DNA of 35,008 nucleotides, from positions 1 to 35,008 of the IMG/VR virus record IMGVR_UViG_3300031812_000010. One strand, written 5' to 3'. The notes under the pieces are model-generated. The model was not told where the DNA came from. It ran no database searches and saw nothing but the letters and a program-made list of their open reading frames with translations. Numbering within the stretch: the first letter of the stretch is position 1; the number at the start of each line of letters is the position of its first letter. Source of the DNA: a virus. The translations under genes and the position numbers were made by a program. Of the stretch, positions 1 to 35,008 are shown piece after piece.

Positions 1-138
1 AAACGTCCGCAAAGCTTGCTCGTAATTGCTGAACGTGGAGCGCTCCAAACCTCCAGGCAAGTTCAGCAAAATCGGAGAAACTCCAAAAACCGCACAAATT
101 CTGGATTCCAACTTGGAATCCATATCGCTAAAATCGAA
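1..138. repeat. Left copy of the 138-bp end overlap
   Basis: Bases 1-138 match 34871-35008 except at one position (G at 127, A at 34997). The repeat lies inside the portal gene and the portal reading frame continues without a break when the two ends are joined. This supports a circular or circularly permuted 34,870-bp genome rather than a window cut from a longer chromosome. The mismatch is synonymous in the portal frame (a Ser codon, AGC or AGT), which looks like a population variant captured at the two contig ends. A true direct terminal repeat is less likely because it would split an essential gene. Confidence 0.9.
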
Positions 139-906
139 TTCCTCGAAAGAAGTTCCAAGCTTCTCTATGTCCGCATCTCCGTCCAGAACCGCAGGCATCG
201 ACCAATTGCGCATACCTCCATATTGTGCCGACCAACGTTCTCGTAATCTTTGGATCTGCTCTGGCTGGATAAACCCTTTTAGCTTTAGCACGATTGGAGG
301 AAGTCCTCCGCTCGACAGATATTGATATTGGAAATTGGTAATCGCATTGTCTAAAGCGACTAAAGGATAAACCACTTTGGCAGGAGCCAAAGCGTTCAAG
401 TGGTACAAAGGATCGTAAAGGTGGAAGTAAACCACATCCTCCATCGGAAAAGTTTTCACCTCTGAACCCGTTTGGTATTTCCAGAGGATCGCATCCTCCG
501 TAACCACTGCCTGCAACCAATCTGGTCGCAATCGCCAAAGTTGCGCAGGTTTGTTGACCTGATTGCGAACCTTTTGCCATGCCGAGCAACCAAACAAGCT
601 CAAATCCACAATAATATATCTCCAAAGGTCAGCTTCGTTCATCAAAGGATTCGGCTTTTGGATCAACCGCACAGCAGGATCTTCCTCCTCGAGAAGTTTT
701 CCATCACGAAAAACGTTTAGATGCACCTTGCTCGCGCTGTTAGCTTTGAAGTTAACAGCCGCGAAGACGATTGGGTTTTTCTTGTATGCTTCCTCAACAA
801 GCTTTTCCGATGATTCCGTCCCAAAACTCCAGCTCCCCCAATTAGACGGAAAAAGCACGCTCGACCAGGCAAATTGTTTAACACGATTGAAAAACCTCTT
901 CAGCAT
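1..906 (-). CDS. Phage portal protein, HK97 family, N-terminal 302 residues (cut by window edge)
   Basis: The portal forms the dodecameric ring at the capsid vertex through which DNA is packaged and ejected. The ATG at 906-904 follows a GGAGGT ribosome site and lies 10 bp after the TerL stop. The open frame reaches base 1 with no stop, and joined to 34870 it continues to a stop at 34400, giving 458 residues in all, a usual length for PF04860-type portals. The start MLKRFFNRV, the segment AYKKNPIVFAAVNFKA, the DPLYHLNALAP stretch and the later PAVLDGDADIEKLG are the sequence pattern I recognise as HK97 portal. Gene order TerL-portal-head protein-protease-capsid agrees. The break is a linearisation artefact, not a truncation. 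Confidence 0.92.
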   Translation of the reverse strand, partial: MLKRFFNRVKQFAWSSVLFPSNWGSWSFGTESSEKLVEEAYKKNPIVFAAVNFKANSASKVHLNVFRDGKLLEEEDPAVRLIQKPNPLMNEADLWRYIIVDLSLFGCSAWQKVRNQVNKPAQLWRLRPDWLQAVVTEDAILWKYQTGSEVKTFPMEDVVYFHLYDPLYHLNALAPAKVVYPLVALDNAITNFQYQYLSSGGLPPIVLKLKGFIQPEQIQRLRERWSAQYGGMRNWSMPAVLDGDADIEKLGTSFEEFDFSDMDSKLESRICAVFGVSPILLNLPGGLERSTFSNYEQALRTF

Positions 907-916
907 ATTACCTCCA

Positions 917-2311
917 TCACACGTAAACTCCTACGCCAAATTTGACCCCGTGCAAAGCCAAAGCGATCGCAGCTAAAGCGTCCGACAAGTGTCCACTCCC
1001 AAAAACGTTGTCCATCGTCGAAAACTTAAGCTCGTTGTAAAGATATCGAATCATCGGAAATCTGATTTTTCCGTTCTGTATCCAAACAATCGCACGGGAA
1101 AGCAACTCTGTCCTATCCCTGCCGACCATAATGAAAGGATTGGCAGAGGTTTCTAAGTAATCTTGTACCACATCCCCCAGACCCGTTCCATCATGAGTGG
1201 AGCGGAATGGCTTGTACATGCGGTTTACATAGTCCAACCTTTCTAGCATAAGCTTCCAAGGTTGTTGTTGTCGGCGCTCAAAGGTAACCAATCGAAAAGG
1301 ATCGCAATCGATCCGGATGGTTACGATAACCGTATAGTCTTCCTTGCGAGCCCAATCCGCTCCTGTTACATAGATCCCCTCTGGGGCTGTTGGCTCCACT
1401 TGGATAAACTGGTTTACATGACCTTCCCAAACCTGAGAGACATCGAAAATCTGCAGCAAAACCTCGTCCGAAAAAACCCGATTGCTAGGATTCGGCTCCT
1501 GCAGCTCATATTCCATGTTCCACATTTGCTCGGTTATCTCGTGCTTTTTGCGCTCGATTTCCTCTTCCTCCAGCCAGCCATCTATCGGATTGGACGATTC
1601 CTTATAGCACCATGTAAAAATTTTCCAATCCCTTTGCTTGGCTCTGCGCATGATCTCGCTCATTGTCCCATCCGCATACTGCCAAGTAGACGACAAAACC
1701 GTCTGCGATTTTATGCCTTTCTTGGAAAGTGTCTGACCAAGAGCGGCTTCTAATACGGAAAGATCCATCTCATCGATCTCGTCCATGCGCAACCTTTGGG
1801 GATGGGGTCCTCGCACACTGCGTTGGGAAGCCATAAGTGCCTGGATCGAATTGCCCATGACGAACCGAGTCTCCGTCTGGGATGGATCGGAAGCTAAAAG
1901 GTATCTCGGAGCAGAGGGTCTGGACAGAAACTGCTGGATATAACGATGCACACGTTTGGATTGCTCCCCAGAGCCTCCCAAAACAGCCACGTCCGCTCCC
2001 AGCAAAATGGACTCCGTCAATCCCAGCAAAGCCAGCAAAAAGCTCTTTCCACCAAATTCTCTGCTGGCATGCCACACTGCTATGCTGGAACGCGCAAAAA
2101 ACGCATGCGCGAACGCTTCCCACGGAGAACAGTGCTCTGGGCAGACTCTGGTTCGAGGAATGGTAACTCCCCACGCCAGTTGGACAAATTTATGCAGCGT
2201 TTCTTCGGTTTGGATTGGAAGAATGACCTTTACTGTATTGCTAGAATTTAGACTAAGATTCGACTTCTTTGCTTCCATTGTCAGAGAGGTCAAAACTCCC
2301 ATGGGATACAT
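917..2311 (-). CDS. terL: Terminase large subunit (TerL), ATPase and nuclease
   Basis: TerL is the DNA packaging motor that pumps DNA into the prohead and cuts the concatemer. Counting from the first ATG at 2311 (464 residues), an ATPase P-loop of terminase type, SREFGGKS, is at about residues 83-90, and a Walker B with catalytic acid, RMDEID, is at about 175-180. The C-terminal RNase H-like nuclease shows acidic residues in GADWA (about 319), THDGTG (about 374) and SDALA (about 444). The start is uncertain: ATGs at 2311, 2302 and 2278 are all in frame and none has a clear Shine-Dalgarno. The gene overlaps the preceding gene, so translation is probably coupled to it. A perfect 25-bp palindrome covers the first candidate start. 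Confidence 0.93.
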   Translation of the reverse strand: MYPMGVLTSLTMEAKKSNLSLNSSNTVKVILPIQTEETLHKFVQLAWGVTIPRTRVCPEHCSPWEAFAHAFFARSSIAVWHASREFGGKSFLLALLGLTESILLGADVAVLGGSGEQSKRVHRYIQQFLSRPSAPRYLLASDPSQTETRFVMGNSIQALMASQRSVRGPHPQRLRMDEIDEMDLSVLEAALGQTLSKKGIKSQTVLSSTWQYADGTMSEIMRRAKQRDWKIFTWCYKESSNPIDGWLEEEEIERKKHEITEQMWNMEYELQEPNPSNRVFSDEVLLQIFDVSQVWEGHVNQFIQVEPTAPEGIYVTGADWARKEDYTVIVTIRIDCDPFRLVTFERRQQQPWKLMLERLDYVNRMYKPFRSTHDGTGLGDVVQDYLETSANPFIMVGRDRTELLSRAIVWIQNGKIRFPMIRYLYNELKFSTMDNVFGSGHLSDALAAIALALHGVKFGVGVYV

Positions 2312-2612
2312 CTTGTAACAAGATGTATCGATTGCCTTGTGCGTCCACCAAATTATCGAAATAAGTTTTGCGAGTTAGCCATTCCTGCACAGTCTCGACC
2401 AAGCTGAGCCACTCTCTTGGATTTAGCTCCATCAGAATCGGCTCGCCTGGCATGGCAGGGTGCGGAGGGAAAACTGCCTTACCATGCACTAGCAGATCTG
2501 CGAGAATCTGCGCAATGACTTCTTTGCGCTTTTTGCGCTGGGATGGGGTTATGATGTAACCCTCCAGCTTGCGTTCCACCAGTGCTTGGACGGAGATCTT
2601 AGGTTTCCGCAT
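2253..2612 (-). CDS. Candidate terminase small subunit (position only)
   Basis: This 119-residue protein is the first gene of the late operon and overlaps the start of TerL, the place normally held by the small terminase. That subunit recognises the packaging site and loads TerL on DNA. I do not recognise a family signature. The N-terminal third is basic and probably helical (PSQRKKRKEVIAQILADLL), followed by a Pro-rich turn and the segment NPREWLSLVETVQEWL, then an acidic tail. The ATG at 2612 has no well-placed Shine-Dalgarno but lies 7 nt after a perfect TATAAT, so it may be read from a leaderless transcript. Function is inferred from context only; it could be another small head protein. 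Confidence 0.6.
   Translation of the reverse strand: MRKPKISVQALVERKLEGYIITPSQRKKRKEVIAQILADLLVHGKAVFPPHPAMPGEPILMELNPREWLSLVETVQEWLTRKTYFDNLVDAQGNRYILLQDVSHGSFDLSDNGSKEVES
2305..2329. repeat. Perfect 25-bp palindrome at the TerL start
   Basis: Two 12-bp arms, GATACATCTTGT at 2305-2316 and its exact reverse complement at 2318-2329, flank one central base. The element lies inside the candidate small terminase gene and covers the most upstream candidate ATG of TerL. In the minus-strand mRNA it would fold into an 11-bp stem with a 3-nt loop just before the alternative TerL starts at 2302 and 2278. It could be a translational control hairpin for TerL or a protein-binding palindrome such as a packaging site. 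The sequence alone does not decide between these. Confidence 0.75.
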
Positions 2613-2619
2613 GAAATTA

Positions 2620-2625
2620 ATTATA
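2620..2625 (-). promoter_or_regulatory. Perfect -10 box 7 nt before the first late gene (possible leaderless start)
   Basis: The minus strand reads TATAAT at 2625-2620, then 7 nt, then the ATG at 2612. With normal -10 to +1 spacing, transcription would begin at or next to the start codon. There is no good -35 at 17 bp upstream; a stable hairpin occupies that area. An AAGG just upstream of the box is too far from the ATG for an ordinary ribosome site. Confidence 0.45.
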
Positions 2626-2637
2626 CCTTAAGTCAGA

Positions 2638-2663
2638 GCAGCCGTCTCCGGAAAGACGACTGC
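2638..2663 (-). other. 10-bp stem-loop in the late-operon leader
   Basis: GCAGTCGTCT and AGACGGCTGC (minus strand) pair over 10 positions around a 6-nt loop. One pair is G-U in the minus-strand RNA but would be a C-A mismatch in a plus-strand RNA, so the fold suits a leftward transcript. No T-run follows in either direction, so it is not an intrinsic terminator. It may stabilise or regulate the leader of late mRNA started near 2707. Confidence 0.5.
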
Positions 2664-2713
2664 CCATTGATAGGGAGGGACAGGAGGGAGGAACGGAAAG
2701 GAATCCTGAGTGT

Positions 2714-2742
2714 ATTATAACGCATTTTTCTCTTACGGAAAA
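2714..2742 (-). promoter_or_regulatory. Putative late promoter (P3)
   Basis: The minus strand has TATAAT at 2719-2714 preceded by GAGAAAAATGCGT. This resembles the GAGAAAATCCGC stretch in front of the -10 box at 14312, and the TATAATACA core is shared. A usual -35 hexamer is not evident; the -35 position falls on a repeat TTACGGAAAA (plus strand), suggesting an activator or operator. Transcription from here would give a leader of roughly 95 nt for the whole structural operon. Confidence 0.5.
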
Positions 2743-2801
2743 GGTTTTCTGGATTTACGGAAAAACGACTTGGAAGTGGATTCGATCGATTTGTCGGAAA
2801 A
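2733..2801 (+). repeat. Direct repeats TTACGGAAAA upstream of the late promoter
   Basis: TTACGGAAAA occurs at 2733-2742 and 2755-2764, exactly 22 bp apart (two helical turns). A related TGTCGGAAAA lies at 2792-2801. The first copy overlaps the -35 position of the leftward promoter at 2719-2714. Regular spacing next to a promoter suggests operator sites. Confidence 0.5.
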
Positions 2802-2841
2802 TTTGCTGTGCAATTTTTTAATATTCGGTTTTTCGAATCAT

Positions 2842-3229
2842 CCATGGGGGTCTAAATTCATTAAAATTTCATTAAAACTCGACTACCATGGATCTTCGAT
2901 CCATGGTAGATCCATGGGGGATCCATGGGGGTTTAGAGCCAGATTCTATTTTTTCATTAATGAAAGCTTAAAGGCAGATAAGGAAATCATTAAAAACTAC
3001 CATGGCTACCATGGAAATCACACTTTAAAGAGTCATCGAACACATGTTTAAGCATATAATTACAATGCGGAGTATTTTTCCATGGTTTCCATGGTAGCCA
3101 TGGTAGCCATGGTAATTTTTTCGAACATTAGATCCACTTTCGAAATCCATGCATCCAGTCTTAAAAGTGTTTTAGTTAAGTCCAATCCCCATAATTATGT
3201 TTCAACACCATTTTCCATGGTATCCATGG
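2842..3229. repeat. Array of 13 CCATGG palindromes (non-coding)
   Basis: CCATGG begins at 2842, 2886, 2901, 2912, 2923, 3000, 3009, 3080, 3089, 3098, 3107, 3215 and 3224. Four copies at 3080-3112 repeat every 9 bp, pairs at 3000/3009 and 3215/3224 also have 9-bp spacing, and 2901/2912/2923 have 11-bp spacing. Flanks are often CTA before or TAG after, giving an extended palindrome CTACCATGGTAG. A larger inverted repeat with 12-bp arms spans 2883-2909. The region lies between the terminator of the small leftward operon and the late promoter, and I see no credible gene in it. Origin, packaging site and late operator are all possible. Confidence 0.85.
2859..2880 (+). repeat. Two 11-bp phased CATTAAAA repeats
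   Basis: CATTAAAATTT at 2859-2869 is followed directly by CATTAAAACTC at 2870-2880. Unit length and sequence match the GATTAAAATTT units at 4256-4288 apart from the first base. They may be a weaker version of the same binding element, about 140 bp upstream of the late promoter. Confidence 0.4.
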
Positions 3230-3234
3230 TAGTA

Positions 3235-3277
3235 GACTTCAAAAACAAAGAGACCCACGTTTTTTCCGTGGGTCTCT
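3235..3277 (-). terminator. Intrinsic terminator of the small leftward operon
   Basis: An 11-bp perfect stem (3249-3259 with 3267-3277, AGAGACCCACG and its complement) has a 7-nt loop. On the minus strand it is followed by TTTGTTTTTG. It lies just after the stop codon at 3294, so it ends transcription of the three genes starting at 4181. It also insulates the late promoter region from that operon. Confidence 0.9.
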
Positions 3278-3293
3278 GCAGGGGAAATGGAAT

Positions 3294-3470
3294 TTAATTT
3301 TCTACGCTGGTATCCTCATCTCCTTCAATTTCCACTTCGCAGATGAACAGATTATTGGAATCAGATAGGATTATCCTTCTTGGGTACATTTTCGGTAGCG
3401 GATGTGGGATCTCTTCCACCAGCTCCCATACTCCTGATTCATTCCGTCTCCAAAGGGTTACATTATTCAT
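3294..3470 (-). CDS. Small unknown protein, 58 aa
   Basis: The ATG at 3470 follows AAGGAGTCCTGAA, an excellent Shine-Dalgarno of the type used by the early genes of this phage, and the frame ends at TAA 3294-3296 just before a terminator. The product starts MNNVTLWRRNESGVWELVEE and has an acidic tail (EVEIEGDEDTSVEN). It sits 1 bp after the neighbouring gene's stop as third gene of the leftward operon. I recognise no family. It may be a host-interaction protein, as small acidic early phage proteins often are, but this is only inference. Confidence 0.75.
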   Translation of the reverse strand: MNNVTLWRRNESGVWELVEEIPHPLPKMYPRRIILSDSNNLFICEVEIEGDEDTSVEN

Positions 3471-3471
3471 T

Positions 3472-3726
3472 TCAGGACTCCTTTTCTACCCAGGTGAGTT
3501 GGTATTTCTTGAGAACAAATTCTAAAGCTTCTTCTTTGCTTTCGGGCTCTCCAGGAACCCCTCTACCCCAAGTGGTAGGGCAATTTGGATCCTGGTCCTC
3601 GAACTGGAAAACGTGCGCTCGCTTTATTCTATCATACATGTAAACGACTCGGGATTGCAGTCCATATTGGTTTTCTACTATGCCGAGGACTTGGGGCTCT
3701 GAGAATTGCTCAAATCTTTCTTTCAT
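3472..3726 (-). CDS. Small unknown protein, 84 aa
   Basis: Second gene of the short leftward operon, 14 bp after the zinc-ribbon gene and directly abutting the 58-aa gene. The ATG at 3726 is preceded by AGGAAGGAA, a moderate ribosome site. The product has an aromatic and charged middle (YMYDRIKRAHVFQFEDQDPN) and a C-terminal helix KEEALEFVLKKYQL. No signal peptide, membrane segment or known motif is visible. Probably soluble, function unknown. Confidence 0.7.
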   Translation of the reverse strand: MKERFEQFSEPQVLGIVENQYGLQSRVVYMYDRIKRAHVFQFEDQDPNCPTTWGRGVPGEPESKEEALEFVLKKYQLTWVEKES

Positions 3727-3740
3727 GGCTGGATTCCTTC

Positions 3741-4181
3741 CTATTTGATTTTAGACAGCAGTGCTTGTGTTAGAGGATCTGTGCGAACTTTCACGTCGTT
3801 TATACCAAGAGTCTGCAAAAACTCTAAAATTTTGATCAACTCCTCCCGATCTTCTGGGATTCGGATTCCCCAAGCTTTCTTGGGAGTCGTCCCCAGAGCA
3901 TCTGTGTAATACTCCATCCACTTGAAACCGTGCTGCTTCAGGGTTTCCTTGATAGAATAGGTGTCACCCTTGCTGATAACGATCCAAGCCCCTCCAGAGA
4001 ACATGTTATTTACGACTTCCGCCTCATAGGGCTCTTCTTTCTTAAGATTCCGATAGCACTCGGGGCAGACCATGTTGGTCTCATACCATCGGATTTTTCG
4101 ATCGCGCTCTTTGCTGGGTCCAAAGAGTTCTACGGTGTGCTCCCCGTGTCCGCAACTGTATTTTACTGTGTACTTAGCCAT
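3741..4181 (-). CDS. Zinc-ribbon protein of unknown function, 146 aa
   Basis: First gene of the short leftward operon, with AAAGGAG upstream of the ATG at 4181 and a strong promoter 30-40 bp further up. The N-terminal 45 residues show a split zinc-binding motif, CGH at 10-12 and CPEC at 39-42. This resembles small zinc-ribbon proteins common on phages and plasmids (motif CGH..., VELFG, R, then CPEC). The rest (about residues 55-146) looks like a small alpha/beta domain with ISKGDTYSIKETLKQHGFKW and a helical C-terminus. Early expression suggests a host-takeover or regulatory role, but there is no direct evidence of function. Confidence 0.8.
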   Translation of the reverse strand: MAKYTVKYSCGHGEHTVELFGPSKERDRKIRWYETNMVCPECYRNLKKEEPYEAEVVNNMFSGGAWIVISKGDTYSIKETLKQHGFKWMEYYTDALGTTPKKAWGIRIPEDREELIKILEFLQTLGINDVKVRTDPLTQALLSKIK

Positions 4182-4219
4182 TTTCTAGACTCCTTTCCGT
4201 TTTTGTATTTTATGCTTAT

Positions 4220-4255
4220 ATTATAGCGGATTTTTGCAAAAATACCTTAAAATAA
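4220..4255 (-). promoter_or_regulatory. Leftward early promoter P1
   Basis: The minus strand carries TATAAT at 4225-4220 preceded by AAAAATCCGC. Transcription would start near 4213, about 30 nt before the ATG at 4181. Some 70 bp of this region is nearly identical to the promoter in front of 14349: TTATTTTAAG, TATTTTTG, AAAATCCGCTATAAT in the same order. There is no clear -35 hexamer; phased GATTAA repeats lie 30 bp upstream of the -10. Confidence 0.8.
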
Positions 4256-4288
4256 GATTAAAATTTGATTAATGTTTGATTAAAATTT
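4256..4288 (+). repeat. Three tandem 11-bp GATTAAAATTT repeats
   Basis: GATTAAAATTT (4256-4266), GATTAATGTTT (4267-4277) and GATTAAAATTT (4278-4288) follow each other without gaps. One unit per helical turn places all copies on the same DNA face. They stand immediately upstream of the leftward promoter P1, and the same phasing is found upstream of the promoter at 14312. The likely role is binding of a phage or host transcription activator; an origin iteron role is an alternative. Confidence 0.75.
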
Positions 4289-4325
4289 CGAAATTTAGAA
4301 ACTCTAACCAAATGGATTAAAAATC

Positions 4326-4369
4326 TTTAATCTTTTTCCAGTCAAAAGTCCAAGAAATGTATTTAAAAT
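4326..4369 (+). promoter_or_regulatory. Rightward early promoter P4 for the replication operon (putative)
   Basis: TTTAATC ends at 4332 and a -10-like TAAAAT lies at 4364-4369, exactly 31 nt later. This is the same arrangement as the TTAATC element and TATAAT of the promoter at 14312. Transcription would start near 4376, shortly before the AAAGGAG ribosome site at 4390-4396. The -10 is imperfect, so confidence is moderate. With P1 it forms a divergent promoter pair. Confidence 0.5.
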
Positions 4370-4410
4370 ATCCCCACAAGTCTGAACGGAAAGGAGTTTA
4401 GTTTACCAAG

Positions 4411-5604
4411 TTGCGCAAGATACTTTGGATCCCACCAGGCAACGGAAAGACGAGAATTGCGATAAACCTTATGCAAAAATGCAATGCGGAAAACTTACTT
4501 GTCGTGGCTCCACTGTCTCTGCACGAGTGGTGGAGGAGGGAGTTGAATAAGCAATTTTCCGCTCCTTATCGGATAACTTCTTACGACAAAGACCCCGACT
4601 GGGAAGAGACTTTTTCCGCAATTATTTTCGATGAATCCATCCTGTTGAAAAATCGAAAAACAAAGAGATTCCAACGCTGGAAAACTTACGTCCAGCGCAC
4701 TAAACCGCAACATATACTGTTGCTGACGGGCAACCCGATTGGCAAATATGCGGACGACTTATGGACGCAATTGCACTTGCTGGATCCTAAGAGGTTTTCC
4801 TCTTATTGGCGCTGGACGGAAGAGCACTGCTACGTGCAGCGCTATTGGGGTTGGGAAGTGGTAGGTAACCGCTCATCTTTGGATAAGGTTGTGCATTCTG
4901 CTTATCCGTACATTTTGTACGACGAGAATCCACACAATGTGCAAATTCCAGATTTTCTTTTCCACAGCATAAACGTTGGACTTTCTTCCGTTACCTTAGA
5001 TTTCATTTCCAAATTGTATCGGGATTTATATTTAGCAGAGTCTCCCATAGCGAACAAACTTACTTTGCTGTTGCGGACGATGCAAATTGTAAGCGATCCG
5101 TTTGTTTTGGATCTAGCTTTGCCACGGGATCGTTATAGGGCATTGCTAAATGTTTTGGAAACTGTGGAAAAACCCGTTTTGGTTTTCACGTCCTTCAAGC
5201 ACAACCTTTACCATCGGACTGTGGACGTGCGGAAAAAGTTTAGAACCGAGTATCTAACAGGGGAAACCAAACCTTTCGAACGACAAACCATAATGGATCG
5301 TATCAACGATAGAGATTTGGAAGTGGTTTTTCTCACCCCTGGGGTGGGAAGGTTTGGATTTAATGCGCCTGATTGCTCTTTAGTGTTTTGGGATTTACCG
5401 ATTGCTTACGATTATTTTTACCAAGCGATCCACCGAGTCAGGCGTCTCACTTCGACCAAAAGGTCTGAAGTTTTCTTGCTCCACAGCGAAGTGAAAAGCG
5501 ATAAAGTACTTTTGGATTTGCTCTTGCGCAAATCGAAATATACTTTGCACTCTGTATTGAAACAAATTCTGCTAGAAAAGGAGGTTCAAAATGTTCCCGA
5601 ATGA
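4411..5604 (+). CDS. SNF2-type (superfamily 2) DNA helicase/ATPase
   Basis: A 397-residue ATPase with Walker A PPGNGKT at 8-14, motif Ia VVAPLSL at 31-37, a DEAH-type box as DESI at 74-77, motif III LLTGNPI at 104-110, and a C-terminal helicase lobe ending in the motif VI-like QAIHRVRR. Phage SNF2-like helicases act in replication start, fork remodelling or recombination. It opens the replication operon. The start is odd: no ATG or GTG is available, and the only candidate is TTG at 4411, 14 nt after AAGGAG, with a TAG in frame at 4399. The protein therefore begins almost directly at Walker A and lacks the usual upstream Q-motif helix. An unusual start codon or a small sequence error is possible. 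Confidence 0.85.
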   Translation: MRKILWIPPGNGKTRIAINLMQKCNAENLLVVAPLSLHEWWRRELNKQFSAPYRITSYDKDPDWEETFSAIIFDESILLKNRKTKRFQRWKTYVQRTKPQHILLLTGNPIGKYADDLWTQLHLLDPKRFSSYWRWTEEHCYVQRYWGWEVVGNRSSLDKVVHSAYPYILYDENPHNVQIPDFLFHSINVGLSSVTLDFISKLYRDLYLAESPIANKLTLLLRTMQIVSDPFVLDLALPRDRYRALLNVLETVEKPVLVFTSFKHNLYHRTVDVRKKFRTEYLTGETKPFERQTIMDRINDRDLEVVFLTPGVGRFGFNAPDCSLVFWDLPIAYDYFYQAIHRVRRLTSTKRSEVFLLHSEVKSDKVLLDLLLRKSKYTLHSVLKQILLEKEVQNVPE

Positions 5605-5854
5605 AGTCTTGTCCAGGAAAATAACCGAATTGGAAGATTTGATAATCCAGTGGAAAAAGTTTTCCGATCATGTTCCTAAAGGTGTCCGATGGGCAGCGCA
5701 GCACTTGCTGGAAGAGTACGACTCCAGAGAGTTGCCCGTCTGGGTAAAGGTTATTTGCCACACACCAGATTCGGACTGGGACGATACTCTGCAGCAAATT
5801 TACTACGAGATCCAGTCTGACAGAGCTTATCGGGAAAGCTTGCGAGACTTATGA
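5591..5854 (+). CDS. Small unknown protein, 87 aa
   Basis: The ATG at 5591 follows AAAAGGAGG and overlaps the helicase end by 14 bp; its own end overlaps the nuclease start by 4 bp (ATGA). This tight coupling supports a real gene in the replication operon. The product is mixed helical and acidic, with ITELEDLIIQWKKF near the N-terminus and a DSDWDDTLQQIYYEI segment. No motif is recognised. It could be a partner of the helicase or nuclease beside it. Confidence 0.8.
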   Translation: MFPNEVLSRKITELEDLIIQWKKFSDHVPKGVRWAAQHLLEEYDSRELPVWVKVICHTPDSDWDDTLQQIYYEIQSDRAYRESLRDL

Positions 5855-6555
5855 CGTTTACCATTAACCCAAGCAAACTCTCTGCCTTTATCCGATGCAA
5901 ACTAAAGTATGCTTTTGGACGTTGGGAAATCCCCGCTCCACCCGTGGAAAGCATAACTTTAGGCTCTGCGGTGCATACCTTGCTCCAAGAATATTACGAG
6001 AAAGGCATTTGGAATTTGGACGCCATAAAAGACACAGAATTTGACCTGAGCTGGTTCATTAGTCAATATGTGAGTAAAGCCAATATCGGTAAGGTTATTT
6101 CCGTGGAGCGAAAGCTGGAATATCCCCTATCCGAGGATCTGACTCTAAATGGAAGGATCGATCTAACGATAAAGGATATGGCGGATAAAATCTGGGTAGT
6201 GGATCACAAAACTACCCGAAAATCTCCCGTCGCGATAACGTATGCTATGTCTCTGCAGGGGATTTTCTACGTGTGGCTTTCTAGACAGTTGGGAGAGAGT
6301 GTGGATGGCGCGATGTATAACGTTTTGGTTTTGGACACCGCACGGAAAAAGCTGGAAGTCCAAAGGTACTGGCTATTGTATAGCCAAGAGCAATTAGATG
6401 CTTTCCAAGCAGAGCTGATGGAATGGATCAAGGAGGTGCTGGAAGTAGAGCAAAAATATATTTTACCCAAACAATTACCCCGTCGAACGGCTTTGTACAC
6501 ATGCCATGAGGAGTGCCCATGGCTGGAATATTGTAACAAAATCTATCCGTGGTAA
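5851..6555 (+). CDS. Cas4/RecB-like PD-(D/E)XK nuclease with Fe-S cluster cysteines
   Basis: A 234-residue nuclease of the Cas4/AddB/RecB group that would process DNA ends for recombination or replication. Visible motifs are GSAVHTLL with His42, VERKLE, GRIDL with Asp104, VVDHKTT with Asp118 and Lys120, and Gln136 in QGIFY. Four cysteines frame the fold, Cys16 near the N-terminus and Cys218, Cys222 and Cys228 near the end. This is the split 1+3 layout that holds a 4Fe-4S cluster in Cas4 and AddB, although the spacing here is CX3CX5C. It is encoded between the helicase and the RecA-fold ATPase. There is no CRISPR array, so a Cas4 adaptation role is not indicated. Confidence 0.88.
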   Translation: MTFTINPSKLSAFIRCKLKYAFGRWEIPAPPVESITLGSAVHTLLQEYYEKGIWNLDAIKDTEFDLSWFISQYVSKANIGKVISVERKLEYPLSEDLTLNGRIDLTIKDMADKIWVVDHKTTRKSPVAITYAMSLQGIFYVWLSRQLGESVDGAMYNVLVLDTARKKLEVQRYWLLYSQEQLDAFQAELMEWIKEVLEVEQKYILPKQLPRRTALYTCHEECPWLEYCNKIYPW

Positions 6556-6569
6556 CAGAAAGGAGTCGT

Positions 6570-7274
6570 ATGGCTATAAATATCCAGAAGTTTGACCGTA
6601 AAACGTACTTACAGAAAATAAAATTCCTAATCTATGGAGAGTCGGGTGTGGGTAAAACGACTTTCGCGAGCACGTTTCCAGATCCGTTGTTTTTGGACAC
6701 TGAGCATGGTTTGGCTTCTTTGCAGATGACTGTGGATTACATCACCGTCGACAATCCAAAAATAATGGAGGAAGCCATAGAGTTTGCCAAGCACACCGAC
6801 AAGTACCAAACGATCGTGGTGGACAGTGTGACCCGATTGCAAAGTGTGCTGATGGAAAACATCCTCGAAGACTACCCCGACATTAAAAGACCTTACGACA
6901 GTTTGCCGACTATGAACGATTACAACAAGTTGATACGGGATTTTACCCAATACATTTATGACCTGATAGCTTTGGACAAACTGGTCGTGCTTATCGGAGT
7001 AAACACTGCCAAGTCCTTCGAGGAGGACGTTATCCAACCTGCCTTCACAGGTCGCATGACCAGTAAGCTGATCTGTGCCGCAGTGGATATGGTCGGTTAT
7101 ATGTTCAAAGTCCTCCACGAAGGCGAAACCAAACACGTTTTGTCTTTTGATATGCCGAACTTTGTGACTAAGTGCAGGATTGCCCATAACCTTCCTCGTC
7201 TTATCCAAAATCCAACGTATCAAAAAATCTTATCTTACATGGAGGTGCAAAATGGAAATCAGTCTGGAGCGTAG
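6570..7274 (+). CDS. Sak4-like RecA-fold ATPase (phage single-strand annealing / recombination protein)
   Basis: A 234-residue P-loop ATPase of the AAA_24/Sak4 group. Walker A GESGVGKT is at 23-30, FLDTEHG at about 41-47 and Walker B TIVVDSVT around Asp85. Sak4 proteins are reduced RecA relatives that promote strand annealing together with a cognate ssDNA-binding protein, which fits the next gene. I chose ATG 6570 because AAAGGAGTCGT precedes it; a GTG at 6549 would add seven residues before that ribosome site. The end overlaps the next gene by 23 bp. Confidence 0.88.
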   Translation: MAINIQKFDRKTYLQKIKFLIYGESGVGKTTFASTFPDPLFLDTEHGLASLQMTVDYITVDNPKIMEEAIEFAKHTDKYQTIVVDSVTRLQSVLMENILEDYPDIKRPYDSLPTMNDYNKLIRDFTQYIYDLIALDKLVVLIGVNTAKSFEEDVIQPAFTGRMTSKLICAAVDMVGYMFKVLHEGETKHVLSFDMPNFVTKCRIAHNLPRLIQNPTYQKILSYMEVQNGNQSGA

Positions 7275-7764
7275 CGCAAACGTTTTGGAACCTGGCAAAT
7301 ATACCGTTTACCCTATTCGAATCTCCCCTGGAGAGGGCAATTCAGGGTATCCGTATATCCAGGTCGTTTGGATGGAATTACAAAGCCAGCAGCTCATCTG
7401 GGATTACTTGTCGCTTTCTCCGAAGGCACGCTGGAAATTGGATGCGATTCTAGATTTGATCGGTGCTCCGACCTCAGGGAAGGTTTCCCTAGAGCAGTTG
7501 GAGTCGACCTTAAAGAAATTCTCTTTCCAGGTGTCCGTAATCCAGGAGAAATACGAATCCCGCTGGCAAAACAAAGTGAAAGGATATCTGACAGTGTCCC
7601 TGCTGAACGAAGAGGAAATCCAGCAATTGGAGGAAGTTTCCAAACCGATCTTGGAACGTCTGTCTAAAGCTTCCGAAGATATCGACATCGTGGAGCCGAT
7701 GCAGGACGTTCTAATTCCTCCCAAGCAGGGTGTTTTCGAGGATTTACTCAAAGAGTTGCAATGA
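7252..7764 (+). CDS. DUF669-like single-strand DNA-binding protein (probable)
   Basis: A 170-residue acidic protein starting at ATG 7252 after GGAGGTGCAAA. The N-terminal part (LEPGKYTVYPIRI, then YPYIQVVWMELQSQQLIWDYLSL) matches the beta-rich OB-like pattern of DUF669 proteins, which regularly sit next to Sak4/AAA_24 genes in phages and act as ssDNA-binding partners. The C-terminus is strongly acidic (SEDIDIVEPMQDV, then FEDLLKELQ), as in SSB tails that recruit other proteins. Family assignment is by pattern and neighbourhood, so it is moderate. Confidence 0.65.
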   Translation: MEISLERSANVLEPGKYTVYPIRISPGEGNSGYPYIQVVWMELQSQQLIWDYLSLSPKARWKLDAILDLIGAPTSGKVSLEQLESTLKKFSFQVSVIQEKYESRWQNKVKGYLTVSLLNEEEIQQLEEVSKPILERLSKASEDIDIVEPMQDVLIPPKQGVFEDLLKELQ

Positions 7765-8168
7765 AGCTGGTAGTCTTAGATCTTGGGATAAACACAGGTA
7801 TAGCTTGGCTACGGAAGGACGACAAAGTGGTTTATTACAGGACTGCTTGCGTCCCTTTGCAAGAATCCACTAAAGTCGTCCTTCCAGACCCAGAGGTTTT
7901 ATATGTGATCGAAGATTTCCCTGTTTGGAAATCTGTAAAATACGTAAAAATTTGGCTGAAAGAACTTTTGGAAAACTTCGGAGTAAATACCCTATGGGTC
8001 AGACCTGACGTTTGGATGCATTCTATGCGCAGGTACACAGAGCACTTGCCCAAACCCGGAACCCCACACGAACGAGATGCTTTGTGGCTTGGGTTGTACA
8101 CTTTAGAGCAGCAATGCAAAGAGAAAAAAGGAGTGCTACAGTGGGATATAAGAGTCTCGCAATTTTAG
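7761..8168 (+). CDS. RuvC-like Holliday junction resolvase
   Basis: A 135-residue RNase H-fold nuclease. The first strand VVLDLGINTGIAW carries Asp7, the second acidic site is Glu51 in YVIEDFP, and the last motif HERDALWLG contains His103 and Asp106 in the RuvC order. It would resolve branched DNA before packaging. It is shorter than E. coli RuvC (173 aa) but normal for phage versions. It overlaps the preceding gene by 4 bp and runs 28 bp into the flavoprotein gene. Confidence 0.82.
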   Translation: MKLVVLDLGINTGIAWLRKDDKVVYYRTACVPLQESTKVVLPDPEVLYVIEDFPVWKSVKYVKIWLKELLENFGVNTLWVRPDVWMHSMRRYTEHLPKPGTPHERDALWLGLYTLEQQCKEKKGVLQWDIRVSQF

Positions 8169-8944
8169 GATCTGGAGCTTCTTCTGCGGTGGTGGCTTAT
8201 GTTTTCCGACAGATTTTTCCGCAAATAGACATTGACATCTGGACGATGCGGAGAGAAGTCGTGGTTTACCCGTTTACCAGCATCGAAAGCGAATACTTCG
8301 AAAGAAAATTTCCTCTGTTGCCGAGAATACTCTGGAAAATACATTGGACGGTATCTCCCGAAGACTACAAAAAGAATCGCTGGGGAGATTTGCACCATCT
8401 GGTTGGAGATTCCAATTTGTCTAAGGAGTATCCAACAGGTCAAAGGTACTATTTAGAACCCCAAATTCTGTGCAACTGGCTGATAGGGATATCTGACGTG
8501 CACTGGAAACTCTTAGCCAGTCCATTTACCCAAGAAGAAATCCAAAGTCTGACGGAGAAATACACATGGGTTGTGCAAACCTTTCCAAATCCAAAACATG
8601 CACAACCAGTCTGTTGGGAATGGATCGTCGCATTTCCTAATGGAAATTGCCCAGAAGAGAAAACTTTGTGCTTAACCCACGGAGGAAATCCACCAGAAAC
8701 TCGATGTTGGGAATACGGAAAGATTAGATTCCAGGAATATCGTATCCACTACGAACCACCGATTTTCCCTGATGAACTTTATCGAATAAAGTTTAAAATC
8801 CTGCACCCTAGCACAAAACCAATTTCTCCCGTGGATGAGGTGTTTCCGAACCTTATTTACATTGGCAGATATGCTTTGTGGGATTTTTCTTTTTCCATTG
8901 AATCTATACCAGATTTGCTTTACAAAATATTAAATACTGATTAA
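8141..8944 (+). CDS. Rossmann-fold flavoprotein, possible FAD-dependent oxidoreductase
   Basis: The GTG at 8141 follows AAAAGGAG and gives 267 residues; the open frame extends further upstream only inside the RuvC-like gene. The N-terminus SLAILGSGASSAVVAYVF is a beta-alpha-beta dinucleotide-binding start (GxGxxS), followed by a second strand IDIDIW. The C-terminal segment NLIYIGRYALWDFSFSIESI resembles the second FAD-contact region of glutathione-reductase-type or UDP-galactopyranose-mutase-like flavoenzymes. The middle is not recognised. It is followed by a DUF1599/Nmad1 protein and ThyX, so a role in a modified pyrimidine pathway is a reasonable inference but not shown. No membrane segment or signal is seen. 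Confidence 0.6.
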   Translation: MGYKSLAILGSGASSAVVAYVFRQIFPQIDIDIWTMRREVVVYPFTSIESEYFERKFPLLPRILWKIHWTVSPEDYKKNRWGDLHHLVGDSNLSKEYPTGQRYYLEPQILCNWLIGISDVHWKLLASPFTQEEIQSLTEKYTWVVQTFPNPKHAQPVCWEWIVAFPNGNCPEEKTLCLTHGGNPPETRCWEYGKIRFQEYRIHYEPPIFPDELYRIKFKILHPSTKPISPVDEVFPNLIYIGRYALWDFSFSIESIPDLLYKILNTD

Positions 8945-8954
8945 GGAGGTTGCT

Positions 8955-9266
8955 ATGGACGAAACGAAAGAATTACAAATGTTCGATTCTTACTGTGCGC
9001 AAGGAAGAGAAATCTTCGTGCGCAAAAACAAAGAGTACGGTGGATCTTACCACTGGATGGGTTTAATTGGAGTGGTAAGTGAGATCGCTGGAATTTCCAT
9101 GCGGTTGGTGAGTGCAGTTTTCCAGAATTTTGGTAACATCGAACCCAATCGAGACTCTGTAAAAGACGCTTTGCTGGATCTGCACAATTATGCCAGCATG
9201 GGTCTAATTTGTCTGGAAAACGACAACATCCTAGGAGAATTTTTGCAAGGAGCTAAAAAACGATGA
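8955..9266 (+). CDS. DUF1599 / nucleotide modification associated domain 1 (Nmad1) protein
   Basis: A 103-residue protein, starting after AAGGAGGTTGCT. The pattern REIFVRKNKEYGGSYHWMG followed by the later DALLDLHNYASMGLICLE matches DUF1599, renamed Nmad1 because its genes travel with DNA base hypermodification genes in phages. The biochemical activity of the family is not settled. It lies between a flavoprotein and ThyX, with a 4-bp overlap with ThyX, so the three are co-translated. It may help sense, trap or act on modified nucleotides. Confidence 0.75.
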   Translation: MDETKELQMFDSYCAQGREIFVRKNKEYGGSYHWMGLIGVVSEIAGISMRLVSAVFQNFGNIEPNRDSVKDALLDLHNYASMGLICLENDNILGEFLQGAKKR

Positions 9267-10066
9267 AGCCGAAAATTTTAGTCCACCAAGAACCTTATCG
9301 AGATAAAATCCTGCGATGGTTCACAGGAGTTACGGCAGAAGTGCATCTGATTAGCATGACGCCCAATCCCAAAAAGCTTATCGCCCTCGGAATGCGCGCC
9401 TACACTGGACATTACGAGACAGACATTCCAGAAGACTTGGTAGAACCGTTCTTCCGAGATTCCAGGACAGCTTTGGCGACACCTTTGGAGTGGGTGAATT
9501 TTGTTTTCCTCCTTAAAGACGTCCCAAGGTTTTTCACCCATCAGCTTGTGCGGAACAGGATTGGAGTGTCGTTTGTGCAGCAATCAACTCGCAACAAAAC
9601 GGAGCAGCTTTACTTCGATTTCCTTTTGCCACCGTCTTATGTTCGAGCAGGATATAGCTTGGAGAAAAACTTGGATTTAAACCAGCTAATACAAGCCAAT
9701 CTTGCAGCCGCTAGAGTGATTATCGACGCTTACCATACAGAGCACTTGTCTGCCGAGGATGCTAGATTCGTTTTGCCGCACAATTTTCTAACTCACATTT
9801 ACTGGCAGACGAACTTGGTCGCTCTTAATAGAGTGTTCGATAAACGTTTCTGTTGCCAGGCGGAAAAAACGGTATGGCTCCCTGTCCTGTTACAAATCAT
9901 GCGATTATTGCAATCGAATTGTCCAGGTTTAGAACAGGTTTTGTCTTCTCCGTTTTTGCGAGGTGAAAGTTGTGGTTATACCGCGAGTTTCGACAAACCC
10001 TGCACCTGGAAAGGAAAGACTCGGGAGGAGATCCTGAATGAATCGATATCTGATTCTGGATCTTGA
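9263..10066 (+). CDS. thyX: Flavin-dependent thymidylate synthase ThyX, divergent
   Basis: ThyX makes dTMP from dUMP with methylene-tetrahydrofolate, FAD and NADPH. The 267-residue product has the ThyX signature region HQLVRNRIGVSFVQQSTR, a form of RHRX7-8S in which the central His is Asn. The earlier conserved LEH segment reads LEWVNFVF, again losing a His. The later R.VLP...T pattern is kept (DARFVLPHNFLT), as is KRFCCQAE, matching the dUMP-site Arg region. Two changes at flavin or substrate positions suggest an altered enzyme, perhaps for another pyrimidine product. The overlap with the polymerase gene (29 bp) and with the Nmad1 gene (4 bp) indicates joint expression. Confidence 0.85.
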   Translation: MKPKILVHQEPYRDKILRWFTGVTAEVHLISMTPNPKKLIALGMRAYTGHYETDIPEDLVEPFFRDSRTALATPLEWVNFVFLLKDVPRFFTHQLVRNRIGVSFVQQSTRNKTEQLYFDFLLPPSYVRAGYSLEKNLDLNQLIQANLAAARVIIDAYHTEHLSAEDARFVLPHNFLTHIYWQTNLVALNRVFDKRFCCQAEKTVWLPVLLQIMRLLQSNCPGLEQVLSSPFLRGESCGYTASFDKPCTWKGKTREEILNESISDSGS

Positions 10067-11843
10067 AACGACTGGGTTGGATTGGTGGAGAGAAAAAATT
10101 GTAGGAATAGGTATAAGGTTGGAGCCAGAGGGTAGGGAAGAGTTTTTTCCTTACCCTGATCCAAGCAGACTTAGGGAATACTTGTTGAAGTACAGAGATC
10201 GGGTATGGATCGGACACAACATTAAGTTCGACTTACTCTTTATCCATTACCCTCCAGAGATTGTTTACTCTCTGCAAATAAGAGACACAATGGACATGGT
10301 GCACTTGTACGATTCGAGGCTTTCTAAATCTTTGGTAGAAGTGGAGAAAGAGTTTCTCGGATCGGAAACAAAATTCTGGCACCTACATCAGGAAAACAAG
10401 CGGAAAATAAAATCTTGGGACTTGGATAAAGTAAAAGAATATTGTCTGAACGACGTGCTGATAACTTGGAACGTGTTCAGAAAATTAGAACCAGAATTGG
10501 AAAAACTGGAAGTTTATCATATTTTCCGCAAAAATATGGAATTGCTCAAGGTGTTATATGAAATCGAATACTTTGGATTTCTTTTCGACAAAGAGGAAGC
10601 GGATCGCAGTGTCAAAATTTTGGAAGAGAATCTAAAATTACAAGAGGAACAGTTTTTCCAGAAGGTTGGTGTAAGGTTCAACTGGCGTAGCCATAAGCAG
10701 TTGAGTTATTACGCTTATGATTATCTGGGTTTTCCACGACCTGAGAACCCTTTTTTGGATCCGATTACAGGGGAGGACTTGGGTCGAAATCCAGAATCGC
10801 GCAAATATAACAGCACGATGGTATCCAGTTCTATATTAGTGGGTAAAGCAAAACACCCATGGGCTTTGGACATCCAGTTCTTGCGGGAAACGGACAAGGC
10901 AATAGATTTTATCCAGCGTCTTAGCAGTTTGACTGACGACAAAAACTTTCTGCATTCTTCTTTTAACATTAGTGGAACTAGAACAGGTCGAATAAGTTCC
11001 AGCAGACCGAACTTGCAAAACATCATGAGTGGGATGCGAGGGTTTTTTTTGTCTTCCTCTTTCCTGGATGCAGAAGCCGTGGAAGCTATCCTGAACCGCA
11101 GCCAAGCTTACAATGTGCGCAGACTTTTCATCGCCCGTCCAGGATACCAAATTGTGAGCATCGATTACAAGCAAATGGAAATGCGCATGTTTGGAATTGT
11201 TTCCAAAGATCCCCACATGCTGGAATTTTTGCAAGCAGGCACAGACATCCACAGCCAAATCGCGCAAAGGGTCTGGGGTAAAGCTGACGAGATAACCCGC
11301 GATTGGGCTAAGCAGATCGGATTTGGTTTGATTTATGGCATGACGATGGGGTCGTTGCGCTTTCGGCTAAACCTTACTCTGGAGGAGGCTAAAAAAATCA
11401 CTTCCGATTACTGGAACACTTTTCCAACCATTCGACCCTGGCTTTTCGGAGTGGTGGAAGAGTGTAAAAAGAAAGGTTATTTGCGATACTGGTCAGGTAG
11501 AATTTGGAGAGAGGACAAAGTAGAAAAAATGTATCGTGGAGCCAATGCACTGATCCAGGGAGGCTGTGCAGATCTGCTTTCCGTCGCAGTGCTACGGGTA
11601 AACAATTACATCAAGCGCAACAATCTGGATATTCGCATGGTAAATCTAGTGCACGACGAGATAGTTTTCGAAATGCGGGAAGAAGATTTCGAACACATTC
11701 CAAAAATCGCTAACATCATGCAAGTAGAGGACTTGTTTGGAATACCTTTCATCGTGGACGTGAAAATCGGCAGATCTCATGGAGAATTGGAGTCGTATGG
11801 AAAATCTGATACAGGAACTGGAAAACAGATTTTTTCACAATAG
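10038..11843 (+). CDS. polA: Family A DNA polymerase with 3'-5' exonuclease
   Basis: A 601-residue replicative polymerase without a 5' nuclease domain. Exo I is LDLETTG (Asp8, Glu10), Exo II HNIKFD (Asp65) and Exo III YCLNDV (Tyr135, Asp139), so proofreading looks intact. Polymerase motif A is SIDYKQMEMR (Asp376), motif B runs from Arg421 to Tyr433 with Lys425 and Phe429, and motif C is VHDE (539-541). The Phe in the helix O position is the E. coli-type residue that discriminates against dideoxynucleotides. About 30 residues (330-360) separate LQNI from RRLFIARPG, longer than usual here. The ATG follows GGGAGGAGATCCTGA. Confidence 0.95.
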   Translation: MNRYLILDLETTGLDWWREKIVGIGIRLEPEGREEFFPYPDPSRLREYLLKYRDRVWIGHNIKFDLLFIHYPPEIVYSLQIRDTMDMVHLYDSRLSKSLVEVEKEFLGSETKFWHLHQENKRKIKSWDLDKVKEYCLNDVLITWNVFRKLEPELEKLEVYHIFRKNMELLKVLYEIEYFGFLFDKEEADRSVKILEENLKLQEEQFFQKVGVRFNWRSHKQLSYYAYDYLGFPRPENPFLDPITGEDLGRNPESRKYNSTMVSSSILVGKAKHPWALDIQFLRETDKAIDFIQRLSSLTDDKNFLHSSFNISGTRTGRISSSRPNLQNIMSGMRGFFLSSSFLDAEAVEAILNRSQAYNVRRLFIARPGYQIVSIDYKQMEMRMFGIVSKDPHMLEFLQAGTDIHSQIAQRVWGKADEITRDWAKQIGFGLIYGMTMGSLRFRLNLTLEEAKKITSDYWNTFPTIRPWLFGVVEECKKKGYLRYWSGRIWREDKVEKMYRGANALIQGGCADLLSVAVLRVNNYIKRNNLDIRMVNLVHDEIVFEMREEDFEHIPKIANIMQVEDLFGIPFIVDVKIGRSHGELESYGKSDTGTGKQIFSQ

Positions 11844-14256
11844 GTTGAACTACGCGACAGCGCAAATTGGAGCCAGTCGTCTGGCTTATTATCCAACCAA
11901 GCAAGAAATAACCGCAGAAGCAATCGAAAAGCATCTAAACGGTGAGATTGCTATTGCAGTTTTCCCGATTTTCGAAAACACCGTAAAATGGATGGCTTTC
12001 GATATTGATTCGAATAACTCTGTGGTAAGTGCTTTCGATGCGCAGAGACTTTCCGATTTTTTATCTTCCATGTCCATTCCCCACATGGTGGAGTTCAGCG
12101 GCAGGAAAGGATATCATGTATGGATACTTTTGGAAGACAAAATTTCTTCTTCCGTAGCTTTTACGTGGTTGCAGCAGATATTGCTTAACTTTAAACACTC
12201 TGCCAGGATCGAAATTTTCCCAAAGCAACCCTCCATCAGAATATCGGCTATGGGAAATCATCTAAAATTGCCTTTGGGGTTACATCCTGTTACCAAGAAT
12301 CGATCGTTTTTCGGTAAATTTAATTCCACAGGTGAATTCGTCCCTGAGGAAAATTTCGAATGGCAAATTTGCTCGATAGAGGATTTGCACAAGCAATTAC
12401 CGTTGTCTTCTTCCGAACAGTTGGCTACAATTTTGTCCCAATACTGGACGGAAGGAAGTCGGCACTCCATGGCTTTAGCTTTGTCTGGGTTTTTAGCCAA
12501 AACGGGTTGGTCGCAAGTGCAAACCATCAATCTGATAACAGAAATATGTAAAAAGTCTGGCGACGCAGAATTGGAAAACAGACTAACCTGTGTTCGGGAT
12601 ACTTATAAACGTTTTGCGAGAGGAGAGCCAACCCTTGGATACAGTCAACTTGTGGATTTACTGCCTGTTGCAAAACTAAAAGAGATCCTTGCGTTGGTTT
12701 TCGACACGTTACCCCAAGAGCAAATCCGTCTAATCGATCGAATCCGATTGGACAGGAAACCCTCTTTCCTTAAAGTGCGGGAAATAACAAAAATTTTGCA
12801 CACCCATTTACTGGACAATGGCAAAATATTCTACGACTCCGCTCGAGACCAGTTATTCTGGTTTTCTCCGCAGCAGAGCGTAATTCCTTTGGAATCCCCA
12901 GAGTTTTTTTATTATCTGTACAAAGAATTTGGAATTTCTGTTGCAGAGGATTTTGGGCGAAAAGTTTTTAAGGATGTTACTTTGCTATGCTCTAAAGAAG
13001 CAGAATCGAAAAGAGTACATCTAATAAGCCACTGGGACAGTACAAAAAAGGTTTTATACATAAACCCAGAAGGAAACAAAGTTTTCGTTCTAAACGGAGA
13101 AACCATCCTGCAGCAAAGCAACGGGGAGGAAGTTTTCTTCCAAACGCGTATGCATTTGGATTTGGACTGGTCGGATTGGAAAGAGATCGACGTGTGGTCA
13201 GTCTTGTCGGATGACTTGACTTTCCAATCTTCTGAGCTAGCCAGCGCATCTCCAGAGGAGCAAGTACAGTTGCTCCGTTTATGGATTTTGTCTATTTTCT
13301 TCCCGGAGTTGATGCGGACAAAACCCTTGTTGTTGGTGGTAGGAGATCCAGGATCTGGAAAAACAACTGCTGTGCGCAGAATCATAAAACTTATCGAGTC
13401 ACCAGAGTTGGATGTTTTGGAATTTGTTTGGGACAAACCGGATGCGCTCAGGACTTCTATAACTCATCACAGAGTTCTGTGTTTGGACAACATGGAAAAC
13501 ACACGGAGCAACTGGTTGCTAAATATATTGGATGCGATTTCCACAGGATCCTCGATCGAACTCCGAAAACTTTATTTTACCAACGAGATGGTTCGACTGC
13601 AGCCTGACTGCTATGTAGCCATAACGGCTATTAGCTCACCGTTTTCCGAAGAGTCGTTTTTCGACCGAGTTCTGCCAATCGATTTGCGCAGAATCAAAAA
13701 CCCTCTGCCAGAATGGGAAATCCAAGAATATCTACAAAATAATTGGAAATATCTGTGGTGTGATATGCTGCAAAAGCTGAACAAGGTTGTTCGAGAAATC
13801 CAAACCCATCCATCCAAAGAAATTATCCGCTTGCGGATGGCGGATTTCGCCTCTCTTGCTAGCAGGGTAAAGACAATTCCTCCCAACATTTTGGACTATG
13901 AGATCTTGCAGAGCGGTTTAAATAACCTTTCCAACAGACAAGTGCAAAAAATGGCGGAGGAAAGTCCATTTGTTACGATCCTGCTGGAGTGGCTGGAACG
14001 GTATCCAAAGGAATCCAGAGAGTTTAAAACTCTACGGGAACTCTCTGACGATCTCATTCCAATCGCAAAATTTCGAGGACTAAAATGGAAATGGTCTAGC
14101 ACGGTAAGTTTAGCCAACCATTTGCGTGCGATCGAGTTGGAATTGGACAAACTAATCGGTGTGGAGATTAAGATGGATAGGGTAAATGGCAGAAAGGTGG
14201 AAAAATACAGGTTTGGGTATAAGCTATACGGAAAAAATGTTGGAGAAGAGCATTAA
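11797..14256 (+). CDS. Primase-helicase: archaeo-eukaryotic-type primase domain plus P-loop helicase
   Basis: An 819-residue protein. The N-terminal primase-polymerase domain (about 20-200) has the catalytic pair FDIDS (Asp69, Asp71), SGRKGYHVW (101-109) and KLPLGLHP, the pattern seen in TOTE-conflict/PrimPol-type AEP primases. A linker (about 210-290) contains YWTEGSRH and GDAELENR. The C-terminal helicase domain shows Walker A GDPGSGKT (516-523), Walker B LCLDN (561-565) and a distal arginine-rich DRVLPIDLRRI. It would prime and unwind DNA for the phage polymerase whose gene it overlaps by 47 bp. ATG 11797 is chosen because TTGGAGTCGT precedes it; ATG 11779 adds six residues and lacks a site. 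Confidence 0.87.
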   Translation: MENLIQELENRFFHNRLNYATAQIGASRLAYYPTKQEITAEAIEKHLNGEIAIAVFPIFENTVKWMAFDIDSNNSVVSAFDAQRLSDFLSSMSIPHMVEFSGRKGYHVWILLEDKISSSVAFTWLQQILLNFKHSARIEIFPKQPSIRISAMGNHLKLPLGLHPVTKNRSFFGKFNSTGEFVPEENFEWQICSIEDLHKQLPLSSSEQLATILSQYWTEGSRHSMALALSGFLAKTGWSQVQTINLITEICKKSGDAELENRLTCVRDTYKRFARGEPTLGYSQLVDLLPVAKLKEILALVFDTLPQEQIRLIDRIRLDRKPSFLKVREITKILHTHLLDNGKIFYDSARDQLFWFSPQQSVIPLESPEFFYYLYKEFGISVAEDFGRKVFKDVTLLCSKEAESKRVHLISHWDSTKKVLYINPEGNKVFVLNGETILQQSNGEEVFFQTRMHLDLDWSDWKEIDVWSVLSDDLTFQSSELASASPEEQVQLLRLWILSIFFPELMRTKPLLLVVGDPGSGKTTAVRRIIKLIESPELDVLEFVWDKPDALRTSITHHRVLCLDNMENTRSNWLLNILDAISTGSSIELRKLYFTNEMVRLQPDCYVAITAISSPFSEESFFDRVLPIDLRRIKNPLPEWEIQEYLQNNWKYLWCDMLQKLNKVVREIQTHPSKEIIRLRMADFASLASRVKTIPPNILDYEILQSGLNNLSNRQVQKMAEESPFVTILLEWLERYPKESREFKTLRELSDDLIPIAKFRGLKWKWSSTVSLANHLRAIELELDKLIGVEIKMDRVNGRKVEKYRFGYKLYGKNVGEEH

Positions 14257-14317
14257 TCGAACACTAATCAAATTTTAATCTTATTTTAAGATATTTTTGG
14301 AGAAAATCCGCTATAAT
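14248..14317 (+). promoter_or_regulatory. Rightward promoter P2 with phased TAATC sites
   Basis: TATAAT at 14312-14317 lies about 30 nt before the AAAGGAGTC ribosome site of the gene at 14349. TAATC occurs at 14254-14258, 14265-14269 and 14276-14280, exactly 11 bp apart; the first overlaps the primase stop. The last copy ends 31 nt before the -10. The region is almost the same as the leftward promoter P1 read on the opposite strand. No -35 hexamer is evident, so activator-dependent transcription is likely. Confidence 0.8.
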
Positions 14318-14348
14318 ACAAACATAAATTCACAAGAAAGGAGTCCCA

Positions 14349-14795
14349 ATGAATATGAACCAAGTAACTTTATGGCGATTAACCAACACGATCAAATCTC
14401 TTTCCGATTCTACCTTTATACGGGTAAGAGTCCCATTCGGACCCGTGGTCGAGGTGAACGGTCGCAACGGAAATCGTCCTGTCTGGAGGGTAGGGAGCAT
14501 GTCCATACCCGATAAATTAGACACATTTTTCCTTGCGGATAACGGAAGGTACTCATTGATTTTCAGCCCGTATTATTATTTGAATTTGGATCCATCGGAA
14601 GGACAAATCGACACAGGTTTGGAACTTGTGGAGGGGATTTTGCCTGCAAGCACAGTTGTGCCGATTTTCCGCAAGGTAAGGGAAGCTTTTTTACTTTTTA
14701 GCGACCAGACTTTGTTAGACAAGTTTCTACCCACGGAGACTGTCCGCATTTATACAATAAGACCTTATAAATCTATATTACCAGATTTTCTGTAG
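14349..14795 (+). CDS. Unknown protein, 148 aa
   Basis: First gene after promoter P2. The ATG at 14349 follows AAAGGAGTCCCA; a second Met at codon 3 is possible. The product is predicted soluble and beta-rich, with TFIRVRVPFGPVVEV, SLIFSPYYYLNLD and a C-terminal RIYTIRPYKSILPDFL. No known motif, signal peptide or membrane segment. It belongs to an accessory block expressed apart from replication genes. Confidence 0.8.
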   Translation: MNMNQVTLWRLTNTIKSLSDSTFIRVRVPFGPVVEVNGRNGNRPVWRVGSMSIPDKLDTFFLADNGRYSLIFSPYYYLNLDPSEGQIDTGLELVEGILPASTVVPIFRKVREAFLLFSDQTLLDKFLPTETVRIYTIRPYKSILPDFL

Positions 14796-14806
14796 GAGGC
14801 ATACCT

Positions 14807-15076
14807 ATGAACCCGAAAAAAGTAATTGTAACAGCAGGATCAGAATACGGAGAATTTGTTTGTGAATTCGCAATCGAAGACGGAATCCTCTGCCTTACCC
14901 GTATGGACGGGGATGGCAATCTGGCAGGGAACTCTTTGATTCTGGAATTCGAGCAAGAGCATGTGGATAACATCTACGACTTGCGGAAAAAACTAATAAA
15001 CGAAGTCCGCCACAGGGCAGAACGTTGTGGTTGCCATCGTTGCCAATACGATGTCCGCATCGAATTTTTGGAGTGA
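14807..15076 (+). CDS. Small acidic unknown protein, 89 aa
   Basis: The ATG at 14807 follows GTAGGAGGCATACCT, 11 bp after the previous stop. The product starts MNPKKVIVTAGSEYGEFVCEF and carries acidic stretches (RMDGDGN, LEFEQEHVDNIYDL). A CGCHRC motif near the C-terminus could bind metal together with the other Cys, but no full zinc motif is clear. Function unknown. Confidence 0.78.
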   Translation: MNPKKVIVTAGSEYGEFVCEFAIEDGILCLTRMDGDGNLAGNSLILEFEQEHVDNIYDLRKKLINEVRHRAERCGCHRCQYDVRIEFLE

Positions 15077-15100
15077 TTGTCTATTGGAAAGGAGTCTAAA

Positions 15101-15511
15101 ATGGAAACCATATTATTCTCGATTGAGAAAACTCGTTCAGGTCGACCAGCGATCTGGGTTGGAGGGGGAGCAACAAGCAACCGTTTCGCAGCCCAATTCG
15201 TTCTGCGGGACAAGAAACTTGCTCCTGCGTGCTTTATCAAAACCAGTGGGCACCGTTGCAATAGCAACCAAGCCCTCGTCCCCATTCGAGAGGGGGACGT
15301 AATCGTAGGGATTCAAGGGACTCGCCCAGCGAGTCTTGAGAACCCTTGCATTGGAGTTCACGGCTGGAAGGTCGTCGAGTTCCAAACCAATGACAATGAA
15401 CTTCTAGCAGTTTGCCATAAGGTAGATATTAGCAAAGATGACGTCCCTCCATCAGTGTGGCATGGCTGTGGAGTTTATCACAACAGGGATGGGAGGTATT
15501 TCGTTTCTTAA
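15101..15511 (+). CDS. Unknown protein, 136 aa
   Basis: The ATG at 15101 follows GAAAGGAGTCTAAA; the open frame begins at 15077 but the ribosome site decides the start. The product has a Gly-rich N-terminus (SGRPAIWVGGGATSNRF), a central CIGVHGWKVVEFQ and HGCGVYHNRDGRYFVS at the end. Third gene of the P2 unit, followed by a terminator. No family recognised. Confidence 0.78.
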   Translation: METILFSIEKTRSGRPAIWVGGGATSNRFAAQFVLRDKKLAPACFIKTSGHRCNSNQALVPIREGDVIVGIQGTRPASLENPCIGVHGWKVVEFQTNDNELLAVCHKVDISKDDVPPSVWHGCGVYHNRDGRYFVS

Positions 15512-15563
15512 TAAGTAAATTACCTCCCATCCCCACTCCCATTGCCGTTCTATGGCACAGGGT

Positions 15564-15603
15564 CCGGGACTATCTCTGAAGATAGTCTCGGCATTTTTGT
15601 TTA
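15564..15603 (+). terminator. Intrinsic terminator
   Basis: A 12-bp stem (15564-15575 with 15580-15591, one G-U pair) closes a CTGA tetraloop and is followed by CATTTTTGTTTA. It ends the unit 14349-15511 or attenuates transcription into the next four genes, for which I see no separate strong promoter. Confidence 0.88.
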
Positions 15604-15620
15604 TGGGCAATTCATGCCCA
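15604..15620 (+). other. Short inverted repeat after the terminator
   Basis: TGGGCA and TGCCCA form a 6-bp stem with a 5-nt loop directly after the T-run of the terminator. It may mark the 5' side of mRNA reading into 15655 or be a minor regulatory hairpin. Too short to assign more. Confidence 0.3.
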
Positions 15621-15654
15621 CCCGTTGACAAAGGACGAGAAAGGAGAATGAAAA

Positions 15655-16080
15655 ATGTTCTATAAAGACCAAGACAAAATCTACGAAATAGCTTTTATTC
15701 GGGACATATATCCAGAAGAAGCAGCTTTACCATATTATGTCTGCCCTTCTGGCAGCCCCATTCCTGATGGTTACGTTGTCCTCAAGAAAATTCGGAGATA
15801 TAGCAACGACGGGTTTGTATATCTCTACCCAGTGGGGGACAATGAGGATGGGGACTTTCTCGTTTGTATGCATAAAGACGATGCTATGGAACAGGAAAAT
15901 TTTAAAGGGTGGCTCGAGCAATATGAACGTGCCCTAAACGGAGCACTCTACGAATACACAATTAAGCAGTATTCTCCGCATGGAGGGATTTGGGTACTGG
16001 ATGAGGAAACCAAATCTATTGACAGTCCACCTGGATGTCCTGTAGAAGTACACAAAATTGAGGTTTTAATTGAAAAATGA
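15655..16080 (+). CDS. Unknown acidic protein, 141 aa
   Basis: The ATG at 15655 lies 9 nt after GAAAGGAG; an ATG at 15648 is in another frame. The product contains ALPYYVCPSGSPIPDGYVVL, a tyrosine-rich YSNDGFVYLYPVGDNEDGDF stretch and a helix MEQENFKGWLEQYERAL. No known domain. Read-through of the upstream terminator or an unseen promoter must supply its mRNA. Confidence 0.78.
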   Translation: MFYKDQDKIYEIAFIRDIYPEEAALPYYVCPSGSPIPDGYVVLKKIRRYSNDGFVYLYPVGDNEDGDFLVCMHKDDAMEQENFKGWLEQYERALNGALYEYTIKQYSPHGGIWVLDEETKSIDSPPGCPVEVHKIEVLIEK

Positions 16081-16130
16081 ACAAAAAGAGGTAGTCTTTG
16101 CCCAAAGAGACTCCCTAGGAGGAGAACAGG

Positions 16131-16376
16131 ATGGACGTAATCAGATGGAAATCCTTTTGCAACAAAACTTACTCGAACCTGGAATTTGTCAACAAAGTGT
16201 TTATCGAATGTGCCTTCTTGGGTTGTACGTTTTCCCGATGCACATTTACGGATGTCTATTTTATCCATTGCCGTTTCGATAGTTGTAGCTTTTACGACAA
16301 CGACGGATTCTTTTACACTTTGGAAACCCGATTCGAAAACTGCAGTGGAGATCTAGGAAAAATCCGCAGTCTATAG
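16131..16376 (+). CDS. Cys-rich pentapeptide-repeat protein, 81 aa
   Basis: The ATG at 16131 follows AGGAGGAGAACAGG. From about residue 15 to 55 an aromatic residue, mostly Phe, recurs every five positions (ECAFLGCTFSRCTF, then the VYF, CRF and CSF units), usually preceded by Cys, Thr or Ser two or one positions before. This is the periodicity of a right-handed quadrilateral beta-helix (pentapeptide repeat) of about eight coils. Some family members mimic DNA and bind gyrase, but most have unknown roles. The many Cys make an oxidised stack or metal binding conceivable. It is short for the family. Confidence 0.8.
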   Translation: MDVIRWKSFCNKTYSNLEFVNKVFIECAFLGCTFSRCTFTDVYFIHCRFDSCSFYDNDGFFYTLETRFENCSGDLGKIRSL

Positions 16377-16385
16377 GAGGAACCC

Positions 16386-16592
16386 ATGCGACAGTCTAAA
16401 GAATTCCAACTCAAAAAGAAAGCCATCCAAAAAAGGTGGCGTGAACTTTGCAGAATGTCTCCGCAAAAACTTCGGGATACGTCTAATCGATATTTCAAAT
16501 TTTCAGACCCAAACGTCTCCCTCGGTTTAATTCGGGAAATAATTATGGAAGCAGAATTCGGTTCTGATTACTGGAGCTTTATAGACTATTAA
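16386..16592 (+). CDS. Small basic unknown protein, 68 aa
   Basis: The ATG at 16386 follows ATAGGAGGAACCC, 9 bp after the previous stop. The N-terminal half is very basic and helical (KKKAIQKRWRELCRMSPQKLRD), the C-terminal half acidic and aromatic (AEFGSDYWSFIDY). A nucleic-acid-binding role is possible from charge only. Confidence 0.75.
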   Translation: MRQSKEFQLKKKAIQKRWRELCRMSPQKLRDTSNRYFKFSDPNVSLGLIREIIMEAEFGSDYWSFIDY

Positions 16593-16606
16593 GAAAGGAG
16601 TCCAAC

Positions 16607-17527
16607 ATGAGTCACGAAATCTTCGGAGAAAGGTTCTGGGGGCACAGAAAGCCTGCCTGGCATAACTTAGGAGAGGTTTTCCAGGAGTCGTTAACCGCTA
16701 CGCAAGTCCTGGAGCTTGTTCAAGCGACCAAACCCATCTCTTTCGAGAAATGGGACGGGTTTTTTATCTCTCCTGACCAGCAAAATTTTCTGGCGCAGGA
16801 TAAATCAGTTGTTGTCCGTCGGTCTCCGGATGGAGATGAAGTCCTCGGACTGGTTAGCAAAGAGTTCCAAATTTTAAGTCCCGAAGAAATTGGACAAATT
16901 TGGGATAACGTTCTAGGGTGGGAGGTAGAAACCTTATTCTTCACTCGCAATCGAATGGTAATAACCAGTCGGTTACCACGGGTGGAATTGCATCCGAACG
17001 ATCCAAGTGACTGGAACTTGCACGCTATTCTCGATTTTCCTTATCAACCTGGAATTCCAATCCAAGCACGGATCGCTCCAGTGAGGGTGGTTTGCATGAA
17101 TACTTTAGCTTCTTCTAGACTGGAAGCGACGTTAAACGTGTCTGCCAGACACAATTCCAAAGAAGTCCGCAAAATTGAAGTCTGGTTGGACTCCTGGGCA
17201 AGAAGTTATCACAATACTGTAAGAGAACTGGAAGCAATTCTGAATCTGTTTGCAAAAACTTCTATACAATGGGAAGAAATTTCAGAGAGGTTTTTCGCAG
17301 AAGTTTTTAAGCAAAACTTCGAAAAACGGTTGGAAAATTTCAACCGCATGCAAGTTTATGGAACATCCGTGGAAACAGGATCCATGCTCGGTTGGCTAAA
17401 CGCTATAACGGAATACGCCGACTGGGCTAATCGACACAAGGAAACTGAACTAACTACCTTGTTTGGTCATAGATATAACCTTAAACAAAAAGCGTTTGAG
17501 TTTGCTACCACGGTAGCAATCGGATAA
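16607..17527 (+). CDS. DUF932 phage/plasmid-like protein
   Basis: A 306-residue protein with AAAGGAGTCCAAC before the ATG. The start (FWGHRKPAWHNLGEVF), SVVVRRSPDGDEVLGLVSKEFQILSP, VVCMNTLASS and FGHRYNLKQKAFEFAT follow the DUF932/TIGR03299 pattern seen in many phages and plasmids. Its function is not established. It is the last rightward gene and shares a terminator hairpin with the late operon. Confidence 0.88.
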   Translation: MSHEIFGERFWGHRKPAWHNLGEVFQESLTATQVLELVQATKPISFEKWDGFFISPDQQNFLAQDKSVVVRRSPDGDEVLGLVSKEFQILSPEEIGQIWDNVLGWEVETLFFTRNRMVITSRLPRVELHPNDPSDWNLHAILDFPYQPGIPIQARIAPVRVVCMNTLASSRLEATLNVSARHNSKEVRKIEVWLDSWARSYHNTVRELEAILNLFAKTSIQWEEISERFFAEVFKQNFEKRLENFNRMQVYGTSVETGSMLGWLNAITEYADWANRHKETELTTLFGHRYNLKQKAFEFATTVAIG

Positions 17528-17543
17528 CGTTTGCCCAAAACCC

Positions 17544-17582
17544 AAACCAAACAGAGTCCTTAATCAGGATTCTGTTTGGTTT
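17544..17582. terminator. Shared terminator hairpin between convergent operons
   Basis: A 17-bp inverted repeat (17544-17560 with 17566-17582, one mismatch) has a 5-nt loop. It lies between the DUF932 gene (plus, stop 17527) and the endolysin (minus), and the endolysin stop codon TGA is in the loop. The minus side is followed by GGGTTTTGGG and the plus side by A-rich sequence, so T-runs are weak; efficiency in each direction is uncertain. Confidence 0.7.
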
Positions 17583-18202
17583 AAAAAATCGGCTTTAGCA
17601 TATAAAGCAATTTTGCACCAGCTATTATCCGTGGAAATAACTTCCACTTTAGTTGATTCAGATAAGCTTCCAACCACCGGAGCAGACAGAGATGGATTTA
17701 ATCTTATGTTTAAAGCAGGAACGCTTACTACAGCATGTCCTGTATAACCCTCTTTAAGTCCTGTCGAAGAAGCAGAAATCGCTTCGAAAAACGGAGAAGG
17801 ATCTATTTCTCCCTTGTTGTAAGATCCAGGGGCTCCAGGTACACGCAATTCAAAGTGTAAATGGGGTCCTGTGGAAAATCCCGTATTGCCAGACAAGCCT
17901 ATCTGCTGGGATTGGGAAACTTTTTGTTGTACAGAGACCTGAATTTTGCTGAGATGCGCGTACAGAGTCCAAAACCCATTGTGACGGAGTAAGATAAAAT
18001 AACCATACCCTTTCTCGTCGTACCCAGTTTTTTCCACCAGACCTTCTGCGGAAGCTAAAACTGGAGTCCCTACGGGCAAGCCAAAATCTAAACCATTATG
18101 TCCTGGTTTTCCAAATTTAGAGTAAATATGGGGATTGACTCCGAACAATTGTGTAATGGGAAATTTACCTACGAATGGAAGACGTAATCTAATGGATTCC
18201 AT
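17564..18202 (-). CDS. Endolysin: M23 metallopeptidase plus SH3-like cell-wall binding domain
   Basis: A 212-residue lysis enzyme that would cut peptide bridges of peptidoglycan. The M23 (LytM-type) zinc site is visible as HNGLDFG (about 35-41), YAHLSK and HLHFEL (about 115-120). A Ser-rich linker leads to a C-terminal SH3_3-type domain (VPALNIRLNPSLSAPVVGSL, about 160-205). There is no signal peptide, so it depends on the holin genes just upstream. Last gene of the late operon. A virion-associated role is less likely given the lysis neighbours. Confidence 0.92.
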   Translation of the reverse strand: MESIRLRLPFVGKFPITQLFGVNPHIYSKFGKPGHNGLDFGLPVGTPVLASAEGLVEKTGYDEKGYGYFILLRHNGFWTLYAHLSKIQVSVQQKVSQSQQIGLSGNTGFSTGPHLHFELRVPGAPGSYNKGEIDPSPFFEAISASSTGLKEGYTGHAVVSVPALNIRLNPSLSAPVVGSLSESTKVEVISTDNSWCKIALYAKADFLNQTES

Positions 18203-18533
18203 GACTTAAAATTTCTAAAATTTGGGTAATTAACCAGATCAGGACTGTGCTACCAAGAATTCCCCCAAGCCAAGTTAACATCTTGTTAGACTGTTCCAAT
18301 TTAGATACGATTTCTAACTTCCTTTCATGCTCTTCCAGACGTCTCCATGCAGCGTCGATTTTCGCTTCCAGAAGAGGATGAGATCCTGCTTGGTTGGTTT
18401 CTATAAGTCTCATTCTGTCCTCGAGTGTGCAAATTTTTTCTTTGATTTCCAAAATATCTTGAGCGATTTTCTCGATCTGCATGGAGACTACAGCAATTTG
18501 CTTTTGCAATGTGATGTATTCAGGCTCGGTCAT
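18189..18533 (-). CDS. XhlA-like holin accessory: coiled coil with C-terminal membrane anchor
   Basis: 114 residues. The first 85 form a long charged coiled coil (heptads in IAVVSMQIEKIAQDILEIKEKI and later), followed by one hydrophobic segment LGGILGSTVLIWLITQILEIL. This is the layout of haemolysin XhlA proteins, which assist holins in some Bacillota phages. It overlaps the holin gene by 4 bp and the endolysin by 14 bp, so the three are one lysis cassette. The family call rests on architecture rather than on a distinct motif. Confidence 0.7.
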   Translation of the reverse strand: MTEPEYITLQKQIAVVSMQIEKIAQDILEIKEKICTLEDRMRLIETNQAGSHPLLEAKIDAAWRRLEEHERKLEIVSKLEQSNKMLTWLGGILGSTVLIWLITQILEILSHGIH

Positions 18534-18823
18534 CGCTTGACTAATTTATGGGTGGTTTGATTGGAAATTGCAACCATAATGACTATGCGCACAAGGTTTA
18601 TTATCCCAGAGGCGTCACAGGATACTTCCAGGTCTGGGATGGAGACGGAAAAATGGCAATATGCGAAATAAATTGCAACTGCCACTAGAGTAATCATACC
18701 TAACATTAGCCACCTTTTCTGCTCTGGTAAAAGACGTTCATGCCAGAGTTTAAACCCTGGGAAATACTCTATTAGCAAGGATAGGATAGCACCTGCGATT
18801 AAAGATAAAGTTTCCTCGTTCAT
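18530..18823 (-). CDS. Putative holin, 97 aa, three hydrophobic segments
   Basis: The ATG at 18823 follows CGGAGGTGTGCA; the longer open frame upstream is not used. Hydrophobic segments are LSLIAGAILSLLIEYF, RWLMLGMITLVAVAIYFAYC and IINLVRIVIMVAI, with a basic C-terminus (THKLVKR). Size, membrane segments and position directly before an XhlA-like protein and endolysin indicate a holin that controls the time of lysis. Confidence 0.75.
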   Translation of the reverse strand: MNEETLSLIAGAILSLLIEYFPGFKLWHERLLPEQKRWLMLGMITLVAVAIYFAYCHFSVSIPDLEVSCDASGIINLVRIVIMVAISNQTTHKLVKR

Positions 18824-18854
18824 TGCACACCTCCGAAAAAAAAATCTAAAGAAA

Positions 18855-19316
18855 TTATACTTTAGGTTTTTGTGGAAACGGCAATTTCGCAACATCCGCG
18901 TACTCCAAAATATGCGACACATCTACAATCGGAGTCTCGGTATCCAACCTCCACGTTCTCGGCAAATCCCTGAGTTCCTGACGATACTCCTGCCATGCTC
19001 TCTTATCTGCCACTACATCTGGCAGCATAATGTAGTCGCTCTCGGCAAGTAGTTGATTGCGATACTGGTGAATCCAGCGTTTGATAGTTGAAAATGTTGG
19101 TTTGTCTTTTGGAATTTCGACTAGATTACCTTCCTCATCTGACATAAAATTTATATTTTGTTCGTATTCCGTTTCTGCATTTTGTAATTGTTCTAATAAT
19201 TTTTGTTCTGAGACTTCTTCTGTGTCCTTATCAGACAGCATTATTTCCACCCGCAAAGCAGGATATTTTTTAGATTGTGTATAAATTGAATTGTGGTTTG
19301 TACGATAGATGTCCAT
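18855..19316 (-). CDS. Tail fibre assembly / XkdW-like protein
   Basis: 153 residues from ATG 19316, which follows CTAGGAGGTCTT. The C-terminal half has the pattern ESDYIMLPDVVADKRAWQEYRQELRDLP, typical of phage tail fibre assembly (XkdW/Tfa-like) proteins that help fold or attach the distal fibre. It lies directly after the fibre gene, as is usual. The N-terminal half is acidic and helical. Confidence 0.8.
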   Translation of the reverse strand: MDIYRTNHNSIYTQSKKYPALRVEIMLSDKDTEEVSEQKLLEQLQNAETEYEQNINFMSDEEGNLVEIPKDKPTFSTIKRWIHQYRNQLLAESDYIMLPDVVADKRAWQEYRQELRDLPRTWRLDTETPIVDVSHILEYADVAKLPFPQKPKV

Positions 19317-19324
19317 AAGACCTC

Positions 19325-20851
19325 CTAGAAATTGGTTGCGTAATAATGAAATTGTCCCATTCGTGGGTCTGAGACAGTTGCCCTGACAAATAATCCATGT
19401 CTTGTGAATGTTATACCAGGACTTATCGTAGTTCCACTTAAACCTACCCAAGCAATAAGTACTTCATCCCCTGCATAAACATATATATTTGTACTATCAC
19501 GTAGTAATATTACTCTATACGCTTTGGAGGGTGGAAATTGGTCGCATAATTGTATTTCTGTTATTGTCCCATAAGCATTTTTTCGTAGAAACAATGCGAC
19601 ACCTGTAGGATATGACCCAACTCCAGATTTTAGATAAAGTTCTATGGAGTATTCATTTGCATTGTCAACGTAACCATTATCCATACGTATTCCTGCACTA
19701 GTTTGTTGCACGTCTGTCCCAATCCATGCCTCCATTTGAGAGTCATTCGTTGGAGCGGTTTGAGTCTTGTATAAGAAAAAAGTGCTATTAGCAACATTAC
19801 TAAAAGCAGTAAGAAAATGATTACGAGAATTATAAGCAACAGCACCTGGAGTATATGTCCATCCAGTCCAATAAGAAGACATGTTGCTGGTTGTAAAATG
19901 GTCTCTTATAGTACTCTGAGGATATTTGGCTAAATACCCATCTGTATCCAACCCAAACCCATTTAATACCAAGGTCTTTCCAATTTGAATCTGCACTCCA
20001 TCCGAAATCTCACTCATTACACTATTCCCAATCGCATTTGTCCCCGTGAATTTGGGAATAGTATTAGTTGTCCCTGAACCCAGCACTGCCGTTCCAGTCC
20101 CTGGCACGGTCAGTGTATAATCCTTTGTGCGCACCGTATTAGTGCGCTCGTTTTTGATCCCATTCTCGTCGATAGTGACTGCAGTGACGGGAGTAGTACT
20201 TCCTGTTGGAGTGACTTCCACGTCCAGCTTGGTACCATGTGCCGTGCTCGACCAATTTTGTGCCGCTCGCAAATTTATCCTTACCCGACTTCCACTAGAC
20301 CAATCCGTGCCATCATGACCGAGAGCGGAAATCCGACCGAGCAGGTCGTTGTTCTGAACTGCTCCACTTCCGCTTTGGCGAGAGCGCCAAAAAGCCAAGA
20401 ACGGATTATAACTATCGGTTATGCGTCGTATGTCTACATAGCCGCGAGACCAGAAGGTCTCGCCATAATCTCCGTAGATAGTGTTGCCGATAATTGCCAG
20501 AGCGTCCAAATCAGAATCATATTCGATACCCGTTATGGCTTTAATCTGGTTATTCACGTCCCAAAAGACGACTTGATTTTGCGACCCCGTACCTTGTGGG
20601 ATGACTTTGAACTCCAAACCGTCTTCGGCAGATTTGACGGAGACAACCTTGTTGGCTTGACCTGAATAACTGTTCGGCGTATCCGTAAGACCGATAAACG
20701 TAGACGTCCCACCACTCAGGTCACCGTTTAGCTTTGTCAACGTGCCGTTGACGGTAATCGTGTCGTATTGCATCGCGTAAACTTGCAGCTCCTCCCCTGC
20801 CGCGACGAAAACCTTATTAGCGTAACTCCCGATTACCTTGACTACAGCCAT
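19325..20851 (-). CDS. Tail fibre protein, probable receptor-binding protein
   Basis: A 508-residue Ser/Thr/Gly-rich protein. The N-terminal part contains the motif FIGLTDTPNSYSGQANKVV, common in phage fibre proteins. The middle is repetitive beta-structure (GTGTAVLGSGTTNTIPKF). The C-terminal 190 residues (about 318-508, from IRDHFTTSNMSSYWTG) look like a concanavalin/LamG-type beta sandwich that could bind surface sugars. The ATG follows GGAGGTGGATAG, directly after the spike gene stop. The distal domain is the likely host-range determinant. Confidence 0.8.
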   Translation of the reverse strand: MAVVKVIGSYANKVFVAAGEELQVYAMQYDTITVNGTLTKLNGDLSGGTSTFIGLTDTPNSYSGQANKVVSVKSAEDGLEFKVIPQGTGSQNQVVFWDVNNQIKAITGIEYDSDLDALAIIGNTIYGDYGETFWSRGYVDIRRITDSYNPFLAFWRSRQSGSGAVQNNDLLGRISALGHDGTDWSSGSRVRINLRAAQNWSSTAHGTKLDVEVTPTGSTTPVTAVTIDENGIKNERTNTVRTKDYTLTVPGTGTAVLGSGTTNTIPKFTGTNAIGNSVMSEISDGVQIQIGKTLVLNGFGLDTDGYLAKYPQSTIRDHFTTSNMSSYWTGWTYTPGAVAYNSRNHFLTAFSNVANSTFFLYKTQTAPTNDSQMEAWIGTDVQQTSAGIRMDNGYVDNANEYSIELYLKSGVGSYPTGVALFLRKNAYGTITEIQLCDQFPPSKAYRVILLRDSTNIYVYAGDEVLIAWVGLSGTTISPGITFTRHGLFVRATVSDPRMGQFHYYATNF

Positions 20852-21634
20852 CTATCCACCTCCAAAACTCGCTATTTGTAATCCGTAAGTCGTACCGCTA
20901 AAACCACAATGTGCGATTTGACCTGTACAAGCATAAGTCACGCATCCATATCCTTGTCCGGAAGTAGAAATCCCTTCGAAGTAACACAAGTCCGCGTAAA
21001 GTGTTGTTGCAGAATGGGGTCCCACGACTAAACCAGCAGCCGTCCCAGATGAAGTTGAAGCAAATGCGTAAACTCGACTCAAGGCAGCCGTTAAAGCAAT
21101 TTGAATTGCATAAGTCGTCCCAGAACTGCTGTTGTTGACACGAACCAGCAGGTCTCGAAAGGAGTAACCCAACACTGAACAAGAAATTCCACGTACAAGG
21201 GTCGTAGAGTTCGCGCTGAACAAAAACGCAAGGTTATCCAGCGCAACGTTTCCGATAGTGATAGATACCAAGTTTCCGCTAACAAATCCAGCGGCATTGC
21301 TTATTACGGCTCCTTTTTGATAAGTGTCCAAAGAAGCGTTCCTCACAGGATCCCGAACTCCGATAAGTTTTATCCGCTTGTTGATGTTCAGCGTACTGTT
21401 GATTTGAATGTGCACAGCAGGGATGGTAATCGTATCGTAATCGGCAGCGGCACCGATCGCCGCTCGCAATCCGTCCTCGTCTGCCGTGTACCTCCGAACC
21501 TTCGATCCATAAAGCACGATTTCCGCTCCTGTCTCACTGCTGGACGTGCGCTTGGTAAGGTTAGCCAGCTGTTCGATGTCCCGCATAGCGAAAGGACGTA
21601 ACCGCTCCCAAAGCTCATGCGCTGTCTCAGGCAT
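20852..21634 (-). CDS. Tail spike-like protein with right-handed beta-helix
   Basis: The ATG at 21634 follows GGGGAGGTCTACTG and overlaps the stop of the previous gene (TGATG), giving 260 residues. An N-terminal helical part (about 1-45) is followed by a pectin-lyase-like segment starting RRYTADEDGLRAAIGAAADYDTI, then many short beta-strand turns rich in Ser, Thr and Gly (residues about 70-255). This is the pattern of a parallel beta-helix spike or adhesin. Catalytic residues cannot be placed. It ends abruptly in a Gly run. Confidence 0.72.
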   Translation of the reverse strand: MPETAHELWERLRPFAMRDIEQLANLTKRTSSSETGAEIVLYGSKVRRYTADEDGLRAAIGAAADYDTITIPAVHIQINSTLNINKRIKLIGVRDPVRNASLDTYQKGAVISNAAGFVSGNLVSITIGNVALDNLAFLFSANSTTLVRGISCSVLGYSFRDLLVRVNNSSSGTTYAIQIALTAALSRVYAFASTSSGTAAGLVVGPHSATTLYADLCYFEGISTSGQGYGCVTYACTGQIAHCGFSGTTYGLQIASFGGG

Positions 21635-23124
21635 CAGTAGACCTCCCCGATTTGATATGGACTGCTCCGACCCGCGATGCGACTGATGCGCCATTTACCC
21701 ACGTGATATTCGACTTCCTCTGGCATAAAAGACACTCTAAGTTTAGTATCCTCGAGCAAATAATGTTCTCCAACTATCGGCACATCGAAAATATCTGCAT
21801 AATAACGTGTTCTTCCGTCGGGAAGCAAGTAATAGTAATTGCTTTCTGTTGTTGGTTCTGTCGGTAGTAATTTACAAATTAACCTTCGGTTTCCATCTAC
21901 ATATGCAATCGCTCGATTGCTTTCCAACTTTAGAAGTTCCTTGAGTTCATATAGTGCTGTGTTATAGCCCTCACGAAAGACTCTCGTTTCTGTAGCAAAG
22001 TCTGCTTGGAATTCTACCCCACTCAGGAACTGTCCAAAATTTGTTACAATGTTTTGGATTTGTTCCTTGACGCTTCCCATTCCGATAAGTTCAAAGTTCA
22101 GATCTCCCTTTTGAGGGGCTGGTTTCCATTTCGACAAGTTCGTGTACCATAGATAGGGATCTCCTCGAGGATATCCTAAATCCAAATTCGTATCCACCAT
22201 GAAATACTTACTCGCATCTACCGTTCCAGAGCGTTCAATCGTTATCCAATAAACCGTATTTGGATTCAAGTTAACAGCACTCGAAAATTCTTTTTCCACC
22301 CAATCAGAATAAGCTCCAATTTCGCTTGCGGGAATAGTAACAGTTGCCAAAGCAGTCCCAGGTACACCACTATTATCACTGCATAACTTTACAATCAAAT
22401 CATCTGTAGGAGGGTTGTTCTCTGGATACTTCCACGGACGGATGCGGATTTTCTTTGCTGACCAGCCATCGGCAGAAAGCAATTGCACTTGTTGGGCGAG
22501 TTTTGGTCGGTCATCCTCTCCAATTTCTCGACCACCCGAACCTGTCTCCGTGTATGCTTCGTAACCTTTATCGTTTGCATAATATACCCAGTCCAAGGTT
22601 TGTATCAGACCAATAACGCCGACAACAACCTCATCTCCTCCCATGCCAGCGACGTCCAAGCCGATGCTAGGATCCTTGTGCAAGGTCAGATACTTGCTGG
22701 CTAGGGTATTTATTTCGCTCTCTGTTTTCTCCGAGACGGTTAGGAGTTTTTGCTTTTTTCCATAAGTTTTTATGCTTATGCTATCTTCGACCCATTCGGT
22801 CGCAATATTTTTGGATTCAATAGCGGATATGACTTTTACGCTATTGTACATATCCTCCAAACTGCTCTGCAAGGTCATTTGTCCATAGGGCACGCGGACA
22901 TTATTAATCAACCCAAGCCATTTACCCTGTCCAGTTTCGTCCCATAACTCCACATAATTGCTTATTAGTGCTAGATACTCCTCTTCTACCCCAGCAAACG
23001 GTAAAATGACCTCTGCGCTAATTAACCCACCGAAGGATGCCAAAATAACCCGTTCGACACGAATGGAATTTTCAGCAAAAATTGTGTACAGGGAGTTTCG
23101 ATTCAGTATTTTAGCATGGATCAT
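21634..23124 (-). CDS. Distal tail / baseplate protein with an inserted beta-sandwich
   Basis: 496 residues, overlapping the previous gene by 4 bp. The N- and C-terminal parts (about 1-190 and 345-496) resemble siphovirus tail proteins of the Gp37-like type (VELWDETGQGKWLGLI; RAIAYVDGNRRLICKLL), which form the tail tip. Residues about 215-330 look inserted: DDLIVKLCSDNSGVPGTALA, then LNPNTVYWITIERSG, the pattern of jelly-roll domains found in bacterial surface proteins. The insertion may bind carbohydrate and help adsorption. Family naming is by pattern only. Confidence 0.68.
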   Translation of the reverse strand: MIHAKILNRNSLYTIFAENSIRVERVILASFGGLISAEVILPFAGVEEEYLALISNYVELWDETGQGKWLGLINNVRVPYGQMTLQSSLEDMYNSVKVISAIESKNIATEWVEDSISIKTYGKKQKLLTVSEKTESEINTLASKYLTLHKDPSIGLDVAGMGGDEVVVGVIGLIQTLDWVYYANDKGYEAYTETGSGGREIGEDDRPKLAQQVQLLSADGWSAKKIRIRPWKYPENNPPTDDLIVKLCSDNSGVPGTALATVTIPASEIGAYSDWVEKEFSSAVNLNPNTVYWITIERSGTVDASKYFMVDTNLDLGYPRGDPYLWYTNLSKWKPAPQKGDLNFELIGMGSVKEQIQNIVTNFGQFLSGVEFQADFATETRVFREGYNTALYELKELLKLESNRAIAYVDGNRRLICKLLPTEPTTESNYYYLLPDGRTRYYADIFDVPIVGEHYLLEDTKLRVSFMPEEVEYHVGKWRISRIAGRSSPYQIGEVY

Positions 23125-24458
23125 GCTCGCGTCCTCGACCTCGCAAACGCTTGCACTTCGACACGTTTTAGGACATGTCCAGCTCCGCGCATTTTAAAAT
23201 ATACAACCCCATCCCGATCTGGTGTTAAGGTAAGATTACCACCTCCTCGAATAATCCAGTGATCGATTATTCGATTGTTGCTGTTTGCCACCCACGCTCG
23301 TCTTATAGCACCATCCACAAATAGGGTTTCACCAGTCTGCAAACCTCTTCCAGAAGCGGAAACAACCTCTACCACATCTCTTGCGGGAAAAATCTCCAAA
23401 TAATCCAAATCTACAATAGTCGCAGTAGAAGCGATTGCCATCAAATGCAAATTATAAATCTCATTGTAGTCATTGGAAACCCTATGCAGCAAAGTCGAAC
23501 GGAGCACACCGATTTTGCAAAGCTCTTCTGGATGACTTTCTGCTTGGAGCCATTCGGAGAATACTGCTGGATCTTTGCCGAACCTTACTCCAAATCTTAC
23601 GTTGGAATTAGGATTTAAAATTCTGGCTAAAATTAGCAGAGCATCGAATTCTAAATTTGTTGGAGCAGACAATTCCCAGTGGATAACGCTCGTCCAGGAG
23701 GTACTTACAGATAACTCTTTGTAATATCCATACTGGTACAAATTGTAATTTGGAGCGCTCGGTTTGGTAGTTCCTCCCATGCCGTAATAAGCGTCGAGCA
23801 CACGATTAGATTGTACATTATCAGACATCTGATTGCCGACGGATAGCAAAATTGAATCTATCGGCTGGCTATCTAAAGACTTTATACGAAGTTTTACAGG
23901 ATAGCTGAGTTGACTTTGGAATTCTTGGAGATGGCTGGAATAAAAGTATTTCAAATAGCTGTAAAATTCTCCCAAAGATGAACCCTGGTTACTGGTTAAA
24001 TTATCCACACGAACTGGATCTGTGGTGTCTTGATTAACGTGTGGATTGGAAATTTTCAAAGCGATCTCGGAAGACTCCCAATAAGCAGGGTGGGATATTT
24101 TAATTTCTACCTCTGGCTTTCGAGCGTTGATCCAATTATACCAATTTTCTCGGAGATTTATCTGCATGCTATCGATTGGAGTTCGATAGTAATTTGTCTC
24201 GCTATCTGTTACATCTCTTTCCAAATAAGTTCTTGGATACAATCGATTATTTGTCCAAAGGTTAACCTTGTCCAAAAACCATTCCAATTGACCCAGCAGC
24301 TCAACGTTTTCAGAAGCACTATTACCAAGCAAAGTCAAAACCAGTCTATCCTCATCTGTGTTAGATTCATACTCCAACACTCCAAATTTGTTACTGCTTT
24401 TTAGCACCAGCGTTTTACTGTACAAACCGTCCGTATAATGCAGTCGAAATAACGTCAT
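23121..24458 (-). CDS. Distal tail protein (unknown family)
   Basis: 445 residues following the tape measure gene with a 4-bp overlap, the normal place for the distal tail (Dit-like) protein. The N-terminus FRLHYTDGLYSKTLVLKSSNK and the following 130 residues could be the tube-like domain. A central part (about 250-375) with TSWTSVIHWELSAPTNLEFDALLI suggests a beta-sandwich, and the C-terminus (LTPDRDGVVYFKMRGAGHVLKRVEVQAF) fits a tail-tube fold. No motif is decisive. Confidence 0.65.
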   Translation of the reverse strand: MTLFRLHYTDGLYSKTLVLKSSNKFGVLEYESNTDEDRLVLTLLGNSASENVELLGQLEWFLDKVNLWTNNRLYPRTYLERDVTDSETNYYRTPIDSMQINLRENWYNWINARKPEVEIKISHPAYWESSEIALKISNPHVNQDTTDPVRVDNLTSNQGSSLGEFYSYLKYFYSSHLQEFQSQLSYPVKLRIKSLDSQPIDSILLSVGNQMSDNVQSNRVLDAYYGMGGTTKPSAPNYNLYQYGYYKELSVSTSWTSVIHWELSAPTNLEFDALLILARILNPNSNVRFGVRFGKDPAVFSEWLQAESHPEELCKIGVLRSTLLHRVSNDYNEIYNLHLMAIASTATIVDLDYLEIFPARDVVEVVSASGRGLQTGETLFVDGAIRRAWVANSNNRIIDHWIIRGGGNLTLTPDRDGVVYFKMRGAGHVLKRVEVQAFARSRTRA

Positions 24459-26812
24459 GAGATAATCGCTCCTCTGCCTTGGAACGCACGCAGTCTAATT
24501 TCCTCCGCAACTTTGCGAGCGACCATATTGAGATCTAATTCATTGCTTATTTGTGCGTTGATAACCACATTTACAGATACCGTTTGAGACGGAGAAGTAG
24601 CTGTGGACGCGAGGACAGGGACGGATTGTAAGTTCTCTAAACCTTTCTGGTATCCAAAGGAAAGTCCAGCAGCCATTTGCTTTCCGATCTCAGCGAAAAC
24701 TTTGCTCGGAGAAGAAATTCCAAGTATAGCTTTGATTGCGTTTATGACAGGGATTAGTGCTCCGCTGAACGCTACAGCAATGCGATAAGCGTTATCCAGT
24801 ACACCTTTAATAATGCCATCCACGATTTCTTTGCCGATGACTACAAATTTGGACAAAGACAAAGCAGATCTAATTCTTCGAACAATCTCCTCCGAAACAA
24901 ATCCAAAACGGTTTATCTGTCCAGCAACAGAATTATACATGCCAACAAATGCGTTAATAACTCCTGCTTTCATGGTTTCGATGGAATTAGATACTTTGAG
25001 CGTCAAAAGCTCCATAGCCATCCAAGCATACGTTCCGAAGCCCACAATGGCTTTGCGAGCGTCAATTTCTATTCCCGTCAACCATTTAATTAGAGGAGCG
25101 ATAATTTTCTCTCCGATGTTAACCATCCATTCTCGCAAATGCATTGTGAATGCGTCGAAATCTCCTCGAATCAGCGCCAAAATCATGCCCAACTGATGGC
25201 GCATATTCACAAAACCAAAAACAAAATATCCTGTAATGCTCTCCCAAACCCTCTGCCAATCGATACCCATAGTGTTCATGGAAACACTAAGCTCGCCGAA
25301 TTTTTGCTTGATCGCTTCGAAAGTCGGTAAAATACTTTCCATGTACAATGCAGTCAATTGATCTCGCATTCCAGCAAAATTGGTTTTCCAAGCCAAAGCC
25401 AACATTCCAACCAACAGAATAAGCAAACCTATCGGAGAAAACAATAAAGACAACAAAGACGCAATTCCAGACAGCATTCCAGACACAATTCCAAAAACTT
25501 TTATCGCAGCCAAAACCGCCAGAATAGCTTTTGCCGTTTCCAACAAAGAACCTTTGTTTTTGATGATCCACTCTACAACAGGTTTCAGCTTGGACGATAA
25601 AGTGTCGTAAACACGACCGACCAAAGGATCTATGTCGTATAAAGACTTTCGAAACTTCTCGCTAAAAAACCCCTCTCCAACCAGATTAGTCCAGGCATTG
25701 CGAATTTTCTCACCCCAAGTTTTAGACTTTTCGACTATCCTTTCTGCAGTTGGCACAATCACTTTTTCATAGGTTTCTTTAAAATTTTTACCAAAAATCC
25801 CAAGAGATTCCGAAAATTCCAACGACAAAGGTCCCGCAGTAAAAAACGCTGTTCCGACTTTTATGAGTTTTTCTGCTAAAACTCCAATGCTTTCTCCAAT
25901 GGATTCCAAACGTGCCAACCCAGGTCCCAAAACCCAGTCTGTAAACTGAGAGACCAGGGGTTTTAGAACTTCAAAAACTCCTTGGAATAACCTTCTAAGA
26001 CCAATTTCCTTCACGTCCTGCAGCGCACCTGCCAGTCCTGTCCAGGACTGTGCCATGGCATCCAGATTACCAGCATAATCTTCAGAGGCAACTTGTTTAA
26101 AGGCTTCCAAAAACGCTTTCGTTGAAACTTCTCCATCCTCTCCTTTTTTTTCTAAGCTCTCAAAACTTTCTCCCATCCGCTCCAGAACAGCTTTAACATC
26201 GATACCTGCATTCGTAAGTTGGCGCAAGTCCTGCAGCAAAAGTTTATCGGCACCAGAAATCTGTCCTAAAGCATAAGCCGCTCTACCCAGCTCAGCAGAA
26301 GCCAAACCTGAGCCTGCTCCCATGTCCAGCAAAGCTTGCGTCATTGCCTTAGTTTCCTCGATCGGAAGACCAAGACGAGCCATTTGCGCAAAACTGGAAA
26401 TAACTTCAGAAGTAGCATACGGAGAGCGTATTGCCAAGTCTTCTATCCATTGTATCAGATCTTTGGTAGCGCCTCCTGCTTGTTGCAAGGCTTCCTGATA
26501 ACTCAGAGCCCCATTCGAAGCCCGTTTTATATCTCTGGCTACCATGCCCTCCAACATGATGCTGAGACGCTCGAAGTTGGAAATAGAATTAAAAGCCTCT
26601 CTGCTTAATTGTTGTAAAGCAAAAACCCCGTTCTGCACAATATTTGCGCTAATAAAACCCATTGCAGTAGAAACAGCTTGTTGCAGAAACCCAAATGCCT
26701 GTCCTGCGGAGTGTCCTTCCGATTTTAAAGAACGCAAGGATCCCGCAACTCTCTGGATAGACGGAGAAGCAACATCTTGGGCAAGGATTCTAATTTTTAC
26801 TTCTGGACTCAT
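24455..26812 (-). CDS. Tail tape measure protein
   Basis: A 785-residue protein that sets tail length and is later ejected ahead of the DNA. The N-terminal 280 residues have the tape-measure core (SNFERLSIMLEGMVARDIKRA, RSPYATSEVISSFAQMARLG, LGQISGADKLLLQDLRQL). A hydrophobic block at about 425-475 (VLAAIKVFGIVSGML, then LLSLLFSPIGLLILLVGMLAL) can insert in the host membrane. The C-terminal part is helical with Gly/Ala-rich stretches. It starts in an ATGA overlap with the chaperone extension and has no clear ribosome site, so it is translationally coupled. Confidence 0.93.
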   Translation of the reverse strand: MSPEVKIRILAQDVASPSIQRVAGSLRSLKSEGHSAGQAFGFLQQAVSTAMGFISANIVQNGVFALQQLSREAFNSISNFERLSIMLEGMVARDIKRASNGALSYQEALQQAGGATKDLIQWIEDLAIRSPYATSEVISSFAQMARLGLPIEETKAMTQALLDMGAGSGLASAELGRAAYALGQISGADKLLLQDLRQLTNAGIDVKAVLERMGESFESLEKKGEDGEVSTKAFLEAFKQVASEDYAGNLDAMAQSWTGLAGALQDVKEIGLRRLFQGVFEVLKPLVSQFTDWVLGPGLARLESIGESIGVLAEKLIKVGTAFFTAGPLSLEFSESLGIFGKNFKETYEKVIVPTAERIVEKSKTWGEKIRNAWTNLVGEGFFSEKFRKSLYDIDPLVGRVYDTLSSKLKPVVEWIIKNKGSLLETAKAILAVLAAIKVFGIVSGMLSGIASLLSLLFSPIGLLILLVGMLALAWKTNFAGMRDQLTALYMESILPTFEAIKQKFGELSVSMNTMGIDWQRVWESITGYFVFGFVNMRHQLGMILALIRGDFDAFTMHLREWMVNIGEKIIAPLIKWLTGIEIDARKAIVGFGTYAWMAMELLTLKVSNSIETMKAGVINAFVGMYNSVAGQINRFGFVSEEIVRRIRSALSLSKFVVIGKEIVDGIIKGVLDNAYRIAVAFSGALIPVINAIKAILGISSPSKVFAEIGKQMAAGLSFGYQKGLENLQSVPVLASTATSPSQTVSVNVVINAQISNELDLNMVARKVAEEIRLRAFQGRGAIIS

Positions 26813-26985
26813 GTTCGATTTTTACGGCTCAACTTTTTCAGCTCTTTGTCTCTTTCTCTGGACAATTCTAAATAAGCCTCGAACCAATACAGAGAAAGGT
26901 TTTCTTCCACTTCCCATGGAGGGATGCCCCATTCTTGCGCCATTATGAGGATGTTTCTGGCATAGTCCCATTCGAAGCGTTCTCG
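26809..26985 (-). CDS. Frameshift extension (T part) of the tail assembly chaperone
   Basis: This segment is read only after a -1 frameshift from the gene starting at 27311. It adds 58 residues (RERFEWDYARNILIM onward, ending KKLSRKNRT) to residue 109 of the first frame, giving a fusion of about 167 residues. The basic, helical C-terminus is typical for the T domain that binds the tape measure protein during tail assembly. The open frame extends upstream to 27096 but has no ribosome site there. The stop overlaps the tape measure start. Confidence 0.85.
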   Translation of the reverse strand, partial: RERFEWDYARNILIMAQEWGIPPWEVEENLSLYWFEAYLELSRERDKELKKLSRKNRT

Positions 26986-27311
26986 AAAAAACGTGTATTC
27001 CCTCCAACACCAAAAACCTGCTGGAATAGAGTATCCGCTTCTTCCGCAGATAGATTTTCTAAAGCCTCTTCGATGGTACCGTTTTCCACTTGGCAAGCTG
27101 TCCGCAAAACGTGTTCCAGCAAAGCGTCATACTCTAAAAACGCTTTTGCCATTTCCTGCTTGGCTTGGGAGTCGTCTTTTTTGCTAAGCTCTTCCAACTC
27201 CAGCAGTTTTGCGGATAAACGGACAAACCTTTGACGCAGTTTGAACGTCCCTGGTCTCTTGTTAAAATCTGGCAAAACGAAAATTTTTAGCTCCCGTTGT
27301 TCCGTGTCCAT
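26943..27311 (-). CDS. Tail assembly chaperone (G part)
   Basis: 122 residues lying between tail tube and tape measure genes, the conserved position of the G chaperone. It starts 2 bp after the tail tube stop and is mainly helical and charged (RFVRLSAKLLELEELSKKDD, then an Ala-rich helix). A heptamer T TTT TTC near its 3' end lets part of the ribosomes shift to the -1 frame. Unshifted product ends FFENASNGTMPETSS. The G to G-T ratio normally controls tail assembly. Confidence 0.85.
   Translation of the reverse strand: MDTEQRELKIFVLPDFNKRPGTFKLRQRFVRLSAKLLELEELSKKDDSQAKQEMAKAFLEYDALLEHVLRTACQVENGTIEEALENLSAEEADTLFQQVFGVGGNTRFFENASNGTMPETSS
26985..26991 (-). other. Programmed -1 ribosomal frameshift site
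   Basis: The minus strand reads T TTT TTC in the frame of the chaperone gene (codons 108 and 109 are TTT TTC), a canonical X XXY YYZ slippery heptamer. A -1 shift here joins the upstream frame to the 58-residue extension that ends at 26809. Gene position between tail tube and tape measure matches this well-known control element of long-tailed phages. Confidence 0.87.
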
Positions 27312-27313
27312 AC

Positions 27314-28285
27314 TTATAGACTGTTCTTTTCGTTTTTGACGATAATTTTAAGCTGGGTTGCCAGGGTCGATTGGTATATCGCTTTCCAAGTCATTTCTAC
27401 CGTGGCATTTCCATCTCTTTCGGAGAAAAGTGTAATGGGCTCGGCTAAAACGCCTGGCATTTGGATTTCGAATAAACGTTCTCCCGCACCCGTTCCAGTC
27501 CCGAAACTTACGCAGATAAGTCTTCGGGTAAGTCCTGCTGTTAGATCGTCTAGAAGACTTTTCGAACTGCTGTTCCACTCGTAAATCATCCGAAGACTGA
27601 TATCCCACGCAGCTTCTCCGAACGCTTCTGGTTGGGCATTGGAAGAAATAAATTTCTTCAGATGTCGAGCCAAATCCATGGACAACTCGAATTCGATAAG
27701 TGTCCCTGTTACAGGAGTAGTTTTGATGGTTCCTGTGAAGGAATCCAAATAGAAAGAACCGTGCTTTACTGAAACGTATTGCACGTCTTCCAAAGAAATT
27801 GTTTCAAAACTCGATTGCGTTGCCAAAGTTCTCGCAAGACACTCCAAAGACAGTGTGACGTCTTCTCCCGCATTGCCAGAAATTGTTAAACTGTTCGCCA
27901 GTAAACCTGCAGCTCTGTAAATTCCAGCTCCAGCGAATCCGTAATAAGCCGTAAAAGATTTTGGATTTGACGGAGCGGAATACGGAGCGTTGAACGTCCA
28001 TGTATAAGGACCCGAACCTGTGGGAGTTGGCTCTCCGAAAACCATCGCAAGAGGGTAAAGGACGTGTTGGTAGGAAACGTCCATCTCCAAGGATGCGCTG
28101 ATCTCTGGAATGCGCTCCTTAATGATACTGGGTGTAAAATGACCCACCTCACCCTTGATCTCCAGAGCAGGATCGAACTCAAAACTCAGATCATTAATTC
28201 CACGCAACTCCTGGGTCGGTGTAACTGCCGTTCCCCAGGTGGTTTCTTTTCCGATTTGTAATCGACGCAACCCATAAACTGCCAT
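27314..28285 (-). CDS. Major tail tube protein
   Basis: 323 residues. The start (GLRRLQIGKETTWGTAVTPTQEL) and the pattern SLEMDVSYQHVLYPLAM, TWTFNAPYSAPSNPKSFTAYYGF and ISGNAGEDVTLSLECLA are those of phage tail tube proteins of the type that begin with a GKET.WGTAV loop. It forms hexameric rings of the tail tube. The start codon overlaps the stop of the 66-aa gene by one base. It is followed directly by the tail chaperones. Confidence 0.88.
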   Translation of the reverse strand: MAVYGLRRLQIGKETTWGTAVTPTQELRGINDLSFEFDPALEIKGEVGHFTPSIIKERIPEISASLEMDVSYQHVLYPLAMVFGEPTPTGSGPYTWTFNAPYSAPSNPKSFTAYYGFAGAGIYRAAGLLANSLTISGNAGEDVTLSLECLARTLATQSSFETISLEDVQYVSVKHGSFYLDSFTGTIKTTPVTGTLIEFELSMDLARHLKKFISSNAQPEAFGEAAWDISLRMIYEWNSSSKSLLDDLTAGLTRRLICVSFGTGTGAGERLFEIQMPGVLAEPITLFSERDGNATVEMTWKAIYQSTLATQLKIIVKNEKNSL

Positions 28286-28485
28286 TATTCACCTCCAGAT
28301 TTTTTAGTTTCTTGTGGAGTAACAATTTTCTTTTGAGAGGGCTCCATTGGAGCATAAAGTCCTGTTCGGATAAGCTCCTCTGGAGACCAACCTTTGGTTT
28401 CCAATTCTAAAATGTCTTCTGCATCCAAATCCCTCGCTGGAACCCCAAGCAAATAACCTTTTCCGATATAACGCAACTTTTTCAT
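28285..28485 (-). CDS. Small unknown structural-operon protein, 66 aa
   Basis: The ATG at 28485 follows TGGAGGTAATTAACAA and overlaps the previous gene by 4 bp. The product begins MKKLRYIGKGYLLGVPARDL and ends in a Lys/Ser-rich tail. Short proteins of this type (KLRYIG, GVPARDL) lie between head-tail joining and tail genes in many siphophages and have no assigned role; I infer a head-tail junction or tail protein. Confidence 0.75.
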   Translation of the reverse strand: MKKLRYIGKGYLLGVPARDLDAEDILELETKGWSPEELIRTGLYAPMEPSQKKIVTPQETKKSGGE

Positions 28486-28892
28486 TTGTTAATTACCTCC
28501 AGAGTTATCCGTGAACCCAAATACATAACGTCTGCTACCTGGATAGTTTGCATCCCACCGCTGGAACAAGTTTCTATATGGTCTGCACTCCCTCCAAGGG
28601 TTGGATCTTCTATTAGACCTTCCATAACCGTTTGGATAGCGGACTCCAAAATTGCTCTTTGCTCTGGACGGATCTTTTGTGCTACAGGATTCGCAATAAC
28701 ATCAATAAACCAAACGGAAGTCCACATAACGGAAAGACCTCTCCAAGAAGCACTCAACCTTTCCAACCCCAACCAAGCTAATGGAAGGTTAGCTGTATTT
28801 ACGTTAGCAGGTAAATCATCTAAACACGTAAAAGACTTGGCCAAAATAGCATTTTTTATACCTGTTCGAACAGAAGACAAGCTAAAACTCAT
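28482..28892 (-). CDS. Putative tail completion / terminator protein
   Basis: 136 residues, overlapping the connector gene by 4 bp and preceding the tail tube gene. Position and size fit the tail terminator that caps the tube and joins it to the head. Sequence features are an N-terminal helix (SSVRTGIKNAILA), a Trp-rich centre (SASWRGLSVMWTSVWFIDV) and a C-terminal beta region ending RITLEVINK. No family motif is certain. Confidence 0.6.
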   Translation of the reverse strand: MSFSLSSVRTGIKNAILAKSFTCLDDLPANVNTANLPLAWLGLERLSASWRGLSVMWTSVWFIDVIANPVAQKIRPEQRAILESAIQTVMEGLIEDPTLGGSADHIETCSSGGMQTIQVADVMYLGSRITLEVINK

Positions 28893-29437
28893 ACCAAGTA
28901 CCTTCTGTAGGGTTTAATTTGGATCATAACATCCTTTGGAATCCCCTGTGGAATAACGATCTGGCCGACCTCTGGCATGGCTGTTACGTCGAAAACCTGC
29001 GAGTCCTTCTGCCGATATAAAAAAGCAGCCAACCTCGTGCAAGCCATTTTTATGTCTGCTGGGACTTGAGCCGAAAAACCCCAGCTCCCAGACACTTCCC
29101 AAAACGCTGCATCTAGATCGGATGGATAGTAGAAATTTTTCAACTTGATTTTAGTTTTGGCTTCCGAATTTTTCGGCAGAAGGACAATGTCTGCTGGAGG
29201 GATGGTAACAGAATCCAAAACCAAAGAGTTCAATTGCAAAAGATCCTGATCTAGCAGGATCTCGTCTCCTCGCTCCCAAGCAAAATAACGGGTTTCCGTT
29301 CTAGACTCAAAATATCTAGAAGTGTAGTTCTCGATTATTGCTTTGGAAGCGTTGATGCAATTTTGCAGGATTGTGTCGTCCGAAGACGACACAATCCCGA
29401 GATAAGTTTTCAGCTCTGCTAAAGTTATCAAGCTCAT
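28889..29437 (-). CDS. Head-tail connector protein (gp6-like)
   Basis: 182 residues. The N-terminus LITLAELKTYLGIVSSSDDTILQNCINASKAIIENYTSRYFE is the typical helical start of HK97 gp6/phage connector proteins, which form the ring under the portal. The C-terminus has an extended basic stretch (KDVMIQIKPYRRYLV). It overlaps both neighbours by 4 bp. Confidence 0.85.
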   Translation of the reverse strand: MSLITLAELKTYLGIVSSSDDTILQNCINASKAIIENYTSRYFESRTETRYFAWERGDEILLDQDLLQLNSLVLDSVTIPPADIVLLPKNSEAKTKIKLKNFYYPSDLDAAFWEVSGSWGFSAQVPADIKMACTRLAAFLYRQKDSQVFDVTAMPEVGQIVIPQGIPKDVMIQIKPYRRYLV

Positions 29438-29808
29438 ACAGAGATCAACCCAGTCAGGAGACCTGCATAAACCGACGCAGTAGGAGAGGTTCCAGCCAAA
29501 GTGATTACGCTCCGCACAAATGGATAAGGTAAATCCACATTTACCTCCACCGATCCTGCAGCAGAGATCGCAGTCGTCGTAGCACCAGGGATATCCGTCC
29601 AGTTGGAAGTGCCATTCGCGCTACCCTGTAGCTTAACCGTAACCGTGGGATTGGTACCTCCAAGTTCACCCACGGAAACGATCATTTTGGACTTCCGTCG
29701 GGTGGATACCTTTTCTGTTTTTAGATTTACGGCAGTCCCATTGGTGGAACCTGCCCCAGACAACGCTTTGGCATTTGCCAGAGAGATAACTTTATACTGT
29801 CCTAACAC
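29434..29808 (-). CDS. Possible capsid decoration protein, 124 aa
   Basis: A GTG start at 29808 follows AGGAGGTGAGCT. The product is Ser/Thr/Gly-rich with alternating beta pattern (KMIVSVGELGGTNPTVTVKLQGSANG, then TTTAISAAGSVEVNVDL) and looks like one beta-sandwich domain. It lies just after the major capsid gene and before the connector, where capsid-decorating proteins are often encoded. A minor head or tail role cannot be excluded. Confidence 0.6.
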   Translation of the reverse strand: MLGQYKVISLANAKALSGAGSTNGTAVNLKTEKVSTRRKSKMIVSVGELGGTNPTVTVKLQGSANGTSNWTDIPGATTTAISAAGSVEVNVDLPYPFVRSVITLAGTSPTASVYAGLLTGLISV

Positions 29809-29823
29809 AGCTCACCTCCTAAA

Positions 29824-31083
29824 TTATGAAGTAGCACACTTCTGCACGCGGAATCGCCAGGGTTCCAAAGTCATTCCACCCACTCTCTTGCGTGCCAAGA
29901 ATAAAGTGGTGTTGAGTTCGGCGTAAACCTCAGACAACCTCTGGATGGACAATCCAGTGCGATCCGCAATTACGTAACCTGCAAAGTCGCCAAATAGAAT
30001 CGGATAAGCGTTTGCAGCGCAATCTGGCATAAACTCATCCAACACAATGGGTTTGCCTTTGAGATTGTCGAACTCTCCCGTCTGCAGAGAGGCTGACATC
30101 AGACTAGAGACGATATATCGGTTGGAAGAGTCTTTTAGCTTTTCGATGACCTTCTGCGTTGGCGAGTTCATAACCCAGCGAGCATTGCGACGATATTGTG
30201 CAGGGAGAGCATAATACAAATCAATTAACCCATCCGCGGTGAGAGAACTAGCATTACCGGAGGGTACAGCAGCGATGTCCGCACCTGCTTCCTGCAAAAT
30301 GCCTCTGGGCTGTCGAATACCTGTGCCGTTGATAAAAGCCTCGTCTTCTCCGAGAGCAAATGCCTCTCCGAACAGACTGGTAAGTAGCCCAGCCACGTCT
30401 ACAGCAGAGTCCTCCAAAAGGTCGTTGGAAACTGGAGCGCTCGCCATAGCCGTATGCACGTCAATTTTCTTCAAACCGAACATGCTTGTAAGACCAGCAG
30501 CTCGATGCTCTGTGGAAGTCGCAGGAAGCTCCCCTGTCCAGGTGAGTCTTACGGTAGAAGTGTATATATCGTCCGCAGTGTAATTCAGCACGGGAAATGG
30601 AACAGAATCTCTGCTGGTCGTAATTACCCGACAGAATTGACGGATCGTAGACATGGCAGCGATTTTCTTGAGCAGAGCACCCATCGTGTCAGGAGGCACC
30701 AAAAAACCTCCCGCAGGATCTAAACCTTCTTGTAATTGTTTGCGATCTGACGGAGACATGTAATCGAGACCTTTAACCATGTAAGCTTCGAAAACTTTGT
30801 CGTAACCTTTTTGCAACGTTCCCACAGGGATGCGATATTTTACCTGTCCAACTTCGATCCAGGATTTTTCGTCCACTGCAACATCTGGTACGACCGTTTC
30901 CGTCCAGGTTACCTTTGGTTTTTCTGCCCAGCTTTTTAGCTCTTGCACGGTAGATTGCAGCTCCTGTTGCTCTTTGAGACTTTGTGCTTTTTGAACTAAT
31001 TGCTTGTATTCATCTAAATTCTCGACCAGATTACCTTTTTCCAGTTCTTCCAGGCGAGACAGAATTTCGTTTAAACTTTCCAT
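29824..31083 (-). CDS. Major capsid protein, HK97 fold
   Basis: 419 residues. Residues 1-55 form a charged coiled coil (LNEILSRLEELEKGN, then LVQKAQSLKEQQELQST), the delta/scaffold domain that the protease removes. The mature part probably begins near 105-125, before DPAGGFLVPPDTMGALLKKI. Motifs of the fold include FINGTGIRQPRGIL, ARWVMNSPTQKVIEKLKD, GKPIVLDEFMP and the C-terminal GGMTLEPWRF. The ATG follows GGAGGTAAAAAG and overlaps the protease end by 13 bp. Confidence 0.95.
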   Translation of the reverse strand: MESLNEILSRLEELEKGNLVENLDEYKQLVQKAQSLKEQQELQSTVQELKSWAEKPKVTWTETVVPDVAVDEKSWIEVGQVKYRIPVGTLQKGYDKVFEAYMVKGLDYMSPSDRKQLQEGLDPAGGFLVPPDTMGALLKKIAAMSTIRQFCRVITTSRDSVPFPVLNYTADDIYTSTVRLTWTGELPATSTEHRAAGLTSMFGLKKIDVHTAMASAPVSNDLLEDSAVDVAGLLTSLFGEAFALGEDEAFINGTGIRQPRGILQEAGADIAAVPSGNASSLTADGLIDLYYALPAQYRRNARWVMNSPTQKVIEKLKDSSNRYIVSSLMSASLQTGEFDNLKGKPIVLDEFMPDCAANAYPILFGDFAGYVIADRTGLSIQRLSEVYAELNTTLFLARKRVGGMTLEPWRFRVQKCATS

Positions 31084-32063
31084 CTTTTTACCTCCATCAA
31101 AATTCTATAAAGTTTTGGATCGAAAATCGAAATCCATTCGTCCCAAAGCTCTTTCCGCAAGTGCATCGGGACAATTTTTGCAGCTTGTACAAGGATATGA
31201 GCATTTTCCACTGACTTGAAGTCGGGTGGTTGCTTGTCCATTTCCTTGTAATGCTGCGCCAAATGATTGTAAACTCCTTCCCGATCTGCCTCTGGAATTT
31301 TTACCCCTCCCCTGGCTCCCATCAAAGCCGCCATCGCGGCTCGAACACCGTTCCAAACCGCATTGCCTACTCCACTTTTGGACGGAGAATGGTGAGGCAA
31401 CTTCAAATCTCCGAAAGTTTCTGGAGGATAGTTTACGGAGAAAGCATAATGATTCGCAATGCGCTTTTTTTCTGAAGTGTTTAAATTCTCGAAAGAATTT
31501 TCATCTGTAAAATCGGAAAGATTCGGAGCATTCCACTCAGACTCCAAATCAATTCCATAAGAGTGGAACGGTATTACCGTTTTCTGCACGATCCTTGTCT
31601 CTGGATTTGCACCCCAGTTTACAAAGGATAAATCCCACAGAATAACCTCCTGGATGTGACGGACGTTATCCTTTAGATACCATTTATTCTTCACGATATC
31701 GAAACCAATGGAAGCTTCTCGCACTGCTCCAGCTTTAATAGCCTGATAAACTTCTTGTGCACGAACAGTCGGGAGAAATTTCACAACTCCCTTTAGGACG
31801 GTTTCCACACCTGATTGTTTTAGATCTTCGGAGAATTTGTCGGTTTCTTCCAGGGAATGCAAAACCCCCACAGGAACCTCGTCAAATTTGTGTTGCCACA
31901 AAACTCGAATTCTGTTACCTCTTTCTTTTATGGTTTTTTTGAACGCTCCAGGATAAATTCGGTCATTCACTGAATCAATGTTCCCTGTGGTCGCAAAAAT
32001 CGCTTCCACTAACCCCTCTTCCGATAGAAGCTCTGGAGAATGGGAAATTGTTTTAACCTCCAT
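31071..32063 (-). CDS. Prohead protease with a C-terminal extra domain
   Basis: 330 residues, well above the usual 180-230. The first 160 are the HK97-type (U35/S78) maturation protease, with His58 in VLWQHKFDE, Ser118 in VREASIGFD and the segment ILWDLSFVNWGANPETRI. Residues about 195-280 hold a second unit with LPHHSPSKSGVGNAV, MAALMGARGGVKIPEADR and VYNHLAQHYKEM, a C-terminal addition seen on some phage proteases, perhaps a scaffold or DNA-binding part. The ATG at 32063 lies after GGAGGTATAATAAAAAC; this also contains a TATAAT, so an internal promoter is possible. Confidence 0.9.
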   Translation of the reverse strand: MEVKTISHSPELLSEEGLVEAIFATTGNIDSVNDRIYPGAFKKTIKERGNRIRVLWQHKFDEVPVGVLHSLEETDKFSEDLKQSGVETVLKGVVKFLPTVRAQEVYQAIKAGAVREASIGFDIVKNKWYLKDNVRHIQEVILWDLSFVNWGANPETRIVQKTVIPFHSYGIDLESEWNAPNLSDFTDENSFENLNTSEKKRIANHYAFSVNYPPETFGDLKLPHHSPSKSGVGNAVWNGVRAAMAALMGARGGVKIPEADREGVYNHLAQHYKEMDKQPPDFKSVENAHILVQAAKIVPMHLRKELWDEWISIFDPKLYRILMEVKRWKV

Positions 32064-32086
32064 GTTTTTATTATACCTCCATTTTT

Positions 32087-32518
32087 CTACAAATCTTTAA
32101 GCATTCGATCTATGGCTTTGGTAAAGGTTTCTATTATTTCTGATTCACCTTTCTGCATTACATCTGCCAACCTCCACCAGCGTTTAGCGTGATACCAAAC
32201 TTGACCTTTGCCTTGCGCATCGCCGATAACGTATTTAGCATATTGCACGTTTGTACCTACCCAACCAATTTTTCCATTGGATTCTACGTAAGATTCTGCA
32301 TCCGGATTGCCCCGACCTTTTAACACGGCAAGACTTTTTCCCAGACGCATTGTTCTGCGGGTAGGACTTTTTGCATCTGATGGGTAAGGTGGATAAGGTG
32401 GTACAAGCTCCAACGCTCTGTAAACAGCAGCTTCCATGCCTTGATGGAGGATTTCTCGGAATGTGGGTTCGGACAGTTTAAGTGCTTGTTCGATGTCTAC
32501 AATTATCTCAACTTGCAT
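32087..32518 (-). CDS. HK97 gp10-like / head-tail joining protein
   Basis: 143 residues from ATG 32518, overlapping the preceding gene by 11 bp; a TTG at 32542 would add eight residues. The pattern YRALELVPPYPPYPSDAKSPTRRT, TMRLGKSL, GWVGTNVQYAKYVIGD and WYHAKRWWRLADV is that of gp10-like phage proteins, involved in head-tail joining or minor tail structure. Its position before the protease is earlier than usual for tail completion proteins but common among phages with Mu gpF-like genes. Confidence 0.75.
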   Translation of the reverse strand: MQVEIIVDIEQALKLSEPTFREILHQGMEAAVYRALELVPPYPPYPSDAKSPTRRTMRLGKSLAVLKGRGNPDAESYVESNGKIGWVGTNVQYAKYVIGDAQGKGQVWYHAKRWWRLADVMQKGESEIIETFTKAIDRMLKDL

Positions 32519-34403
32519 TGGAAGTTTCTTCCCACTCCGCAATAATCTTTTCTATCTCTCGCCGGGTTTGCTCCGCAAGCAGTTTACCCCATTTTTCCAT
32601 CTCTTTTTCTGGATTGCCGCTTAGATGTAACCAATCCGCACTGTCCGATCCAGGCACCACAACATAATAACCGTTTTCACCCATGTAAACAAGAGTATCC
32701 GACATAGATTTTTTAACTCCTTTCTGCACTAAGTAATACATTCCATTTTGAATTACTCTAACACGATCCACAGCAGTCCCTAAAACTACAAATTCCTGCT
32801 CATTGTGGCAACCAAAACCCGTATAACACGATCCAATAATGCGGGATCGTGGAATTTTGGCACAAACTATTATAAATCCGAAATTAGCAGCAACACTCAT
32901 GCTCAAACTCCAGGATTCCATCGCATTTCCATAATACTCTACCACCTCTCCAGGTGGAAATTTAGCCAAATCTTTGTCGGGAACACTAAATCCTCGAAAA
33001 AGTGTAACATATTCTGGCAAAACATCCTTTAGGGTCTCCTGGGAGTACCTATACATCTCCCGTAAAAATTCTTCTTGGTGGGTTATAGCTTGGATGATTG
33101 CTTGCGAGTATCTATTAACAATAAATTCCACTAAACTTTCATTGGTCGTTAAAGTTTTTAGAACATCCGATTTCAACTCTTGCACAATTTCTCGTATTAC
33201 CAAACTTCCACCAAAATCCATAAGATGACCCCCATAAAAAGTCCAATCTTTAGCGACTAAGTCGGATAAAAGAAGTTCAATTTTTCCAAGATACCAATTC
33301 CCATTTTCATCTTTTAGTATTTTAGTATCGACACCCAATTTTAAGAAAATTTTTAACCTGTCAACTTCAATTTGTTTCAGTTTCTCCAAACCTGTCCCAA
33401 TGATTTCCACATATTTGGAATTTTGCCATTCTGGCCACCAGGTTTTAAAAATTTTATGCGCTAAATTCTGTAAAGCTATAGACAGAGCCTGGTCGTTGGA
33501 AGCAACAGCCCAGGCTTTGATCCAGGAATTAAACACATAAATGGGTTTTCTGATCCCTTTAGAATCCAGAATCCTGCTAAACTGCAAAGAAATAAAATTC
33601 TTAAGTTGAGAGGAAAAATCCCAGTCCTTTGGAATAGATTCCTCTTGCGCAATTAATTTTTTGAAAAACGAATTCAAAGCTTTCCTGAGTTTAGTATTTT
33701 CCTCATAAACCCTATCGACAAGCACATGCACATCGGACTCATCTGGCGGAAAAGCACTTTTGCGGAGAGGATCCTCCAAAACCGCAGGATCTGGAACCGC
33801 AGGTAAAGCCTCCAAAGCTGGTGCAACCCTGTAAAGATCTGGATTTACCGCTGGACGTATAGCGCAGCGACAGTTCACGTGTGCTGGAGGATTGTCGACA
33901 TCTACACTAAATTGCGCCATTTTTTCCACCACTTTGCCTTCCAAACCCCCACACACTGGACAAACCTTCTCGTCCATAGCTGTAAACCACTTTTTCCCAT
34001 ACACCCACGGAGTCTTTTCCCAAACTCGCAGGTTTGTCTGCGCATAAATCCGCGTAGACTCCGTCATGGCTATTTTTTTGGATCTGTCCGCGGAGAAAAT
34101 CCCTGATTGCTGAATGCGTTTTACCAGCCAAGAGTGCGGATGTCCTCCTCGGATGTACTCGTCGAAAATCTCTCTAAGAAATTTTGCCGTGCTAGCATTA
34201 ATGCCAGACACCATCTCGAAACCGTAAGTGGCTATAAACTCTGGCAGATTCGGGTCGAATTGGTGCAAATTCAACCCAACCGCTGGATTGGTTAATTGCA
34301 AAGACAACTTTATTTGCTTCTCCAAAACCCCCATTTGTCTTTGGAGATCGCTCCAAAGTCTTTCTAACTCTGACTGCCAGAATTCCTCCCAAGTTTTGCT
34401 CAT
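32508..34403 (-). CDS. Mu gpF-like minor head protein fused to an ADP-ribosyltransferase domain
   Basis: 631 residues. About 70-185 is the head morphogenesis domain: ADRSKKIAMTESTRIYAQTN, KWFTAMDEKVCPVCGGLEG and the metal-type PPAHVNCRCAI (Cys148, Cys151, His175, Cys178, Cys180). Residues about 460-555 match the R-S-E ADP-ribosyltransferase fold: Arg470 in TLFRG, Ser497-Trp-Ser499, and Glu535-Gln-Glu537 in the EQEFVVLG strand. The 270 residues between (about 190-460) are helical and unknown. Such a head protein can be packaged and injected with DNA to modify host targets early, as T4 Alt does. It starts in an ATGA overlap with the portal gene. Confidence 0.85.
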   Translation of the reverse strand: MSKTWEEFWQSELERLWSDLQRQMGVLEKQIKLSLQLTNPAVGLNLHQFDPNLPEFIATYGFEMVSGINASTAKFLREIFDEYIRGGHPHSWLVKRIQQSGIFSADRSKKIAMTESTRIYAQTNLRVWEKTPWVYGKKWFTAMDEKVCPVCGGLEGKVVEKMAQFSVDVDNPPAHVNCRCAIRPAVNPDLYRVAPALEALPAVPDPAVLEDPLRKSAFPPDESDVHVLVDRVYEENTKLRKALNSFFKKLIAQEESIPKDWDFSSQLKNFISLQFSRILDSKGIRKPIYVFNSWIKAWAVASNDQALSIALQNLAHKIFKTWWPEWQNSKYVEIIGTGLEKLKQIEVDRLKIFLKLGVDTKILKDENGNWYLGKIELLLSDLVAKDWTFYGGHLMDFGGSLVIREIVQELKSDVLKTLTTNESLVEFIVNRYSQAIIQAITHQEEFLREMYRYSQETLKDVLPEYVTLFRGFSVPDKDLAKFPPGEVVEYYGNAMESWSLSMSVAANFGFIIVCAKIPRSRIIGSCYTGFGCHNEQEFVVLGTAVDRVRVIQNGMYYLVQKGVKKSMSDTLVYMGENGYYVVVPGSDSADWLHLSGNPEKEMEKWGKLLAEQTRREIEKIIAEWEETSNAS

Positions 34404-35008
34404 GGAGTTTCCACTTTTCTAGCCCACTGCAGAAAATTTCTCTCTGTCTTTGGCAGCTCCTCCTGCCAAAACTGCTCCAACGGCTCTGCGATTAGATCCT
34501 GCGCTTTGCGGATGTAAGCATTTAATTCTTCTTCAGATGGTTTCAATGGCTCTGAATTGCTTTTGGAAACTTTTTTGACTTCTTCAGGATCTACCCTAGA
34601 AATGGATTCTAAATCCATTTGCTTTAGCATCGGAGACAACCTTTCGTCTTGCTCAAACCCTTCCATATCCAAATATTGTCTAAATTCATTTACAGTAATA
34701 ATACCGTTCTGACAAGCTTTAAGCAAAACATCCAGCATACCTTTGAAATCGTTTTGCAGAACCATAATTCGACTGTAGTCCCACTCCCCTGTAGCATCAA
34801 ATTCAGATAAAATCTGATTTTGAACCACATCCAGAATGTCTTCCATTTGCGGTATGAGAACGTTCGTCCAAAACGTCCGCAAAGCTTGCTCGTAATTGCT
34901 GAACGTGGAGCGCTCCAAACCTCCAGGCAAGTTCAGCAAAATCGGAGAAACTCCAAAAACCGCACAAATTCTGGATTCCAACTTGGAATCCATATCACTA
35001 AAATCGAA
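34400..35008 (-). CDS. Phage portal protein, C-terminal part (continues at base 906 to 1)
   Basis: The frame is open to the right edge and ends at TGA 34400-34402. Bases 34871-35008 duplicate bases 1-138, so residues encoded there also appear in the N-terminal part; the new portion is 34400-34870 (156 residues). It includes QMEDILDVVQNQILSEFD, CQNGIITVNEFRQYLDMEG and an acidic then basic tail, usual for the C-terminal clip and crown of HK97-type portals. It overlaps the following head gene by 4 bp. Confidence 0.92.
   Translation of the reverse strand, partial: FDFSDMDSKLESRICAVFGVSPILLNLPGGLERSTFSNYEQALRTFWTNVLIPQMEDILDVVQNQILSEFDATGEWDYSRIMVLQNDFKGMLDVLLKACQNGIITVNEFRQYLDMEGFEQDERLSPMLKQMDLESISRVDPEEVKKVSKSNSEPLKPSEEELNAYIRKAQDLIAEPLEQFWQEELPKTERNFLQWARKVETP
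34871..35008. repeat. Right copy of the 138-bp end overlap
   Basis: Identical to 1-138 except A instead of G at 34997. It shows that the sequence is a full unit of 34,870 bp with an overlapping end. Confidence 0.9.

Follow-up and report, generated by a model that had tools for sequence, protein, structure and literature searches.

The intergenic gap and its CCATGG sites

The DNA analysed here, called the window throughout, is the 35,008-base virus record IMGVR_UViG_3300031812_000010, and all coordinates without a further label refer to it. The two termini of the window have 138 bases in common with one mismatch. On account of these near-identical ends the map was taken as circular with about 34.87 kb; the ends speak for a circular map only. 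The genes are arranged in two blocks. The plus-strand block (4411-17527) encodes an SNF2-type helicase, a PD-(D/E)XK nuclease, a Sak4-like protein, ThyX, a family-A polymerase and an AEP primase-helicase. The minus-strand block runs from 17564 round to 4181 and contains the large terminase subunit (TerL) and probably the portal and capsid genes, names given by us and for the capsid backed by a search. No known RNA or tRNA was detected in the window at gathering thresholds, and no related DNA was found in annotated phage and plasmid collections. A profile search of genome contigs with the TerL alignment for assigning a host yielded no more than a match of 45% in a Nanopelagicales MAG, which is too distant for naming a host. 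In the window, 68 copies of TCGAAA (both strands) and 25 copies of TTCGAA were counted; a cluster lies at 11666-12038. The features of the locus and the genes of importance for its interpretation are:

917-2311, minus strand: TerL (PHROG 2)
2253-2612, minus strand: 119-aa ORF in small-terminase position; no Pfam, PHROGs or NCBIfam match, structure model with a pLDDT of 58
2620-2719, minus strand: putative promoters in front of the terminase block, two TATAAT boxes at 2620-2625 and 2714-2719
2842-3229, no strand: 13 CCATGG palindromes, arrayed as five groups of 1, 4, 2, 4 and 2 sites
2859-2877, plus strand: two CATTAAAA AT-rich boxes 11 bp apart, with a third at 2988-2995
2883-2909, no strand: perfect inverted repeat with 12-bp arms (2883-2894/2898-2909) and 3-nt loop, built of two sites
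2997-3106, no strand: two site groups forming a dyad, its 24-nt inverted arms at 2997-3020 and 3083-3106 being 96% complementary and enclosing a core of 62 nt
3249-3277, minus strand: terminator-like hairpin with T tail, past small minus-strand genes and ahead of the array
4411-5604, plus strand: SNF2-type helicase, with which the plus-strand block opens; in three cousins it abuts the gap directly
10038-11843, plus strand: family-A DNA polymerase with 3'-5' exonuclease
11779-14256, plus strand: primase-helicase with AEP primase domain, P-loop ATPase and a C-terminus resembling a winged helix, judged solely by predicted secondary structure; candidate for reading the array

The gap at 2613-3296 comprises 684 bp and is the largest of the window, followed by one of 229 bp in a hand-picked ORF map. 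An earlier note, made from the sequence alone, had described it as the only large non-coding region and had placed the repeats upstream of the terminase genes. Both statements agree with the map: The array is separated by 230 bp from the downstream 119-aa ORF, which its position alone marks as a small terminase, and TerL follows. The CCATGG sites start at positions 2842, 2886, 2901, 2912, 2923, 3000, 3009, 3080, 3089, 3098, 3107, 3215 and 3224, corresponding to distances of 44, 15, 11, 11, 77, 9, 71, 9, 9, 9, 108 and 9 bp. Three groups are stepped at 9 bp and one at 15/11/11, and local copying of 9-bp units is apparent at 3080-3112. All 13 sites which the earlier note had counted in about 390 bp were located, as were its 9-bp steps (including 3080-3112 and the pairs), the 11/11 run and the inverted repeat with 12-bp arms. 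Its statement that many sites extend to CTACCATGGTAG had to be corrected. This exact 12-mer does not occur, and only the one-sided forms CTACCATGG (three copies) and CCATGGTAG (four copies) were found. In seven cases the palindrome is preceded by CTA or followed by TAG, three sites (2842, 2912, 2923) continue with GGG, and three have other flanks.

Chance and base composition were excluded as sources of the array by shuffling, Markov simulation and random placement. The whole window holds 20 CCATGG sites, compared to 7.56 in 100 dinucleotide shuffles (standard deviation 2.65, largest value 16). The shuffles correspond to a chance rate of about one site per 4.6 kb; the earlier note had expected one per about 4 kb. 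When 20 sites were placed at random in 10,000 trials, at most 6 fell into 388 bp versus the 13 observed. Among all palindromic hexamers of the window, CCATGG forms the top cluster within 450 bp (13 copies), with TTCGAA as runner-up (4 copies), and in 30 Markov simulations no such cluster exceeded 4. A coding repeat was also rejected for the window: The frame 2633-2845, which covers part of the region, is hit by a 3-base and a 1-base indel in the relatives L022 and L023.

The array spacers are 69-74% AT. None of the ten least stable 100-bp stretches of the window lies in them, and one of the ten least stable 60-bp stretches falls into the array (2940-2999, the tenth). Boxes similar to the CATTAAAA boxes, again with 11-bp spacing, also occur in the cousin L025 (record G004), within its gap. 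The boxes of the array also resemble the 11-bp-phased GATTAAAA boxes of promoter-like elements near 4256 and 14273. This promoter-like element was seen by eye in two copies, at 4209-4283 on the minus and at 14251-14330 on the plus strand, each with several TTAAT boxes in 11-bp phase and one TATAAT box; similar DNA occurs in L024, L025 and L026.

The terminator proposed in the earlier note was confirmed as a terminator-like hairpin with T tail (3277-3249). The late promoter proposed along with it rests on the two TATAAT boxes, neither of which was reported by a two-hexamer promoter scan. On the minus strand, the box at 2620-2625 stands just 7 bases ahead of the start codon (ATG) of the 119-aa ORF, which would make a message from there leaderless. 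We considered it rather unlikely that the array serves the control of the late (terminase) operon, with a phage regulator on the CCATGG sites switching the minus-strand promoters at 2714-2719 and 2620-2625. Such control would agree with the position of the boxes between array and terminase genes, with the likeness of the CATTAAAA boxes to the promoter-like elements and with the hairpin, which would shield the array from upstream transcription. Moreover, the distant TerL cousin L028 carries operator-like paired palindromic repeats upstream of its terminase genes. However, the sites extend over 390 bp, and the closer box lies about 120 bp downstream of the first of them, which is unusual for an operator. 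The promoter scan missed both boxes, and no regulator was recognised among the 23 of about 46 window proteins scanned.

Conservation in close relatives and other repeat words in cousins

Two further contigs carry the identical array, L022 (IMG/VR 3300031513_000020) and L023 (IMG/VR 3300031950_000004, record G002). Over aligned bases the identity to the window is 92.7% for L022 and 92.5% for G002, and in both contigs 13 of 13 CCATGG sites are kept with unchanged spacing. An assembly error, which the earlier note had held against its own observation, is unlikely because the array recurs in these two contigs, which differ from the window elsewhere; an assembly artefact was therefore rejected. In a three-way alignment of window, L022 and L023, 0 of 78 CCATGG columns were variable, compared to 164 of 1696 columns in the stretch of 119-aa ORF and TerL. 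The array spacers varied at 16 of 310 columns without gaps. In the remainder of the gap, 13 of 122 columns were variable at 2720-2841, 10 of 107 (plus 1 gap column) at 2613-2719 and 19 of 67 (plus 3 gap columns) at 3230-3296. Taken alone, the contrast between sites and spacers is modest. We are aware that recent recombination could add to the conservation of the array, since further 400-bp stretches are 100% identical between genome pairs. The array is real and under constraint, and a protein most likely reads it.

The cousins L024 (record G003), L025 (record G004, 16.6 kb) and L026 (record G005) have much of their gene order in common with the window. Their protein identity to the window is 74-76% for TerL, 34-37% for the protein in small-terminase position, 41-42% for SNF2 and 44-48% for the primase-helicase, the latter from G005 and G003. 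The equivalent gap is flanked by the SNF2 gene on one side and the divergently oriented terminase genes on the other; here the two blocks of genes diverge. No CCATGG cluster was found at this locus in any of the three; other repeats take its place. L024 contains a CCCCGATGAAAT-type inverted repeat with perfect 14-nt arms and L025 a CCCCAATGGATT-type one with perfect 12-nt arms, in both cases with 157 nt between the arms. L026 has 35-nt inverted arms, 86% complementary, around a 77-nt core. Conservation in related phages, on which the earlier note had made its inference depend, was consequently found for the array itself in L022 and L023 and not for the CCATGG word in L024 to L026.

The DNA of L024 and L025 is 86% identical over 2691-9348, and their proteins are 96% (SNF2) and 98% (small-terminase position) identical. 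Within the gap, 60-column blocks between columns 61 and 480 drop to 30-70% identity; the SNF2 edge reaches 0.82, and blocks starting at column 601 or later reach 0.95-0.98. The arms differ at 3 of 12 positions, and each change is mirrored in the opposite arm (pairing by eye). In a ranking by repeat score, the gap came first among 692 windows of the window genome and first among 323 in G004. In G003 only 2 of 689 windows exceeded it, both overlapping the gap, while in G005 it was unremarkable (39 of 717 higher). Of 200 gap shuffles, 0 reached the observed score for the window, 0 for G003, 1 for G004 and 1 for G005.

L024 and L025 also show a structured leader directly after a TATAAT box upstream of the gene in small-terminase position (L024:5373-5535, L025:5364-5522). 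It has 38 predicted pairs, 5 of them with compensatory changes between the two sequences, and is followed by a 23-codon mini-ORF that is alike in both by eye. The leader had no Rfam or tRNA match, and none was seen at the equivalent place of the window.

Given the conserved sites and spacing and the repeats at the equivalent place in the cousins, a dedicated protein-binding array is well supported by sequence comparison. The earlier note had offered a packaging start, a replication origin or a late-gene operator for it. The part on a binding array stood; the three options cannot be separated with certainty, and we ranked the origin first.

CCATGG clusters, terminase loci and replication genes elsewhere

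The exact pattern CCATGG-N3-CCATGG-N3-CCATGG was found in 18 stretches of IMG/VR viral contigs, 2 of them window relatives, and the 15-mer CCATGGTAGCCATGG in 57 stretches of viral contigs. Among the collected loci, 19 contain at least 4 CCATGG per 400 bp. Seven belong to the window's group and 12 do not, the latter corresponding to 11 distinct loci as L008 and L020 are near-identical. The clusters of L005, L009 and L011 were set aside, since long frames cover them. L006, L007 and L150 did not emerge as window relatives, and their clusters are apparently non-coding. In L006 the cluster lies between a VapE helicase and the small terminase gene. In L007 it follows a gene for a DUF3854 protein with weak DUF927 similarity and precedes a ParB-domain gene, so that it could be a partition site; no terminase was recognised in the part read. 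L150 has 7 CCATGG, mostly TAG/CTA-flanked, which follow closely on a primase-type gene (DUF5906). A TerL lies 3.3 kb past this cluster, and an unmatched 125-aa frame is in between. The cluster of L008/L020 is located immediately upstream of the small and large terminase genes, that of L010 beside an SNF2 gene; further clusters occur in L013, L016 and L136 (four sites). These neighbourhoods agree with an origin as well as with packaging.

The extended unit GGTAGCCATGGCTACC was dismissed as a general family: It occurs in 13 stretches, and the 12 besides L150 have at most 3 CCATGG nearby. A dense array of the exact unit was seen only in the window's phage group and more loosely in L150; other CCATGGTAGCCATGG matches came without such a cluster. 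The earlier note knew of no phage array with this unit, which holds for annotated phage and plasmid DNA and has to be qualified by the seven sites of L150. A literature search on phage palindrome arrays at origins or packaging sites brought up no such array by title or abstract start. We regard it as improbable that the array is a partition-like or host-protein binding site or a functionless mobile or low-complexity repeat. The restriction of the exact dense unit to one phage group (apart from looser L150 and the four sites of L136) and the local copying of 9-bp units would fit. Against it, the conservation of the array exceeds that of the neighbouring genes, symmetric repeats stand at the equivalent place in the cousins, and no partition gene was recognised among the scanned window proteins (23 of about 46).

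Ten more distant TerL loci (L027, L028, L030, L032, L034, L036, L038 and L255-L257) were inspected, and a general trait of the TerL family was rejected: Only L028 has its top repeat score within 3 kb before TerL. This score of 35 at 4426 stems from paired palindromic repeats of other words. The L028 gap upstream of the terminase genes (L028:4473-4614) shows two pairs of 23-bp-spaced repeats of operator-like appearance, one pair with a perfect inverted repeat of 16-nt arms (TGACAAATGTCATGTC). L027, L030 and L032 have no CCATGG cluster, small gaps and unremarkable repeat scores there, and by eye their proteins in small-terminase position are of the HTH type.

A packaging start (pac or cos) is possible, with a probability well short of even. 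The 119-aa protein, as small terminase, would wrap or bridge the CCATGG sites, TerL would cut nearby, and headful packaging would begin. Consistent with this, the array or the repeats of its cousins stand directly upstream of the gene in small-terminase position and TerL in the window and in L022 to L026. CCATGG clusters also precede the small terminase gene in L006 and L008/L020 and TerL by about 3.3 kb in L150. Among the loci examined, such a gap accompanies the 119-aa-type protein and is missing in L027, L030, L032 and at the G014 junction. In SPP1, pac overlaps late promoters and the start of gene 1, according to the passages on it (PMC6316719). On the other hand, the proteins in small-terminase position of L024 and L025 are 98% identical though the arms differ at 3 of 12 positions. 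In L007 the neighbour of the cluster is a primase-type gene, and the part of this contig that was read showed no recognisable terminase. Thirteen symmetric palindromes together with AT-rich boxes would appear more origin-like.

The genome G014 (L207) holds relatives of nine window proteins, including SNF2 (26%), Sak4 (35%), PolA (40%), the primase-helicase (35%) and ThyX (26%); the others are three plus-block proteins, among them a DUF932 protein, and the peptidase-like protein of 17564-18202. The TerL, portal and capsid of the window found no match in G014 at an E-value of 0.001, and G014 has its own TerL and, by eye, a small-terminase-like frame. No array was found at its SNF2/terminase junction. 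An array that is part of the replication module alone was therefore rejected, and G014 counts against a simple rule of the array travelling with the replication genes. The top palindrome cluster of G014 consists of nine TGCGCA at 28532-28853, in a repeat-rich stretch remote from both modules. It lies nearer to the GC-skew maximum (24186) than to the minimum (11583). The surrounding 5 kb (L259, G014 about 24000-29000) have no clear genes and are full of GCACCCGC-type repeats and TGCGCA palindromes.

The minimum of the detrended cumulative GC skew was found at 2123 in the window (0.5 kb from the gap), at 28669 in G003 (gap from 28820; 0.15 kb), at 3841 in G005 (gap 1573-1980; 1.9 kb) and at 18692 in G002 (array from 19413; 0.7 kb). 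G002 is without end repeat, and circularity was assumed for its skew. The skew position is weak evidence, since gene direction switches near the same place.

A candidate replication origin and its putative reader

Taking the evidence together, we tentatively read the array as a protein-read replication origin with dyad sites, to which we give a chance approaching but not reaching an even one. The CCATGG site groups, dyad-symmetric around AT-rich cores, would bind an initiator in several copies. The bound initiator would melt the AT-rich DNA between the site groups and load the replicative helicase, and two forks would depart, one toward the early block on the plus strand and one toward the late block on the minus strand. 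As initiator, the AEP primase-helicase of the phage would be the likeliest protein, perhaps acting via its C-terminal winged-helix-like domain. From the sites, their conservation, place and symmetry we infer the binding of a protein, its identity and a replication start here.

Several observations led to this preference. The array occupies the only large gap in the ORF map, between the terminator-like hairpin and the terminase block, and its CCATGG columns are invariant in contrast to the 119-aa-ORF and TerL stretch. The gaps of the cousins hold inverted repeats of other motifs with matched arm changes in L024 and L025, and the gap tops or nearly tops the repeat score in the window, G004 and G003. 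AT boxes at 11-bp spacing recur in window and G004. The two blocks diverge at the gap in L024, L025 and L026, and the GC-skew minimum lies near the gap or array in the window, G002, G003 and G005. Furthermore, the phage encodes a polymerase, a primase-helicase, a Sak4-like protein and an SNF2 helicase, and the clusters of L006 (VapE), L007 (DUF3854, weak DUF927) and L150 (DUF5906) adjoin primase/helicase genes. Finally, hot-spring PolA viruses have a repeat-bearing intergenic gap of 750-1,350 bp at the divergence of their blocks, which the authors likewise regard as a bidirectional origin in the passages on it (PMC7689252).

Other observations count against an origin. G014 is without array at the junction, and its TGCGCA cluster lies nearer to the skew maximum. 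The array is located 8.5 kb from the primase-helicase gene and adjoins the terminase genes. Gene direction confounds the GC skew, no spacer ranks among the ten least stable 100-bp stretches, and 9 bp is not one helical turn. The repeat score of the G005 gap is unremarkable, and the conservation could stem partly from recent recombination.

With respect to the reader, the AEP domain of the primase-helicase is close to CRISPR-associated Prim-Pol (Foldseek E-value 4.4e-9, sequence E-value 7e-27; Z-score 20.0 and 2.8 A over 196 residues at 28% identity). The model is weak overall (pLDDT 54), and only the N-terminal primase domain is distinct among solved folds. For the C-terminal stretch, three helices and two strands were predicted in a block with pLDDT 54-85, suggestive of a winged helix; no solved-fold match was listed for this part, and a PDB sequence search gave no notable match. 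Conservation between window and L125 is lowest at residues 746-815 (19% versus 38-59% elsewhere); between window and L124 this part is not clearly the lowest (40% versus 42-64%). This divergence is at most a hint. In phage P4, the alpha protein combines primase, helicase and a C-terminal DNA-binding domain that reads repeated sites at ori and crr; the P4 motif and primase type differ from those of the window. A further-reaching version of the origin reading appears doubtful to us: a dyad origin whose site word was swapped between sister phages (CCATGG, CCCCRATGR or GGAAGTTT-type) while place and layout were kept, read by the C-terminal domain of a self-loading primase-helicase of the TOTE type.

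The reading of a repeat-bearing gap as an origin has already been published for the hot-spring PolA viruses, and the window array would be a variant of that kind, judged by the relevant passages of PMC7689252. Thermocrinis Octopus Spring virus and its relatives have in common with the window a PolA phage background, a gap at the block divergence, repeats and a possible GC-skew switch, which in the window is confounded with gene direction. Their repeats are predicted to form stem-loops, and their origin is equally deduced. They differ by the longer gap of 750-1,350 bp, compared to 684 bp with CCATGG units, by repeats left unspecified in these passages, and by a polyprotein that unites a DUF927-type primase/helicase region with PolA, whereas the window has a separate PolA and AEP primase-helicase (passages of PMC7689252). 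SPP1 oriL and oriR likewise combine repeats with AT-rich DNA, and the SPP1 repeats are bound by a phage protein. In contrast to the palindromic units of the window, they consist of direct repeats; gp38 serves SPP1 as an origin-binding protein of its own, next to a helicase of the DnaB type (passages of PMC6316719). SPP1 pac lies at the small-terminase promoter region, comparable to the array next to the putative small-terminase gene, and is composed of pacL, pacC and pacR; the passages on it contain no 13-fold palindrome array (PMC6316719).

Whichever reading applies, the array is a clear, testable cis element. As a packaging site, it would represent an unusual multi-palindrome signal adjoining a gene in small-terminase position without a recognised DNA-binding fold. 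As an origin, it would offer an exact 400-bp replication target for an uncultured phage group with an uncharacterised AEP primase/helicase, along with sister phages in which the site words differ and the layout is kept. If the site word was indeed swapped, these phages would form a natural series for an initiator and an origin changing specificity together.

Follow-up and report, generated by a model that had tools for sequence, protein, structure and literature searches.

A repeated half-site array at two promoters of a tailed phage, possibly activated by a host PhoB-type response regulator

The DNA analyzed here is a virus record of 35,008 bp from a tailed phage (IMG/VR IMGVR_UViG_3300031812_000010, positions 1 to 35,008); we refer to this whole stretch as the window. 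Positions 1-4181 form a left-directed arm with the terminase and small genes. A right-directed arm (4411-17527) encodes a helicase, a PD-(D/E)XK nuclease, a Sak4-like protein, a ThyX-like protein (labeled by eye from its sequence), a family A polymerase and an AEP-type primase, followed by small genes. Beyond it, left-directed lysis and structural genes extend to the end of the window. The primase gene (11779-14256) specifies an 825-aa protein with an AEP-TOTE domain and an ATPase region, and its relatives in cultured phages amount to three weak matches.

Two promoters, P1 and P2, are the subject of this work. P1 reads leftward out of the divergent gap before 4181, and P2 reads rightward immediately 3' of the primase gene. 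The first gene of the P1 operon (3741-4181, minus strand) encodes a 146-aa protein of unknown function that has CxxC and CGH motifs, an N-terminal match to PHROG 16123 and a predicted fold with a mean pLDDT of 80; two more small orphan genes lie downstream (3294-3726, minus strand). The P2 operon (14349-17527, plus strand) contains small genes of unknown function together with genes for a pentapeptide-repeat protein and a DUF932 protein. None of the genes in either operon has an evident phosphate role.

The left arm has further noncoding features of its own. Thirteen of the window's 20 CCATGG palindromes are concentrated at 2842-3229, a noncoding stretch before the terminase genes; many stand at 9- or 11-bp steps, with the consensus CCATGGTAG, and the stretch could be an origin, a packaging site or an operator. 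Within it, at 2857-2877 on the minus strand, is a pair of TTTTAATGAAA-type units 11 bp apart that are related to the half-sites described below and have no TATAAT nearby; the corresponding region of the divergent related phage L105 carries TTTTTAATGATCTTTTAATC. Upstream of the terminase genes, both the window (2617-2632, minus strand) and L105 (about 4046-4061, minus strand) have TTAAGGTATAATTAAT, a candidate second (late) promoter class.

What precedes P1 and P2? On the plus strand, positions 4256-4288 hold three 11-bp units, GATTAAAATTT, GATTAATGTTT and GATTAAAATTT, the middle copy differing at two bases. Read in the direction of P1 (minus strand), they contain TTAATC at 4278-4283, 4267-4272 and 4256-4261, with starts at 4283, 4272 and 4261. 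P2 has the same layout on the plus strand, with TTAATC at 14253-14258 (overlapping the stop codon of the primase gene), CTAATC at 14264-14269 and TTAATC at 14275-14280, starting at 14253, 14264 and 14275. A preliminary description of the window had reported these three phased repeats, and the coordinates bear it out. It had overlooked a fourth half-site, 11 bp past the third: TTAAGG at 4245-4250 in P1 and TTAAGA at 14286-14291 in P2. This unit occupies roughly -38 to -33, where a -35 box would usually be. A fifth position in the same register is degenerate and weak (TTGCAA, 4234-4239, in P1; TTGGAG, 14297-14302, in P2). The -10 element is TATAAT in both promoters (4220-4225, minus strand; 14312-14317, plus strand). 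It follows the final TTAATC by 30 nt in P1 and 31 nt in P2, exactly the distances first given, and lies 58 and 59 bp, respectively, from the start of unit 1; every step between half-sites is exactly 11 bp. The reported lack of -35 boxes likewise held, as a scan for sigma-70 -35/-10 pairs found none at P1 or P2.

These arrays are not expected from base composition. The window contains two triples and five pairs of TAATC at 11 bp; in 300 dinucleotide shuffles triples never appeared, and the average number of pairs was 0.10. Within the window, the core motif occurs at P1 and P2 only. A further promoter, P4 (4327-4369, plus strand), had been proposed as a member of the class. It has a single TTAATC, with TAAAAT 31 nt later; because further half-sites in register are absent, we removed it from the class. 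A search of Rfam for RNA elements gave no match.

Using the polymerase and the core motif as queries, we gathered related contigs and found 13 cassettes in all: three each in the L004 contig and L105, two each in L404, the L005 contig and the window, and one in L003. Unit 4, as TTAAGR, is kept in all 13, and unit 3 is YTAATC in 12. The spacing from the start of unit 3 to the -10 element is 36, except in P2 and its L004 copy, where it is 37. Units 3 and 4 are thus the best conserved part of the cassette, with unit 4 more conserved than units 1 and 2. This conservation reaches phages with mostly 28-48% protein identity to the window. Between L105 and the window, identity is 28-45% for most replication proteins; the helicases share 41% and the terminases 74%. 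Even so, the L105 cassette at 6747 differs from P1 at three positions in about 75 bp. In the L005 contig (polymerase 55% identical), units 1 and 2 no longer contain TAATC, and TTTTAATCTTATTTTAAGGTATT is intact in both cassettes. No cassette is present in L006-L010, which are more distantly related. On L004 (3013-4140), the P1 gene is present in two copies that are 52% identical, each behind its own cassette, which indicates that the promoter has spread together with the gene. We conclude that P1 and P2 are, with near certainty, copies of a real, conserved cassette.

Similar arrays are found outside this group of phages. Five further viral loci (L046, L047, L071 from IMG 3300033143, L096 and L118) have TTAATC/CTAATC arrays that end exactly 9, 20 or 31 bp before TATAAT. 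Four of these (L046, L047, L071 and L096) were compared with the window at the protein level, and none has a detectable protein in common with it. That unrelated phages have the same arrays suggests that they have adapted to a factor of the host.

Do cellular genomes use the same array? A scan of species-representative genomes, in which a triple of TAATC at 11 bp had to be succeeded by TATAAT 8-32 bp on, returned 44 stretches. Of 42 loci, 22 had a gap to TATAAT of 9-10, 20-21 or 31-32 nt, where 24% would be expected (p = 7e-5); these clusters are successive 11-bp steps. Because the 11-bp step was preset in the scan pattern, only the phase to the -10 element counts as evidence here. We then counted TTAATC-N5-TTAATC-N5-TTAA, with its reversal as control, in phylum samples that were chosen independently of the pattern except for one seed genome each. 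Armatimonadota gave 14 matches, in 10 of 151 genomes, with none for the reversed pattern; Omnitrophota gave 10 versus 0 (97 genomes) and Desulfobacterota 6 versus 0 (99 genomes). Cyanobacteria were not enriched (17 versus 10 reversed in 117 genomes), and 151 Chloroflexota genomes contained neither form.

The genes behind the arrays differ between phyla. In Armatimonadota, arrays precede three genes for PstS-type binding proteins (L435, L437 and L438), one of them followed by a permease-like ORF, as well as a porin O/P gene (L436) and a phosphoesterase gene (L432). At L430 and L431 the array is followed by a DUF1559 pseudopilin-like gene and then by a glycerophosphodiesterase (GDPD) gene. Two more loci have only a pseudopilin-like gene in view, and another is truncated; DUF1559 pseudopilin-like genes thus recur behind these boxes (L410, L430, L431 and L434). 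The pstS promoters have a -10-like hexamer 9 bp past the last half-site. L431 reads TTAATC/TTAATC/TTAATC/TTAACA/TTATCG with TATACT at 59, to be compared with 58 in P1 and 59 in P2. Since a phosphate gene set lies behind these arrays, TTAATC at 11-bp steps is the predicted Pho box of Armatimonadota. We found no report of Pho boxes in this phylum in a literature search that reached few subscription journals.

Elsewhere the array has other company. Most Omnitrophota loci (L458-L465) have a gene for a conserved 107-117-aa protein plus a PtsN-like gene, and arrays in this phylum may instead precede a response-regulator gene. In Desulfobacterota (L416 and L466-L470) they precede a conserved small protein, often with HtrA; the names in both phyla were assigned by eye. 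The same array lies upstream of HtrA genes in Halanaerobiales. No classical pho genes stand behind the Omnitrophota and Desulfobacterota arrays, and we could match these regulons to nothing described. Hence, the motif marks a family of regulators and is not exclusive to PhoB.

Response regulators of the OmpR/PhoB family typically act at direct repeats that recur every 11 bp and take the place of a -35 box. P1 and P2 have this build: at least two half-sites, repeated directly about every 11 bp, stand shortly before the -10 element where the -35 box would be. The helical phase between half-sites and -10 element is fixed as well (36 or 37 in the phages; gaps of 9-10, 20-21 and 32 in cellular genomes). 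It is in Armatimonadota only that the box stands before phosphate-starvation genes. The last clear half-site of the phage promoters is 19-20 bp from the -10 element, not about 9-10, and only a degenerate site lies between. We consider it very probable that a response regulator of this family uses the cassette as its activator array.

The preliminary description had proposed a phage-specific activator system or an early-promoter class, shared by several phage promoters and with all sites on one helix face. An activator-type class of promoters with sites on one helix face, common to several operons and with the -35 box replaced, agrees with our results, and an early timing is conjecture; its restriction to phages does not agree, given that the same half-site, 11-bp step and -10 phase occur in cellular genomes of several phyla and that the same arrays occur in phages with no detectable protein in common. 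Might the phage nonetheless encode an activator that binds the repeats, as T4 does with MotA? The cassette is repeated within each genome, and an 87-aa protein (5591-5854) accompanies it wherever the loci of the phages span that region and is absent from the cassette-less L006-L008 and L010. However, this protein is predicted to be all-helical, with four helices and no winged helix, and its model has no significant fold match in the PDB. A Pfam scan of about 30 window proteins detected no winged helix, other HTH or DNA-binding regulator domain, although several small proteins remain without an assigned function, and the arrays serve cellular genes as well as phages that share no proteins. We regard a phage-encoded activator as unlikely. 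A different possibility is that a host regulator of the same family other than PhoB acts here, such as one for HtrA-type envelope stress or a PmrA-like protein. The arrays before HtrA genes in Desulfobacterota and Halanaerobiales and before the PtsN-like operon in Omnitrophota fit this idea, and TTTAAT-CTTAT-TTTAAG in the cassette fits the YTTAAK direct repeat described for PmrA (PMC10927774). Yet the Armatimonadota pho set is the only functionally coherent gene set behind the array, and one of its promoters (L431) matches the phage architecture in register. A regulator other than PhoB is a serious alternative, if a rather doubtful one.

Explanations that dispense with a specific activator fared worse. 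P1 and P2 could be constitutive early promoters aided by phased A/T tracts, as UP element or curved DNA, and indeed the region is A/T-rich, has tracts every 11 bp and lacks a -35 box. But the C in TTAATC and the G in TTAAGG belong to the conserved letters, and unit 2 of the L005 contig is no longer A/T-rich (TTGACC, TGGTCC) while units 3 and 4 are unchanged; conservation did not follow A/T content in preference to specific bases, which makes this explanation very improbable. That the repeats are an artefact of chance or recent duplication with no regulatory role is an idea we can practically dismiss. Viral contigs do give at least 120 TAATC triples at each of the control steps of 10 and 12 bp, so that the 11-bp step alone is not special and we make no claim of a virus-wide enrichment of 11-bp triples; against an artefact stand the empty shuffles, the fixed -10 spacing and the conservation between divergent phages. 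Integrase arm-site arrays were also considered and set aside, as a tyrosine-recombinase motif matched in only 3 of 105 viral loci with a triple TAATC.

We therefore favor activation by a regulator of the host. That the regulator is host encoded seems to us highly likely; that it is PhoB in particular is the better bet, held with less assurance. On balance, P1 and P2 are probably activator-dependent sigma-70 promoters run by a host OmpR/PhoB-family regulator, most likely PhoB. As copies of one such cassette, each would present its four 11-bp half-sites (TTAATC, YTAATC, TTAATC and TTAAGR, about -71 to -33) as a head-to-tail array, which the phosphorylated host regulator would occupy cooperatively. 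Units 3 and 4 would be essential for binding, and units 1 and 2 would strengthen it. The bound regulator would recruit RNA polymerase through a contact with sigma region 4 that substitutes for the -35 box, and transcription would start about 7 nt past TATAAT. Two accessory operons would in this way answer phosphate (or envelope) stress of the host, and the phage probably reads the nutrient state of its host.

Which host this might be was sought by several routes. Among 291 Armatimonadota genomes there was no close relative of the phage and no CRISPR-like match; the DNA matches there came to one of 33 bp, outside any repeat array. Terminase homology (22-35% identity only), DNA matches to Omnitrophota (mostly within the polymerase gene) and the nearest cultured phages were each uninformative.

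Tentatively, and with somewhat less than even confidence, we propose that an uncultured, non-cyanophage lineage has spread one PhoB-dependent cassette through its genome, placing whole non-phosphate accessory modules, perhaps for host takeover, under the phosphate-starvation system of the host, and that phages without detectable shared proteins have reached the same promoter design. If so, control of phage transcription by a host sensor is a recurrent design, not a cyanophage speciality, and a starvation signal of the host could act as a gate on infection where nutrients are scarce. With the rule of TTAATC half-sites, an 11-bp step and a -10 phase, promoters that may respond to stress can be picked out in uncultured phages, and Armatimonadota gain a predicted Pho box.

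How does the cassette compare with known systems? In T4 middle promoters, a site for the activator MotA replaces the -35 box before a normal -10 element; each has a single MotA box, and the activator is phage encoded. The cassette shares the activator site in place of the -35 box; we saw neither a single MotA box nor a phage activator. PmrA recognizes YTTAAK direct repeats, with sites described as pairs (PMC10927774). Units 3 and 4 of the cassette, TTTAAT-N5-TTTAAG, resemble this PmrA/BasR box, but the cassette has four half-sites and no PmrA target genes. The cyanobacterial regulator SphR binds at least three 8-bp repeats (PMC1906773), its Pho box being PyTTAAPyPy(T/A) with 3-bp linkers and hence an 11-bp period (PMC1906773, PMC10976474), and E. 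coli Pho boxes stand 10 bp before the -10 element (PMC1906773). The SphR box and the cassette have in common a TTAA core, the 11-bp period and three or more repeats. They differ in that the cassette runs TTAATC and then TTAAGR, that the strict consensus, a cyanobacterial one, fits three of the eight P1 and P2 units (units 4 end in GG or GA), and that the array is not enriched in the 117 cyanobacterial genomes. The Armatimonadota Pho-type promoters (L430-L432 and L435-L438) share TTAATC, the 11-bp step and a -10 element in phase, and in L431 five units agree with the phage register; unlike the phage promoters, they serve cellular phosphate-acquisition genes, and the last half-site of the pstS promoters is 9 bp before the -10 element.

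The closest parallel in phages comes from cyanophages. Gel shifts showed binding of host PhoB to promoters of S-PM2d; the Pho-box genes comprise S-PM2d genes and P-SSM2 pstS and include hypothetical and replication genes, and prediction of a Pho box in a phage was no reliable guide to binding (PMC10976474). For phages other than cyanophages, our search, which reached few subscription journals, found no report of PhoB control of genes resembling that proposed here. Unlike the cyanophage Pho boxes, the cassette is accompanied by no phosphate gene and no sign of a cyanobacterial host, and it is known here from its sequence alone. It also differs in having near-identical repeats within each genome, four regular half-sites and conservation across divergent phages. 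Common to both are half-sites in phage promoters that recruit, here by prediction, a response regulator of the host.
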